DNA of 57,863 nucleotides from contig JANYAY010000085.1 of NCBI GenBank assembly GCA_025361065.1, positions 1 to 57,863 of the forward strand, in the 5' to 3' direction. The notes beneath the pieces are model-generated. The model saw only the letters and a list, made by a program, of their open reading frames with translations, had not been told where the DNA came from and made no database searches. A program made the translations under genes and the position numbers. How positions within the stretch are numbered: position 1 is the first letter of the stretch; each line of letters opens with the position of its first letter. Of this stretch, positions 1-57,863 are shown piece by piece. Source of the DNA: Deltaproteobacteria bacterium (GTDB lineage Bacteria > Desulfobacterota > Syntrophia > Syntrophales > Smithellaceae).

Positions 1-117
1 TTTTATGGCCTAAGTTTGCCTGAAATCTTCCGACAAACATTATCGCTATGTCAAATGGCTCTTGCTTTTACTCCCGAACCAAATCCTATCTCTCTTTTCA
101 TTTATCCGTGCTAGTTT

Positions 118-1092
118 TCATAAAACTTTTGACACTACCCCTCGCACCGGCAGGAGGTTGTGCATGGTCTGCCCGATAATTTCAGCTCCACAATAGGCCT
201 TATTGTCGGGGAGCAGAAAGGTCATCTCGGCGGGAGCTTCTGCTCCGGGCACGTTGTAGAAGACAAAACGCACGCCGTCAACGACTATATTCTCCTTTGG
301 CTGCCTGATTATCCGGTTCGGCGGCAGGATACCGACATTGCCATACGCCACCGACTTGCCCAGGCCGTTATCAACCATGCCCTTGGCGGAGCGTTCAAGA
401 TTTTTACCAAACTGATAGATCGACCGGCGCGCCATCGCGGTACCGACCATAACATTTTCGCTGGTGGCTTCCTCCATGAAGCCATCCGGCGCAATCACAG
501 GAAGCTTTCGTTTGGCGACTTCCTGCGACGAAATCACGCCCAGGGCACCCCCGAAGTGGTCCACGTGGCTGTGTGTGAAAATGATTGCCGAGACCGGCTT
601 GTTGCCTAACTGCTTGCGGGCAAAGGCGATCGCTGACTCTGCACTTTCTCGACAGGTCAACGGATCGACCACGATCCATCCGGATTTACCTTCGATCAGG
701 GTCATATTGGCGATATCAAAGCCGCGTAATTGGTAGACCCCCTCCGTAACCTTGAACAGCCCAAATTGGGCGTTGGGAATAGCGTGTCGCCAAAGGCTTG
801 GGTTGACTGTGTGCGGTGCCATGCCCTCTTCGAACTTGAAATCGTCGAAATCGACCAGCACCTCGCCCGTCGCGGTCGTGATTTTCCCGCTGGGCCTGGC
901 GACAAAGCCGCGCTTGGCATCGTCGAAATCCCGGGGGTTGTTAAGGTCCAGCGATTTCGCGAAATTCTCATTGAACTTTATCGTGGCAGTGCTGGCGTCA
1001 CCGGCCTTCCCGCCGCTACCGGAATCCTTACCGCAGCCGGCAAGAATGAAGACAATGGCAAGGGATATGGCAATTGTCGATAATATTTTCAT
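118..1092 (-). CDS. Truncated alkyl-sulfatase-like metallo-beta-lactamase-fold lipoprotein
   Basis: The protein (324 residues) starts with a lipoprotein signal whose lipobox is LAGC near residues 17-20, so it should be exported and lipid-anchored. A metallo-beta-lactamase zinc motif THSHVDHFGG lies near residue 173. The sequence around it resembles the SdsA1/BDS1 alkyl-sulfatase family, which cleaves sulfate from alkyl sulfates. Family members are roughly 600 residues or more, with a dimerisation domain and an SCP2-like C-terminal domain. Here the frame stops just after the segment MHNLLPVRG, so the C-terminal half is absent, and I see no continuation in the remaining 117 bases. An AGGAGG lies 7 bases before the ATG. 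It is probably a decayed or rearranged gene. The fold is clear; activity is doubtful. Confidence 0.7.
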   Translation of the reverse strand: MKILSTIAISLAIVFILAGCGKDSGSGGKAGDASTATIKFNENFAKSLDLNNPRDFDDAKRGFVARPSGKITTATGEVLVDFDDFKFEEGMAPHTVNPSLWRHAIPNAQFGLFKVTEGVYQLRGFDIANMTLIEGKSGWIVVDPLTCRESAESAIAFARKQLGNKPVSAIIFTHSHVDHFGGALGVISSQEVAKRKLPVIAPDGFMEEATSENVMVGTAMARRSIYQFGKNLERSAKGMVDNGLGKSVAYGNVGILPPNRIIRQPKENIVVDGVRFVFYNVPGAEAPAEMTFLLPDNKAYCGAEIIGQTMHNLLPVRGVVSKVL

Positions 1093-1484
1093 TTAAATCC
1101 TCCTTTTTGAAGGGTATCTGTAAATTAACCTGTTCTGAATATTTATACCATATGCTAAGTCGTAGTTCAGCTATTTCTTATTTCTCAATTGGGGTACACC
1201 TCTTGGCTGGACTATATTCAATTAACTTTGTGGCCTCACCATGTGGATAACAAGATTTTATTCCGTAATAATCAACATCTGGGCTTTTCAAAATTATTCA
1301 GCAGCTGAAACTGAGATAATGAAGGTTAGTTGCTGGCAAAATGGTTGGATGATCTACAGGATACTGAAAGTAATAAAATGAACAATGGATTAATATTACA
1401 CCTGTCTATGTGATAAAATTGTGATAGACGGCAGGGAAAAGCAAAGGGATAAACAGATATAGATAGAAATGCATCGCTTCATCC
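1093..1484. other. Intergenic region without a recognisable gene
   Basis: About 390 A+T-rich bases lie between the truncated sulfatase gene and the hydrolase gene on the same strand. I see no ORF with a ribosome binding site, no strong hairpin terminator and no convincing promoter beyond the ribosome binding site of the sulfatase gene. Confidence 0.4.
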
Positions 1485-3326
1485 TTATAATGGCATAGGT
1501 GCGATTACCTGGGATGAAGCAAACACCCATGTTATAATGAGCGAATTGAGGATCGCCCCCGCATAGATCGTGCCGGTCAGCTGGTGCAACCATGTGGAAA
1601 GCGTCGCGGTGATAGCGAAAAGCACTACTATTGGAAACATGTTTATGACGAACACCACGAAGAGGCCGTTGGGCCCCTCAAAGGGAATAAAGCCGGAGAT
1701 GAAGAGCGGAAGATATTGAACGGCAAGTAACAAAATAAGCGGCAAGCACAGGGCAAAGCTTGCGTATCCCGAGCGCACCGCGAACGTCCTTAGCCACCCT
1801 TTGTCGGCAGGTCGCCGTATCTGTCCGTGGATGAAGACGCCGGTTATAAGGAAGCTAAACAGGACGAACGGCCAATAGAGCAGAAACATTCCGGCACGGT
1901 ATAACGTCAGGTCGTTCATGAACGGATATACAAAACGGTAATTGACTATGAATGCTTTTTCAGCTACGAGCTCCACCGCATACAGGAAAATAAAGAGCGC
2001 GACGGAAAAAAGGAAAGCTTTTACGAGGCCGGTCCGGTCGAGAAGAAAACCATCGCCGGAAAAAGAAACGCCCAGGTCGGAAAGTGTGACGTCCTGCTCC
2101 CGTGCATGCTTTTTATACCACCGGCGAAAGAGGACAAGCCCGATGACGTTCACACAGAGCAGCCACCATACAGTTGCGTTGACCATCATCATAGGGAAAG
2201 CATGGTGGATGGGGACTACGTATTTGTGGATACCGAAGAGCACAAGGATGAGCGGCAGATAGAGCCACAGGAAAATGCCGTTCACGGATGCATAGAGCGC
2301 GTAATCCCGTATGGTGCATTCATAGTGGTCTTGGCGGGTGCGGCGGGTCGAGGCAAAGAAGGGAAGACGGATCAGGATGAGGGCAAGCGGGAAAAGAGAA
2401 GCAAATCCTGCAAGCATGGCCGTAAGCGTAGCCAGTTCCTTGATCTTCCATATCTGGGCACGTGCATCGATCCCTTTGGTCTTCGGGGGATTCAACGCAT
2501 TTCGGAGCCACTCTACGGTCTCGGCTATGGCCTCAGCACTGTGTGATTCCTGCACGTGGGTGATGCGGGGCACTACCACACGCCGGGCGGTGCCTCTACT
2601 AAAATCGCCGTAGGTTGTCGATAGCTTCGGGTTGGCAAAACCAAAGGCCTTAAGCGTTTGTTCGGTGGACATCCATTCCTTTTCGATATCCCGCGTTTTG
2701 GTCATGCGGCTGCGGAATTCGTCGTATTTGCCGATGATCATGAGCATGTTGCGCGGCATTGAGGGCGTTGCCTCGGTGGTGTAGGCGTACCCGGCAATAA
2801 CAAGCGCGCGCAGTTCCGGGTCGCCCAGTGCAACGCGGTAGGCCATCTCCGCACCCAGACTGTGTCCCATAATCCCGACAGCGTCCGCTCTGACATAATC
2901 GAGCGATTTTAAAAACGCGACCGCACTTGTTCCGCCGTAGGTGGGATCGAACCCGGGCTCGCCGGGTTCACCCGGCAGGCCGGAGTGTCCTCGCCCGATC
3001 GCATCGATATTCAGCACCGCGATCCCGCGGCGCGCGGTCTCTATGGAATAGGCGTCACCCGTTTCCATGTTGTTCTGGTAACCGTGAATGTAGACCATGC
3101 CGGGTACGGGATTGTCGCGTACTGCTCCCACAGGGACAAAAAGCTTCGCCCGTACCGTGATGCCGTTGAAATTTTTATAATTAACGTCCGCTACCTTCAC
3201 CCTGCCGAAGTCCCTCTGAACGAGTGATGCGGTAATTATCGACGCCGCCGACAACAGGATGCAAATTGCCAGAACAATAAATGCACCGGCTTTCTGTTTT
3301 TGTTCCACGAGCTGAAGAACGGTCAT
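1485..3326 (-). CDS. Membrane-anchored alpha/beta hydrolase with polytopic C-terminal domain
   Basis: The 613-residue protein has one hydrophobic anchor at about residues 14-35, an alpha/beta-hydrolase domain at about 50-280, and a C-terminal half with roughly eight hydrophobic segments (about 295-613). The nucleophile elbow is GHSLG with Ser156. HGY at 81-83 fits the oxyanion region, Asp202 (GKYDE) is a candidate acid, and His257 or His262 a candidate base. The hydrolase domain probably faces the periplasm, cleaving an ester or similar bond; the substrate is unknown. Fusion of a hydrolase to a large integral-membrane domain is unusual. The gene is divergent from the CBS-domain gene and stands alone on its strand. 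Confidence 0.7.
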   Translation of the reverse strand: MTVLQLVEQKQKAGAFIVLAICILLSAASIITASLVQRDFGRVKVADVNYKNFNGITVRAKLFVPVGAVRDNPVPGMVYIHGYQNNMETGDAYSIETARRGIAVLNIDAIGRGHSGLPGEPGEPGFDPTYGGTSAVAFLKSLDYVRADAVGIMGHSLGAEMAYRVALGDPELRALVIAGYAYTTEATPSMPRNMLMIIGKYDEFRSRMTKTRDIEKEWMSTEQTLKAFGFANPKLSTTYGDFSRGTARRVVVPRITHVQESHSAEAIAETVEWLRNALNPPKTKGIDARAQIWKIKELATLTAMLAGFASLFPLALILIRLPFFASTRRTRQDHYECTIRDYALYASVNGIFLWLYLPLILVLFGIHKYVVPIHHAFPMMMVNATVWWLLCVNVIGLVLFRRWYKKHAREQDVTLSDLGVSFSGDGFLLDRTGLVKAFLFSVALFIFLYAVELVAEKAFIVNYRFVYPFMNDLTLYRAGMFLLYWPFVLFSFLITGVFIHGQIRRPADKGWLRTFAVRSGYASFALCLPLILLLAVQYLPLFISGFIPFEGPNGLFVVFVINMFPIVVLFAITATLSTWLHQLTGTIYAGAILNSLIITWVFASSQVIAPMPL

Positions 3327-3493
3327 GGCAAACTCCTGGCAAACGTACCGGTGATATGATAAGGACTTCCTTTAATTGGCCGAAAGTATAAGTAAACCTC
3401 GCTTGTGTGTCAATGACAATAACGGCAACAAGCTTAACCGCCATGAATTCTCTAACCCTGATGTCCGGAAAACATTGACCTTAAAGAAAATCC

Positions 3494-3521
3494 TTGATTT
3501 AGAGCAAAAATAAATTATATT
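3494..3521 (+). promoter_or_regulatory. Likely sigma-70 promoter of the CBS-domain gene
   Basis: TTGATT (3494-3499) and TATATT (3516-3521) are separated by 16 bases in the divergent intergenic region, about 65 bases before the CBS-protein start codon, which itself follows a GGAGG. The match is reasonable but not tested. Confidence 0.45.
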
Positions 3522-3585
3522 GCTTTCAAGGTTATTATGTTAAGGCACGAGTATCTTTATTTTATCTGAATAATGGAGGCGTCAT

Positions 3586-4032
3586 ATGAACATGCGCGAT
3601 ATGTTGAAGGTTACGGGAGTTAAAAGTAAAGCTTTAATCACTATTGGGCCGGATGAATTCGTCTCGGCAGCAATTCAGAAACTGATTTTGCACAATAAAG
3701 GTGCACTCCCGGTCTGCAATGACCAGGATGAGTTAATTGGAATTATTACCGAAAGAGACATAGTGAGAAAGTGCTTCGTAAACGGTGTCGATTTTGTAAA
3801 CAAAAAGATCAAGGATATTATGACCAAAAAAGTTATCATAGCATCTATGGATGATGATTTGGATTACGCCATCAACACCATGAAGAAGGAGAAGATCAGA
3901 CATATCCCGATAGCCGAAGACAAAAAGGTGGTGGGTATTATTTCCATGCGGGATATACTGGGATTCCAATATGAAGAGACCAAGGCTGAAATTAAGTATA
4001 TACGCCTGCTGCCCAAAAGATCAACATTCTAA
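3586..4032 (+). CDS. Tandem CBS-domain protein
   Basis: This 148-residue protein consists almost entirely of two CBS motifs (about residues 8-65 and 75-135), each ending in the typical pattern of a hydrophobic strand plus acidic-arginine helix (GIITERDIVR and GIISMRDIL). Such stand-alone CBS pairs bind adenosine nucleotides such as AMP, ATP or SAM and act as energy-sensing regulatory modules; the partner is unknown here. The start is supported by GGAGG 8 bases upstream and a promoter further upstream. The FKBP gene follows 212 bases later and is probably separately transcribed. Confidence 0.85.
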   Translation: MNMRDMLKVTGVKSKALITIGPDEFVSAAIQKLILHNKGALPVCNDQDELIGIITERDIVRKCFVNGVDFVNKKIKDIMTKKVIIASMDDDLDYAINTMKKEKIRHIPIAEDKKVVGIISMRDILGFQYEETKAEIKYIRLLPKRSTF

Positions 4033-4244
4033 TGAAAATATTGACGGTGTAATATTGCTCAAGTGAGTCGATGGTTCCGCTGCCCGAATTCCGGAGTCCC
4101 GGATTCACTTCAGAAGGCTTTATCTATTGGAATTGCCAATAAACAGAAAGGAATTATTGCACCAGTGTTTCTTTCGATTTGATTAGACTTTTTGTCTTGG
4201 AGTAAAGTTCAATTTTAAAATTTAAACGAAAAGAAAGGATTGTT

Positions 4245-4967
4245 ATGCGTAAATTAATTTTTATTGTTTTTGTTGCTCTTCTGTTTATTCCGGCCTGTTC
4301 CCCGGAACCGAAAACAGAAGAGCAGAAGGCCTTCTATTCTTTGGGCGTTAATATTAATAAGCAACTGTCCGTTTTCGACATGTCCCCCGAAGAGTTGAAA
4401 TATGTTCAGCAGGGTATGTCCGACGCGTCCACAGGCAAAAAGCTGGCGGCCGAACCGGATGCCAACATGCAGAAACTCGGCGAATTGGCCAAGGCCCGGA
4501 TGGCTAAAGCCACTGAAAAACAAAAAGCGCTGGCCAAGCCGTTTTTGGAAAAAGCCGCTGCCGAAAAAGGTGCGCAAAAAACCACTACCGGCCTGATCTA
4601 TAAGGAAATCAAGCCGGGCACGGGCGTTCAGCCTAAAGTTACGGATGTCGTTAAAGTTCACTACACCGGCACTCTTGTTGACGGCAAGGAATTTGACAGC
4701 TCCATCAAGCGCGGCCAGCCCGTGGAGTTTCCGCTGGGCCAGGTCCTTCCCTGCTGGTCGGAAGGCGTAGGCATGATGAAAGCAGGCGGCAAGGCCAAAT
4801 TTGTGTGCCCGTCGGATATAGCATACGGCGACAGCGGGCGTCCGCCCATTATACCCGGTGGCGCGACACTGATTTTTGAAGTGGAACTGCTGGATGTGAA
4901 GGTTGGGGCGGCATCCATGCCGATGGCACCTCCGGCTCCCACACCTAAACCGGGAGCGAAGAAATAG
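4245..4967 (+). CDS. FKBP-type peptidyl-prolyl cis-trans isomerase lipoprotein
   Basis: The 240-residue protein begins with a lipoprotein signal (lipobox IPAC at about residues 15-18), followed by a Mip/FkpA-like helical dimerisation region (about 25-115) and an FKBP domain (about 120-220). Recognisable FKBP landmarks are VHYTGTLVDGKEFDSS, the GWSEG-like segment CWSEGV, and AYGDSG followed by IPGGATLIFEVELL. It should catalyse proline isomerisation in folding of exported proteins. The tail is rich in Pro and Ala. AAAGGA precedes the ATG, and an intrinsic terminator lies about 135 bases downstream, beyond a copy of repeat family 1. Confidence 0.88.
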   Translation: MRKLIFIVFVALLFIPACSPEPKTEEQKAFYSLGVNINKQLSVFDMSPEELKYVQQGMSDASTGKKLAAEPDANMQKLGELAKARMAKATEKQKALAKPFLEKAAAEKGAQKTTTGLIYKEIKPGTGVQPKVTDVVKVHYTGTLVDGKEFDSSIKRGQPVEFPLGQVLPCWSEGVGMMKAGGKAKFVCPSDIAYGDSGRPPIIPGGATLIFEVELLDVKVGAASMPMAPPAPTPKPGAKK

Positions 4968-4989
4968 TTTTAAATAAGCACCATTGTCA

Positions 4990-5092
4990 TCAACCACCTC
5001 GCGAGCAAGCTTGCGAGGTATGAAATGAACGTCATTATATCGCGAGCGAGCTCACGAGAATTAACGCTCGTCCCGCTAAAGCGGGATTCAAT
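4990..5092 (+). repeat. Repeat family 1, copy 1 (three-hairpin palindromic element)
   Basis: About 100 bases made of three successive inverted repeats separated by conserved spacers. Hairpin 1 is CCTCGC...GCGAGG, followed by the conserved block ATGAAATGAACGTCATTATAT. Hairpin 2 is CGCGAGCGAGCTCACG, followed by GAATTAACGCTCG. Hairpin 3 is TCCCGCTAAAGCGGGA (5071-5086). Other copies are at 29500-29596, 35488-35592 (inverted) and 55157-55254. Confidence 0.9.
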
Positions 5093-5102
5093 CATCACTA
5101 TC

Positions 5103-5140
5103 CCGGGGGGCAGACTGTAAACCCGCCCCCCGGTGCTTTT
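5103..5140 (+). terminator. Intrinsic terminator after the FKBP gene
   Basis: A 9-base G+C-rich stem (CCGGGGGGC at 5103-5111, GCCCCCCGG at 5125-5133) is followed at once by TGCTTTT, the shape of a rho-independent terminator for plus-strand transcripts coming from the FKBP gene. Confidence 0.75.
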
Positions 5141-5256
5141 CATCCTTACTGGACCGATCGAGTAAGGCGACAGGAATCGAGTGGAGGTTCTTGACAAAGA
5201 ATAAAGATCTTGCCGTGAAAACAGCTAAAGCGCCCACGGAATAACCTGTTTAGCGA

Positions 5257-6699
5257 GTGACGGACATGAATACGGTACGGAAAAGAAATCTGCTGCTTGC
5301 AGGTGGTGTTGCCTCCCTGTTCATTATCGCGGCAATCATCGCCCTATTCTTTTTTAACATCAATACTTACAAGTCCAGGATCGAAACCGCCGCCTCCCAA
5401 ACTACCGGCCTGGATATCAGCATTAAAGGGAAGCTGGTGCTCTTTTTCTTTCCCTTTGCCTTATCGGCCAGGGATATTCATGTCGCCAAAAACGGCAGCG
5501 AAATTCTTTCCCTGGAAACCATCAAGTTAAGGGTGGAGTTGCTGTCCCTGCTCCGGGAGCAACTCAAAATCACCAGTTGCGAGTTTGTCAAACCGGCTCT
5601 CACCCTTGTGAAGGACGCTGAGGGAATATATAATTTTGAAGGTCATGAAAAAATATCGAAGGAAGGTCGGCCGGTATCTGCTTTCAATTTGCCTGAACTC
5701 AAGCTGTCCCAGGGAATGTTTGTTTATCTGAACAAAAAGACGGGAGAAAGGACGGAGTTCCAGAATGTCAACCTGGATATCAAAGATCTCCTTGTAACGG
5801 ATACTGCACCGGGTATTCTGAAGAACATCTCTTTCACGGGAAACATTTTTTGCAAGGAAGTGCGGAAAAAGGATCTCCAAATCGCTAATGTCAAGAGCAC
5901 GATAAAAGCGCAGCGGGGAGTAATCCACTTCCTGCCGCTGACCATGGATATTTTCGGCGCGAGAGGTGTTGGAGACGCCACGGCCGACAAGTCGCAAGTT
6001 GACTCCGTATATAAAATCAATTTGCAGATATCGAAGCTGGACTTCGCAAAACTGGAGAAGGCTTTTGGCACACAAAAGGCGATCAGCGGTTGGGGCGATC
6101 TTTCTGCTTCCCTGACCATGAAAGAGAAAGGGAATCAAAATCTGCTGAGCGGCATAGACGGCACTTTTTCTCTCCGGGGTGACAATCTTGTTGTTTATAC
6201 GATGGACATGGACAAGATCATCTCATCGTATGAAACGAGCCAGAAATTCAATCTCGTCGATCTCGGTGCTTTCTTTATCGCCGGACCTCTCAGTGTAGTT
6301 GTGCTCAAGGGATACCGTTACGGAAATCTTTATTACCAGAGCAGGGGAGGACAGAGCGCCGTCAACCAGTTCATCTCCCACTGGCAGATTAAGGAAGGTA
6401 TGGCGGAGGCTATAGATTGCGCCCTTGCTACACAACATAACCGGGTTGCCCTTAAAGGCCGACTAAATCTCGTCAGCGGACAATATGATAAGGTAATAGT
6501 GGCAATTCTCGATGACAAAGGATGCGCAAAATTCGAACAAAGCATCAGCGGATCCTTTGGCAGTCCCCAGGTCGATGCGGTAAGTGCGATTGAATCCCTC
6601 GGCGGCCCGATCTACCATCTTTACAGGAAGGCAAAACGCATTGTTCAAAGCGGCAACTGCGATGTTTTTTATAACGGCTCCGTGCGGCAGCCCGGCTGA
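5257..6699 (+). CDS. AsmA family protein
   Basis: The 480-residue protein has one N-terminal membrane segment (about residues 12-33) followed by a long beta-rich region with the AsmA-type beginning (ITGLDISIKGKL-like, here TTGLDISIKGKL, and ALSARDI). AsmA/TamB-like proteins sit in the inner membrane, project into the periplasm and are linked to outer-membrane lipid homeostasis or transport. The start is taken as GTG at 5257; ATG at 5266 is equally possible because neither has a strong ribosome binding site. It converges with the enoyl-CoA isomerase-like gene, with only 15 bases between the two stops. The family is fairly secure, the role is not. Confidence 0.75.
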   Translation: MTDMNTVRKRNLLLAGGVASLFIIAAIIALFFFNINTYKSRIETAASQTTGLDISIKGKLVLFFFPFALSARDIHVAKNGSEILSLETIKLRVELLSLLREQLKITSCEFVKPALTLVKDAEGIYNFEGHEKISKEGRPVSAFNLPELKLSQGMFVYLNKKTGERTEFQNVNLDIKDLLVTDTAPGILKNISFTGNIFCKEVRKKDLQIANVKSTIKAQRGVIHFLPLTMDIFGARGVGDATADKSQVDSVYKINLQISKLDFAKLEKAFGTQKAISGWGDLSASLTMKEKGNQNLLSGIDGTFSLRGDNLVVYTMDMDKIISSYETSQKFNLVDLGAFFIAGPLSVVVLKGYRYGNLYYQSRGGQSAVNQFISHWQIKEGMAEAIDCALATQHNRVALKGRLNLVSGQYDKVIVAILDDKGCAKFEQSISGSFGSPQVDAVSAIESLGGPIYHLYRKAKRIVQSGNCDVFYNGSVRQPG

Positions 6700-6714
6700 C
6701 ATAAGATATGGAGT

Positions 6715-7437
6715 CTATGATTCCCTGGCAAAAAAGTTGAAGCCTTCGATGTGTCTCAGGTCATCTCCGGCCATAAGGTCGGCAATGCTCTTATTCGCGC
6801 ATTTTTTTAATTCACTGAAGATGCCGCGTTTCTTGTTGAAGGTGCGGGCAAAGGCCATAGCCCCGGTCATCAGAGCTTCTTTATCCGCGCAGGCCTGCAC
6901 AATGTGATGCAATTCCAGTTCGGAAGCCGTATAACGCTGCCCCGTATAGAGCATTTTACAGAGCTGATATTCCGGAATGGCTTTTCTTACGAGAGCGAGT
7001 GCGCTGGGCAGAAAAGGGACTCCCACATCTACTTCACTCAGGAAGAAAAATCCTTTATCCGCACTCATGAAACGAAAATCGCAGGCGCAGGCAAGAAGCA
7101 CTCCACCGGCCACGGCATGACCACCGATCGCGGCAATGACCGGCACAGGAAAGAAAAGCACCCGCTGGAAAATGTCGCCCAATCCGGAAATAAAGTTCAG
7201 AATTCCCTCCCGGTCGTTTTGCGCCAACCGGCCCTGCATCCAGACAAGATCTATTCCCTGGCACCAGTTTTTTTCATCACCCGAACACAAAACAACCGCT
7301 TTAATTGTTTTATCCTGTTCTATTTCCGCGAAAGCCTGCAAAAAATCACGGTTAAATTCCGGGTTGAGTTTATTTTCACCATTGATCATTTTGACAATTG
7401 CCACCGTTCCGTCTTTTTCCCATTCGACAACAGGCAT
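6715..7437 (-). CDS. Enoyl-CoA hydratase/isomerase family protein, isomerase-like
   Basis: A crotonase-fold protein of 240 residues. The oxyanion segments are present: NWCQGIDL near residue 60 and GGHAVAGGVLLA near 107. The first catalytic glutamate of hydratases, normally just after the second glycine pair, is replaced by a hydrophobic residue. The second is present in SEVDVGVPF near residue 136. A single glutamate with this SEVDxGxP pattern is typical of delta3,delta2-enoyl-CoA isomerases, so shifting a double bond is more likely than hydration. Such an enzyme would feed unsaturated acyl-CoAs into beta-oxidation. It is transcribed away from the SDR genes, with about 160 bases upstream. Confidence 0.78.
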   Translation of the reverse strand: MPVVEWEKDGTVAIVKMINGENKLNPEFNRDFLQAFAEIEQDKTIKAVVLCSGDEKNWCQGIDLVWMQGRLAQNDREGILNFISGLGDIFQRVLFFPVPVIAAIGGHAVAGGVLLACACDFRFMSADKGFFFLSEVDVGVPFLPSALALVRKAIPEYQLCKMLYTGQRYTASELELHHIVQACADKEALMTGAMAFARTFNKKRGIFSELKKCANKSIADLMAGDDLRHIEGFNFFARES

Positions 7438-7594
7438 GAAGCAGCACCTCCGAAAATGATAATATGTTTACCAATGGCGCGCAGTATAGGGCTACACGGT
7501 TTCCCTGTCAAGCGAGGGAAATATGCTTTTGTTCGCCGGAGAATACAGGCCGTCCCCCGATATAAGGAGCCGCCGCAAAGGCACTGCGATCCGG

Positions 7595-8566
7595 TTATCC
7601 GCTTGGTTTCTTGCCTGACGCAACGAAAGTGGCATAATCGCGAAAGGCCGTCTGGGTTGTATACTGATAACGGAACCCTAGATCTTTCTTCAGCTTGCCA
7701 TTTTCGGCCCACCAGGGATAGCGAAGCATGTTCATCGTGGGGCTCGGGAACTCGCTGATGGAGGTCAACCTCAGACCCCAGGCGATTTTGTTGAGAAAGT
7801 ACATAAGGGTAAACGGCAGGGGAATTTTGGTATTCCCGAGCAGCCGGACCATCTCGTCGAATGTTATCAGGCCGTCACCGGCGATATTGTAAACGCCTCC
7901 CCTTCTTTTCTGCAGGAGGAGAATCATGGCTCTGATGAGATCGTCCTCGTGGACATACTGCAGGGGCTCCGTCCTCACGGGAAGCACCACAAACCGCTTC
8001 CGGAGATATCTCGCCAGCGGATTATCGAATGCCGGTCCGACAACGAAGCAGGCACGGAGGATGGTCAGCGCCGTATCCGGATAACTCCCGGGAAGATCAA
8101 GGTCGCCAAAGATCTTCTCGATCTCCTTTTTCGTTTTGCTGTAGACCAGATCATCATTCCCCCTAAGCGGGCTGTCTTCCGTCAGTGGGCAAAGATTGTC
8201 CGGATGAAAACCGTATGCGGTCGTCGAACTTGTGTAGAGAAACTGTTGGACACCGGCCTGCAGGGAAGAAAACAGAACATTCCTGGTTCCGTTAATATTG
8301 ATATCCTCCATGAGTTTGGTGTCATGGATCGGGGGCAAAACAAAGGCCGTATGGACAACCGTGTCAATTTGGTGTTGCCGGAGTAAATCCGCAAGCGGCT
8401 CCCGGACATCGAGCTTAATAAAATGAAAATTCTTTGCACCTCCGGCCGGCGGTCGGATATCGATGCCGATAATGGACCGGACCTCCGGACACGCCTCCAA
8501 TGCCAAGATCAGCTTTTGAGCGATATATCCCGATGCCCCGGTAACAAGAACCTTTTCCATGCCCAT
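7595..8566 (-). CDS. NAD-dependent epimerase/dehydratase (extended SDR)
   Basis: A 323-residue Rossmann-fold protein of the extended SDR type. The N-terminal nucleotide-binding motif is TGASGYIA (residues 9-16), where the last glycine of the usual TGxxGxxG is alanine. The catalytic region shows YTSST and the YSKTK pair (YxxxK). These enzymes epimerise, dehydrate or reduce nucleotide sugars or 3-hydroxy-steroid-like alcohols; the substrate cannot be read from sequence. AAGGAG lies 6 bases before the ATG. It follows another SDR gene on the same strand at 68 bases, so the two may be cotranscribed. Confidence 0.8.
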   Translation of the reverse strand: MGMEKVLVTGASGYIAQKLILALEACPEVRSIIGIDIRPPAGGAKNFHFIKLDVREPLADLLRQHQIDTVVHTAFVLPPIHDTKLMEDININGTRNVLFSSLQAGVQQFLYTSSTTAYGFHPDNLCPLTEDSPLRGNDDLVYSKTKKEIEKIFGDLDLPGSYPDTALTILRACFVVGPAFDNPLARYLRKRFVVLPVRTEPLQYVHEDDLIRAMILLLQKRRGGVYNIAGDGLITFDEMVRLLGNTKIPLPFTLMYFLNKIAWGLRLTSISEFPSPTMNMLRYPWWAENGKLKKDLGFRYQYTTQTAFRDYATFVASGKKPSG

Positions 8567-8634
8567 TTCCTTCTCCTTATGGATCTTCTTGTTTTTATTC
8601 TGGTGATAATAGTATCCGTCTATTTAGTCTCTTG

Positions 8635-9432
8635 TCATTTTAGAACCAGGGAAGATATCTGATTCGCGAGACGTCGGGGAACAAAGCGCAGCAAAACGTC
8701 GTGAATGAACCAGTTGCGAACCCCAGGTATATAGACTGTCTTCCCTTTCATAAAGGCGCGGAGTCCTTTGCGTGCAATATCTTCGGGAGAGCTCAGGCCG
8801 CAGATAAGATACCAGCGAAGATGCGCCGGGAAATCCTTGCCCCTCAGCAGAGGTGTGTCGGTATAGGAAGGGTTTAGCGTGCAGACGGAAACGCCCGTTC
8901 CCTTGAGTTCCTGATTTACTGCTTCGCTGAAGTTCTGGATAAAGGCCTTGGTTGCGCCATAAACAGCTTGGTGGACCGACGGCTGAAATGCGGAAACGGA
9001 GGACACGTTCAGTATCCGCCCTTCCCCTCTTTTGACCATGTCGCCGGCGAAAAGATGGGTCAGGCGAAAATAGGCAATAATATTTACTTTGATTAGCATT
9101 TCCTGCCTGTCCAGGGAAAGTCGGTGAAAGTCTCCATAAGCCATCAATCCGGCGTTGTTCACGAGGACATGGATGATCTCTCCGGTCCTGTTAACTTCCT
9201 CATGAAGCATTTCCGGCCCTCTTGCAGCGGCGAGATCAACGGGATAGGTATGAACACGGATACCGTACCGGCGCTGCAGATCTTCCGCCCAGGCCGTAAG
9301 CGCAGGTGATTCCGCAGGGTGGCATCCCAGAAACAGATGCGCTCCCTCTTGAGCAAAGACCTCGGAAAGAGCCTTGCCAATGCCGGATGACGCTCCGGTG
9401 ATTAAAACATTTCTGCCTTTAACGGAACGCAT
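8635..9432 (-). CDS. Short-chain dehydrogenase/reductase
   Basis: A classical SDR of 265 residues with cofactor motif TGASSGIG (residues 13-20), NNAG near 92, a catalytic serine in SSVSAF and the YxxxK pair YGATK. The C-terminal region has a hydrophobic stretch (IPGVRNWFIHDVLLRFVP) like those of membrane-associated DltE/YqjQ-type SDRs. It should oxidise or reduce a hydroxyl or carbonyl group with NAD(P). GAGGAG lies 7 bases upstream of the ATG. The YkgJ-like gene ends 15 bases upstream, so both probably belong to one transcript. Confidence 0.82.
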   Translation of the reverse strand: MRSVKGRNVLITGASSGIGKALSEVFAQEGAHLFLGCHPAESPALTAWAEDLQRRYGIRVHTYPVDLAAARGPEMLHEEVNRTGEIIHVLVNNAGLMAYGDFHRLSLDRQEMLIKVNIIAYFRLTHLFAGDMVKRGEGRILNVSSVSAFQPSVHQAVYGATKAFIQNFSEAVNQELKGTGVSVCTLNPSYTDTPLLRGKDFPAHLRWYLICGLSSPEDIARKGLRAFMKGKTVYIPGVRNWFIHDVLLRFVPRRLANQISSLVLK

Positions 9433-9447
9433 TCTTTTCTCCTCTTT

Positions 9448-10176
9448 TTATTTAGGTAACCGATAACCCGCATCAGCCATCATAGATGATGCACCTTCCG
9501 TAAGGAGCTTGTATATCATGATCGGGAGGGTAATTTCATAAAGCATCAGCCGGGGATCAGCCAGTTGCAGAATTTTCAGAAGGTCTTCATCATCAGAGAC
9601 CAGTTGATAAATAACAGCTTTTTCTCCTGCTTCAGGATTACACCAATCCGGAGGTGTCACAGAATATTGCCCCGAACAAGGCAACGGCCGGACAGCATAA
9701 ATAAGACAAGTATCATTTACGAGAAAGGGACACGGAATGCCCATTTGAAGATAACGCATGGACGGGGGCCTGGTGACCGCAATGATATCATTGATGGGCA
9801 TGGATGACGAGAAGGCATGGCTTCGAGTGTGATCGATTACAGTTGAAATATCATACCCTTTATGACGCCACTTTTCGTAGTTAGAAATAAATTGCTTCAG
9901 CAATTCCTTTCTGTCATACAAGTAATCAACAATTGCCATTCCATGGGTTAACGGCACAGCCACATAGTGGGAACAACAATAGGTACAACCCTTCCGGCAG
10001 GCTACCGTCTCGCCTTTTGCAGCAAGAGTTTTCACGAGAGTATTGTAACTGTTATTGCGGGTCTGGATAAGGAGTTCCCGATATTTCCTGCATAATTCCC
10101 TGCGCCATGCCCCATATGAGCCGATATTTTCTTTCGCCTCAATTTTCTCAATTTGCCGATAACGGGTTTTTGCCAT
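9448..10176 (-). CDS. YkgJ-like Cys-cluster protein
   Basis: The 242-residue protein carries the UPF0153/YkgJ signature CRKGCTYCC near residues 60-68 (CxxxCxxCC), plus later cysteines in NDTCLIYAVRPLPC and DWC. This family is thought to bind zinc or an iron-sulfur cluster; its function is not established. It lies 32 bases downstream of the biotin carboxylase gene on the same strand, so it may be the last gene of that operon or the first of the SDR pair. Confidence 0.72.
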   Translation of the reverse strand: MAKTRYRQIEKIEAKENIGSYGAWRRELCRKYRELLIQTRNNSYNTLVKTLAAKGETVACRKGCTYCCSHYVAVPLTHGMAIVDYLYDRKELLKQFISNYEKWRHKGYDISTVIDHTRSHAFSSSMPINDIIAVTRPPSMRYLQMGIPCPFLVNDTCLIYAVRPLPCSGQYSVTPPDWCNPEAGEKAVIYQLVSDDEDLLKILQLADPRLMLYEITLPIMIYKLLTEGASSMMADAGYRLPK

Positions 10177-10208
10177 TTTTGTCCTCAGACAACCCAGGTG
10201 AATAAGGC

Positions 10209-11585
10209 TTATCTGTTTTGTTTAAGTGACTCCACAAACTTGGGTAAGACTGTATTTTCTATCCACTTAATGTGTATATCTCCTGCATTAAACTCAGGCT
10301 GCGCAATCAAGAACTGCAGGAAGGGGATATTCGTTTCTACTCCCTCGATTTTAAAATCCGCCAGTGCAGTCTTCATATTCGCTAATGCTTCTGCACGGGT
10401 ATCACCTGTAGTAATCAGCTTGGCTAATAATGAATCATAGTATGGGCTGATCGTGCATCCTTCATGGCAGTGTGTGTCTACCCGGACATTATTGCCCTGA
10501 GGCAGGGCAAAACATGTTATGTCACCAGGCGACGGCATAAAATCATCTTTGGCATCATCGGCTGTTACTCGACATTCGATAGCATGGCCTTTGAATTTAA
10601 CATCCTCTTGCGTAAGTGAGAGAGGGGCGCCAAAGGCAACCGAAATCTGCTCCTTGACCAAGTCCACGCCGGTTATCTCCTCGGTAACCGGGTGTTCAAC
10701 CTGAATACGCGTGTTCACTTCCATAAAATAAAATTCATGGCGATCTTTATCGACGAGGAACTCCACCGTGCCCGCACTATTGTATCCAATACTTGAAGTA
10801 AGCGCTACGGCCGCGTTCAGGATTTTATTCCTTAAATCCTCGGGAAGATTGGGCGGATGAGCTTCTTCGATGACTTTCTGGTAACGCCTCTGTGCGGAAC
10901 AGTCTCTTTGTCCCAAATGGATTACGTTCCCGAAATTATCTCCGATTACCTGTACTTCCACATGCCGGGCATTCTGTACATAGCACTCTACAAATAGAGT
11001 CGCATCACCAAAGGCTTGCAGTGCTTCATTAGAAGCCATATCGAAAGCATTTTTTAAATTTTCTCGTTGAGTGACGATACGCATCCCACGACCACCGCCG
11101 CCGGCAGCCGCCTTAAAAATAACGGGGAACCCTATTTTTTGAACTTCAGCTTCTACATCACGGAAACTGCTAAGACCTTCACTACCCTCAGTCATGGGAA
11201 CATTGCTCTTTTTGGCCAGACTGCGCGCACTTATTTTGTCCCCCAATTGCTTCATGGTTTCGGAGCGTGGACCAATAAAAATTATCCCATTCTTCTCACA
11301 TGCTTCAGGCAATTCGGGATTTTCCGCAAGGAATCCATATCCCGGGTGAATTGCATCGGCGCCGGTCTCTAAAGCAGCATTAATAATCTTCGGTATGTTA
11401 AGATAACTCAACTTAACCTGGGGAGGGCCAATACAGACAACCTCATCGGCCATCCTCGCGCCCATACTTTCCTTATCGGCTTCGGAAACAACTAATACTG
11501 TCTCTATACCCAGTTCCTTACAGGCTTTGATAATGCGGACGGCAATCTCACCTCTGTTGGCAACAAGTACTTTTCTTTTTTTCAT
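10209..11585 (-). CDS. accC: Biotin carboxylase subunit of an acyl-CoA or pyruvate carboxylase
   Basis: A 458-residue ATP-grasp biotin carboxylase, close to the usual 450 residues of stand-alone AccC. Landmarks are the N-terminal VANRGEIAVRIIKACKELG, the glycine-rich loop AAGGGGRGMR near residue 163, and the active-site segment EVNTRIQVEHPVTEE near 288. It carboxylates biotin on the partner carrier with ATP and bicarbonate. It is the third gene of a carboxyltransferase, carrier, carboxylase set, so the acceptor substrate is decided by the 12024-13475 subunit. The 138-base gap to the carrier gene contains a strong hairpin. Confidence 0.9.
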   Translation of the reverse strand: MKKRKVLVANRGEIAVRIIKACKELGIETVLVVSEADKESMGARMADEVVCIGPPQVKLSYLNIPKIINAALETGADAIHPGYGFLAENPELPEACEKNGIIFIGPRSETMKQLGDKISARSLAKKSNVPMTEGSEGLSSFRDVEAEVQKIGFPVIFKAAAGGGGRGMRIVTQRENLKNAFDMASNEALQAFGDATLFVECYVQNARHVEVQVIGDNFGNVIHLGQRDCSAQRRYQKVIEEAHPPNLPEDLRNKILNAAVALTSSIGYNSAGTVEFLVDKDRHEFYFMEVNTRIQVEHPVTEEITGVDLVKEQISVAFGAPLSLTQEDVKFKGHAIECRVTADDAKDDFMPSPGDITCFALPQGNNVRVDTHCHEGCTISPYYDSLLAKLITTGDTRAEALANMKTALADFKIEGVETNIPFLQFLIAQPEFNAGDIHIKWIENTVLPKFVESLKQNR

Positions 11586-11658
11586 AAATCCTTTCCCCTC
11601 AAAATCTCAAGAAGGAATTTTTCATCCCCTCTCACTTTACCACATGCTTATTTCAATA

Positions 11659-11691
11659 AGGCTGGTGGCCATTGTTCATGGCCGCCAGCCT
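11659..11691 (-). terminator. Hairpin between biotin carrier and biotin carboxylase genes
   Basis: An inverted repeat with a 13-base stem containing one mismatch (AGGCTGGTGGCCA and TGGCCGCCAGCCT) and a 7-base loop. On the transcribed minus strand it is not followed by a clean T-run, so it is more likely an attenuator or mRNA processing/stability hairpin than a full terminator. Confidence 0.5.
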
Positions 11692-11722
11692 GGACATATC
11701 CCCTTCCGGGTTTGTCTGATTA

Positions 11723-11986
11723 TTACTCCGGCCTGATGAGCATTAATACGTCACCCTTTTTAACCAGCTTTCCGCTTTCCGCAAAAATCTTCTCTACCTT
11801 TCCTTTGACACCGGCACTGACGGACCGAAAACACTTCATAATCTCCATTAAGCAGACTACGGTATCTTCATTAACCTGATCACCTTCCTCTACATAAGGA
11901 GGTTCTCCGGGACTGGGTCTGCGATAGAAAACACTGTTTACCGATGCTTCAAGGGGCACGAGGCCATCTGCATTAACTGTAATCAT
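11723..11986 (-). CDS. Biotin carboxyl carrier protein (biotin/lipoyl domain)
   Basis: This 87-residue protein is a single biotinyl domain. The biotinylation site is EIMKCF (lysine near residue 50), a variant of the EVMKLF form rather than the commonest EAMKM. Flanking strands read GDQVNEDTVVCLMEIMK and GVKGKVEKIFAESGKLVKKGDVLMLI. It would shuttle the carboxyl group from the AccC-like subunit to the carboxyltransferase encoded just upstream (37 bases). The protein lacks the Ala/Pro-rich N-terminal extension of AccB, so a small dedicated carrier is likely. Confidence 0.85.
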   Translation of the reverse strand: MITVNADGLVPLEASVNSVFYRRPSPGEPPYVEEGDQVNEDTVVCLMEIMKCFRSVSAGVKGKVEKIFAESGKLVKKGDVLMLIRPE

Positions 11987-12023
11987 ATAACTTAACCTCC
12001 TGATTTATTCTTAGAATTTTCTC

Positions 12024-13475
12024 TTATAGATACTTTTTATAAACATCAGGTCCACCCGGGGTGACGTCTTTCATTGCCTCACCCATCAAAATTAAATGCA
12101 GGCAGTAGTCTTCGTCGGAAACATCGGGTGAAAGCCCCAAGTTTCTCTTTATTTCTTCAACCGAAGGTTCCGAATTTACATACTCGACAATATGGGCAGC
12201 CTTTTCTTTTATCTTTTTGGCCTGGGGAAGACTCAAAAGCTTGTCTTTGATATTTTGATCCATATCGGCAATTCCGGAATCTTCGACACCGAACAGACCG
12301 GCAGCATGCTCGACCATGGCGTCGATGCATTGTTCCCAACGTCCCAGTTGCACATTAAGAACAGCCTGAGTCACAATGTACTGCGAGAACGGGGTAATCA
12401 TGACGGGATCTCCCATCTCTTTCAAAATACGCGGAATTTCCTCCAGCACCTCCTGCAGCTTTTCCGGGATGCCCAATTGTGCCAGCTGTGTCGTCGTATT
12501 GGAAATGACGCCCCCGGGAATCTGGTGTTTATAGTAGCTCAGATCAAAGGGCAGTGGGTAATTATCAACGGGATGGCCAAAAGCCTTACCAATTTTGGTC
12601 AGACGCTCTGATACGACTTTCAGCTTTTCCACATCAATGGTGTGTTTTATGCCGAGTTCCTCGGCATTGCGTATGATATCAAAGACGGAAGGATGAGAAG
12701 AGCTGTAGGCCAGCGGAGGAACACAGGTGGATATTTTCCTCACACCCAGCTGCATGGCTACTGTAGCGTTATATGTATGCAGGCCGTTCATGCCGTGAGC
12801 ATGCAGCTCGAGAGGTATGCCGCCCGCATTCTTCTGCATGGCGGGAATGAGCGTTCGAAGACGCTCCGAAGTCAGCAACCCGTCAACATCCTTGATGCAC
12901 AGACTGATCGGCTTGTATTTCTCGACGACTTCCTTTACTTGAGCGCCGTAAAATTCGTCGGTATGCCGGGGACCGTGCCCGATGGCGAAATAGGGTATGG
13001 TTTCTATACCCATTGCCCGAAACATCGGGAACATAAACGGGAATTCATTCTTGATCTCATCTCGGGTACAACAGATGCACGCAGCCTGGTTAATTTGCGG
13101 CAACCATTTTTTTATCTGCTGATAACAGGTCCGCACCAATGTTCTATTCTCCGGCGGAGTCGTGACAGTTACCATCTGACCCATGGTGGTTACCACAATG
13201 TTCGCATCCGTATTTTTCAGTTTATCCCTGAACATAGCATACATGATGCGGGGATCTTCATTAAAGAAACGAGCGCTGATCATGGGCTGGGCGCCATGCC
13301 ACGGACCATTGATGGAATAAAATCCGGCTTCGGCAATTTCGCCGAGAACCGGCTCCATCATGTGATAGCTCATCATCATTCCCCATAAGCTCTGTGTTCC
13401 ATCACGCAGTGTTTCGTCAACCAACTCTAGTGTGCCATTACCACCGGCGGAACTGACTTTTTCTTGTTTAACCAT
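12024..13475 (-). CDS. Carboxyltransferase subunit, pyruvate carboxylase B / transcarboxylase 5S family
   Basis: The 483-residue protein has an HMGL-like TIM barrel beginning VDETLRDGTQSLW (metal-ligand Asp25), the segment CIKDVDGLL with Lys195 at the position of the carbamylated active-site lysine, and LHAHGMNG with His225 and His227 as metal ligands. YKHQIPGG near 325 is the typical start of the C-terminal conserved carboxylase domain. Members transfer CO2 between biotin and pyruvate, oxaloacetate or related acids. LHAHGMNG differs from the usual LHCHxTxG, so the acceptor may not be pyruvate. It is first in the operon; a TetR operator-like site lies about 225 bases upstream. Confidence 0.85.
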   Translation of the reverse strand: MVKQEKVSSAGGNGTLELVDETLRDGTQSLWGMMMSYHMMEPVLGEIAEAGFYSINGPWHGAQPMISARFFNEDPRIMYAMFRDKLKNTDANIVVTTMGQMVTVTTPPENRTLVRTCYQQIKKWLPQINQAACICCTRDEIKNEFPFMFPMFRAMGIETIPYFAIGHGPRHTDEFYGAQVKEVVEKYKPISLCIKDVDGLLTSERLRTLIPAMQKNAGGIPLELHAHGMNGLHTYNATVAMQLGVRKISTCVPPLAYSSSHPSVFDIIRNAEELGIKHTIDVEKLKVVSERLTKIGKAFGHPVDNYPLPFDLSYYKHQIPGGVISNTTTQLAQLGIPEKLQEVLEEIPRILKEMGDPVMITPFSQYIVTQAVLNVQLGRWEQCIDAMVEHAAGLFGVEDSGIADMDQNIKDKLLSLPQAKKIKEKAAHIVEYVNSEPSVEEIKRNLGLSPDVSDEDYCLHLILMGEAMKDVTPGGPDVYKKYL

Positions 13476-13680
13476 AAAACGTCTCTCCTCCTTTAAATAG
13501 TAATTTACGAACTACCTGACATCTATAAACATCACGATGCTAATAGTGTCTCAAAAATATGGGTGCAACTTAACCGGCGCAACAGTTGCAGGTTCAACGA
13601 GCATACCGTGCCACTTTCTTATTTAAGCTAATATACCCTCCCTTCTTTATTGTTGGTGCGTTAATGAAACGGATTGATAA

Positions 13681-13862
13681 TTATTTCCTGAAAAAAACAG
13701 ACCGACTGGTCGATTTTGTGTTGTTTAATTGATATGCAACGTCGAACTTGATTATGCTATTGACATCCCTGAATTGCGGTCCCGCCGTCTCGTCTTTCAT
13801 GATATTTCCGAACGGCGTTCCCCGTGCATCGTACATTTTTGTGGATTCTCAAATACCGCCAT
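13681..13862 (-). pseudogene. Two overlapping micro-ORFs, possible gene remnant or leader
   Basis: On the minus strand an AAGGAGG sits 7 bases before an ATG (13860-13862) that opens a 21-codon frame starting MAVFENPQK. Its TGA overlaps the ATG of a 39-codon frame (13800 to 13681, starting MKDETAGPQF) in an ATGA arrangement. The strong ribosome binding site suggests a formerly or still translated gene. Because the two frames together are short and the operator O1 lies inside the second, I cannot tell a leader peptide pair from a frameshifted remnant. Confidence 0.22.
13698..13716. promoter_or_regulatory. TetR-type operator O1 upstream of the carboxylase operon
   Basis: The dyad GACCGACTGGTC (13700-13711) has GACC and GGTC arms spaced by four bases. 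It matches O2 beside the tetR gene in arm sequence and spacing. It lies 225 bases upstream of the carboxyltransferase start. Confidence 0.5.
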
Positions 13863-13935
13863 GCCACTTCCTCCTTCTTTTGAGTTTGGTTCAATGGTAG
13901 CAATGCACTCGCAGATTACCCTTAATTAAATAATG

Positions 13936-14562
13936 TTAAATAATGTCATCGCCTCCCATGCCCTTTATTAAGCCGGTGATGGCTTTACGATAGTATTCAA
14001 TGGCCCATGCGGTTGAATGCCCTTCTTTATCAAGATACCACCTTGTGGCGAATCCATGATAGATGGCGGAGATACATCGTGCTGTGGCATCGGGGTCAAT
14101 TTTCGGGAAAACCCCTTTTTCAATACCTTCGATTACAGCGCTCCGAAGCATGTCGACCCACCGCTCCACCCACTCGTGGAAAATCTTCCGGTAAGTATCG
14201 TGCCGAACAGCCAGGACATGACAATCAAACAGGAGCGGATATCCGACGTTCACGTCTGGATCCTCCCAATTGAAAAGCCAATCGAAAGAAAGCAGCTTGT
14301 CCATAGGATCGGAAAAGCTGTTGATCCTCTCCTGACTGCGGACAAATATCCGATCGAAGTACTCTTGGAAAGCCGCCTCGAAAAGCTCATCTTTGGAAGA
14401 AAAATAGTGATTCAATCCTCCTTTGGAAAAACCGGCGCTTTTGGCGATATCTTCCATGGTGACGTTGAAGCTCCCATTCTCGGAGATCGTGTGCAATGCG
14501 CAATCAATAATGAATGCCCTTTTCACCAATTCCCGCGCTGCAGCATTTCCTTCCATACACAT
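13936..14562 (-). CDS. TetR family transcriptional regulator
   Basis: A 208-residue TetR/AcrR repressor. The N-terminal helix-turn-helix covers about residues 15-60 with the typical GSFNVTMEDIAKSAGFSKGGLNHYFSSKDELF. The C-terminal ligand-binding domain is divergent, so the inducer (probably an acyl-CoA or organic acid, by analogy with many catabolic TetRs) is unknown. GAGGAG lies 3 bases before this ATG and 9 before a second in-frame ATG (14556), which may be the true start. The gene is divergent from the 14787 SDR gene, with an operator-like palindrome between them, and points toward the carboxylase operon. Confidence 0.85.
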   Translation of the reverse strand: MCMEGNAAARELVKRAFIIDCALHTISENGSFNVTMEDIAKSAGFSKGGLNHYFSSKDELFEAAFQEYFDRIFVRSQERINSFSDPMDKLLSFDWLFNWEDPDVNVGYPLLFDCHVLAVRHDTYRKIFHEWVERWVDMLRSAVIEGIEKGVFPKIDPDATARCISAIYHGFATRWYLDKEGHSTAWAIEYYRKAITGLIKGMGGDDII

Positions 14563-14583
14563 TCGCTCCTCTTTTTTACAAAA

Positions 14584-14602
14584 AACCGACCGGCCGGTTT
14601 TA
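14584..14602. promoter_or_regulatory. TetR-type operator O2 between tetR and the divergent SDR gene
   Basis: The palindrome GACCGGCCGGTT (14589-14600) lies within AAACCGACCGGCCGGTTTT, 22 bases upstream of the tetR start. It shares the pattern GACCGRCYGGTY with O1, consistent with autoregulation plus control of the divergent SDR gene. Confidence 0.6.
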
Positions 14603-14786
14603 AATAATGGAAATTGTTTTTCCTGTCAAGAAAAATTTTCGCCTTGCCCCAAAAAATAAATTTCCTCGCTTATTCTTTGTTTCTTCGTCAGAACGATTGC
14701 ATCGTTGCAAAAAAGTTGATAGTAAAAATCGATCCGCTATAAATAAGAGACACTATGAAAAAAGACAAACATGGAAGGAGCTGCCT

Positions 14787-15554
14787 ATGGAACGCGACAG
14801 ACAGATGAATATAAATGGGTTTCCGGATATTGCAGGCAAGATCGTTATTGTCACCGGCGCCGCCCAGGGAATCGGCAACGCCATTGCCCGGGCTTTCCTC
14901 ACGGCCGGGGCGCAAGTATTGGCCGCAGACCGAGATGAGAGCATTTCCGCCTTTGACCATTTAGACGCCGGCCATTCCCGGGGATGCCGGTTGGACGTAA
15001 GCCGGGCGGCAGATGTTGCGGCCATGGTGAATCAATGCCTGCAAACATTCGGCGCTCCGGAAGTCCTGATCAACGTGGCGGCGATCAGCAACCCCGTTCC
15101 TTTCCCGAAAATGGATCTCGCCTCGTGGCAGAAAGTGATTGATGTAAACCTGACGTCCGTTTTCCTGTGCACGCAGGCTGTTTTGCCGCAGATGACCGAG
15201 CAGTGCAAAGGTTCGATCATTAACTTCTCGTCCATCATCGCGCACACGGGCGGTGAAACTAGCGCGCACTACACGGCAGCCAAGGCCGGTGTCGAAGGAC
15301 TCAGCCGGACTATGGCCCTCGAATTGGGACCCTGCGGAATTCGCGTCAATTGCATTGCCCCCGGCATGATCGATACGCGCATGCTCGCTTTGATGCCCGC
15401 CGAACAGCGCCGCAAAGTAACCGGCAAAATACCCCTGCGCCGGGTTGGTCAGCCCGCTGATCTTGTCGGTATAACCTTGCTGCTGGCTTCCGATGCCGCA
15501 GGCTACATCACCGGACAGACCTTCCATGTCAACGGAGGATTGTTCCTCACCTGA
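14787..15554 (+). CDS. Short-chain dehydrogenase/reductase (FabG-like)
   Basis: A 255-residue classical SDR starting MERDRQMN. I chose the ATG at 14787 because GAAGGAG lies 7 bases upstream and the frame before it encodes no SDR sequence. Motifs are TGAAQGIG near residue 23, the NNAG-equivalent NVAAIS, SSIIAHTGG with the catalytic serine, and YTAAK (YxxxK). The end, GYITGQTFHVNGG, is typical. It probably oxidises a 3-hydroxyacyl or other alcohol substrate with NAD(P). It is divergent from tetR and shares operator O2, so it is probably repressed by that regulator. Confidence 0.85.
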   Translation: MERDRQMNINGFPDIAGKIVIVTGAAQGIGNAIARAFLTAGAQVLAADRDESISAFDHLDAGHSRGCRLDVSRAADVAAMVNQCLQTFGAPEVLINVAAISNPVPFPKMDLASWQKVIDVNLTSVFLCTQAVLPQMTEQCKGSIINFSSIIAHTGGETSAHYTAAKAGVEGLSRTMALELGPCGIRVNCIAPGMIDTRMLALMPAEQRRKVTGKIPLRRVGQPADLVGITLLLASDAAGYITGQTFHVNGGLFLT

Positions 15555-15594
15555 TTGCATTTCTCAATCAAGCGCTATCTTTGTTGGTACGGCT

Positions 15595-15787
15595 GCCCCG
15601 GCCTGTGAGACTGTGTCGCAATTCCCCTTATTGTCATTCCGTGCAAGCGAAGCGCGACGAAGAGCCTGCCCCGTACTTGATACGGGGGAATCCAGTATTA
15701 TCAGTAAGTTCTGGATACCGGCCTGCGCCGGTATGACGATTTTTGTGGTACTTTCTGACATTGCGACACAGTCTCACAGGCCGGGGC
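15595..15787 (+). repeat. Repeat family 2, copy 1, enclosed by a 28-base perfect inverted repeat
   Basis: The core (15632-15737) starts TGTCATTCCGTGCAAGCG and ends CGCCGGTATGAC. In translation it gives the PACAGMT-like string often seen in spurious ORFs of proteobacteria. It is enclosed by a perfect inverted repeat of 28 bases at 15595-15622 and 15760-15787 (GCCCCGGCCTGTGAGACTGT and so on). The core matches 17761-17867. This size and shape suit a non-autonomous mobile or palindromic element. Confidence 0.85.
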
Positions 15788-15832
15788 CGCCGCGATATCA
15801 TCATTGATTTAGAAACGCAATGATTCCGGACT

Positions 15833-17653
15833 TTACTCCTTGTACATATCTTCAATAACCCGGGCATACTTCTGGTTGACAATCCGCCGCTTGACCTTAA
15901 TGGTCGGGGTTAACTCGCCGGTGTCCTGGGACCATTCCGCGGTCAGGAGGTGGAACTTTTTGATCTGCTCCACCCTTCCAAACTCCCGCATGTTATCCTC
16001 GACTTCCTTATTGTAGAGCTCCTTGACTCTGGAATGGGCAACAAGGTCTGCGCGGCTCGCAAAAGTGACGCCGTTTTGTTTGGCCCAGTTTTCGAGCGCC
16101 GGGAAGGCCGGCACAATGAGGGCAGTCAGGTAGTTGCGGTTGTCGCCGATGATCGAGACCTGTTCGATATAAAGGGAGGCCGTCAAGGCGTTTTCGAGGT
16201 TCTGGGGCGAAATGTTTTTGCCGCCCGACGTAATGATCAGATCCTTGATGCGCCCGGTGATCTTGAAATTGCCCTCGCGGTCAATCTCCGCAATATCGCC
16301 GGTCTTGAGGAAGCCGTCGGCGGTGAAGGTTTCTTTGGTGGCCGCATCATTCTTGTAATAACCCAGCATGACCTGGGGACCCTTGATCAGGAGCTCACCG
16401 CCTTCACCGATCTTGCATTCGGTGTCCACCAGCGGTTTTCCGACCGTGCCGGGCCGAATATGACCGGGCGCATTAGCCAGAGCCAGGGGCGAGGTCTCCG
16501 TCATGCCGAAACCTTCCAGCACCATCATCCCCATGCCGATGAAGAATTCCGCGTCGGCTGCCGACAGCGGCCCGCCGCCGGATCCGCCGATGATCACACG
16601 GTCCAGACCAATGGCAGTTAAAAGTTTGGAGATGATCAGTTTGTACGCCAGAGCATACTCGAGCGCGAACAGACCGGTGCGCTTTTTGCCGTTGCAGATA
16701 TAAGGCAGATTCCTCTTCGCCACACTCATTGCCCATTTGAAAAGAGTTTGCTTCAGGGGCGGGGCTAAAGCAACCTTGGCCATGATGCCGGCACGCATCT
16801 TCTCGAAGACCCGCGGCACGCTGGCAAAAATTGTTGGTCGCACCTCGATCATGTCCGTCAATACGGTCGTAATGTCCTTGGCGAAATAGACCTTGGCACC
16901 GGCCGAGACACAGGCACCGTAATAAGTGATGGTGCGTTCGAAAATATGCGACAAGGGCAGGAAGGAAAGCGCTATGTGCTGCATACTGTCCAGCACTCCC
17001 GGGGTGATGGCCTTCCATTGTTCGGCATTGGTGGTCATGTTGTTATGGCTGAGCATAACCCCTTTGGGGTTGCCTGTTGTGCCGGATGTGTAAATGAACG
17101 TCGCCACGGAATTGGGGTCAATGTCCTTTACCCGCGCATCCAGTTCGCCCTTGTCCTCGATGGCCTTGCCCGTCTCCAGGGCTCTCGAGAAGGCAACAAC
17201 CTTGCTCACTGCCGCCGCAAGCTCGTCGAAAATAATGATCTCTTCGAGCATGGGCAGGTTGTCGATGATCTCCAGCACCTTCTGCATATGCTCTTTTGTT
17301 CCGACAAAACAGATCCGCGCATCGGAATCATTCAGGATGTAATGAGTTTCTTTGGTGGTATTGGTTGGATATACCGGCACATTGATGGCGCCGGCCGAAA
17401 GAATCGCCAGATCGGCTACCCACCACTCATAGCGGTTGGCCGAGAAGATCGCCACCTTATCACCAGCCTTGATTCCCCGTGAAATAAGGTATTTTCCCAA
17501 CCCGCGCGACATGCCGTCCATTTCCCGCCAGGAGATGTCAACAAACTTGCTTTCAGCATTCCTGTAAGCGCACATGGCGGCATCGCCCCTGACAGCAACC
17601 TTTTCACGAAACATAAGCGGAATTGATTTGTTGCCTAACTTCAGATTCGCCAT
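15833..17653 (-). CDS. Long-chain acyl-CoA synthetase (AMP-forming)
   Basis: A 606-residue ANL-superfamily ligase that adenylates a fatty or other carboxylic acid and transfers it to CoA. Visible motifs are the P-loop YTSGTTGNPKGVMLSH near residue 188, EGFGMTETSP near 375, the TGD motif in FLKTGDIAEID near 455 and GRIKDLIITSGGKNISP near 470. It is most like the 26605-28407 paralogue (shared KRTGLFALEYxLAxKLI stretch). The gene stands alone on its strand, between two copies of repeat family 2. Its substrate cannot be read from sequence. Confidence 0.88.
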   Translation of the reverse strand: MANLKLGNKSIPLMFREKVAVRGDAAMCAYRNAESKFVDISWREMDGMSRGLGKYLISRGIKAGDKVAIFSANRYEWWVADLAILSAGAINVPVYPTNTTKETHYILNDSDARICFVGTKEHMQKVLEIIDNLPMLEEIIIFDELAAAVSKVVAFSRALETGKAIEDKGELDARVKDIDPNSVATFIYTSGTTGNPKGVMLSHNNMTTNAEQWKAITPGVLDSMQHIALSFLPLSHIFERTITYYGACVSAGAKVYFAKDITTVLTDMIEVRPTIFASVPRVFEKMRAGIMAKVALAPPLKQTLFKWAMSVAKRNLPYICNGKKRTGLFALEYALAYKLIISKLLTAIGLDRVIIGGSGGGPLSAADAEFFIGMGMMVLEGFGMTETSPLALANAPGHIRPGTVGKPLVDTECKIGEGGELLIKGPQVMLGYYKNDAATKETFTADGFLKTGDIAEIDREGNFKITGRIKDLIITSGGKNISPQNLENALTASLYIEQVSIIGDNRNYLTALIVPAFPALENWAKQNGVTFASRADLVAHSRVKELYNKEVEDNMREFGRVEQIKKFHLLTAEWSQDTGELTPTIKVKRRIVNQKYARVIEDMYKE

Positions 17654-17721
17654 ACTTTGATCCTCCTCACCCTGTTTAGATTAAAATACCCTGGGGACAT
17701 GTCACTCCACGCCCCGACAAT

Positions 17722-17896
17722 TAGAGAGACCTTTGCACAACTTCATAAAACTAACAATTATGTCATTCCGTGCAAGCGAAGCGCGACGAAGAGCCTGCCC
17801 CGTACTTGATACGGGTGAATCCAGGATTATCAATGGTTTTCTGGATACCGGCCTTCGCCGGTATGACAATTAGAGTGGTTGTGCAAAGCTCTCTTA
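17722..17896 (+). repeat. Repeat family 2, copy 2, with imperfect flanking inverted repeat
   Basis: The core (17761-17867) is identical to copy 1 over its first 55 bases and similar in the rest. It is flanked by a different, imperfect inverted repeat: AGAGAGACCTTTGCACAAC at about 17723-17741 and GTTGTGCAAAGCTCTCTTA at about 17879-17897. The GAGACCTTTGCACAA arm recalls IS5-type termini, which is only a resemblance. Apart from this element I see nothing in the 342-base gap between the fadD and 17996 genes. Confidence 0.75.
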
Positions 17897-17995
17897 GACA
17901 AGACATTGCTTTCCGACAGGCTAAATATCAGCTCGTCTTTCATAACTATGGACAATTGCAGTTTTAGTTTCAGAACCATTCTGCGGGCATAACGT

Positions 17996-18544
17996 TCAGC
18001 ATGTAATCTCCCATTCGCAATATATTCCACTCCCCAGCGTTTCCGGGGGAATTCTTATGGGAACAGCCTTCATGTTCGGATTAAAATACGCAGTCTGGAA
18101 ATCCATCATGCGCTGTTCGATAAGCCTGCAGAAATTCTGTTCCCGGCCGTCACCTTCCTTCACCAGAGCATCAATAGTCGGGCAACTGGTTGCCCGCATA
18201 ATCCCATGATCCTTCGTTAGAAGTTCAAGCTCCATCCTGATATTGCCGGCCCAGGCCATCAGCTGGGAAGCTTTAAAGAATGCCTCCACGTCGTTGCCGT
18301 TGATCTTGAACATCCCCGTGAGGTGTTTAAGTTCGTAACGCATGTGCTTTTCCCATACCCAGAGATCCATCTCCATTGCTATTTCATTGCCGAAGCGCTC
18401 CTTGGCAGCAAGGTACCAAAAACCGTCCACCGCCAGAAACATTTTACGATAAAGATCGAGGCCTTTTAGCCGCATCTCTTCGCTGAAGTCATCCCAGGTT
18501 AAATTCGGCTGGAATTGGGCTGAGTAATCATTCATGTTACCCAT
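17996..18544 (-). CDS. Uncharacterised protein, resembles DUF6125-type proteins
   Basis: A soluble 182-residue protein, mostly helical, without signal or membrane segment. The N-terminal pattern GLDLYRKMFLAVDGFWYLAAKERFG resembles small proteins of the DUF6125 type common in Desulfobacterota and clostridia, whose biochemical role I do not know. A later cysteine segment (ATSCPT) and a C-terminal CEWE near the end fit that group. AGGAGG lies 5 bases before the ATG. It lies 140 bases downstream of the DapB-like dehydrogenase gene, possibly in the same transcript. Confidence 0.5.
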   Translation of the reverse strand: MGNMNDYSAQFQPNLTWDDFSEEMRLKGLDLYRKMFLAVDGFWYLAAKERFGNEIAMEMDLWVWEKHMRYELKHLTGMFKINGNDVEAFFKASQLMAWAGNIRMELELLTKDHGIMRATSCPTIDALVKEGDGREQNFCRLIEQRMMDFQTAYFNPNMKAVPIRIPPETLGSGIYCEWEITC

Positions 18545-18684
18545 TTCATCCTCCTATGTGTTTTTGATATTTAATATGCTGGTCCTGCCGACGCCTTAAC
18601 ACACTTTCCCTGCATGCTTTTATCGTTTACGCCCTCACTACTGCGAGTTCATCTCCGCTGGAAGAACGCCTGTTACCGATGCGT

Positions 18685-19728
18685 TTAGAGCCTCTCCCGG
18701 AAAGGGGCTAAAGGTGCATATCTGAAGAAGCCGGGTTCAGCCGCGCATACATACGGGATGGCCCTGATCACAGCAGCCGCCGTTGCATCGGCCCCGGCCC
18801 GGGACGGCGGCGCTGCGGGATCGGGATCCTCCAGGCTGAAGGACAGATGAACATTGGGACGTCCCTGAATTTCAATGCGCCAATGGACGGGGTCATCATC
18901 TCCGTGCAGCTTTGGCGAGGATGTCCAGAGCAGGGAGTGGGTCATTCTTCGTCCATCGGCAAATTCGGCGTTCCAGCGCCATTCGGTCGCGGCAACGGTC
19001 CCCTGACAAATGGTTCCGGCGGCAATTTTCATATCCTCTGGAGCTAGCGTCAGGCGATGGTCGGGCTTGATCGACGCAATACTCGTCCCCATGGCTTCGG
19101 CAACGTAAGCAAAGGTTTCGATGTAGAGATCGAAATAAAGCTGCGCGAGCGGTCCTTTCGTGATGTCGGTCACAGAGGGATCAGTGCCAAAGCCCATTGT
19201 GCCGAAAACAAAATCCGGCGCATCAATATAGGATCCGTCCACCATTTCGAAAGTGCCGATGTGATCGACCCGGGCACAAAGCCCCGACATGACCAGGGCA
19301 ATACGTTCGGCGATGAATCCCGGATTGAGGCCCACGCCGGCCAGGGTGCTGCCTCCGCGCTCACAGGCTCTCCTCAGCGGCCCGGCATATGTTTCTCCAT
19401 GGACTTCCGGAAAGAAGAACCCGTTGACGGAGATAACGCTTTTCCCCGATGAGAGAAAGTGTTCAACTTCGGTATTCTGCCTGTCATATGGTATGGTGAT
19501 GCGGGAGGTATGGACAACGACGTCGGCGGAAAGCGCCAGAATCTCATCGATGTTGTCCGTCGCGATGACGCCTGTTGCCGGACGCTTGGCAATCACACCG
19601 GCATCGAGTCCCACCTTGTTTTTCCCGTAGACATAGAGACCGACCAATGCCAGATCGGGATGATCGATGATGCGGCGCAAAGTGGATCGCCCGATGGATC
19701 CGGTTGCACATTGAATGACCCGGTACAT
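18685..19728 (-). CDS. DapB-like NAD(P)-dependent dehydrogenase
   Basis: The 347-residue protein has a Rossmann motif CATGSIGRSTL near residues 8-18 and the layout of dihydrodipicolinate-reductase-like dehydrogenases such as 2,4-diaminopentanoate dehydrogenase (segments VVHTSR, SVNGFFFPE, GVGLNPGFIAERI). Members reduce imines or related substrates, but many in anaerobe catabolic clusters have no assigned substrate. It is the first gene behind a near-consensus promoter with an embedded palindrome (19844-19872), so it is probably strongly expressed when a repressor is released. Confidence 0.75.
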   Translation of the reverse strand: MYRVIQCATGSIGRSTLRRIIDHPDLALVGLYVYGKNKVGLDAGVIAKRPATGVIATDNIDEILALSADVVVHTSRITIPYDRQNTEVEHFLSSGKSVISVNGFFFPEVHGETYAGPLRRACERGGSTLAGVGLNPGFIAERIALVMSGLCARVDHIGTFEMVDGSYIDAPDFVFGTMGFGTDPSVTDITKGPLAQLYFDLYIETFAYVAEAMGTSIASIKPDHRLTLAPEDMKIAAGTICQGTVAATEWRWNAEFADGRRMTHSLLWTSSPKLHGDDDPVHWRIEIQGRPNVHLSFSLEDPDPAAPPSRAGADATAAAVIRAIPYVCAAEPGFFRYAPLAPFRERL

Positions 19729-19843
19729 AATATTTCCCCCTCCATAATCACGCTTTAGGTTGGATCAGTCCGGGCCAAGCCCGGTCTGTTACCGGAAGAT
19801 GTCTTGTCTATATACTTGATGAGATATTGCTTTCAGGCGCGAA

Positions 19844-19872
19844 TCATACTTACCAGTAAGTAAGTTGTCAAG
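19844..19872 (-). promoter_or_regulatory. Near-consensus sigma-70 promoter with an operator palindrome in the spacer
   Basis: Read on the minus strand: TTGACA, a 17-base spacer, TATGAT. The spacer holds ACTTACTGGTAAGT (19849-19862), two 6-base arms separated by two bases, the size of a TetR-like operator. It lies about 115 bases upstream of the dehydrogenase start. A short CCGGGC/GCCCGG hairpin (about 19766-19780) lies in the leader. Confidence 0.75.
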
Positions 19873-20068
19873 AACTTTTCCCCCAAGATCCTGTGCCGGT
19901 ATGTAATGCCGGAAAGCGGTAATATTGCACAGGGGGGCGGGAAACCAGCGCTTTTTTGCAGGCAAAGCAGATATAAACGATTTGCCGCGACACAACGGAC
20001 TTCCGGGTTTGCCCGTCCGATATAATAATGGCCGGAAAGGAGGAGCGCCGCTATCAGGCAGAGCCCTA

Positions 20069-21448
20069 TTATTTCACCAGCCGGTCGAGCTTATGAACAA
20101 AATTTTCGATATTGTCGGACATACCGGACAGTTCCGCAGAGACGGCAGCGGTTTCCTCGGAACTCGCTGCATTGCGCTGAATAACAGTGTTCATATTATC
20201 GATGGCTTTTTCAATTTCCGCAATTCCCTTAGCCTGTTCCTGAGAAGATTTCGTAATGACCTTGAAATGCTCGATGAGCTTTTCGGTTGCTCTCACGAAG
20301 GTAGAAAAGGCCTCGTCTGAACTGACGGTAAGTTCTGTGCTCTTTTTGATGTTCTGGATGCTGCCCCCGATGATCTCCTGGGTGTTCTTCGAGGCTTCGG
20401 CGGATTTGCGTGCCAGATTGCGGACCTCATCGGCAACAACGGCAAAGCCTGCCCCGGCCTCACCTGCCCTTGCCGCCTCTACCGCTGCATTCAGGGCCAG
20501 AAGATTCGTCTGGAAGGCGATGGAGTCAATGGTCTTTGCTATGCGCACAGTCTGGACGCTGGCATCATTAACCTCGCCCATTGCACTCCGGAGGCTTTTA
20601 AGAGATTCGTTGGTGCTGGTGACGATCCGATATGTATCGGCTATGAGATTCTGAGCATCGATAACGGTTTCGTTATTCTTCAGGGTCTGCTCGGAGATCT
20701 CCTTCAGCATGGCGGATATTTCTTCCATGGAGGCCGCCTGCCCGACGGCTCCGGCGGACGTGTCCTGGCTCGACACAGCGATAATTCCCGAGATCTCCTT
20801 CAGCTTCCGGGAGTCCTCCCGGACATCGGCGACAGATTCCACTAATTTCGTGTTCACCCGCCGCATGGCTGTGATAATGAGAAGAGACAGGACACAGGAA
20901 AGAACAATGCTGATGAGACCGTCGACAAAGCCACTGACAGCGAGGCTGTGGGCCTCCGCGGTGGCAAGATGATCTTTGATGGCGAAAAAGTAGGTGAAAT
21001 AAAGGGCGATATACCATGCCATAATCGCCATAACGGCCTTTCTGTTGCAAAAGAGCGTGGTAAAAATGATGACGATGTACATGAAGTTGGCATAACTGAC
21101 AAAACCTTCATAGATTACCGGCCCCTTGTATTTGAGAAAAAAGCCCAGGGCCGAACTGGCTGTTATCGTAACCAGCATGGTGTATGCCGCTACGTTGTAT
21201 TTTCTCTTCCGAATGAGAACAATGCCGACAATACAAATCGCGAGAATGACAACAATAAGAGGAGCGGCGATTTTTGCTTTATCGGGCGCAACGGAAAGAA
21301 GAAGTCCCGCCAGGATGATAAATATGCCGATGCTGGCAAAACAAAAGATGTAAAGGAACCATGCCCGCTGCTGGGTAAGGTGATCTTGATTTTCGTAAAT
21401 GTTGATGGTGGATTCCCGTAGTTGCGTCCAGATATCGCTTCTGCTCAT
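20069..21448 (-). CDS. Methyl-accepting chemotaxis protein with polytopic membrane sensor
   Basis: A 459-residue chemoreceptor. The N-terminal 190 residues contain about six hydrophobic segments and no large periplasmic domain; no HAMP domain is evident. The rest is a coiled-coil signalling domain with the conserved tip [20 protein letters not shown] near residue 316, followed by [19 protein letters not shown]. It would signal to CheA/CheW. Sensing is probably within the membrane or of its energy state. The closest paralogue is the gene at 21748-23130, same strand, 299 bases upstream. No chemotaxis kinase or flagellar gene is nearby. Confidence 0.9.
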
Positions 21449-21747
21449 TTGTGCTCCCTCTCTTTATAGATGGTTAACATTTATGCAATTCGCGAATTTG
21501 TTGCGGCGCAATTTATCAGCAAAATAATTTTATATCAATGCATAAGATGCAATATATCCATATTCTGACAAGACATTGCTTTACGGCAGGGGGAATAGGG
21601 GGAAGTGGGCATCTTTCGCCACTGCCGGGACAGCTGTTTTCAGCAACCATCCCTGTAGAAGAACTCAGGAGATCTCTGTTGTACAATCATTATATGAGAT
21701 CACCAAAAAAGGCCGTCAAAGAGTAAGTATCGTTTCCGGGTGCCGGA

Positions 21748-23130
21748 TTATGCGTTTACCAGTTTATCGAGATGCTTCACGAAGTCACTTATATTATCGG
21801 CAATGGTTGTCAGTTCGTTGGACACGGCGGCCGCTTCCTCTGAACTGGCGGCGTTCCCCTGAATAATGTGGTTCACTTCATCGACAGCTTTTTCAATCTC
21901 CAGAATGCCTTCGGCCTGCTCCTGGGAGGATGCGGTAATTTCCTTCAGGTAGCCGTCCAGTTGGCTTGAGACCTGCGAAAACATGGAAAAAGCTTCATAA
22001 GAAACGACGACCAGATCGGAACTTTTCTTGATGTTCTTGATGTTGCTGGAAATGATTTCCTGCGTGTTTTTCGATGCTTCCGCCGATTTACGGGCCAGGG
22101 ACCGCACTTCCTCGGCGACGACGGCAAAACCCGCCCCCGCTTCACCCGCCCGTGCGGCTTCCACGGCGGCGTTCAAGGCCAACAGATTGGTCTGAAAAGC
22201 TATGGAGTCAATGGTTTTGATGACCCGCACCGTTTTTTCACTGGCATCGTTGACTTCATCCATGGATGTCCGGAGATTGGTCAGCGACTTGTTTGTCTGC
22301 ACGATAACCTCGCCGGCGCCGGCCATGAGCAAAATGGCTTTTTCCACAACATTCCGATTCGCTTTCGTCTTATCGGCAATTTCCTTCAGCATGGATGCCG
22401 TCTCTTCCATAGAGGCTGCCTGGCTGGACGAACCGGTGGCGAGGCTCTGACTTGCCGCGTCCATGACGCCGGATATTTCATCGAGCTTTTGGGAGGCAGT
22501 TCTCACGTCGGCGACGGAATCGACGAGACGGACATTGGCCTTCCTCATGGATGTGATGATAAGAAAGGAAAGGAGGCAGGTGATGATCATGCAGACCAGG
22601 TTGTTGGCGAAGGAACGGGTGATAATGTCCAGAATCTCCGGACTGAGAAGTGGTTTGATCACCATGAAATACGCCGAATCGACAATGATGACCCAGACCA
22701 TCGTTAAGATGATCATCTTCCTTTCGCAGAAAAGGGTTGCAAAGGCGATGGTGACGAAAAAAAAGTACGACGTCGCCGTGAATCCCTCAATGATCGTCGG
22801 CGACTTGGTCTTGGCATAAAAACTTCCCGCCACGGCCAGCAGCTGAAAGATCAGAATAAAATTTGCTGCAAAGCTGAATTTCCCGGCTCTGATCAGATAC
22901 ATGGCCAGAAGCCCCATCACCGACGCCAGAACCAGAAGGGGTGAGGAGAATTTTGCCTTTCCCGGATCGACAACAAACAACGTGATGGCCAGACCGAGAA
23001 AGAGCACAAAAGCAAAACTCAAAAAAATGTACATATACCAGGCACGCTGCTGGGTAAGGTAATCGCTGCTGCCGTAACGCCCGATGATGGATTCCCGCAT
23101 TCGCTGCCAGATGTTTCCACTGCCTGTCAT
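21748..23130 (-). CDS. Methyl-accepting chemotaxis protein, paralogue of the downstream receptor
   Basis: The 460-residue protein has the same layout as its neighbour: starting with W(Q)xMRES, about six membrane segments in the first 190 residues, then the signalling coiled coil with [20 protein letters not shown] and [19 protein letters not shown]. The N-terminal QQRAWYMYI stretch and most of the signalling domain match the 20069-21448 receptor, showing tandem duplication; the membrane part is more divergent, suggesting different stimuli. GGAGG precedes the ATG. Confidence 0.9.
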
Positions 23131-23268
23131 GTTGCCTCCTGATGCGATCTGAGATTGTTTCTAACGGGGGCGAATATAGGAAAGTTCTCTTTGCCTGTCA
23201 ACCACTTTTCCCACATTTCCCGCATTGTTAATGTCCGCCGCCCGTTAAACATGGGTCTGATATTCGGC

Positions 23269-23298
23269 TTGACTTATGAACCTACTTATATCTATAAA
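23269..23298 (+). promoter_or_regulatory. Likely sigma-70 promoter of the sigma-54 activator gene
   Basis: TTGACT (23269-23274), an 18-base spacer and TATAAA (23293-23298) lie about 100 bases upstream of the GTG start. This is the best promoter-like sequence in the divergent gap. Confidence 0.5.
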
Positions 23299-23399
23299 TC
23301 GTTACAAAAAAATGCCGTCCAACAACTCCTTTTCATAAACATTCCAGCACTGGATGACAAGAAATGGAATAAGTAAAACTGAAATCAACGGAGGAACGC

Positions 23400-26300
23400 G
23401 TGTCCACTGTCAATTGCAATTCCAAGCCAGACGATGACCAGCGGCTGCTTGCCATCGCCGCCCTGTTTAACGGGGAGTTCTCCATCGACTGTCTTGTTGA
23501 TCTGCTGCCGGAAAAGAAACCATCCCAGATTATTTCCCAGCTGGAGAAAAGCATAACCGAAGGAATCCTGGTGAAAAAGACACCCGGCTCTTATATATTC
23601 AAAGATTTAAAAAAGCGGGAGAAATTCATCCGGCTTCTTCCGGAACCGGAAGAGAAGATGCTTCATGGATACATCGCGGACATTCTGATGCGCCAGTTAC
23701 CCGACGATGAGCAGAAGGCCCATGCCGTCGCCCATCATCTCGTGCATATTGCCAATGATGTGGAAAGGTGCCGTTATCTGATCAAGGCGGGTGACCTCCA
23801 CCGCAAAACCTTCCAGGCTGAACATGCCCTGCAGTGTTACAGCAAGGTTCTTGATGATCTTTCCTGTCTGAACGGCGCGGAAGAAGACCGCCTCTTCAGC
23901 GAAACCGCCATTAAATATTCCAAGATATCGACGGCGAGACATGACACGACAAAAGTCCTTTCCATCCTGGAATCGGCCCTCAAGCGTGCCGAGAAGTGGG
24001 ACATGAAAGCCCTTCAGGCTCTGCTGAAAATGCACATGGCCAAAAACGAATGGCTCCGGTCGAGATATACCAGCGCCCTGAAATTTTTTGAAGAAGGCTG
24101 GTCATTGGCCCATGAAGTGGGTGACCCCCAGTTGATGCTTGTAGCCACCAATTTCAGCACCTTTTTTCTCTTCTGGCAGGGCCGCTTTCAGGAAGCGATC
24201 CGGATCTACGAAAAATCCGTACCCGATATCGAAAGATATCCCCAGGGAGGTTTTCCCCTCCTGGCCGTTATCACGGTCGGTTATTGTTACGCCCAGACAG
24301 GCCAGATCACCCAGGGTCTGGGGATGCTCGACGCCCTGCGCACCCATGGTCTGGACAAAGGGGATGTTTACCTGACCGCCTACGCGGAAGGCAATATCGG
24401 CGTCATCCTTCTCGACATCGGCCGCGTCGATGAGGCCATCGTGTTTCTGGAAAGGTCGGCCAAGGAGGCGCAGGAGGCCCACAACGACTGGGTCTGGATA
24501 TCAGTGCAGACCTCCCTGGCCTATGCCTATTACCTGAAAGGAGAAAAAAAGCAGGCGGTAAAATGTCTCCAAAGCTTTCTGCAGCAGAGCCGCAGAGTCC
24601 AGACGACAGTCTATCTCTACGCCTACCTTTTGGAACTCTGTCTGGCCATAAAAATGGGGGAACTTCCTTCCGTGGAGGGCCTATCCCTGGAAAAAGAAAT
24701 TCAGGCCATGATCCGCGGGAAGAACATCCTCCTCAAAGGCGTGGCTTACCGGTATGAGGCCATCATCCGGCAGATGGAAGGGGAGAGCCGGGAGAAAATC
24801 GTCTCGTCCCTGGAAAATTCCATATCGTGGCTGGAAGAATCGGGCAGCCAGATTGAGCTTGCCAAATCGCGGCTGGAACTGGCCCGGCAGCACCTCTTTC
24901 TGGGCGATAATGACAAAGCCAAGGAACTGACCCTCACCGCCACCAAGGTCCTCGATGGCATCAATGAAACGCTGGTTCCGGACGACCTGCGGGCGCTCAT
25001 CAAAGATCGTCCCCTTAACGAAAACCTCCTCAAGGAGATATTAACCCTCGGGCAGGAGGTTGTCACCATCCAGGACCACAGAGACCTCGTCCAGCACATC
25101 CTGTCCACGTTAAACAGAATCACCGGTGCAGAGAGGGGCGCCATCTTCCTCCTCGAAAACGAAGGGCATGTTACAAAACTATTATTGAGAGCCTCCAAAA
25201 ACCTCACACCGGAGCAAATCGGCAATGAAGGATTTTCCTCTTCCATGAAGCTGATCGAAAAAGTTGCCGCGAAGGGAACCGGCCACATTGTCGGAACCGA
25301 GGAAAGCGAAGATTCCGCTGCATCTTCGGCCATCCGCTCCCGCATTTGCGTCCCCATGATCCTCCGCGGCAGAACCGTGGGAGTTCTCTATCATGACAAT
25401 CGCCTGCTCAGCAGCGCCTTTCGGGAATCCGACCTGGAACTCCTCTCTTATTTCGCGGCGCTCGCCGCATTTGCACTGGACAATGTCAAGGCTTACGAAG
25501 AGATCAGGAGACTGAATCAAAACCTCAGCGAGGAGACGCTCTATTACAAAGAAGAACACCTGCAGACGCTGCACTTTGAAGACATTGTGGGGGAAAGCCC
25601 GGAGATCAAGCACGTTCTTTCTCAGATCGACCAGGTGACGGAGACCGACGCCACGGTGATGATCATCGGTGAAACCGGCTCCGGCAAAGAACTGGTGGCC
25701 AGGGCCATCCATCGCCACAGCCGCCGGAAGGACAAACCATTTATCAAGGTAAATTGCAGCGCCCTGCCGGAGAGCCTCATCCCCAGCGAACTGTTCGGTC
25801 ATGAAAAGGGCTCCTTCACCGGCGCCACCCAACGGCGTCTGGGACGTTTTGAACTGGCCAACGGCGGCACCCTTTTTCTCGATGAGATCGGTGAAATCAG
25901 CCAGGACATTCAGGTCCGTCTGCTGCGTGTTCTGCAAAACGGTGAGTTTGAGCGGGTCGGTGGAAGCGAAACCCTGCGTTCCGACTTCCGGCTCGTGGTG
26001 GCCACCAACCGTAATCTGGAAAAGGACGTCAAGACGCAGAAATTCCGGGCAGACCTGTATTATCGTCTCGCCGTCTTTCCCATCCAAGTACCGCCTCTGC
26101 GGGAAAGAACCGAAGACATTCCCCTCCTGGCCTATTATTTTCTGAAGATATATTCTCAGAAAAGGGGAAAGATTTTCTCGAAGATCCCTAATTCCGAGAT
26201 AGAGAAACTCCTCCACTATGACTGGCCGGGAAACGTCCGCGAGCTGGAGAATATTATCGAGAGAGGAACGATCCTCAATTCGGGCCCCCTCTTCCGGGTG

Positions 26301-26534
26301 CCCGACCTCGGATCAACGCAAAAAGACTATTCCACCGACAGGGGCGGGATGACCCTTATGGAAAATGAACGCCGGCATATCCTTTGGGCGCTGCAACAGA
26401 CAAACTGGAAGGTAAGGGGCAAAGGCGGAGCGGCGGAACTCCTCAATCTTCCCCCATCCACACTGGCCTTCCGCATGAACAAACTAGGCATCCGGAGGCC
26501 TAAAAGTTCCCACCACAGCGAGCCGGAAGACTGA
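23400..26534 (+). CDS. Sigma-54-dependent activator with TPR-like, GAF, AAA+ and Fis domains
   Basis: The 1044-residue protein starts at GTG with GGAGG 6 bases upstream. Residues about 1-100 resemble a winged-helix region and 100-540 a series of TPR-like helical hairpins, as in MalT-type regulators. A GAF domain lies at about 555-700 and an AAA+ sigma-54 interaction domain at about 730-965, with Walker A GETGSGKE near 757, GSFTGA near 803 (a GAFTGA variant) and Walker B LFLDEIGE near 825. A Fis-type helix-turn-helix is at about 985-1035. There is no receiver domain, so a ligand or protein partner is probably sensed. It faces the catabolic block, whose two ends carry -24/-12 promoters, so it is the obvious candidate activator. 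Confidence 0.92.
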   Translation: MSTVNCNSKPDDDQRLLAIAALFNGEFSIDCLVDLLPEKKPSQIISQLEKSITEGILVKKTPGSYIFKDLKKREKFIRLLPEPEEKMLHGYIADILMRQLPDDEQKAHAVAHHLVHIANDVERCRYLIKAGDLHRKTFQAEHALQCYSKVLDDLSCLNGAEEDRLFSETAIKYSKISTARHDTTKVLSILESALKRAEKWDMKALQALLKMHMAKNEWLRSRYTSALKFFEEGWSLAHEVGDPQLMLVATNFSTFFLFWQGRFQEAIRIYEKSVPDIERYPQGGFPLLAVITVGYCYAQTGQITQGLGMLDALRTHGLDKGDVYLTAYAEGNIGVILLDIGRVDEAIVFLERSAKEAQEAHNDWVWISVQTSLAYAYYLKGEKKQAVKCLQSFLQQSRRVQTTVYLYAYLLELCLAIKMGELPSVEGLSLEKEIQAMIRGKNILLKGVAYRYEAIIRQMEGESREKIVSSLENSISWLEESGSQIELAKSRLELARQHLFLGDNDKAKELTLTATKVLDGINETLVPDDLRALIKDRPLNENLLKEILTLGQEVVTIQDHRDLVQHILSTLNRITGAERGAIFLLENEGHVTKLLLRASKNLTPEQIGNEGFSSSMKLIEKVAAKGTGHIVGTEESEDSAASSAIRSRICVPMILRGRTVGVLYHDNRLLSSAFRESDLELLSYFAALAAFALDNVKAYEEIRRLNQNLSEETLYYKEEHLQTLHFEDIVGESPEIKHVLSQIDQVTETDATVMIIGETGSGKELVARAIHRHSRRKDKPFIKVNCSALPESLIPSELFGHEKGSFTGATQRRLGRFELANGGTLFLDEIGEISQDIQVRLLRVLQNGEFERVGGSETLRSDFRLVVATNRNLEKDVKTQKFRADLYYRLAVFPIQVPPLRERTEDIPLLAYYFLKIYSQKRGKIFSKIPNSEIEKLLHYDWPGNVRELENIIERGTILNSGPLFRVPDLGSTQKDYSTDRGGMTLMENERRHILWALQQTNWKVRGKGGAAELLNLPPSTLAFRMNKLGIRRPKSSHHSEPED

Positions 26535-26576
26535 AAAAACCCTCTCTGGATGAAGCCATAGCCTTATCCGGAGAGG
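26535..26576 (-). terminator. Intrinsic terminator at the end of the catabolic block
   Basis: The inverted repeat CCTCTCTGGAT (26541-26551) and ATCCGGAGAGG (26566-26576) is followed on the minus strand by GTTTTTTC (26534-26541), 29 bases after the stop of the last fadD. On the plus strand it is followed by a weaker T-rich stretch, so it may also end the activator transcript. Confidence 0.8.
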
Positions 26577-26604
26577 TGTGTTCTGTCTTTTCCGGGTGTG
26601 TTGA

Positions 26605-28407
26605 TTAATACATTTTATCGATCATATCTGAGTATTTCGACGTAATCACGCGCCGTTTCACTTTCAAGGTCGGGGTCAACTCGCCGGTTTCCTGCAGCCA
26701 CTCCTTTTCCAGGAGCGTGAACTTCTTGATTTGTTCAACCTGTCCGTATTCCTTCGTGTACTCCTTGATCTGGGTCGCGAACAACGCCTGGACCTTTTCA
26801 TGCTTGATCAGGTCCGCCCGGCTGGCAAACGAGATACCGTTGTCTTTCGCCCATGGTTCCAGAACCTCGAAGGCCGGAATGATCAGTGCGGAAAGATATT
26901 TTCTCCCGTCCCCGATAATGGCCAACTGATTGATAAACGTGGAAAACATCAAACTGTTCTCGATGTTCTGGGGAGAGATGTTCTTCCCGCCCGAAGTGAT
27001 GATGATGTCCTTGATCCTGCCGGTGATGCTCAGATTTCCGTCGGCGTCGAACTTGCCCATGTCGCCGGTTTTCAGGAATCCGTCCGGTGTAATCGCTTCC
27101 TTGGTGGCTTCTTCATTCTTGTAATAGCCGACCATCACCTGGGGACCGCGAATGAGAATTTCACCCTCATCGCTGATCTTTACCTCGGTATTGATCACGG
27201 GCACACCGATTGTTCCCGGCTGGATATGCCCAACGTAATTGCAGGTTACCATCGGAGATGTTTCACTTAATCCATAGGCATCGCAGCAGGGGATATCCAT
27301 CCCCAGGAAGAATTCGAGAACTTTTTGAGACATGGGCGCCCCGCCGAGACCAATAAAATAAATCTGGTCCAGCCCGATCAATGCCTTCAATTTTGAAAAA
27401 ATCAATTTGTCGGCCAGTTTGTATTCCAGCGCAAACAGCCCCGTCCGCTGTTTCCCTTTGCAGATATAGGGAACGTTCCTGCGGCCGACACTCAGCGCCC
27501 AGGCAAAGAGCTTCTGTTTGATCGGCGGCGCCAGGGCCACCTTGGCTGTAATCGCCTCGTACATCTTCTCCAGCACGCGGGGCACCGAGGCCATGATGGA
27601 CGGGTGGATATGCTGCAAGTCCTGCAGCAAGGTATCGATACTCTTTACAAAATGGATCTTGTTGGCGCAAAAGACCTGGCAGTAGTAAACGGCGGTGCGC
27701 TCAACGGCATGAGAGAGCGGGAGGAATGACGGCGCCTTGTGGAAGCGGCTGATCATTTCCGGAAAATACGCGTTGAACTGGTGGACGTTCGAGATAATAT
27801 TTTTATGCGACAGCATGACCCCCTTGGGATCTCCGGTCGTCCCGGATGTATAGATGAAGGTGCACAGATCTTCGGGCTTGATCGCCGTCAACCGCCGGTT
27901 GAAGAGCGCCTCGTCGGCATGATCTTTCCCGAACTTAAAGGCCTCCTTGACGGTGATTACGCCTTCAGCTTTCTTGTCCAGATCATCGAAGAGAACAATC
28001 TCCATGAGCTTCGGCAACCTGTTGCGCACCGCAACGACCTTTTCCAGGTGCACCTTGGTCCCGACAAAACAGATCCGCGCATCGGAGTTGTCGAGGATAT
28101 AGCGCACTTCATCGGAGGTGTTCGTCGCATAGATGGGAATGTTCACCGCCCCGATCGACAGAATCGCCATATCGGCGACCCACCATTCATAGCGGTTCGG
28201 GGAAAAGACGGCCACCTTGTCGCCGTGCTGAATGCCCTTTTCCATCAGGTAATAGGCCAGGTTGTGGATCATCTCGCTCATCTGGTTCCAGGAGACATCA
28301 AACCACTCGGCAGCATCGTTGCGGTAAGCCACACACGCCTCATCCCCGTGCTCCATGGTTCGATTCTGAAAAACAGCCGCCATTGAAACTTCTTCAAATT
28401 TTTTCAT
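26605..28407 (-). CDS. Long-chain acyl-CoA synthetase (AMP-forming)
   Basis: The start is placed at MKKFEEV (28407) because AGAGAGG precedes it at about 6 bases; an earlier in-frame ATG (28434) lacks such a site. The protein is about 600 residues with YTSGTTGDPKGVMLSH, AYGLSETSP, FLKTGDMGKFD and GRIKDIIITSGGKNISP. It activates a carboxylic acid to its CoA thioester. It is closest to the 15833-17653 paralogue. It is the last gene of the proximal catabolic block, 186 bases after livH, and ends at an intrinsic terminator. Confidence 0.88.
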   Translation of the reverse strand: MKKFEEVSMAAVFQNRTMEHGDEACVAYRNDAAEWFDVSWNQMSEMIHNLAYYLMEKGIQHGDKVAVFSPNRYEWWVADMAILSIGAVNIPIYATNTSDEVRYILDNSDARICFVGTKVHLEKVVAVRNRLPKLMEIVLFDDLDKKAEGVITVKEAFKFGKDHADEALFNRRLTAIKPEDLCTFIYTSGTTGDPKGVMLSHKNIISNVHQFNAYFPEMISRFHKAPSFLPLSHAVERTAVYYCQVFCANKIHFVKSIDTLLQDLQHIHPSIMASVPRVLEKMYEAITAKVALAPPIKQKLFAWALSVGRRNVPYICKGKQRTGLFALEYKLADKLIFSKLKALIGLDQIYFIGLGGAPMSQKVLEFFLGMDIPCCDAYGLSETSPMVTCNYVGHIQPGTIGVPVINTEVKISDEGEILIRGPQVMVGYYKNEEATKEAITPDGFLKTGDMGKFDADGNLSITGRIKDIIITSGGKNISPQNIENSLMFSTFINQLAIIGDGRKYLSALIIPAFEVLEPWAKDNGISFASRADLIKHEKVQALFATQIKEYTKEYGQVEQIKKFTLLEKEWLQETGELTPTLKVKRRVITSKYSDMIDKMY

Positions 28408-28592
28408 TTTTTCCTCTCTTTCCTGATATATCATTTACGCCTGCGTGGAAGAGATCCCTCAGTTCACCATCATCAGACAGCACTGAGTTGTTCTCCAACT
28501 CCTTTATTCGCAGCGTTTCTGTGAAAAAAACCGTTATTGCGGAGCGCTGACATTGCTGCCGCAATACTCCCGCCTGTAATTTCCCTTTACAG

Positions 28593-29474
28593 CTATATCC
28601 GTTCCTTGAATTCCTTTCCCAGGAGACCTTCGTGCTTGAATAACAAAACTATTATAATAATGATGAAGGGCACCGTATTTTTAAATTCCAGCGAAATGTA
28701 CCCGCCGCAGAGATTCTCGATAATGCCGATCAAAAGACCACCGATAATTGCGCCGGGCAGACTGTTCATTCCGCCCAGAATAGCACCGGCGAATCCCTTC
28801 AGGAACGGCTCCAGCATGAAGAAGGGATCGAGAATCAGGGCCGGCGCCAAAAAGAGGCCCGCCACAACCCCCAGGAGGGCGGCCAGACCCCAGGACGTGG
28901 CAAGGATGGTTCGCGTCGGAATGCCCAGTGTCTGTGCTGCGGGCAGGTTTTCCGAAGTTGCCTTCATGGCCAGACCCAGACGTGTCTTCTGAATGAGCAG
29001 ATACAACAGCACACTGCCCAGGATGCCGACAATCAGCGTACCGACGCTCAATTCATTGAGGTAGATCGGCCCCAGTTGCCAGGTTTTTGTATCCGAGAGG
29101 GGAAAGCTCAACATCTTGGAGTCCGTTCCCCACAGATAGACGATGGCTCCTTGAAAGATCATACTTAATCCCACTGTGAGGGTAATCTGTCCCAGCATCG
29201 TCGCATCACGACGTTGCGCCGGCACAATGATGGAGAAATAGAAGACCACGGCCAGCAACGCTCCGAACAGCAGGCTCAGCGGCAGGGCGAGGTAGAAGGG
29301 GAAACGCCAGGAGAGCAGGCTGAAGGCAAAAAATGTTCCCATTGTGGCCATGTCCCCGTGGGCAAAATTCAGTATTCTCGTGGAGCGGTAGATCAGCACG
29401 ACGCCCAGGGCAACGAGTGCATAAAGGCTGCCCGCCGACAAACCGGAAATCAGATATTGGATGAAGTTTACCAT
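28593..29474 (-). CDS. LIV-type ABC transporter permease (LivH-like)
   Basis: An integral-membrane permease of about 293 residues with some eight hydrophobic segments and LivH landmarks: GLSAGSLYALVALGVVLIYRSTRILNFAHGD at the start and GFAGAILGGMNSLPGAIIGG near 220. I chose ATG at 29474 (MVNFIQYL) because the upstream in-frame extension is encoded by repeat family 1 copy 2. GAGGAGG lies 11 bases upstream, somewhat far. With LivM, LivG, LivF and the 33996 binding protein it forms one importer. Here the passenger is probably a carboxylic acid, inferred from the embedded fadD genes. Confidence 0.88.
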   Translation of the reverse strand: MVNFIQYLISGLSAGSLYALVALGVVLIYRSTRILNFAHGDMATMGTFFAFSLLSWRFPFYLALPLSLLFGALLAVVFYFSIIVPAQRRDATMLGQITLTVGLSMIFQGAIVYLWGTDSKMLSFPLSDTKTWQLGPIYLNELSVGTLIVGILGSVLLYLLIQKTRLGLAMKATSENLPAAQTLGIPTRTILATSWGLAALLGVVAGLFLAPALILDPFFMLEPFLKGFAGAILGGMNSLPGAIIGGLLIGIIENLCGGYISLEFKNTVPFIIIIIVLLFKHEGLLGKEFKERI

Positions 29475-29499
29475 GTTGTGTGCATCCTCCTCGACATCG

Positions 29500-29596
29500 A
29501 TTAACAACCTTGCAACAAGCTTACGAGACATGAAATGAACGTCATTATATCGCCGCAGTTGCGGAGAATTAACGCTCGTCCCGCTAAAGCGGGGTT
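29500..29596 (+). repeat. Repeat family 1, copy 2, abutting the livM stop codon
   Basis: The conserved block ATGAAATGAACGTCATTATAT and the third hairpin TCCCGCTAAAGCGGGG (29579-29594) are retained. Hairpin 1 is degenerate. The second hairpin has a different sequence that still pairs (CCGCAGTTGCGG). The element fills the livM-livH gap and its end touches the livM stop codon (29595-29597). Confidence 0.85.
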
Positions 29597-30575
29597 AGCG
29601 GAACGGCCAGTTACGGTAGTAAAGGCGCATCTTGAACCACCGTCCCGCGAGTCCCAGAGGCTCAAAGATCATGATGAAAATAACCGTCACCCCGAAGATC
29701 ACGGGAACGAATTCTTTGTAACCGCTGAATACCTGCGGTACCAGGATAACGAAGGCAGCTCCGAAGATTGCACCCTCCACCGAAGCCAAACCGCCAATGA
29801 CGACCGCCACGAAAATAATCAGGGATTCGGAAAAGTTGAACATCTGGGGGTCAATGAACCCCATGAACATTGCGAACATGGCGCCATGAATTCCTGTATA
29901 AAATGAGCTGATGGCGAAGGACAGAAGTTTGTACCTCGTCAGGTTTACTCCTAAGACCTCCGCCGCAATGTCGTTGTCCCTTATAGCGACAAAAGCCCGG
30001 CCCATGTATGACGAAATAAGATTGTACGTGGCCAGCGTAAAGGCTATCCCCAGAAAGAGGGAAAAGTAGTACATCGACGCCTCCCGGGAAAGTCCGAAGA
30101 GAGCGGGAAATTTCGGGATGACGAGCCCCATGCGGCCGCCGGAGAGGACCTCAAAACTGGCAAAGGTCTGATACACGGCAATGCCGAATCCCAGAGTTAC
30201 AATTGCCAGATACGGTCCCTTCAGGCGCAGAGAGGGAAAACCGACCAGCACGCCGAAAAAGGCAGCCATGCATCCCGCCCCCAGAAGCGCCAGGCCTATG
30301 GGGACGCCCATCTGAGCCATATGGCCGAAGCTGAAGGCGCCGATGGCAAGAAAGCCCGCCTGCCCCAGCGAGATCTGGCCAGTGTAGCCGATCAGAATAT
30401 TCTGCCCCATGATACCGACGGAAACAATGAAAATCAGTGTGCCCATGTAGATCAGATGCTCGCTGCCGAACCAGGGAAGCAATAACAGGGCAATGACGGT
30501 CATAGTGATCCAGCATCCCGTCCATGGTTTCTCAATCAATTTGAGATCGTCTTTATAACTTTCCACTAAATTCAT
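29595..30575 (-). CDS. LIV-type ABC transporter permease (LivM-like)
   Basis: A 326-residue permease with eight or more hydrophobic segments and LivM signatures: NILIGYTGQISLGQAGF near residue 60, FPSLRLKGPYLAIVTLGFG near 120 and the EAA-like FVAIRDNDIAAEVLGV near 195. It pairs with the LivH-like protein encoded just downstream. The gene lies between a fadD (65 bases upstream) and a family 1 repeat that touches its stop codon. Its ribosome binding site is weak, which may reflect translational coupling or reinitiation. Confidence 0.88.
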   Translation of the reverse strand: MNLVESYKDDLKLIEKPWTGCWITMTVIALLLLPWFGSEHLIYMGTLIFIVSVGIMGQNILIGYTGQISLGQAGFLAIGAFSFGHMAQMGVPIGLALLGAGCMAAFFGVLVGFPSLRLKGPYLAIVTLGFGIAVYQTFASFEVLSGGRMGLVIPKFPALFGLSREASMYYFSLFLGIAFTLATYNLISSYMGRAFVAIRDNDIAAEVLGVNLTRYKLLSFAISSFYTGIHGAMFAMFMGFIDPQMFNFSESLIIFVAVVIGGLASVEGAIFGAAFVILVPQVFSGYKEFVPVIFGVTVIFIMIFEPLGLAGRWFKMRLYYRNWPFR

Positions 30576-30640
30576 AGGAACTCACTCTCACTTTGCATAA
30601 AGGTATCAGCCCGGCCTCCGATGATGAGGCGCGATCCCGT

Positions 30641-32452
30641 TTATTCTCCGCCCTTGTACATGGAATCGATAATATCCTTATACTGCTTCTCCAGATTCCG
30701 CCGCTTGACCTTCTGTGTCGGGGTAACATCTCCGTCCTCAGCGTAGAACCGCCGCGGGATCAGACGGAATTTCTTGATCGTCTCCACCCGGGCCAGGGTC
30801 TTGTTCACCTCGGTTAACTCCCCCTCGATGAGCTTGTTGATCTCCTTGTTCTGCGTCAGATCCTCATAGGTAGTAAAGGGAATCCGGTTATCCTGAGCGA
30901 ACTTCATCACGTTGTCCTCGTCAATCAGGATCAGGGCGGTCAGATAATGCTTTCCATCGCCGATAATAACCGCGTCCTGGATATAGGTACTGAATTTCAG
31001 CTTATTTTCAATAAATTCCGGCGTGACGTTCTTGCCGCCGGAGGTGATGATGATGTCCTTCATCCGGCCGACGATTTTAAGCCAACCGTCATCAATGACG
31101 CCGAGATCTCCCGTGTGTAGCCAGCCGTCCCGGATCGTCTCCGCCGTCAGCTCGGGATTCTTGAAATACCCCTTGAATACCCCGGGCCCTTTGGCAATGA
31201 TCTCGCCGGCCTCTGTGATCTTCATCTCCAGACCAGGCAGGGCCTCGCCCACATATCCATAGCGAGGCAGCTTTTCCAGGCGCTGGATGGCGATGATCCC
31301 CGTCGATTCCGTCTGACCGTACCCGTCGCGCAGCGGAATACCCAGGATATTGAAATACTCGAACAGCTCCTTCGAGGCCGCCGCCGCCGAGCACAGGGCC
31401 CAACGGATACGTTCAAAACCCAGCTGCCGCTTCAGGTGGTACAGAACACCCCAGTAGGCTGCAAAGTACAGCACCCGCCACAGCGTCAGAGAGGCATCCC
31501 CCGAAGACTTGGCTGTGAGGTAACGCTTCCCCACCCGGAAGCTGAGATTGTACAGAAAACGCTTGAGTAAGGTGGAGTCGTCCATCTTAATGTGGATGTT
31601 CGAGGCGAACTTTTCCCAGATCCGGGGCACACTGCCGAAGATCGTCGGGGATGTCTCCCGCAGGTTCGCCGCCAGGGTATCCATGCTCTCCACGAAGTTC
31701 ACCGTCGCCCCCGTGAACACCGGCGTGAAAACCGAAATGGCGTTTTCGAATATATGCGCCAGAGGAAGGTACGACACCACCTCGTCCTTCTCGTTGATGG
31801 GTATAATTTGCAGAAAGGCCTGAATGACCGTGGAGATATTTTTGTGGGACAAAAGAGCTCCCTTAGGACGCCCTGTCGTTCCCGACGTGTAGATCACCAT
31901 CGCCGTATCGTCAGGTACTATGGCTTCCATGATCTTGTCCACTGCATCCGGGTTTGCCTTCCGGAACCCCTCGGCACCTTTGAGGAACTCCTCAAAAAAG
32001 AGCACCTGGGGATGCCGGTATCCCCACAGACCCTTCTCATCCCACACCACGATCTGCTGAAGTTTGAGTTCCGGCAGAATGTCCATGATCTTGTCGAGCT
32101 GTTCCTCGTTCTCTACAAACAGCAACTTCGCCTCGGAATGGTCGATGATGTAACGAATTTCATCGGACGATGAGGTCGGATAGATCCCGCAGGTGGCCAT
32201 GCCCAGCGTCATAACCGCCATATGGCAGATCAACCACTCCGGACGGTTGTCTCCCAGAATACAGACCGTCTGACCTTTCGGCAGGCCCATGGACAGAATC
32301 GCGGACGCCACCTTCCGAACCTGGTCGCCATACTCCGCCCAGGTAACCTTGTGCCAGATACCGTACTGCTTGTGCCGCAATGCCACCCGGTCGCGGTAGC
32401 GCACCGTCTGCCCGAAAAACGACCGGGGAATGATCTTCGCCTGAAATTCCAT
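30641..32452 (-). CDS. Acyl-CoA synthetase (AMP-forming) embedded in the liv operon
   Basis: A 603-residue ANL-family ligase with YTSGTTGRPKGALLSH near residue 190, DGYGQTESTG near 375, WLHTGDLGVID near 445 and GRMKDIIITSGGKNVTPEF near 460. Its ATG follows the livF stop codon with no gap, and the ribosome binding site lies inside livF, so the two are translationally coupled. It belongs to the same subtype as the 51300-53111 ligase in the other liv cluster. Coupling to the transporter suggests it traps the imported acid as a CoA ester. Confidence 0.9.
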   Translation of the reverse strand: MEFQAKIIPRSFFGQTVRYRDRVALRHKQYGIWHKVTWAEYGDQVRKVASAILSMGLPKGQTVCILGDNRPEWLICHMAVMTLGMATCGIYPTSSSDEIRYIIDHSEAKLLFVENEEQLDKIMDILPELKLQQIVVWDEKGLWGYRHPQVLFFEEFLKGAEGFRKANPDAVDKIMEAIVPDDTAMVIYTSGTTGRPKGALLSHKNISTVIQAFLQIIPINEKDEVVSYLPLAHIFENAISVFTPVFTGATVNFVESMDTLAANLRETSPTIFGSVPRIWEKFASNIHIKMDDSTLLKRFLYNLSFRVGKRYLTAKSSGDASLTLWRVLYFAAYWGVLYHLKRQLGFERIRWALCSAAAASKELFEYFNILGIPLRDGYGQTESTGIIAIQRLEKLPRYGYVGEALPGLEMKITEAGEIIAKGPGVFKGYFKNPELTAETIRDGWLHTGDLGVIDDGWLKIVGRMKDIIITSGGKNVTPEFIENKLKFSTYIQDAVIIGDGKHYLTALILIDEDNVMKFAQDNRIPFTTYEDLTQNKEINKLIEGELTEVNKTLARVETIKKFRLIPRRFYAEDGDVTPTQKVKRRNLEKQYKDIIDSMYKGGE

Positions 32453-33226
32453 TTACCATCTCCTCCGCTTCGTATAAAAACGGTACCCCTTGTCGGAAGC
32501 CCCTTCGTGCTGCATTCCCAGATAAAGCTCCTTCACGTCGTCATTCTCTTTGAGCTCGGCAGATGTCCCCTTCAGAACTATCCGGCCCGTCTCCATGATG
32601 TATCCGTAGTTGGCGATGTCGAGGGCCATCTTCGCATTCTGCTCGACAAGGAGGATCGTCATATCCCGTTTGCTGACCTTGCGGAGCGTATCATACACCG
32701 TGCGGGCCATGATGGGGGACAACCCCAGTGACGGTTCGTCCAGCATAAGAAGCTTCGGGCGGCGCAGGATGGCCCTTCCTACCGCCAGCATCTGCTGTTC
32801 ACCGCCGGAAAGCGTTTCCGCCTGCTGTTCACTTCGTTCCTTCAGGATAGGGAAGAGATCGTAAATAAAGTCTATGTCGTCCTTCACGTCCTTGTCCCGG
32901 CGCCCCCAGCAACCCAGATCGAGATTTTCCTTAACCGTCAATTCCCTAAAAAGTCCCCGATCCTCCGGCACATAAACAATCCCCAGAGAAGCAATCTTCT
33001 CGGGAGACAGACCATTGATCTTCTTACCGCAAAACTCGATGGTTCCTTTTTTGGGCTGGTCCTTGAGAAGCCCCGCTATCGTCTTTAAGAGCGTGGTCTT
33101 TCCCGCCCCGTTGGGTCCCAGCACAGCGAAGATGTCGTTCTGCCTCACTTCCAGGGAAATCCCCTGCAGGGCATAGATGCGATCGAAATAGAGGGTTTCA
33201 ATACTGGCTATTTTTAAAAGGCTCAT
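32453..33226 (-). CDS. LIV-type ABC transporter ATP-binding protein (LivF-like)
   Basis: A 257-residue ATPase starting MSLLKIAS; this ATG follows the livG stop after one base. Walker A is GPNGAGKTTLL near residue 37, the signature is LSGGEQQMLAVGRA near 140, and Walker B is LLMLDEPSLGL near 160. LivF proteins form a heterodimer with LivG to power import. The C-terminus is longer and more basic than usual (RFYTKRRRW), a feature shared with the other LivF-like protein in this window (HYKRRKRWLS). Confidence 0.9.
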   Translation of the reverse strand: MSLLKIASIETLYFDRIYALQGISLEVRQNDIFAVLGPNGAGKTTLLKTIAGLLKDQPKKGTIEFCGKKINGLSPEKIASLGIVYVPEDRGLFRELTVKENLDLGCWGRRDKDVKDDIDFIYDLFPILKERSEQQAETLSGGEQQMLAVGRAILRRPKLLMLDEPSLGLSPIMARTVYDTLRKVSKRDMTILLVEQNAKMALDIANYGYIMETGRIVLKGTSAELKENDDVKELYLGMQHEGASDKGYRFYTKRRRW

Positions 33227-33227
33227 T

Positions 33228-33980
33228 TTATCCTTCACCGACATAGGCACGAATCACCTCGGGGTTTCGCTGCACCTCCGCGGGATTGCCTTCAGCTAAT
33301 TTCTGTCCGAAATTCAAAACCACCAGGCGATCGGCCAGGCGGGAAACAATGCGCAGATCATGCTCGATGAGCAGGATGCCGAAACCGAACCGCCCCCGCA
33401 TTTCCGTTACCAGATAGGCCACGCGGTTCTTTTCCTCGACCGTCAGCCCCGCCACCGGTTCATCCAGGAGCAGGAGTTTCGGTTCCATGACAATTGCCCG
33501 CCCCAGCTCCACCCTTTTTTGCACACCATAGGGACAATCGATCACCCGGGCTTGCCGGTAGGCCGCCAGATCGAGAAAGTCGATGATTTCTTCCACCTTC
33601 TCCCGATGAACTAATTCTTCTTTCCGGATGCGTAAAAAGGCCTGGAGGATGTTCCGCTGAAACTTCATGTGCCGGCCCAGCATAAGGTTGTCGAGAACAG
33701 ACATGTTATTAAAAAGACGTATATTCTGAAATGTTCTGCCGATCCCGCGCTGGGCAATTCTGTCGGGGGAGAGCCCGAGCAGGCTCTCCCCGGCAAACAG
33801 AATCTCTCCACTGGTCGGATGATAAACCCCGGACACACAGTTGAAGAGGGTCGTCTTACCAGCCCCGTTCGGACCGATGATGGCGAGGATTTCTTTTTCC
33901 TCCATTGCAAAATCGACGGCCGTCAGGGCCTTGATACCCCCGAACTGAACGGTCAGTTTATCTACCTTCAATAAGCTCAT
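33228..33980 (-). CDS. LIV-type ABC transporter ATP-binding protein (LivG-like)
   Basis: About 250 residues, with Walker A GPNGAGKTTLFNCVSG near residue 35, the LivG-specific RTFQNIRLFNNMSVLDNLM near 85, the signature PYGVQKRVELGRAIV near 148 (a degenerate LSGGQ, usual for LivG) and Walker B LLLLDEPVAGL near 168. I prefer the ATG at 33980 (MSLLKVD) over a TTG three codons upstream. It is 15 bases after the livK-like gene and overlaps nearly with livF, so livK-livG-livF form one operon. Confidence 0.9.
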   Translation of the reverse strand: MSLLKVDKLTVQFGGIKALTAVDFAMEEKEILAIIGPNGAGKTTLFNCVSGVYHPTSGEILFAGESLLGLSPDRIAQRGIGRTFQNIRLFNNMSVLDNLMLGRHMKFQRNILQAFLRIRKEELVHREKVEEIIDFLDLAAYRQARVIDCPYGVQKRVELGRAIVMEPKLLLLDEPVAGLTVEEKNRVAYLVTEMRGRFGFGILLIEHDLRIVSRLADRLVVLNFGQKLAEGNPAEVQRNPEVIRAYVGEG

Positions 33981-33995
33981 TTTCTTCAAATCACC

Positions 33996-35189
33996 TTAAA
34001 ATAGGGGTTTAAAGATCATGTACCCGCTGATCGGCACATGCTTTCCATCTTTCGCCTCACACATCCGGATGGCATTCAGTCCATGGTGCTGCGAAGCCGA
34101 GAAGGTGATGGGAGCACCCATCCCCTCGCATTTGAAGTCCTTGATGCTTTCCATAGCTTTGACGAAACTCTCGCGCGTCAGGTTCGGGCCTGCTTTCTTC
34201 AAGCCTTCGGCAATCAGCATCATTGTCGTCGCTCCGGTCACACCTAAAAACTCCCGTCCCTTTAAAGTCGGTTCGTACTTCAGAAGAATATCAACAACTT
34301 TATCCGCCTGCGGCTCTACACCGGGCATGGAAACATTGCCCGAAGCGGCGGGATAGGCACCTTCCCAAAGTGGTCCGGCTATCTTGTACATCAGGGGATC
34401 ACCCAGCGGGTTGGCGGTGAAAATCTTGGGTTTGTAACCGATCTTGGACATTTCTTTGATGATGAGGGCCGCCTGAGTCGGCGGTCCGTAGATGACAACG
34501 GCGTCAGCGTTCAATTCCTTGAGCTTCAGGGCATGACCACCAACGGCGCGATCTGTCGGCTCAAAGGTTATGAAGCCGGCGAATTTTCCTTTATTACCCA
34601 GTTTCTTGATAGCTTTCTGAATGCCTTCCTCGGCGCCCTTTCCCCAGTCGTCATTCTGGCCGAAAAGAGCGATGGTCTTGACACTCAGCTTGGTGACGGC
34701 GAAGTTGGTGATGGCCTCCGACTCATCGATATAGTCAGGATAGGCAATAAAAATGTGCCGCCGCTGGGCGGCCGGTGTAGTTAACCAGATGCGGGGATTG
34801 GCGTGAACATGCACAACCGGCACTTTGCTTGTCAACAAAAAATCTTTACTGGCATTGGCCGTGGCCGATCCGATCACACATCCGAACGCGAGGACGTCAT
34901 TCTTCATTTCCGTCAGATTGGCTAAGGCCCGGCTCGGGTTGTACCCGTCATCTTTGGCCACAAATTTGATCTTGCGCCCGTGGATACCGCCCTGATCATT
35001 GATATGTTTGGCCCAGGCTGAATTGCCGAGTGCCATAGCGCTCCAAAGGGCCGCCGGCCCGGACATGGGACAGGTCATGCCGATTACGACCTCGTCTTTG
35101 GTCACACCCGGGTTGTCGGCCGCCGCTGCGGCTGCCGGCAGGGACAGACCCATGATCAATAACAGCATCCAAAACAAACCCTTTCTCAT
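33996..35189 (-). CDS. LIV-type ABC transporter substrate-binding protein
   Basis: A 397-residue periplasmic binding protein with a cleavable signal peptide (about residues 1-24, ending AAAAAADN) and a type I fold beginning VVIGMTCPMSGPAAL. Such LivK relatives in catabolic anaerobes bind amino acids but also benzoate-type or fatty acids, so the ligand is open. GGAGG precedes the ATG. The paralogue at 47815-49029 is clearly related but divergent. About 500 bases without a gene lie upstream. Confidence 0.88.
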   Translation of the reverse strand: MRKGLFWMLLLIMGLSLPAAAAAADNPGVTKDEVVIGMTCPMSGPAALWSAMALGNSAWAKHINDQGGIHGRKIKFVAKDDGYNPSRALANLTEMKNDVLAFGCVIGSATANASKDFLLTSKVPVVHVHANPRIWLTTPAAQRRHIFIAYPDYIDESEAITNFAVTKLSVKTIALFGQNDDWGKGAEEGIQKAIKKLGNKGKFAGFITFEPTDRAVGGHALKLKELNADAVVIYGPPTQAALIIKEMSKIGYKPKIFTANPLGDPLMYKIAGPLWEGAYPAASGNVSMPGVEPQADKVVDILLKYEPTLKGREFLGVTGATTMMLIAEGLKKAGPNLTRESFVKAMESIKDFKCEGMGAPITFSASQHHGLNAIRMCEAKDGKHVPISGYMIFKPLF

Positions 35190-35209
35190 ACGTCACCTCC
35201 TCAATAATA

Positions 35210-35223
35210 AAGTATCGATACTT
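35210..35223. promoter_or_regulatory. Perfect 14-base palindrome upstream of the substrate-binding-protein gene
   Basis: AAGTATCGATACTT is a perfect palindrome 21 bases before the start codon. A tandem GATACTGATACT at about 35381-35392 contains the same half-site GATACT. This could be a repressor site for an internal promoter; no regulator is identified. Confidence 0.35.
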
Positions 35224-35487
35224 ACTTCGAGGAAAGTACAGACTCTCCCCCCCTTGACAGGGAAAACACCCGTTTTCGGACATTCACCCTTTCCTGCGAT
35301 CTCATTTATCAGAAAAACGGAACTGTTTTCAGGGATACTGAACGCGGCCGCCGCTTCTGATTCCAATTGGCAATCAAGTTGATACTGATACTATTATAAA
35401 CTAGTCATGGTGGTGGATGGTGCATCCTTCTAAACAAGTAAAGAGCTCTAAATTCCCGGAACGTGGCTTTGATCAGGTGGCCACTTC

Positions 35488-35592
35488 AATCCCGCGCTCA
35501 CGCGGGACAAGCGTTAATGCTCGTGAGCAAGCTCGCGATATAATGAGGTTCATTTCATACCTCGTAAGCGGGCTCGCGAGGCGGTTGATTTT
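35488..35592 (-). repeat. Repeat family 1, copy 3 (inverted orientation)
   Basis: On the minus strand this copy reads as the others: CCTCG...CGAGG, then ATGAAATGAACCTCATTATAT, CGCGAGCTTGCTCACG, and a longer third hairpin TCCCGCGTGAGCGCGGGA. Stem changes relative to copy 1 preserve pairing. It occupies much of the roughly 500-base gap between the binding-protein gene and the acyl-CoA dehydrogenase gene. I see no gene in the rest of that gap. Confidence 0.88.
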
Positions 35593-35688
35593 GCCGGAAC
35601 TGAATCCGCCGGACAAAATCTGCAATACCGAGACGTGGTTCCTTTGCCGACCGCGTCTTTATTAAAACGGATGGCCGTGAATGCTTTT

Positions 35689-36831
35689 TTAATAAGCCCA
35701 GAGTGACGCCAGGGTGTTGCTCAATACCTGCCTGGTTCCTCCGCCGCTGAGCACAACCATGGCATCCCGCAGATAACGTTGGGCATCGTATTCCATTGCA
35801 TAACCATAACCGCCGAAAATCTGGACACAGTGCAGTGATGCCTGGCGCGCCGCTGCGGTTGCCGCCAGTCGCGCCTGAATGATTTGGGCCAGGCAATCTT
35901 TTCCCTGATCGGCAAGAGACGCCGCCTGACAAGTCATCAGCTCAGCGATACGGACATGTTGGGCCATATCCACCAGAATTTCCTGGATGGCGCCGAACTT
36001 GATGATTGGCCGGCCGAACTGTGAGCGCTCTTTGGCATAATTGAGCGCATATTCATAAGCTCCCTTCGCCAGACCCATACCGCAGGCCGCCACAGCCAGA
36101 TGTTCGGCGCTCATGATCCTTTCGAATTTCTTTCGTTCTGCCGCTGCGTCGGCATCACCACCGAGGCGCTCACTTGCTCCCAAAGCAACAGAGCTCAGCG
36201 ACACCTCACAAAGGCTCATCCCGTGAAATCCAACCTGCGTAAGCGAGCGAACGGCGATCCCGGGGCTCTTCATATCGACCATCAGAAAAGCCGGAACACC
36301 TTCGGCACTGCCTATGGCAGCGCGGGTAATCATAAAAGCGGCACGATCGGCCAGGCGCACAAAAGTTTTTGTTCCGTCGAGAACCATCTGTTCACCGTCC
36401 GGCCGGGCCGTTGTTTTGTTGCCCGCTTCCTCATATCCCTGTCCCGGTTCCATCAGGGCGAGAGTAATCAGCGCTGATCCATCGATCACACCGGGAAGAT
36501 ATTTGTTCTTCTGCTCCTCGGTGCCCACATCGGCAATCACCTTGCCCCCGCAAAGGCTTTGGGTGGCAAAAGTTCCGGCCAGCGCGGGATAGATGGCCGC
36601 TAGTTCCGCCGTCACAAGCACCGCACCCAGGGTATTGGGGCCGCCGCCGCCATAGGCCTCGGGAACGGTTAACGCGCAGAGACCAATATCGGCCACATTG
36701 CTAAAGAGTTTCCCGGGGAATATTCCTTCTTCATCCATTTTTTTAATGGCTTCCCGATCACACTCTTTCGCCACAAACTTCTGTATCGTATCTTTAACAA
36801 ATCCCTGCTCTTCAGTCAGTGCGAAATCCAT
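35689..36831 (-). CDS. Acyl-CoA dehydrogenase
   Basis: A 380-residue flavoprotein that introduces a 2,3 double bond into acyl-CoA. Typical segments are VPEAYGGGG near residue 57, ALMEPGQGYEE near 125 and QIFGGYGYAMEYDAQRYLRDA near 345. The usual C-terminal catalytic glutamate (YEGT) is replaced by SGGGT. A glutamate is present at the isovaleryl/long-chain-type position (Glu243 in SAEHLAVA), so the enzyme can be active, probably on branched or bulky substrates. Electrons would go to ETF. It is 88 bases downstream of the ligase gene, with a hairpin in the gap. Confidence 0.88.
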   Translation of the reverse strand: MDFALTEEQGFVKDTIQKFVAKECDREAIKKMDEEGIFPGKLFSNVADIGLCALTVPEAYGGGGPNTLGAVLVTAELAAIYPALAGTFATQSLCGGKVIADVGTEEQKNKYLPGVIDGSALITLALMEPGQGYEEAGNKTTARPDGEQMVLDGTKTFVRLADRAAFMITRAAIGSAEGVPAFLMVDMKSPGIAVRSLTQVGFHGMSLCEVSLSSVALGASERLGGDADAAAERKKFERIMSAEHLAVAACGMGLAKGAYEYALNYAKERSQFGRPIIKFGAIQEILVDMAQHVRIAELMTCQAASLADQGKDCLAQIIQARLAATAAARQASLHCVQIFGGYGYAMEYDAQRYLRDAMVVLSGGGTRQVLSNTLASLWAY

Positions 36832-36866
36832 TTTTTATTCCTTTTCTCTTTACATTCTGAGTTCAG

Positions 36867-36894
36867 GAAGGCCGACCTTTGTCGGTCTGCCTTC
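36867..36894 (-). terminator. Hairpin between the acyl-CoA ligase and dehydrogenase genes
   Basis: An outer stem GAAGG/CCTTC and an inner stem CCGAC/GTCGG form a hairpin in the 88-base gap. It has no T-run on the minus strand, so it is more likely an mRNA-stability or partial attenuation element. Confidence 0.35.
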
Positions 36895-36919
36895 GCCATA
36901 TCCCCGAAAGGACAATTAT

Positions 36920-38503
36920 TTACACTTTACGATCCTGACCCTTCCAGAAGGGTGCCCGGATCTTTTTCTTATCAATCTTTCCCAGATTCGTCAGAGGAAT
37001 CTCCTCCCAGAATTCGACACTCTTGGGTGCAACAAGACTCCCTTTTTTCGACTTCACAAAACCGATTAACTCCTCTGCCGTAGCGGTCTTTCCCGGGTAC
37101 AGGACAACAATGGCTTTTACGAGTTCACCCCATTTGTCATCCGGCACACCAATAACCGCCGCATTCTTTACCGCCGGGTGTTCATGAAGGGTATCCTCAA
37201 TCTCCCGGGGGAAGATGTTGAAGCCGCCGCTGACGATCATGTCTTTGGAACGATCCACGATATAGAGATACCCTTCTTCATCGAACTTGCCCACATCACC
37301 GGTCCACAAAAAGCCGTTCCGGATCGTTTCGGCCGTCTGCTCGGGATTCTTGAGATAGCCGGACATCATGTTGATCGTCCGGCAGACGATATCGCCGGAT
37401 TCTCCACAGGGAACTTCTTTGCCGTCTTCCCCGATAATGCGAACGTCGGCCGACATCACCGGTCTGCCGCAAGATGTGTAAATCTTCATCCGCTTTTCCG
37501 GATCGGCAATGACATGTTCCTGGCGCGACAGGGCACTGATCATCATGGGAGTCTCTGTCTGGCCGAAGAGCTGAGTGAATATCGGACCCAGAGTATCTAC
37601 CGCCTGCTTCAGGCGCGCCGGGGCAATCGCGGAAGCACCGTAAATTACATTGCGCAGGCTCGTAAGGTCGTATTTCTTGAGATCCGGATTGTCGAGAAGA
37701 GCATAGAGCATCGTGGGCACAATGAAGGTAGACGTGATCTTTACCTTCTCCACCCGTTGCAGAAAGACTTTCGGATCGAAATGGTCATGGATCTCGCAGA
37801 TACCCCGTTTCAGCAGAATCGGCAGAATCAAACAACCTCCTGCATGGGTCAACGGCGTGGCAAAGGCAAATACCTCATCCCAATCCAGACCGAGATGCAA
37901 CATCTCGCTGATGAATGTTCCCACCCAGGTATTCTGGGTCAGCATAACCCCTTTGGGAAGGCCCGTCGTACCGCCGGTATAAAAGATGCCGACCAGATCC
38001 TCGCAATCATGCTCGACCTTGGGGACTTCCGGTGGATTTTTGTCAACAAGACTTTGCAGATGTTCATGGCCGGCCGGAACCACAGCCGGATCTTTGGCCA
38101 CACAAATGAAATGCTTGACTGTCTCGAGTGCGGGAATCATCTCCTGCACCCGGGCAATCATTTTCTCATGATAGACCAGTACTTTGCACTCGGACTGGTT
38201 CATCATGTAAATGTGATCCTTGGAATTGAGCAGTACGGCCAGAGGTACACGAACCATCCCCAGCTTGCCCAGGGCGTACTCCGAGAAAATGTACTCCGGA
38301 CAGTTGGCCATAAGAAAACCCGCCCGATCGCCCTTCTTCAGCCCCATTGTATTCATGGCGTTCGCCAGCGAATAAGCCTTCTTCTGGAGGTCATCGTAGG
38401 TATATTTTTCATCGTTGAAAATAATAGCGGTATTCTGCCGGAAGGCTGCGACCGAGCGGTCATAAAGATCGGCACAGCTGATGCCGTGAAACATTGTGGT
38501 CAT
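36920..38503 (-). CDS. AMP-dependent acyl-CoA ligase
   Basis: About 527 residues, shorter than the FadD-type paralogues and closer to benzoate/cyclohexanecarboxylate or medium-chain ligases. Start MTTMFHG is chosen because AGGAGG lies 7 bases before it. Motifs are FYTGGTTGLPKGVMLT near residue 180, LFGQTETP near 325, FLWTGDVGKFDEEG near 405 and VDRSKDMIVSGGFNIFPREIE near 422. The sequence ends with the IRAPFWKG lysine region. It probably activates the acid that enters this pathway. The gap to the FadB-like gene is filled by a repeat family 3 element. Confidence 0.88.
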   Translation of the reverse strand: MTTMFHGISCADLYDRSVAAFRQNTAIIFNDEKYTYDDLQKKAYSLANAMNTMGLKKGDRAGFLMANCPEYIFSEYALGKLGMVRVPLAVLLNSKDHIYMMNQSECKVLVYHEKMIARVQEMIPALETVKHFICVAKDPAVVPAGHEHLQSLVDKNPPEVPKVEHDCEDLVGIFYTGGTTGLPKGVMLTQNTWVGTFISEMLHLGLDWDEVFAFATPLTHAGGCLILPILLKRGICEIHDHFDPKVFLQRVEKVKITSTFIVPTMLYALLDNPDLKKYDLTSLRNVIYGASAIAPARLKQAVDTLGPIFTQLFGQTETPMMISALSRQEHVIADPEKRMKIYTSCGRPVMSADVRIIGEDGKEVPCGESGDIVCRTINMMSGYLKNPEQTAETIRNGFLWTGDVGKFDEEGYLYIVDRSKDMIVSGGFNIFPREIEDTLHEHPAVKNAAVIGVPDDKWGELVKAIVVLYPGKTATAEELIGFVKSKKGSLVAPKSVEFWEEIPLTNLGKIDKKKIRAPFWKGQDRKV

Positions 38504-38585
38504 AATATTCCTCCTCTTCTCGCCGGTCATCCGGATCGTCCGTTTCTAAAAAAGCGGGCGTCCGGCGGCTGACGATTCAGTTATT

Positions 38586-38710
38586 ATACCAAGTCGCATT
38601 CTTTGCCTAACTTTGTTGGCTGCGTCGTCGGCTTCTTCAGCGTATGTATAATACGCTTCCGGCGCCGTCTCCTTGCCGCCGCGTTATGCTTTGAATGCAC
38701 CGTGGTATTA
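38586..38710 (+). repeat. Repeat family 3, copy A, MITE-like, ending in the fadB-like stop codon
   Basis: A 123-base element bounded by imperfect terminal inverted repeats (ATACCAAGTCGCATTC... and ...GGTAT) with conserved internal sequence CTAACTTTGTTGGC, GTCGTCGGCTTCTTCA and the small hairpin CGTATGTATAATACG. Its right end overlaps the TAA stop of the FadB-like gene (38708-38710). Copy B at 51178-51300 is the reverse complement. Confidence 0.85.
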
Positions 38711-40717
38711 TTTATAAAATTTCTTTCCATAGAGCTTCTCGCTCAAGCCGATAAGATCGGCCCATTTCATCGGACCACCCTTGTCGGAAGGAAAGCCGAT
38801 TCCCCAAATGGCGCCGATATCGATCGACCGGGGGTCGCTAACTACCTTCTTCTGCAAGAGCTCATATCCGGTTTGGACAAAGGGGGTGAAGAGCATTTCC
38901 TGCAGCTCGGCTGCGGAATACTCCTTTTGTTTATTGTCCGGGTTGATCAGGGGCAGAGCCTCCGGATCGGGGGCTCCTTCCTTTGTATAAAATCCCTTGC
39001 CGTTCTTGTTGCGTCCGTAACGGCCGGCCTTGTAAATATTTTCCAGAGCAGCAGGCGGCACCATTCCCAGAGATTTCGTCAGGACGAGATAAGAGACGTC
39101 GATCCCGACTTCATCGGTCAGGCGAATGGGTCCAACCGGCAGGCCGAACTTCATCATGGCGGCATCGATTTTTTCCATTGCCACACCTTCCGCCAGGAGT
39201 TCAAAGGATTTGATAAAGTAGGGGAAGAGCATCGCATTGACCACAAACCCGGGGTTGTCGTTGCAGACGACCGGGCGCTTGCCCAGGGCAGCACAAACCG
39301 CCAGCATGTTGTTCACTGCGTCGTCGCTGGTCGCTTTGCCCCGGATCACCTCCAGGAGCTCCATCATCCAGACCGGGGAAAAGAAGTGGGCGCCGATAAA
39401 ACGCTCCGGATTCAGGACGCTTCCCGCGAGCTTATCTACCGGCAGACTCGATGTATTCGTCGCCAGGAGGCAGTCTTTCGCCACAACCTGGCACAGTTCC
39501 TTGTAAACTTTATCCTTGATGGCGGGATCTTCGAAGACGGCCTCGATAACGACATCGACATCCTTAAAATCATCCGTCCATTCCGCCACCGGTTTCACCA
39601 GGGCCATAAGACTATCGACTGTGTCCTTCAGACGGTTCTTTGCCGCCATCCCTTCCAGAATCTTGCGCACGAATCCCATTCCCGGCTCCAGGGCCTCGGG
39701 AACATCTTTGACGATGACCGGAAGCTTGGTCCGGGTAATTATATTGATTATGATCCCGCGCCCCATCGTGCCGAATCCGAGAACACCGAATTTCCGGATG
39801 GGTTTGGGTTCGAAGCCTTTGGGAATCATTGCCTTCGGTTTGTCGGACATGGTTTTCAGGAAGAACGTGTTGATCGTCCCCTTGGATTCAGGAGCCTTCA
39901 GTGCTTCGATAAAACAATCAGTTTCGATCTTCAGACCTTGTTCAATCGGCACCTTCAAGCCTTCGCTCATGGCCTTGAGGGCCAGCATCGGTGCCGGAAT
40001 TGCCCTGCCCCGTGTAGCCTTCAGAACATTCTTCTTCGCCGCCTCCAGGGCGGCATCCAGAGCGGACAGGTCCGGTTTCGCCCGCTTTAATCCGGCCTTA
40101 CCGGCAATGATTTCCGCAAGCATTTCTTTTGCTTTCGCCAGCAGGTCGTCGCCCTCCGGAATGATCCGGTCGATCATGCCGGCTTCCAGGGCCTTAGCCG
40201 CGGGCAGGACAGCGCCGCGGGGAATAAAATCCAGGGCCGGATAGCCGATCAGCCGGGGAAGACGCTGCGTGCCTCCCGCACCGGGAATTACACCCACATT
40301 ACACTCGGGCAGACCGATAGTCGTCCGCTTGCTGTCCGTGGCAATCCGTGCCGTCATCGTCAGGGCAAATTCGTAACCGCCCCCCATGCAGGGGCCATTA
40401 ATGGCGGCGACCGTAGGAATCCCCAGATTCTCCAGCCGGACGAACATCGAGTTGAATTCATCACATCCCCGACGGAAGTCATTGAGATCTTTCTCCGCAC
40501 CCAACATGTTCAGATTGGCGCCGGCATGAAAATTCGATGCTTTACCGGAGATGAAGATCACTCCTTTATAGGCGCTTTTCTCTTTTTCCAAGAATGCCAG
40601 TGTAACGGCAAAATCCGCAATGGCTCCTTCCGTCCATGTATTCATCTGTTCGCCGGGTACATCAAACCGTACTACGGCTATACCATCCTGATTTTCACAG
40701 GCAAAAATCTGTCCCAT
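38708..40717 (-). CDS. Fused enoyl-CoA hydratase / 3-hydroxyacyl-CoA dehydrogenase (FadB/FadJ-like)
   Basis: About 669 residues; start MGQIFACEN chosen because GGGAGG precedes it. The N-terminal crotonase domain (about 1-190) has both catalytic glutamates, GGGYEFAL near residue 109 and GLPECNVG near 130. A linker leads to the dehydrogenase domain (about 300-660) with the NAD motif GFGTMGRGI near 312 and the catalytic region GAHFFSPVWMMELLEV near 430. It performs hydration and NAD-dependent oxidation in beta-oxidation. It is slightly shorter than typical FadB. The neighbouring thiolase-fold protein lacks the usual nucleophile, so the final cleavage step is not conventional here. Confidence 0.9.
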   Translation of the reverse strand: MGQIFACENQDGIAVVRFDVPGEQMNTWTEGAIADFAVTLAFLEKEKSAYKGVIFISGKASNFHAGANLNMLGAEKDLNDFRRGCDEFNSMFVRLENLGIPTVAAINGPCMGGGYEFALTMTARIATDSKRTTIGLPECNVGVIPGAGGTQRLPRLIGYPALDFIPRGAVLPAAKALEAGMIDRIIPEGDDLLAKAKEMLAEIIAGKAGLKRAKPDLSALDAALEAAKKNVLKATRGRAIPAPMLALKAMSEGLKVPIEQGLKIETDCFIEALKAPESKGTINTFFLKTMSDKPKAMIPKGFEPKPIRKFGVLGFGTMGRGIIINIITRTKLPVIVKDVPEALEPGMGFVRKILEGMAAKNRLKDTVDSLMALVKPVAEWTDDFKDVDVVIEAVFEDPAIKDKVYKELCQVVAKDCLLATNTSSLPVDKLAGSVLNPERFIGAHFFSPVWMMELLEVIRGKATSDDAVNNMLAVCAALGKRPVVCNDNPGFVVNAMLFPYFIKSFELLAEGVAMEKIDAAMMKFGLPVGPIRLTDEVGIDVSYLVLTKSLGMVPPAALENIYKAGRYGRNKNGKGFYTKEGAPDPEALPLINPDNKQKEYSAAELQEMLFTPFVQTGYELLQKKVVSDPRSIDIGAIWGIGFPSDKGGPMKWADLIGLSEKLYGKKFYK

Positions 40718-40743
40718 TGTTGATATCCTCCCTTTCTCGATTT

Positions 40744-41892
40744 TTACAGTCCGAACGTCTTGCAGATGATGTTCTTCTGGATCTGCGAAGTGCCGCCGCC
40801 GATGGAAAAAATAAGAATTTCTCTCAGGTTTCTCTGCATATCGCAATCCATCGAAGCGCCGCTGGCACCCAGGACGTTCATACCCTTCATGATAATGTGC
40901 TTGGCCGTTTCGGCGCAGAAGTACTTGGTCATCGAGGTTTCCCGCACCGGGTCCAATCCCTGAGCCTCTTTCCAGGCGGTACTGTAGGCCAGTACCTTCA
41001 TCGCCTCCAGTTCGGACGCCATCTCGGCGATGTCGTGCTGAATGGACTGCACATCCGTTGACGGACTAGTCCGCTGCATCTTCTCACGGGCGAACTTCAG
41101 AGCCTCATCGAACGAGGCCTGCGCCATCCCCAGTGTCATTGATGACAGAACGAGGCGCTCCTGGTTCAAAAGTTTCATCTCCTGCTTCCAGCCGTTATTG
41201 AGCCCCTTCTCTTCGCCGCCCAGAATGAAGCGCGGCAATACCCGGACGTTGTCATAGACTATTTCACAGGTATTGGAGCCGTGAAAGCCGAGCTTCTTGA
41301 TGCTTCTGGTGCTGAAACCTTCCAGGGACTTGTCAACGATAAACGACGTAATCCCATTGTATTTCGATTCGGCTGTCCGGGCGAAAGTCACCGCATAGGT
41401 CGAAACACCCGCACCGGTAATGAACATCTTGCCGCCATTAATCACATAATGCCCGTTATCGAAAAACGCCCGTGTTTTGATACTGGCGGCATCGGACCCG
41501 GCGTTCGGTTCCGTAATGGCAAAACTGAACATGATTTCGCCCCGGGCCAGTTTCGGCAGGAATTCATCCTTTTGTTCCTGATTACCGTTCACGCCGATAA
41601 TTTCATTGCCATACAAGAGGATGTTGCCCAGGTTCCAGCACAGCACCGGGAGTTTTTTCGCGACTTCCTCAAAGACGATCATCAGATCCATGATGTCGCC
41701 GCCCAGACCGCCGTAAGCCTCGGGTATATTGACTTTGGCCAGCCCCAGATCACAAAATTTCTTCACCAGGTCATGGGGAAATTCATCCTTTTCTTCAATT
41801 TCTCGGACCAAGGCCGGGGTAATATTGGTATCCACATATCCCCGCACCTTATCGCGCAATGCATTCTGTTTATCTGTAAAATTAAAATCCAC
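40744..41892 (-). CDS. Acyl-CoA dehydrogenase
   Basis: A 382-residue flavoprotein starting at GTG with GGGAGGAG about 8 bases upstream. Segments IPEAYGGLGG, FAITEPNAGSDA near residue 124 and the flavin/acyl region KMFITGAG are typical. The C-terminal YEGT motif is GGGTSQIQ, while Glu245 (in NQERLVLS) sits at the isovaleryl-CoA/long-chain dehydrogenase catalytic position. It probably works on branched or long acyl-CoA. It lies between the MaoC hydratase and FadB-like genes, in step order for beta-oxidation. Confidence 0.9.
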   Translation of the reverse strand: MDFNFTDKQNALRDKVRGYVDTNITPALVREIEEKDEFPHDLVKKFCDLGLAKVNIPEAYGGLGGDIMDLMIVFEEVAKKLPVLCWNLGNILLYGNEIIGVNGNQEQKDEFLPKLARGEIMFSFAITEPNAGSDAASIKTRAFFDNGHYVINGGKMFITGAGVSTYAVTFARTAESKYNGITSFIVDKSLEGFSTRSIKKLGFHGSNTCEIVYDNVRVLPRFILGGEEKGLNNGWKQEMKLLNQERLVLSSMTLGMAQASFDEALKFAREKMQRTSPSTDVQSIQHDIAEMASELEAMKVLAYSTAWKEAQGLDPVRETSMTKYFCAETAKHIIMKGMNVLGASGASMDCDMQRNLREILIFSIGGGTSQIQKNIICKTFGL

Positions 41893-41951
41893 TTTAGATC
41901 TCCTCCCGAAGATTTCCGTTCGGCCTTCCCCAAGTGGTCCGGCCGAATCGA

Positions 41952-42407
41952 TCAGGCGTTGGCAGCCTTCCGGTGCATGAGAAACTTCATATCGAGAACC
42001 ATGACGGCCTCGTCGCGCTGGTTCTTAATCGTATAGCGCCAAGTCTGCAATCCCTGCGACGGCTTACTCGTTTCCTTCCGCTCCACCACTTCCACATGGA
42101 CAGTAATCGTGTCCCCGAACTTGACCGGGGCCAGCATCCGCATTTTATCGGCGCCCATCCAGGCGATGATCGAGCTCCCCTCCACCTTCGCCAGACCAAC
42201 CATACCGACGGCCATGCCGAAAATCAAAGGACCATGGGCGATCCGTTCCTTGAAGACCGTCTTCGCACAATACTCAGCGTCCATATGCAGCGGGTAAAAA
42301 TCCATCGTCAGACCGGCCCAGTTCACCACGTGCGTTTCCGTTACCGTAATGGACAGCGTCTTGAAATTAAACCCGATATCAAAATCTTCGTAATATTTCT
42401 GTGTCAT
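41952..42407 (-). CDS. MaoC-like (R)-specific enoyl-CoA hydratase
   Basis: A 151-residue hot-dog-fold protein with the hydratase-2 motif MDFYPLHMD (Asp36, His41 as the catalytic pair) and RIAHGPLIFGMAVGM after it. Such proteins hydrate enoyl-CoA. In steroid side-chain degradation, MaoC (ChsH1) proteins act beside DUF35 (ChsH2) and thiolase-like aldolase (Ltp2) proteins, and the same three families are neighbours here. It lies 36 bases after the DUF35 gene and is probably cotranscribed. Confidence 0.87.
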   Translation of the reverse strand: MTQKYYEDFDIGFNFKTLSITVTETHVVNWAGLTMDFYPLHMDAEYCAKTVFKERIAHGPLIFGMAVGMVGLAKVEGSSIIAWMGADKMRMLAPVKFGDTITVHVEVVERKETSKPSQGLQTWRYTIKNQRDEAVMVLDMKFLMHRKAANA

Positions 42408-42443
42408 CGCTTACTCTCCTTAGAATAACCGTTCCCTATTTGC

Positions 42444-42863
42444 TTATTTGCTTACGGGACGGAACTTGGGAAGCTTAAACTCCTCATTGAGCGTCTCGAA
42501 CACCACCTCTACAGGCATGTCGCAACGCACATCCTGGGGCTTGCAACCAACTATATTGCTCAACATCTGAACACCTTCCGCCAGTTTCACCACCGCTACC
42601 ACATAAGGCAGGTCAACAATAAAAGCCGACGGGGGATTGCTCTCCACCACCGTGTAGGTATAAATGGTCGCTTTCCCCGACGCCTGAATCCACTCTATAT
42701 TGTCCGAAAAACAATTCGGACAGGCAATCCGCGGATAAAAAATATTCGTCCCACAGTCCTTGCAATGCTGAATCACCAGCTTATCTTCCCGGGCAGCATC
42801 CCAAAAGGGCTTCGCCCAGGGATTGACTACGGGAACCGGTTTTGGTTTTACGGGTGTATCCAT
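42444..42863 (-). CDS. DUF35 (OB-fold, zinc-ribbon) acyl-CoA-associated protein
   Basis: A 139-residue protein; start MDTPVKPKP chosen because AAAGGAGA lies 7 bases upstream and overlaps a weaker earlier ATG. It has a zinc ribbon CKDCGTNIFYPRIACPNC near residues 33-50 followed by an OB fold (GKATIYTYTVVE). DUF35 proteins bind thiolase-fold partners, as in Ltp2-ChsH2 and HMG-CoA synthase/thiolase complexes. Its gene sits 19 bases after the thiolase-fold gene, supporting such a complex here. Confidence 0.88.
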   Translation of the reverse strand: MDTPVKPKPVPVVNPWAKPFWDAAREDKLVIQHCKDCGTNIFYPRIACPNCFSDNIEWIQASGKATIYTYTVVESNPPSAFIVDLPYVVAVVKLAEGVQMLSNIVGCKPQDVRCDMPVEVVFETLNEEFKLPKFRPVSK

Positions 42864-42882
42864 CTTCGTATCTCCTTTCATC

Positions 42883-44067
42883 CTACGGAATCTCTGTTCC
42901 CAGAATTGTCACCTGGGCATCCATGTAGGTTCCTCCAACAGCCGTTTCCACGGCGAATTTAGCATTCTTTACCTGACGATCTCCGGCCTTGCCCATCAGC
43001 TGACGCACTGTCTCCACCATCAAAGCGCAGGCACCGCCCGCTCCCGTATGACCCTGGGAGAGCATCCCGCCATTGGTCGTCGTCGGCATCCTGCCTCCGG
43101 GCCACGTATCGCCCTTGAGGAACATCTCGCCGCCCTGACCACGCTCGGCAAAGCCCAGCTCTTCAAAGCCGATCATCTGATAGATAGGATAGGAATCATA
43201 AATCTCCGCAATATCCATGTCCTTAGGCGTAAGCCCCGCCATCTCGAACGCGGCCTTCCCCGCTCGCGCCCAGCCGAAACGTGACACATCCGACTCCTGG
43301 GAAAACACAAAGTGCGTCACCACACCTCCCTCGCCCAGCAGATACACCGGCTTCTCCGTAATAGCCCGGGCACGCTCCGCCGACGATATAATAAAGGCAC
43401 AGCCGCCGTCGAAGAGCATATTCGACATTTTCGCCCGCAGCGGCGTGGACAGCATTTTCGAGGCCATCACCTCTTCCAGCGTCAAAGGCTTCCGGAAAAA
43501 CGCATTCGGATTGAGTTCTGCCCATTTCCGGTTCGATACACAGACCGCCGCCATTTGCTCGTCCGTGCATCCAGTCTCATGCTTGTAACGCATTGTGGAC
43601 ATCGCCGCAATCGACGAATAGTGCTGGCCGAAAGGCACTTCCCACTCCGCAGAAATTCCCGCCTGGGCAAAAAGATCAATGCCGCCTTGAAGACTAACGC
43701 CCGTTCCCAGACGGTCGGCATGAACAAACAAAATCGTCGATGCCGCCCCACTGTTAATCAGGCTCGCCGCAATCTCCGTCGCGCAGGTACTGCTCGAACC
43801 ACCGGCGAATACCTGGCAGTTCTTCTTAACATTCTTCAGCCCCAGCTCTTCCACGATCCGGCAAGTCACCAGCTCCGTATTGAATGCCGGACTGAACAGT
43901 GCGGCACACGGCAGCACATAATCAATCTCATCCTTGTTTATCCCGGCATCACGTATCGCCAGCTTGGCGGATTCTATCGCATGATAGATCGCCGCCGTCT
44001 CCGGGAAGCGTCCCGTCGGCACCTCGCCGATTCCGATGAACGCCACTTTACCTTTCAATTTACTCAT
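42883..44067 (-). CDS. Thiolase-fold protein lacking the nucleophilic Cys (lipid-transfer/Ltp-like)
   Basis: About 394 residues; start MSKLKGK chosen for the AGGAGG 6 bases upstream. The fold is thiolase-like: the N-terminal half ends in the segment VFAGGSSSTCATEIAASLI, where a normal thiolase has its Cys just before GSG; here Ala88/Gly89 occupy that place. The C-terminal half has EIYDSYPIYQMIGFEELGF and GHTGAGGACALMVETVRQL. These features match non-decarboxylating Ltp-type proteins, some of which are retro-aldolases with DUF35 partners. The adjacent DUF35 and MaoC genes support that reading. Calling it acetyl-CoA acetyltransferase would be unsafe. Confidence 0.82.
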   Translation of the reverse strand: MSKLKGKVAFIGIGEVPTGRFPETAAIYHAIESAKLAIRDAGINKDEIDYVLPCAALFSPAFNTELVTCRIVEELGLKNVKKNCQVFAGGSSSTCATEIAASLINSGAASTILFVHADRLGTGVSLQGGIDLFAQAGISAEWEVPFGQHYSSIAAMSTMRYKHETGCTDEQMAAVCVSNRKWAELNPNAFFRKPLTLEEVMASKMLSTPLRAKMSNMLFDGGCAFIISSAERARAITEKPVYLLGEGGVVTHFVFSQESDVSRFGWARAGKAAFEMAGLTPKDMDIAEIYDSYPIYQMIGFEELGFAERGQGGEMFLKGDTWPGGRMPTTTNGGMLSQGHTGAGGACALMVETVRQLMGKAGDRQVKNAKFAVETAVGGTYMDAQVTILGTEIP

Positions 44068-44086
44068 GGTTGACCTCCTTACATGA

Positions 44087-44995
44087 TCACAATTCGTCTG
44101 ACACCACCGTGCCCGGCAGCCGCCGGCACGTTTCGCAATATTCATTTACCATTTCAGCGACAATTTGTGCCGCCGGTTTTATGTCTCGCACCTGGGCCAC
44201 GCTCTGCCCGGCACTCCAAAAATCAAGCCACTTTTTCGACGTCAGCGGCGGCCTCTCCTCCATATCCGCGATACTTGCGGCGATCCAGTTCGCCGGATTT
44301 CCCGTTACCCGGTTCGTACAAACGATGCCATCGGGATCAGTATCGATAAGGGCCTGTTTGTAGGCCGCGGAAGCACGGGATTCCGGTGTGGCGACAAGTC
44401 GCGTCCCCACGATAACCGCACAGGCGCCGCAGGCAATGGCTGCGGCCATCTGCGCTCCGGTACTGATTCCACCGGCCGCGACTACGGGCAGTCCGACCTT
44501 CTCTCGGAGATAGGGTACGAGGATAAGCGTTGAAACACGGCCGCCATGTCCCCCGGCGCCTGCCCCTACAGCCACCAACCCATCCACACCTCCCTCACGG
44601 GCCTTGAGCCCCTGGGCCAGGGAAACTACATCAGCAAATACCAATCCCCCGCGGGCATGGACGGCATCCAGAATCAGACGGGGATCCCCCAGAGATGTAA
44701 TGAAAAATTTGACACCGTGATCGAGACAGATGGCTAGTTGTTCCTGCCAGGGAAATTTTCCGGAGAGATGAATATTGACACCCACCGGCGCCTCCGTTTG
44801 GGAACGGATGATCTCCATGGCCTGCCGCAGCTGTTCCGTCGTGCGGTAATTCGGCAGGGGAAGCATCCCCAACCCTCCGGCATTACAGACGGCGACCACC
44901 AGTTCTTCATATGATACCAGAAACATGGGCGCCCCGATGATCGGATAACGAATTCCCATTATGGCAGTGAATTCTGTTGAAATCATGGGCACCAT
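44087..44995 (-). CDS. Nitronate monooxygenase family flavoprotein
   Basis: A 302-residue FMN TIM-barrel protein of the 2-nitropropane dioxygenase family. The N-terminal region IMGIRYPIIGAPMF, the FMN-binding GAGAGGHGGR near residue 157 and the phosphate-binding region VVAAGGISTGAQMAAAIACGACAVIVGTRLV near 188 are clear. In anaerobe beta-oxidation clusters these proteins may act as enoyl-CoA reductases or other flavin enzymes rather than on nitronates; that is only an inference. AAAGGA precedes the ATG. Confidence 0.85.
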   Translation of the reverse strand: MVPMISTEFTAIMGIRYPIIGAPMFLVSYEELVVAVCNAGGLGMLPLPNYRTTEQLRQAMEIIRSQTEAPVGVNIHLSGKFPWQEQLAICLDHGVKFFITSLGDPRLILDAVHARGGLVFADVVSLAQGLKAREGGVDGLVAVGAGAGGHGGRVSTLILVPYLREKVGLPVVAAGGISTGAQMAAAIACGACAVIVGTRLVATPESRASAAYKQALIDTDPDGIVCTNRVTGNPANWIAASIADMEERPPLTSKKWLDFWSAGQSVAQVRDIKPAAQIVAEMVNEYCETCRRLPGTVVSDEL

Positions 44996-45101
44996 ATCTG
45001 TCCTTTAAACCCGTTACTTTTTTTGCAGCGACAAAACACATTGCCTTCCGGATGCGGCCACTGCTTGGCGCCGGCCGCATCCGTCAGCCAATGTTGTTTT
45101 A

Positions 45102-46544
45102 TTATTTGATACCAGCCATTCCCTCAGCAAGCTTCTTGCAGCGGGCGATGGTCTTTCTTGCTTCCATCAGAATGGTCATTCTTTCCGCAAAAGGAGAACC
45201 CTCGCCGTGGAGGCAAATCGTTTCCAGGTCGCCGGCGGTCAGACGGCGAATCAGATCAAACATTCTCAATCTATTCTCCGTCGGAACTTTTGCACTGCCC
45301 TGGAGGTACTTCTTGATGTCCTCGTGTGTTTCGGGGTTCATCCAGTCTCTGTAGGTCGGGGCGGTCACCAGGAGCCCACCGGCAAGATCCTGAATGATCT
45401 CGCAAATCTTGTGGTAATTGTGGGCAAAATGGTATTTCGCGATATTCGTTGTAATGGGATTAGGAACGGGAATGCCGGCATGATCCACGAAATCCAGACA
45501 GGCCGACCTCGACAGTGCAGTGAGCGTCTCGAGATAGATCACGATCTCCGTGATCTTTTCCTTGACGTGGGGGGCGTCGGCAATGCCGTTATACTCGGCA
45601 ATAGCCTGAGCAATTCCCAGTAATTGTTCGCTCATGGGTATGCGATAGGCACAACCCGTCCGGCGATGCATGAGGGCGAAATTGTAAACCATCGTCGCCG
45701 CAAACTTCCACTCGCCACACAGGAACACTCTGTCCCACGGTACAAAGACATCATCGAAAATAATGAGAGAGTCCGTGTGCATCATTCTCAACGGACTGTC
45801 CAGGGGGAACTCGTCATCACTGATCCGGCCATTGAAGGGACGGACAATCTGCCGGACACCCTTGGCATTGGCCTGGATGGCAAAGGCAACAGCGTAGGGA
45901 GCCTCCTCAGGAGAACTCATGGCCTTGCAGGGAATAACGAAGAATTCATTACAGTAGGCGGCTCCGGTAATATGAACCTTGGCGCCCCGGACGATAATCC
46001 CTTTGTCATCTTTGCTGACCAGGCGCACTTGGAAGTCGGGATTCGCCTGCCCCGGGTCGGAAGGCTTAAGGTGCCGGTCGCCTTTGGCATCAGTAACTCC
46101 CGCCACGACGCATTTATCCGTCTTCTTTAAGTATTTTCTGTATTTTTCAATACGTTCCGCATACACCTTGCCGGCATCGCCCATGGTCCTGGCCGTAATG
46201 GCAATGGCGTTCATAGCATCGGCGCCGATATCATGGGCCAGAGGAATGTATCCTTGCCCCAGTTCCGTTGCCTTGATGATCAGCTCCAGGTGCTTCAACA
46301 GATCCTGACCGTTCTTAGGGATATGGTTGTACCTGCTGATATTTTCCTGGAGTTCCTCATCGAAAACCAGCGCCAGATCCTTGTACTGCGGATCGTGGGC
46401 CATTTCATAATCCACGGCCACCGTATTGACGCAGGCAGCCAGGTGGGGATGGTCGCAAACATTATCGATCTTCTTGCCCTTGTAGTAGACGATCCTGCCG
46501 TCGTTTAAACTCTCTCTATATTGATCTGCTGTCATTAAGCCCAT
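45102..46544 (-). CDS. HpaB / 4-hydroxybutyryl-CoA dehydratase family flavoprotein without the Fe-S cysteines
   Basis: A 480-residue protein of the 4-hydroxyphenylacetate 3-hydroxylase / AbfD family. Shared segments are DAKGDRHLKPSDPGQ near residue 152, GIIVRGAKVHITGA near 183, FDDVFVPWDRVFLCGE near 263 and the end ARKTIARCKKLAEGMAGIK. The dehydratase needs four cluster ligands. His293 is kept and a Cys (298) lies nearby, but the region equivalent to the CxxxC pair reads IPLAHDIGADAMN, with Pro101 and Asp105 in place of the cysteines. An FAD-only acyl-CoA dehydrogenase-like activity is more likely. AGGAGG is 11 bases from the ATG. Confidence 0.82.
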   Translation of the reverse strand: MGLMTADQYRESLNDGRIVYYKGKKIDNVCDHPHLAACVNTVAVDYEMAHDPQYKDLALVFDEELQENISRYNHIPKNGQDLLKHLELIIKATELGQGYIPLAHDIGADAMNAIAITARTMGDAGKVYAERIEKYRKYLKKTDKCVVAGVTDAKGDRHLKPSDPGQANPDFQVRLVSKDDKGIIVRGAKVHITGAAYCNEFFVIPCKAMSSPEEAPYAVAFAIQANAKGVRQIVRPFNGRISDDEFPLDSPLRMMHTDSLIIFDDVFVPWDRVFLCGEWKFAATMVYNFALMHRRTGCAYRIPMSEQLLGIAQAIAEYNGIADAPHVKEKITEIVIYLETLTALSRSACLDFVDHAGIPVPNPITTNIAKYHFAHNYHKICEIIQDLAGGLLVTAPTYRDWMNPETHEDIKKYLQGSAKVPTENRLRMFDLIRRLTAGDLETICLHGEGSPFAERMTILMEARKTIARCKKLAEGMAGIK

Positions 46545-46673
46545 TGTAATTTATACCTCCTGATTTTTGACCCTTCTGAAATATTTATTGTCTGACACTC
46601 CAATTGCGTTCTTTCTTCTCCCGGCGCACAACTTCCCTCTCTTTTTAAGGAAACCTTGCTGCCCCAGGCCCGG

Positions 46674-47438
46674 TTAGATGGATCCGCCGCCGTCCGCAAC
46701 CAGAATCTGTCCCGTCATGTAAGCCGATGCATCCGAAGCGAGGAATAAGGCAATACGACCCATTTCTACCGGCTCGGCAACACGTTTAATCGGCATATGA
46801 GCCATTTCCACCTTCATCAGCTCTTCGTTGCTCCAGAGAGCCTTGCTGAATTTAGTCCTTGTCACGCCCGGGGCGATGCAGTTCACGCGTACATTGAATT
46901 CGCCCATTTCTTTGGCCATGGCGCGGGTCAGCATGCCGATGCCGGCCTTACTGATGCAATACAATCCCAGACCTTTATCCGGACTTACACCGCCGACAGA
47001 AGAGACATTAACTATATTGCCGCTCTTCTGCTCGCGCATAATCTTACCCACCAGCTGGCTCATAATGGTATAACCCTTGAGGTTAGTGACCATGATCTGG
47101 TCGTACATTTTCTCGTCCATATCAATGAGGTATCCCATGCCGGGATTGGTGGCCGCATTATTCACCAGAATGTCAATCCGCCCGAATTCTTTGATGATAG
47201 CGTCAACTCCGTTCTTCACACTGTCTATTTCCCGGTTGTGCATAGGTACGGCAAGGGCCCTACGTCCCATGGCCCTGATTTTCACAGCAACCTTTTCCAG
47301 ATCTTCCAGTTTACGGCTACAAATAGCCACATCGGCTCCCGCATCAGCAAAAACCAATGCTATAGCCTCACCAATACCCCGGCTGCCCCCGGTAACAACG
47401 GCAACTTTCCCTTCCAATGACAAATATGATGTATCCAT
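46674..47438 (-). CDS. Short-chain dehydrogenase/reductase, first gene of the proximal block
   Basis: A 254-residue SDR with TGGSRGIG near residue 16, NNAATNPG near 91, SSVGG and the catalytic YCISK (YxxxK). Its N-terminus has the acidic-residue pattern of NAD-dependent 3-hydroxyacyl or alcohol dehydrogenases. AAGGAG lies 8 bases before the ATG. It is the first gene downstream of the sigma-54 promoter at 47497-47513, and HpaB-like, NMO and thiolase-like genes follow on the same strand. Confidence 0.88.
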   Translation of the reverse strand: MDTSYLSLEGKVAVVTGGSRGIGEAIALVFADAGADVAICSRKLEDLEKVAVKIRAMGRRALAVPMHNREIDSVKNGVDAIIKEFGRIDILVNNAATNPGMGYLIDMDEKMYDQIMVTNLKGYTIMSQLVGKIMREQKSGNIVNVSSVGGVSPDKGLGLYCISKAGIGMLTRAMAKEMGEFNVRVNCIAPGVTRTKFSKALWSNEELMKVEMAHMPIKRVAEPVEMGRIALFLASDASAYMTGQILVADGGGSI

Positions 47439-47496
47439 GATTTATTCTCCTTTTCCGAATATTTATTGCCAGATGATGTAAACAGACAGCACTTAG

Positions 47497-47513
47497 TGCA
47501 AGATAAATGCCAA
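47497..47513 (-). promoter_or_regulatory. Sigma-54 (-24/-12) promoter of the proximal catabolic block
   Basis: On the minus strand TTGGCATTTATCTTGCA has GG and GC separated by exactly 10 bases, the sigma-54 signature. Predicted transcription start is about 50 bases before the SDR start codon. The 15-base core TGGCATTTATCTTGC recurs at 54792-54808. A palindrome GCACTTAGTGC (47489-47499) overlaps the -12 region. Confidence 0.8.
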
Positions 47514-47609
47514 CCGTCTAATTACATTAAGTGCTTTTATTTCGAAGACTTGACCTGGAAGTTTCCCCGAAAACGTAAGATGGTGCACAACATACGGTTT
47601 TGTAACCAT

Positions 47610-47619
47610 CCATATGCTG
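47610..47619. promoter_or_regulatory. Possible upstream activator site for the proximal block
   Basis: CCATATGCTG lies about 97 bases upstream of the -24/-12 promoter. A nearly identical CCATATGTTG lies about 79 bases upstream of the other sigma-54 promoter. The position fits an enhancer-binding-protein site; the match is short. Confidence 0.3.
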
Positions 47620-47730
47620 CGCAAATACACCCTTTCCGGCACTCCGGCAGATCAAACCCTTTGCTTTCCATCTCAGGGGCGCCGCAAAAAGGCCTCCCCA
47701 AAGTTCACGATAGCGCTTCATCCAAAACGG

Positions 47731-47771
47731 TTAATGTCGGGAGGCTGATCCTATCTGCCCCCCGACATTAA
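47731..47771 (-). terminator. Hairpin downstream of the distal liv cluster
   Basis: An 11-base perfect stem TTAATGTCGGG/CCCGACATTAA with a 19-base loop lies 44 bases after the stop of the last distal-cluster gene. There is no long T-run on the minus strand, so it is a candidate terminator or processing hairpin. It separates the distal and proximal transcripts. Confidence 0.5.
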
Positions 47772-47814
47772 TAAATAGATTTGGAATCTCCGGCCGGACG
47801 GACGATTCGGCCTG

Positions 47815-49029
47815 CTACTCCTGCGGCGTCTTAGGCGCCTTAATGGAATCGACAATGACAAAACGCTTGGTCTTTCCGTCAGCCTTGAGGATCAGGCTGG
47901 AAAAACTGCTCACATGCTGCTTGGGTCCAAAGGTGATGTTCGGACAAAGTCCACCCATATCAAAATTCCGGACGCTTTCCAGTCCTTTCACCAGGGTCTC
48001 GGGATTCAGATCCTTACCGGCCTTGCGGAGTCCCTGGGCCATGGCCTCGATGTATCCCCAACCGGCCAGATACAGATAGTCCGGATACGCTGGGTTTTCC
48101 AGGGTCTTGGCCGCATTGCCGTACTTCTTGTTAATCTCTTTGATGCGTTTAATCCCCGGCAGATCAGTGTTCACCGGCGCATAAGGCGTAACAAACATAT
48201 AGCCGTCGGCCGCCTCACCGGTCAAGGCAAAGAGCGGCGGGACGCCTGTGGTATTGTTCGATATCAGCTGAACATCCCAACCCATCTTCACCTTCTGCTT
48301 GATGATGGCGGCTGACTGGGGCAGGTAAGTCCAAAGCATGATAGTGTCCACGTTGGCTTCCTTCATGGCGTTCATATGCGGTGTGAAATCGATGGTACCG
48401 GTCTTGTAAGGGGCCTGTGCAACAAGCTTCGTCTTCAGGAACGCGGCTGCAGCGCTTGCTCCCTCGAGGCCTTCCCTGCCGAAATCATCATCCTGATAGA
48501 TGACTCCGATCCGCGCCTTAGCGTTCTTTCCCAGAACATACTCAACCGCCCGGGAAGCCATGCTGAACTGGACCGTATGGGGCACAAAAACCCATTTATT
48601 GCCGGGATGATAGAATACCTTGTTGGCCCCGTGGGGCATGAGGACGACCTTGTTCTCGGCACACAGGGGCACGATGGCGCTGGAACCGGCACTGCCCAGA
48701 TTGAAGGCGATGGCCAGGACCTCGTCTTTGAGGATCACTTTCTTGGCCGCATTCATCGTCGTAGTGGGAAGAATACCATTATCCTCGACCACCAGATTGA
48801 TTTTTCTGCCGTTAATTCCGCCGGTATCATTGACCCAGGCCACATAATCCCTGAAAGCATCGGCAATGGGCGGCCCGCCGTATTTCCCCGGTCCCGAGAG
48901 ATCAACGAGACAAGCGAGCTTGATTTCTTTATCTGTAACGCCACGCACGGTTGCCGCCCAGGCACTGTTCACCGACAGGAACAAGACAACCGCCAATAAT
49001 ACACTCCATCCCCACAATTTGCTTCTCAT
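47815..49029 (-). CDS. LIV-type ABC transporter substrate-binding protein
   Basis: About 404 residues; start MRSKLWGW chosen because AGGAGG lies 6 bases upstream. A cleavable signal peptide covers about residues 1-26 (VNSAWAAT). The periplasmic binding fold follows (IKLACLVDLSGPGKYGG, NGRKINLVVEDNG). It serves the distal LIV transporter. It is related to but well diverged from the 33996-35189 protein, so the two importers probably differ in ligand. It is the last gene of its cluster, the opposite end from livK in the proximal cluster. Confidence 0.87.
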   Translation of the reverse strand: MRSKLWGWSVLLAVVLFLSVNSAWAATVRGVTDKEIKLACLVDLSGPGKYGGPPIADAFRDYVAWVNDTGGINGRKINLVVEDNGILPTTTMNAAKKVILKDEVLAIAFNLGSAGSSAIVPLCAENKVVLMPHGANKVFYHPGNKWVFVPHTVQFSMASRAVEYVLGKNAKARIGVIYQDDDFGREGLEGASAAAAFLKTKLVAQAPYKTGTIDFTPHMNAMKEANVDTIMLWTYLPQSAAIIKQKVKMGWDVQLISNNTTGVPPLFALTGEAADGYMFVTPYAPVNTDLPGIKRIKEINKKYGNAAKTLENPAYPDYLYLAGWGYIEAMAQGLRKAGKDLNPETLVKGLESVRNFDMGGLCPNITFGPKQHVSSFSSLILKADGKTKRFVIVDSIKAPKTPQE

Positions 49030-49191
49030 CTCTTTCCTCCTTGTCATTAATGTAATCAACAACACTTTGCCATCAATCCTCCCGCAGCGATCGACAGCCC
49101 ATTTTAAATCCTGCTGCTGGAAATATTACTCCTTCGATTGCCGGTCCGTTCCCGATTCCCCGGATCAGCAAAGAGCATTTATACAATAGGC

Positions 49192-50226
49192 TTAATACTT
49201 AAAGGGCCAGGTCTTCCAGTAAACTTTTATCCGCCGATAGATGCCGACAAGCCCCTGAGGTTCGAACAGAAGCGTCAGGACAATGACCAGACCGAAGATG
49301 CCGAGCTTTAAATCCACGATCAAGCCGCTGAGATTGGGATACGTACCCCGCAGCGCGTCAGTCAGGTAAACAATGCCGTAGGGGATGCCGGTAATCAGAA
49401 TGGCACCCAGGATAGAGCCCAGAATGGTGCCCATTCCTCCGAGAACGATCATCGCAATATAGGCGATAGACAAGGAAATGTCAAAATTTCCGGGTACGAT
49501 CCATTTCTGGTAATACGCCAGCAGGCATCCCGCCACGCCGGCATAGAAGGCACTGACGGCAAACGCCATTATTTTGTATTTGCTCAGCGAAATCCCCATA
49601 GCTTCCGCCGCGATGTCACGATCGCGGATGGCTACAAAAGAACGGCCAATTTTCGTCCGGGCAAGATTCTTGGCGACGAGTGTTGCAAGGGCCGCAAAAA
49701 ACATGATCAGATAAAAGAACTGCAGTTCCGTTTCAATAAAAAAGCCGCCGGCTCCGATCTTGGGAACAGCCATGCCCGTATCTCCCCTGGTAAGGTCCCA
49801 GTGAAAGAGGACGTACTCGATAATGAAACCAAAGGCCAATGTCCCGAGAGCCAGATACAGGCCTTTCAGCCGCAGAGAGGGAACGCCCACGATCAGGCTC
49901 AACAAGGCTGCAGTTGTGCCGGAAACAGGCAGGGCAACGATAAAAGGGACTCCCAGCGTTCCCGCCAGCAGGCCCGTCGTGTAAGCCCCGATGGCCACGA
50001 AGGCCCCATGCCCCAAGGAAATCTGCCCCGTATAACCTATCAGGAGATTGAGACCCAGGGCGCCGATCACGGCAATACCCATTCCGTTGAGGATACTTAA
50101 TTGATAGCGGGACAGTAGAAAAGGCAGCACAATCATCGCCGCGATAAAAATTCCCAGCCATGACTTGACCCAGAGATTCTGGAAAAGCGCTGTATCTTCC
50201 CGGTAACTGATCTTGAAGTTCGCCAT
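49192..50226 (-). CDS. LIV-type ABC transporter permease (LivM-like)
   Basis: A 344-residue polytopic permease with NLLIGYTGQISLGHGAF near residue 60, VPSLRLKGLYLALGTLAFG near 115 and FVAIRDRDIAAEAMGISL near 195. It ends TLLFEPQGLVGIYRRIK, typical of LivM. It lies 8 bases after livH, so the permeases are cotranscribed. It differs from the proximal LivM mainly in the N-terminal third. Confidence 0.88.
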   Translation of the reverse strand: MANFKISYREDTALFQNLWVKSWLGIFIAAMIVLPFLLSRYQLSILNGMGIAVIGALGLNLLIGYTGQISLGHGAFVAIGAYTTGLLAGTLGVPFIVALPVSGTTAALLSLIVGVPSLRLKGLYLALGTLAFGFIIEYVLFHWDLTRGDTGMAVPKIGAGGFFIETELQFFYLIMFFAALATLVAKNLARTKIGRSFVAIRDRDIAAEAMGISLSKYKIMAFAVSAFYAGVAGCLLAYYQKWIVPGNFDISLSIAYIAMIVLGGMGTILGSILGAILITGIPYGIVYLTDALRGTYPNLSGLIVDLKLGIFGLVIVLTLLFEPQGLVGIYRRIKVYWKTWPFKY

Positions 50227-50234
50227 AAACTTTT

Positions 50235-51134
50235 CTATACCCTTTCCACTTTTTCCTTCCCGAAAATCCCGTAAGGCCGGATCATCAGAACGATGATCAT
50301 AATCACAAAGGCGGCCACGTCCTTGATATCACCCATATGAAAATTTCCCAATTCCATACCGCTCAGATAATTAGCCGCCAACCCTTCGACAACGCCGATA
50401 ATGATGCCGCCCAGAATGGCCCCGCTGATGCTTTCCATTCCCCCGAGAATCGCCGCAGCCATGGCCTTGATCCCCACATGGCTCATCGAAAGGCGGACAA
50501 AGCTCTGCTCCGCGAGGAACATGCCCGCCACCGCCGCTACCAGTCCTCCCAATGCCCAGGCCACCATGTGAATTTTCTTCACGTTGATGCCCATGAGTCC
50601 CGCCGTATCCGGATCTTCCGCCGAACCCCGCATGGAGATTCCCAACAGAGAGCGGTTAAAAAACAAGATGACAATGACAAACAGGACGACAGAGACAATA
50701 ATCGTGGAGATCGAACCCTGGGCAAAGGTAATTTTATCCAGGTGAATAACCTTATCCGTAAAAGGAGAATTGAGCGAGTAAACATCATGCCCCCAGATAA
50801 GCCCCGCAAGACACGTCAGGATACTGGCGAGCCCTACGGTGACCATGATCGTGGAAAACAGGGGTTCACCCACCATGGTCCTGAAGAAGACCTGGTAAAC
50901 GACCGCACCCAGAATGATGCCGCCGATCAGAGCGATAAAGAAGGCATAAATATAAGGAACGTTCATCATGGTGGCAAAGCTGTAACAGATAAAGGCGCCC
51001 ACCATAGCTAACTCTCCCTGGGCAAAGTTAATCACGCCTGTCGATTTGAAGATGAGCACAAAACCAAGGGCCATCAGGGCGTAAATCGCCCCCATGGACA
51101 AACCATTAAACAGAATCTCGATAATCTTTTCCAT
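50235..51134 (-). CDS. LIV-type ABC transporter permease (LivH-like)
   Basis: A 299-residue permease with LivH landmarks GLSMGAIYALMALGFVLIFKSTGVINFAQGE at the start and AAAILGGMESISGAILGGIIIG near 225. GAGAGGG lies about 10 bases before the ATG. It forms the membrane channel with LivM. The 165-base gap to the upstream fadD gene holds repeat family 3 copy B. Confidence 0.88.
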   Translation of the reverse strand: MEKIIEILFNGLSMGAIYALMALGFVLIFKSTGVINFAQGELAMVGAFICYSFATMMNVPYIYAFFIALIGGIILGAVVYQVFFRTMVGEPLFSTIMVTVGLASILTCLAGLIWGHDVYSLNSPFTDKVIHLDKITFAQGSISTIIVSVVLFVIVILFFNRSLLGISMRGSAEDPDTAGLMGINVKKIHMVAWALGGLVAAVAGMFLAEQSFVRLSMSHVGIKAMAAAILGGMESISGAILGGIIIGVVEGLAANYLSGMELGNFHMGDIKDVAAFVIMIIVLMIRPYGIFGKEKVERV

Positions 51135-51177
51135 TATATCAACACCCTCTCTGAATTTTCCTCCCGGCAGGACTCTT

Positions 51178-51300
51178 ATACCATTTCGATTTCAAAGGAT
51201 AACGCGGCGGCAAGAAGGAGGCGCCGGAGACGTATTGTACATACGTTGAAGAAGCCGACGACGATGCCAACAAAGTTAGCCACAGAAAGCGAATTGGTAT
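51178..51300 (-). repeat. Repeat family 3, copy B, ending at the fadD stop codon
   Basis: This 123-base element is the reverse complement of copy A. Its terminal inverted repeats are clearer (ATACCAATTCGCTTTC at one end, ATACCATTTCGATTTC at the other). The outer end touches the TAA stop (51300-51302) of the fadD gene, as copy A does at the fadB-like gene. TA at both ends would suit an IS630/Tc1-type insertion. Confidence 0.85.
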
Positions 51301-53111
51301 TAGCGACCGCCGTACATTTCCGCTATCTCCTTAACAAACCGCTTCTCAATGGTCTTGCGTTTTACTTTCTGCGTGGCGGTCAATTCCTCATCATCCTGGT
51401 CGAGCTCCTTCTCCAGAATTTTGAACTTCTTGACGCTTTCTACATTGGCCAGGCCTTCATTCGCCACGTCAATCTCCTGCTTAATCAGTTCCTTGACTTT
51501 TGGATTTTCCGCCAGACTCCGATAGGTCGTGTAAGCAATTTTGTTCTTCTGCGCCCAGTTCCCCACGTTTTCGTAATCGATCTGAATCAGCGCACTAATA
51601 TACTTTCGGCGGTCACCAATGGCAATCGCCTCTTTTATATACATACTGCATTTAAGCTTGTTTTCAATTTCTGAAGGAGAGATATTCTTCCCTCCGGAAG
51701 TGATGATGATATCCTTCTTACGATCAACGATGTAGAGGTGATTGTCCTCATCGAGCTGGCCCACATCTCCCGTACAATACCAGCCGTCACGGACTACCTC
51801 ACATGTGGCCTCGGGGTCCCGGTAATAACCGACAAAGATGGAATCCCCCTTAACATGGATTTCTCCATCCTCGGCCAGTCGAAATTCCAACCCTTGGCAA
51901 GGCTCTCCCACGGATCCATGTTTGATTTTCTTATGGGGCCCGGAAATCGTTCCGGACGTTTCCGTGGCTCCATACATCTCCACGGTCCGCACACCGAGCG
52001 AGCGGAAAAATGTCAGGACCTCCGGGGCAATAGGCGCCCCGCCGCTCATGAGACAACGGCAGTTGAGCATCCCGACCTTGTCCCGGACGGCCCGGAAACT
52101 CCAGAGATAACCCAAAGCATAAAGCAAACGCCACTGTAAAGGAACCTTTTCGTTGTTCATTCGGTAGCTCGATACCCGCAGGCCCACGGGCTGCCAGAAA
52201 TTATACATGAATTTCTTAAAACGCGTCGTGTCTTCCATCTTGATTAGTACGCCGGAGTGCAGTTTTTCCAAAATGCGCGGAACGGCGGCAAAAAACGAGG
52301 GGCGAATCTCCTGGATGTTCTGCTGAACCGTCTCGATCGATTCGGCAAAACTTACCGTATAGCCGAAAACCAGCGGCATGCTCATGGTAAGGCTTCTCTC
52401 GAGTATATGGCATAGCGGCAAATAGGAGACCAGTGTATCACGATCCGTAAATTGCAATACCGGCTGCAGCGCATATACAGCCTGATGAATGACATTCCGA
52501 TGGGAAAGCATGGCGCCTTTGGGATGTCCCGTTGTCCCGGACGTATAGACTATAAAAGCCACATCTTCCGCCTGGCCCTGTGCAACAAGACGGGTAAAAG
52601 CCGCCGGGTCTTTCCGGAGGGCTTCCCTGCCTAAAGCTTCTACATCCTTATAACTAATGATCAGAGGTTCATTGTAGTTGCGTAATCCTTTTATGTCGAT
52701 AACGATGATCTTTTGCAACAGAGGCAATTCTGCTTTAACTGCCAGAACCTTATCGGCCTGTTCCTGGTCCTTGACAACAACAAACCGCGATTCGGAGTGA
52801 TCAAGAATATATTTCACCTGTTGGGCCGAATTTGTGGGATAAATACCGACTGCCACCCCCCCCAGACTCTGGATTCCCAAGTCGGCAAAAAGCCATTCCG
52901 GGCAGTTCTCACCCAAAATCGAGGCCTGGTCTCCTTTTTTCATGCCCAGATCCGTAAGACCCAGGCAGAATTCACGAACCTTTCCCAAGTACATATTCCA
53001 AGAGATTTCCTGCCAGATGCCTTTGAACTTTTCCCGCATGGCAACCCGGTCCTGATAAAGCTCCGTTTTTTCCAGCAGAAGCTTCGGCAATGTCGTATTT
53101 ACCCTCTCCAT
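51300..53111 (-). CDS. Acyl-CoA synthetase (AMP-forming) embedded in the distal liv cluster
   Basis: About 603 residues. I chose ATG at 53111 (MERVNTTL) because it aligns with the start of the 30641-32452 paralogue and has a GGGAG about 9 bases upstream. An in-frame ATG at 53171 overlaps livG and would add 20 residues. Motifs are YTSGTTGHPKGAMLSH, EMYGATETSG, WYCTGDVGQLDEDN and DRKKDIIITSGGKNISPSE. It sits between livG and livH, mirroring the fadD inside the other liv operon. Confidence 0.9.
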   Translation of the reverse strand: MERVNTTLPKLLLEKTELYQDRVAMREKFKGIWQEISWNMYLGKVREFCLGLTDLGMKKGDQASILGENCPEWLFADLGIQSLGGVAVGIYPTNSAQQVKYILDHSESRFVVVKDQEQADKVLAVKAELPLLQKIIVIDIKGLRNYNEPLIISYKDVEALGREALRKDPAAFTRLVAQGQAEDVAFIVYTSGTTGHPKGAMLSHRNVIHQAVYALQPVLQFTDRDTLVSYLPLCHILERSLTMSMPLVFGYTVSFAESIETVQQNIQEIRPSFFAAVPRILEKLHSGVLIKMEDTTRFKKFMYNFWQPVGLRVSSYRMNNEKVPLQWRLLYALGYLWSFRAVRDKVGMLNCRCLMSGGAPIAPEVLTFFRSLGVRTVEMYGATETSGTISGPHKKIKHGSVGEPCQGLEFRLAEDGEIHVKGDSIFVGYYRDPEATCEVVRDGWYCTGDVGQLDEDNHLYIVDRKKDIIITSGGKNISPSEIENKLKCSMYIKEAIAIGDRRKYISALIQIDYENVGNWAQKNKIAYTTYRSLAENPKVKELIKQEIDVANEGLANVESVKKFKILEKELDQDDEELTATQKVKRKTIEKRFVKEIAEMYGGR

Positions 53112-53160
53112 GAATGTTGCTCCCCCCTCCCGCTGATCATCTTTAATAATCGCTTGGCCA

Positions 53161-53949
53161 TCAGTGCTCATCTCCCAGGTAGGCCTTGACCACTTCCGGA
53201 TTCGAACTTACTTCTCCGGGTGTACCTTCAGCGATTTTGGTGCCGAAATTAAGAACGGTAACCCGATCGGACAGATCCATGACCAGCCCCATGTCGTGCT
53301 CGATCAACACAACCGTTATATCCATTTCTTCATTGATATCAATTATATACCTCGCCATATCTTCCCGCTCTTCCAGATTCATTCCGCTGACGGGTTCGTC
53401 AACCAGCAGGATCTTCGGTTTCATGGCCAGAGCCCGCGCGAGTTCCACCCGTTTCTGGAGTCCGTAGGACAGGCTGCTCACGGGAGACTTCCGCACAGAC
53501 TGCAAATCAAGAAACTCAATCACATCTTCCACGGCATCGCGGTTTTGCACCTCCTCCCGCTGGCATGCGCCAAGGTACAGGGCTGCCCCTAAAAGTCCGT
53601 ACTTCATGAGATGGACCCGTGCGGACATCAGATTATCCAGAACGGTCATTCCCTTGAAAAGGGCTATGTTCTGAAAAGCCCGGGCCACACCCATTTGCGC
53701 AATCCGGTCCGGCTTTACCCCGAGCAACTCCCGATTTTCAAACCGGATGCTGCCCTGTTGAGCCTTGTAGATACCGCTGATACAATTGAAGATGGTTGTC
53801 TTGCCGGCCCCGTTCGGCCCGATGATCGAATAGATTTCCCCTGATTGCACACCGATGGAAACATTCCGAATGGCCTTAATTCCACCGAAGCTCATGGAAA
53901 GATCTTTTATCTCCAGTTGAAGCGATTTGTCCTGATTCATGACAGCCAT
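53161..53949 (-). CDS. LIV-type ABC transporter ATP-binding protein (LivG-like)
   Basis: A 262-residue ATPase with GPNGAGKTTIFNCISG near residue 42, RAFQNIALFKGMTVLDNLM near 92, the degenerate signature SYGLQKRVELARALA near 160 and Walker B ILLVDEPVSGM near 178. The start may be MAVMNQ (53949) or MNQDKS (53940); the latter overlaps the livF stop as ATGA. It pairs with LivF to drive the distal transporter. Confidence 0.88.
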   Translation of the reverse strand: MAVMNQDKSLQLEIKDLSMSFGGIKAIRNVSIGVQSGEIYSIIGPNGAGKTTIFNCISGIYKAQQGSIRFENRELLGVKPDRIAQMGVARAFQNIALFKGMTVLDNLMSARVHLMKYGLLGAALYLGACQREEVQNRDAVEDVIEFLDLQSVRKSPVSSLSYGLQKRVELARALAMKPKILLVDEPVSGMNLEEREDMARYIIDINEEMDITVVLIEHDMGLVMDLSDRVTVLNFGTKIAEGTPGEVSSNPEVVKAYLGDEH

Positions 53950-54731
53950 CTTTTCCTTCTTTTGTAATGTTTAACGTCCCGGAAACTTTTCTTGGTGCCC
54001 ACATCCGTCAGACCAAGGTAAAACTCCTTGATATCCTTATTTTCACGCAATACTTCGCTAGGTCCTTCCATAACGATTCTGCCGTTCTCCAGAATGTAAC
54101 CGTAATGGGCGATCGATAGGGCCACATTGGCGTTCTGCTCCACCAATAAAATGGCCACACCTCTTTCTTTATTGATGGTACTGACGATTTCAAATATTTC
54201 TTTCACGACCAGAGGCGCGATCCCGAGGGACGGTTCGTCCAGCATGATCAGCCGGGGATCGGCGATGAGGGCCCGGGCAATAGCCAGCATTTGCTGCTCC
54301 CCGCCACTGAGGTACCCGGCAAGCTGACGGCGGCGTTCTTTCAGGATGGGAAAGTAGCCAAAGATCGTCTCCAGGCTCAGAGGGAACTTCTTTCGATCCG
54401 CAAGGGTATAGGAACCGATCACGATATTTTCCTCAACAGTCAGTTCCGCAAAAATCCGCCTTCCTTCAGGGACCTGGGATATCCCCAGGGAAACGATACT
54501 GTAAGGCTCCTTTTCATTGATAACCTGACCTTCGAATTCGATCACGCCGTCTTCAACGGCCAGATCGATCGTCTTGCGGATTCCGGAAATTGTATTGAGG
54601 GTGGTGGTTTTGCCGCTACCATTGGCGCCGAGAAGAGCGACAATCTTACCTTGAGGAACTTCAAGGGAAATCCCCTTGAGTGACAGGATGATATCATTAT
54701 AGGTCGTTTCGAGATTTGTGACTTTCAGCAT
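53937..54731 (-). CDS. LIV-type ABC transporter ATP-binding protein (LivF-like)
   Basis: A 264-residue ATPase with GANGSGKTTTLNTISG near residue 33, LSGGEQQMLAIARALIA near 145 and LIMLDEPSLGIAP near 163. The extended basic C-terminus (HYKRRKRWLS) matches the proximal LivF. It is the first gene of the distal cluster, about 50 bases downstream of the predicted start of transcription from the sigma-54 promoter at 54792-54808. Confidence 0.9.
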   Translation of the reverse strand: MLKVTNLETTYNDIILSLKGISLEVPQGKIVALLGANGSGKTTTLNTISGIRKTIDLAVEDGVIEFEGQVINEKEPYSIVSLGISQVPEGRRIFAELTVEENIVIGSYTLADRKKFPLSLETIFGYFPILKERRRQLAGYLSGGEQQMLAIARALIADPRLIMLDEPSLGIAPLVVKEIFEIVSTINKERGVAILLVEQNANVALSIAHYGYILENGRIVMEGPSEVLRENKDIKEFYLGLTDVGTKKSFRDVKHYKRRKRWLS

Positions 54732-54791
54732 TGGCAGCCCCCAATCGTTTGTATCGAAACAGGTTTAATTTTTACACTTTTTCATACATTA

Positions 54792-54808
54792 CGCAAGATA
54801 AATGCCAC
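54792..54808 (-). promoter_or_regulatory. Sigma-54 (-24/-12) promoter of the distal liv cluster
   Basis: On the minus strand GTGGCATTTATCTTGCG has GG and GC spaced by 10 bases. It shares a 15-base core with the promoter at 47497-47513, and both lie at the same distance (about 60 bases) from their first start codon. The remaining 500-base gap to 55288 also holds the activator-site candidates and repeat copy 4. Confidence 0.78.
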
Positions 54809-54886
54809 AACTTCATCAAAGCTATAAGGCTTCCATATCACGAGGGATAATCGATAGAGCGCTTTATGGCCGTTACTAACATTGCA

Positions 54887-54919
54887 CCATATGTTGTTTT
54901 TTTATCAGCCATATATGGC
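54887..54919. promoter_or_regulatory. Possible upstream activator sites for the distal cluster
   Basis: CCATATGTTG (54887-54896) and the perfect palindrome GCCATATATGGC (54908-54919) lie about 80 and 100 bases upstream of the -24 element. The first matches a site at the proximal promoter. The positions suit an enhancer-binding activator. Confidence 0.35.
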
Positions 54920-55156
54920 GCATTTTTCCTGATTCTTCTTTCTTCCTTTACATCAACTATGCCGCCCGATAATTTCGGGTAACAGTTCGCTGATTTTATT
55001 TTTACAGATTTTAACTAAGGGGAATTGCCTTAAATTTTAAATGGTAAGAACAATCCATTGGCACTCCCCGCTCACAAAAGAGAGGCGGCGCATGGCGGCA
55101 AGTCAACCTTATTTAATAATAAACATATGCCCGGCATAGGAATTGCCTCCTTATGA

Positions 55157-55254
55157 ATCAACCAACTCGCAGCAAGATGTCGAGGCATGAAATGAACGTT
55201 ATTATATTGCGAGCTCGCTCACGAGAATTAACGCTCATCCCGCGGCAGCGGGAA
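55157..55254 (+). repeat. Repeat family 1, copy 4
   Basis: The conserved ATGAAATGAACGTTATTATAT block is present. The second hairpin is GCGAGCTCGCTCACG and the third is TCCCGCGGCAGCGGGA (55238-55253), with changes in the third loop relative to copy 1. Its end lies 34 bases before the STAS-like gene. Confidence 0.87.
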
Positions 55255-55288
55255 CAAAAATAATTATTCCCCGGAAGAATATGTTCCC

Positions 55289-55540
55289 ATGATTTACATC
55301 AAAGAAACAAGTCCGCAGAAAAACATTACAGCTATCGAGGTGGATGGTATACTTGATGATGAGTCTATTCCGATTTTGAAAAGAGTATGCGAGCATCATC
55401 TGGCAAGTGGAAAAAGCGTTGCCTTGAACTTGCAAGGAATTATTCATATTACCAGGGAGGGCAGAATGTATCTGCAACAAATCCAGAGCGATATTCTCAT
55501 CACTCATCTTCCTGATTTTGTAAAGATTGACAATAGTTAA
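55289..55540 (+). CDS. Small STAS-like protein
   Basis: An 83-residue protein whose pattern (ITAIEVDGILDDESIPILK, then SVALNLQGIIHITREGRMYLQQIQ) fits the beta-alpha core of a STAS (anti-sigma-factor antagonist-like) domain, in which a hydrophobic strand precedes a conserved loop. It lacks flanking kinase or phosphatase genes. GGAAGAA lies about 10 bases before the ATG. It converges on the helicase gene, 11 bases between stops. The role is unknown. Confidence 0.55.
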   Translation: MIYIKETSPQKNITAIEVDGILDDESIPILKRVCEHHLASGKSVALNLQGIIHITREGRMYLQQIQSDILITHLPDFVKIDNS

Positions 55541-55551
55541 AAAACCCTGCA

Positions 55552-57627
55552 TCACATCCGCAAATCATCGAGAAATTCAGATGGAGAGTCGCCACTGGTT
55601 ATAAGCAGGTGATCGCGGGCACGGGTGCAGGCGACATAGAGCAGGTGCCGCTCTGTGTTATAGACTTCTTCCAGATCAGCATCATCGCCCGCCGTTTCGA
55701 TGCGCTCTTGCAGGGGAACCACCTCATCGTCACAGGCCATCACACAAACAGCCCGGAACTCAAGTCCCTTGGCCAGATGCATCGTGCTGATGGATGCATG
55801 CCCACTGAACGTTTCAACCTTGTCATCAAGAATCTGATAAGGAATTTTAGCTTTCTCGACAGCAGCCTGTGCCCGAGACAATTGAGCATCAGAGCGGACA
55901 AACACACCGATTTCATAAGGCCGTGAGCCCTCACTGATTCTATCGGAGAGCCATTTTGCCACCGCCTCTATTTCCTTCTCCTGCGAGTCGCAAACCAGAA
56001 TCGCCGGTTTCGGGCCATTGAAAACGGAAACAATGCCGCGACGCTCTTCCTTATTGCCATCCACATCCGACAATTCTATTCCCAGCAGGCGGTCCGCCTG
56101 CATTCTGATCTGGTGCGATGTCCGGTAATTGATTCTCAATGTGCGGGAACGTCCCCGAATATCGACACCCAGCGCCTTCCAGGAAAAAGGCTGCTGGAAA
56201 ATCCGCTGCCCAAGATCACCGGCAAAGAACAGGCTATTCGGACGGCCCGCGCCCAAGGCAGCAAGAAACCGCAGTTGTGAAATACTGATGTCCTGCGCCT
56301 CATCCACTACAATATAATCAAAGGGCAGTTTATTGCTTTTGGCAAAATGATCCGCCAGACGGGCGAAGATGTCTGAATAAGTCCAAAGATTCCCAGTTTG
56401 AAGCTTCGTGCGGACTTTATCGAATATTGACCAAAGGATAACGCGCTGCTTTTCCGGAAGTCTTGATTTTCGTCCCAATCGACGGGCATCACGATATTCT
56501 TCCCAAGTATTTAGTTGCCAGGCATCCACCACATCTTTCCATTCAGTAATTAAGAAAGACAGTGGGAATTTATGGCCGGGAACCTCGCCCGAAGATTCTT
56601 TCATTATCTTTATGATTTCAGCAGCGGATACAATCCGTGTCCGGCCATAGTTCGCTTCATAAAGCCTGAGTCCAATCTCGTTGAGGGCAATACATTCCAG
56701 CCGTTCACCCATGCGTGGTGCATTGCTGATCAGGCGTCTCATCCTCAAACGCAGAGCGTTGGCCAGAGTATCTGAAAAAGTTGTTAGGAGCGCACGGGCA
56801 TCGGGATTAGACCGCGCAAGAAACACAGCCCGATGAAGAGCGACGATGGTCTTGCCTGTTCCTGCCGAACCGGATACTCGCGCCGGCCCGCTATAATCTT
56901 TTTCCACCATTTGCCGCTGTGCTGGATGGAGAAAAACGATCCATTTCTCCCAAGGGTATTCCAAAGCGCGTTCCAGTTCTTCAAGATTGTGCATCGTGCG
57001 GAAACGGCGTTCAGCATCAGGATGTTTGAAAGGATCAGAACCTACGGCAGCAGGTGGAATAATTTGCGCCAGCGTTCCGGTAGCCAGACACAACAATGCT
57101 TCCGCCGCTTCGCCCGGCAGATGGTCGGCTAGTTCAAGGATAGTATCATCACTGGCTTTGCGTACATCATCGAGCCATTCCGGCGGCACACCGTATTTCA
57201 ATAGTTCCGCATCGGAATAATTGGCAAATAAAGGCAACTTCCCCGGAACTACCGGCTTTGGAACTTCAGTGTATTGAGGGCTGATTATTTCTTTGACGGT
57301 TTCCCGAATCTCAACCAATTGGGCCGCTCCGGTCTGCGGGTGCGTTTCCAGCTTCCGACATTCGGCCCATTGATAAGCATTGTCGTGATGGCCGACATAA
57401 CACAAAAGCAGGCTACTTTCCGTTTTATGGACAATCAAACGCAAATCGCTGTTTACACGGACAGACCAGAAGCGTTTGTCTTTTGCCTTTTCCAGCTTGT
57501 GAAATTTCATCCCCGGACTGGCCGGGTTTACTTGAAGATCAAAGGCCGTGGTCTTGACGGCTTTTTGCTCCTCATTTGTCAGTTTGGATAAACTGTCGGT
57601 AAATGTATCAGCTATGCGGAAGTTCAT
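55552..57627 (-). CDS. UvrD-like superfamily 1 helicase with N-terminal RelE-like domain
   Basis: About 691 residues; start MNFRIADTF chosen for the AAGAGG upstream. Residues about 1-95 resemble a RelE-type toxin fold (KFHKLEKAKDKRFWSVRV, LRLIVHKTE, CYVGHHDNAYQWAE). The rest is an SF1 helicase: Walker A GSAGTGKT at 253-260, DEAQD at 442-446, INYRTSHQIR after it, HLAKGLEFRAV and the C-terminal YVACTRARDHLLI. It may unwind DNA or remodel nucleoprotein complexes, with a toxin-derived module for RNA or ribosome binding. It stands alone at the window end, outside the catabolic block. Confidence 0.82.
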   Translation of the reverse strand: MNFRIADTFTDSLSKLTNEEQKAVKTTAFDLQVNPASPGMKFHKLEKAKDKRFWSVRVNSDLRLIVHKTESSLLLCYVGHHDNAYQWAECRKLETHPQTGAAQLVEIRETVKEIISPQYTEVPKPVVPGKLPLFANYSDAELLKYGVPPEWLDDVRKASDDTILELADHLPGEAAEALLCLATGTLAQIIPPAAVGSDPFKHPDAERRFRTMHNLEELERALEYPWEKWIVFLHPAQRQMVEKDYSGPARVSGSAGTGKTIVALHRAVFLARSNPDARALLTTFSDTLANALRLRMRRLISNAPRMGERLECIALNEIGLRLYEANYGRTRIVSAAEIIKIMKESSGEVPGHKFPLSFLITEWKDVVDAWQLNTWEEYRDARRLGRKSRLPEKQRVILWSIFDKVRTKLQTGNLWTYSDIFARLADHFAKSNKLPFDYIVVDEAQDISISQLRFLAALGAGRPNSLFFAGDLGQRIFQQPFSWKALGVDIRGRSRTLRINYRTSHQIRMQADRLLGIELSDVDGNKEERRGIVSVFNGPKPAILVCDSQEKEIEAVAKWLSDRISEGSRPYEIGVFVRSDAQLSRAQAAVEKAKIPYQILDDKVETFSGHASISTMHLAKGLEFRAVCVMACDDEVVPLQERIETAGDDADLEEVYNTERHLLYVACTRARDHLLITSGDSPSEFLDDLRM

Positions 57628-57706
57628 TAATTTTTTCCTCTTATTGATCTCTTCTATAAATCTGTGTTGCTGCGGCAAGACGTGGAATATTCTGCAAAAA
57701 TTTTCG

Positions 57707-57863
57707 CTAAATAGAGAGGAAAATATGGTAGATGATGAAAGGGCGTTTTTCTAGGTCGTGATGGGTTTCATCAACAGGGTTGTCAGGCAGGATGCTTGAT
57801 CGTGAAAGTTGTTCTGGAAATTTGAGCTTGAGTTCCATCGCTTTTTTTCGCACAACCTTATCA
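57707..57863 (-). CDS. Possible partial ORF running off the window edge
   Basis: A minus-strand frame is open from the window edge to a stop at 57707 and encodes about 51 residues ending KRPFIIYHIFLSI. It contains an internal ATG (MELKLKFPEQ). No family is recognised. Its 3' end lies about 80 bases upstream of the helicase start codon on the same strand, so it may be the end of an upstream gene, but it could also be chance. Confidence 0.25.
   Translation of the reverse strand, partial: DKVVRKKAMELKLKFPEQLSRSSILPDNPVDETHHDLEKRPFIIYHIFLSI

Follow-up and report, generated by a model that had tools for sequence, protein, structure and literature searches.

A probable flavin enzyme related to 4-hydroxybutyryl-CoA dehydratase that lacks the iron–sulfur ligands

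Genomic context

The gene at positions 45102–46544 of the window (the whole 57,863-nucleotide stretch of DNA analysed here) lies in a beta-oxidation-like gene cluster (Table 1). Read on the plus strand, the interval contains four stops; translation places the coding frame on the minus strand. Compared with its relative in locus L036, 140 of the codon differences are synonymous and 28 are non-synonymous, which indicates that the reading frame has been kept by selection.

Table 1 Features of the window around the gene at 45102–46544
Feature	Position	Strand	Basis
AMP-forming acyl-CoA ligase	36920..38530	-	
FadJ-like enoyl-CoA hydratase/3-hydroxyacyl-CoA dehydrogenase	38708..40846	-	
Acyl-CoA dehydrogenase, GGGT in place of the YEGT Glu	40744..41892	-	
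MaoC-type hydratase	41952..42407	-	
DUF35 protein (ChsH2-like Zn ribbon + OB), probably the partner of the thiolase	42444..42881	-	
SCP-x type thiolase	42883..44145	-	
Nitronate monooxygenase/FabK-like flavoprotein	44087..44995	-	
AbfD/HpaB-like cluster-free flavoprotein, 480 amino acids	45102..46544	-	Pfam HpaB_N + HpaB; AF2 model; VIA
Residues 446–450, HGEGS: Glu448 at the putative acyl-CoA dehydrogenase base position, where the cluster clade has Ala or Gly	45195..45209	-	Alignments; VIA end points
Residues 293–300, HRRTGCAY: His kept; AbfD Cys299 replaced by Tyr300, AbfD Tyr296 by Gly297	45645..45668	-	Alignment
Residues 100–112, IPLAHDIGADAMN, site of the AbfD CxxxC ligand pair	46209..46247	-	Alignment
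SDR dehydrogenase	46674..47438	-	Pfam; synteny
Periplasmic binding protein, branched-chain-type ABC importer	47815..49065	-	
ABC importer permease	49192..50226	-	
ABC importer permease	50235..51134	-	
Long-chain-type acyl-CoA ligase	51300..53171	-	
ABC importer ATPase	53161..53949	-	
ABC importer ATPase	53937..54731	-	

At an identity of at least 64%, we recognized 14 core loci: the window, L036–L046, L171 and L173 (L172 is taken to be the same contig as L040). They come from Deltaproteobacteria/Thermodesulfobacteriota bins, one SAR324, one Spirochaetes and one unassigned source, and otherwise from the phylum of the window. The SDR gene is adjacent in 11 of the 14 and one gene away in two (L039 and L040); the contig of the remaining locus, L042, stops some 250 bases past the gene. 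More distant members (L047–L049 from Dehalococcoidia, and L174–L177) occur without the full gene cluster, and a Rhodococcus plasmid carries a relative between acyl-CoA synthetase and acyl-CoA dehydrogenase (ACAD) genes that is likewise devoid of the iron–sulfur ligands (hereafter, cluster-free). The matches of the SDR, thiolase and ligase proteins name no substrate, and the neighbouring genes, in the window as in the other loci, are generic beta-oxidation genes. No flavin reductase domain was found by Pfam among 30 window proteins scanned, including the product of the gene itself.

Other parts of the window and of the related loci are also of interest. Both window ACADs (40744–41892 and 35689–36831) have GGGT, not YEGT, and by eye show a Glu where isovaleryl-CoA dehydrogenase has its base. 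Positions 26605–35189 and 47815–54731 form parallel modules, each with an acyl-CoA ligase and a branched-chain-type ABC importer. A sigma-54 activator of 1044 amino acids with TPR and GAF domains is encoded at 23400–26534, and L042 and L044 have a homologue of it (67–68%) close to their orthologue of the 45102–46544 gene. Chemotaxis receptor signalling domains occur in two similar proteins encoded side by side (20069–21448 and 21748–23130), beside catabolic genes. Nine of the 14 core loci contain a phytoene-desaturase/amine-oxidase-like flavoprotein (L041, 12068–13696; L044, 3593–5176) that is absent from the gene cluster of the window, and a 52% homologue is found on another contig of the same genome (L157). 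An HMG-CoA-synthase-like protein is encoded near the orthologue in L038, L039, L040 and L177; in L040 (9535–10986) it has a C-terminal OB domain and lies beside a second thiolase.

Sequence family and predicted fold

The protein matches Pfam HpaB_N (1.4e-78) and HpaB (1.9e-54) over nearly its full length. Its closest solved relative by sequence is the 4-hydroxybutyryl-CoA dehydratase (AbfD) of C. aminobutyricum (1u8v, E 5.7e-70), followed by the N. maritimus enzyme (6vjr, 2.2e-65) and then by HpaB-type monooxygenases, in agreement with the first-pass annotation of the gene as an AbfD homologue. Acyl-CoA_dh_M, the sole Pfam ACAD domain to appear, scored 20.4 bits, under its cut-off of 33.3. Two NCBIfam HpaB models scored 205.4 and 112.1 bits, below their respective cut-offs of 480.2 and 885.2, and in an NCBIfam scan of 37 proteins (29 cluster-free and 8 with ligands) matches were to these two models only.

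An AlphaFold2 model built from a 37-sequence alignment has a mean pLDDT of 93.6. In Foldseek and VIA, the structures nearest to this predicted model are 1u8v and 6vjr (Z 45.1 for both), and it matches the AbfD fold with an rmsd of 2.3 over 471 aligned residues; with the same model as query, VIA gave Z 37–41 for HpaB-type structures and Z 22–24 for ACAD-type structures.

The genome of the window contains four further HpaB-domain genes (L001, L002, L003 and L005). L001 is a canonical AbfD that has the complete set of four ligands, L002 and L003 also have all four ligand positions, and L005 is a partial frame that covers the His/Cys part only. The sole annotated cluster-free relative that we encountered is labelled as a 4-hydroxyphenylacetate 3-hydroxylase domain protein, and the literature searched, a library short of most subscription journals, yielded no characterised cluster-free member.

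Residues at the iron–sulfur site

We read the correspondence of ligands from a 158-sequence alignment, in which Cys99, Cys103, His292 and Cys299 of AbfD align with Pro101, Asp105, His293 and Tyr300. A two-residue insertion could move the register at AbfD Cys99 by one. The cysteines of the protein are at residues 30, 38, 145, 198, 206, 276, 298, 349, 381, 444 and 469; because residues 39–144 hold none, no CxxxC pair can be present there in any register. The first-pass annotation had pointed to His293 and to a Cys298 at an unusual spacing, and both were numbered correctly: His293 aligns with AbfD His292, and Cys298 is at H+5, compared with H+7 for the AbfD cysteine, and 15 of the 21 members of the subclade share it. 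Sequence alignment with AbfD puts cysteines at none of the three cluster positions. The same annotation described the ligands as lost; their absence (Pro101, Asp105 and Tyr300) is borne out, whereas loss as the history finds no support in the trees described below.

Tyr296 and Glu455 of AbfD have been proposed to generate the flavin radical and are needed for radical chemistry; the roles of the AbfD residues reportedly come from a 2004 structure paper and a 2015 mutagenesis paper. In the alignment, Tyr296 is replaced by Gly297 and Glu455 by Ile443; the dehydratase clade itself keeps them in only 56 and 49 of its 68 rows, respectively. We regard the product of the gene as a probable flavin enzyme that is related to the iron–sulfur dehydratase and lacks its iron–sulfur ligands.

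A glutamate at the putative acyl-CoA dehydrogenase base position

In ACADs, the Glu of the YEGT motif is the catalytic base. All 82 cluster-free rows that cover the corresponding position (the 83rd is truncated) have a Glu in the motif H-x-E-G-(S/G), compared with none of the 68 rows of the cluster clade, which have Ala (56) or Gly (12); Glu448 of the protein corresponds to Ala460 of AbfD. We aligned the profiles with hhalign at three settings to 13 ACADs selected for their motif; one of these, L041 at 861, lacks an ACAD-like end. Glu448-Gly449-Ser450 paired with the ACAD EGT motif at two of the three settings, the end being unaligned at the strictest, and Ala460 of AbfD fell on the same ACAD Glu at all three. 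An earlier run in global mode with a mixed set of 15 ACADs misaligned the C terminus of the cluster-free profile. His293-Arg294 paired with an ACAD Ala-Arg at all three settings; as the pair aligned with it, MCAD has Thr255-Arg256 and isovaleryl-CoA dehydrogenase has Glu254-Arg255.

The structure alignments point to the same column. VIA yields only the first and last aligned residues, and counting back from the last assumes that the final 16–21 residues are free of gaps; on that basis, Glu448 falls on what we take to be the catalytic Glu of five MCAD chains (3mdd, 4p13, 1t9g, 1udy and 8sgp), three SCAD chains (1jqi, 8sgs and 2vig) and 1buc, and on E363 of 4l1f (a number counted from an alignment). 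Thirteen of the 29 ACAD-type VIA rows shown were checked: ten fit, representing about four kinds of enzyme, and three (5lnx, off by one, 4iv6 and 4u83) do not on their printed numbers, for which tag offsets may be responsible. Glu448 thus appears to sit in the ACAD base column, as judged from profile alignments and structure-alignment end points rather than a residue-level superposition. Given the pairings of His293-Arg294 and Glu448, both places that hold the base in ACADs would be filled here, by Glu448 and His293, whereas AbfD has Ala at the first of them and a cluster ligand at the second.

Phylogeny of the cluster-free proteins

Relatives were collected from the genome of the window, 149 genomes of its genus, family or order, 297 genomes of its phylum and a named genome collection, and outgroups from plasmid records. 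This sample comprises high-scoring matches, mainly from one phylum, and is not random; duplicates, three short sequences and one with unknown residues were left out before counting. The 151 ingroup rows divide into 68 with the CxxxC pair and 83 without it, the latter including the gene studied here. By our own count, 66 of the 68 have all four ligands, and in the other two the spacing of the last Cys is shifted. The seven outgroup rows have no CxxxC pair.

A FastTree phylogeny of the 158 rows, rooted on HpaB-type proteins, recovers the 68 pair-bearing rows as one clade and the 83 cluster-free rows as its sister (0.965). In an IQ-TREE analysis of 42 rows from which the ligand and motif columns had been removed, the cluster clade is again recovered (100/99, and in 200 of 200 bootstrap trees), and the cluster-free rows form a grade around it with moderate support (92/90 and 94/89); constraining them to one clade is not rejected (p 0.173). 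Placing the cluster-free rows together with four AbfD-like members of the 16 cluster rows is rejected by the AU test (p=3e-5); this loss topology represents one choice of rows, picked after the first tree was seen. The gene falls outside the cluster clade in both trees and in the topology test, and a single state change explains the tree. Because the outgroups also lack the CxxxC pair, the simplest history is one in which the dehydratase clade gained the cluster, and the trees fit this better than loss. The gene belongs to a broad, unnamed group of cluster-free bacterial proteins in which the cluster may never have been present. We suggest tentatively, and with some doubt, that cluster-free, ACAD-like acyl-CoA flavoenzymes were ancestral to the radical [4Fe-4S]/FAD dehydratases, which would have arisen through one cluster gain and loss of the catalytic Glu.

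One subclade of 18 cluster-free rows (L052, L025, L027 and 15 similar sequences) keeps Cys103 in the absence of Cys99, and 17 of the 18 also have a Cys at His+6. These residues could reflect a differently ligated cluster, a remnant or convergence.

Proposed function

We propose, with about even confidence, that the protein is an FAD-only, ACAD-like oxidoreductase of the HpaB/AbfD branch that acts on an acyl-CoA in a beta-oxidation-like catabolic pathway. As in ACADs, Glu448 would remove the alpha proton from the acyl-CoA and the flavin would accept the beta hydride; His293, which is invariant, would be another residue placed at the substrate, and electrons would leave via ETF. FAD binding, the CoA substrate, the direction of the reaction and the ETF partner are what we infer. 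The apparent place of Glu448 in the ACAD base column and the neighbouring genes for acyl-CoA ligases, an ACAD, MaoC, SDR, thiolase and FadJ-like proteins favour this reading, and the two ordinary ACADs already in the window and the Pfam ACAD middle domain under its cut-off count against it. Eight ETF-domain matches in the genome make ETF-linked oxidation possible. Of the activities offered by the first-pass annotation, an FAD-only enzyme is probable, ACAD-like chemistry is plausible and a hydroxylase is unlikely.

A catalytic Glu alone does not tell a dehydrogenase from an isomerase or a lyase. The main rival, which we consider unlikely although it deserves weight, is a redox-neutral FAD enzyme, either an acyl-CoA double-bond isomerase or a gamma-eliminating lyase, in which Glu448 and His293 would serve as acid and base and the flavin would transiently relay an electron or a hydride. 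AbfD also isomerises vinylacetyl-CoA, all 83 cluster-free sequences retain His293 and the window is already supplied with ordinary ACADs. Moreover, BbuA, an ACAD-type protein with a putative flavin, performs a redox-neutral elimination of trimethylamine at C4 (PMC8364193). The replacement of AbfD Tyr296 and Glu455 argues against a redox-neutral role.

A degenerate 4-hydroxybutyryl-CoA dehydratase that has lost its cluster, as the first-pass wording implied, seems improbable. Such dehydratases are the two nearest solved structures, and Cys103 and the H+6 Cys in the subclade described above are possible remnants; however, one loss-type topology is rejected by the AU test, one state change is sufficient for the tree, every bootstrap tree has a branch that separates the cluster clade from the other rows and a canonical AbfD is retained in the genome. 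A conserved Glu at AbfD position 460 is not what decay leaves, and the gene belongs to a cluster-free lineage with this Glu as its own, for which gain is the better fit. Least probable is a two-component flavin hydroxylase of the HpaB kind: Pfam and NCBIfam give HpaB-like labels and HpaB-type structures are close to the model, but scores far under both NCBIfam cut-offs and the absence of a flavin reductase domain among the 30 scanned window proteins make it unlikely, and the gene context is one of acyl-CoA genes.

Comparison with known systems

4-Hydroxybutyryl-CoA dehydratase has a role in two autotrophic cycles and in GABA fermentation (PMC7078158). Similarity to AbfD alone would falsely point to a 4-hydroxybutyrate pathway here, which makes this family an annotation trap. 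For the origin of the unusual cluster/flavin radical site of the dehydratase, a sister lineage that is cluster-free and has an ACAD-type base would offer a concrete evolutionary path, and it would also supply an enzyme for comparison.

The protein resembles the dehydratase in its full-length fold (32% and 31% identity to 1u8v and 6vjr) and keeps AbfD His292-Arg293 and Thr190, but differs in lacking the Cys ligands and in having Gly for Tyr296, Ile for Glu455 and Glu448 for Ala460. With MCAD, SCAD and butyryl-CoA dehydrogenase it appears to share the Glu at the EG(T/S) base position, and its His293 presumably stands where isovaleryl-CoA dehydrogenase has its Glu; unlike ACADs, to which it is 11–18% identical in the VIA rows, it is longer and has HpaB-type Pfam domains. 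The oxygenase components of HpaB-type monooxygenases are alike in fold and in the absence of the CxxxC pair, and unlike it in model scores, acyl-CoA context and the lack of a reductase gene among the 30 proteins scanned. BbuA, a gamma-butyrobetainyl-CoA TMA-lyase that is about 10% identical to AbfD, would be comparable as an anaerobic acyl-CoA flavoenzyme of the ACAD fold (PMC8364193).
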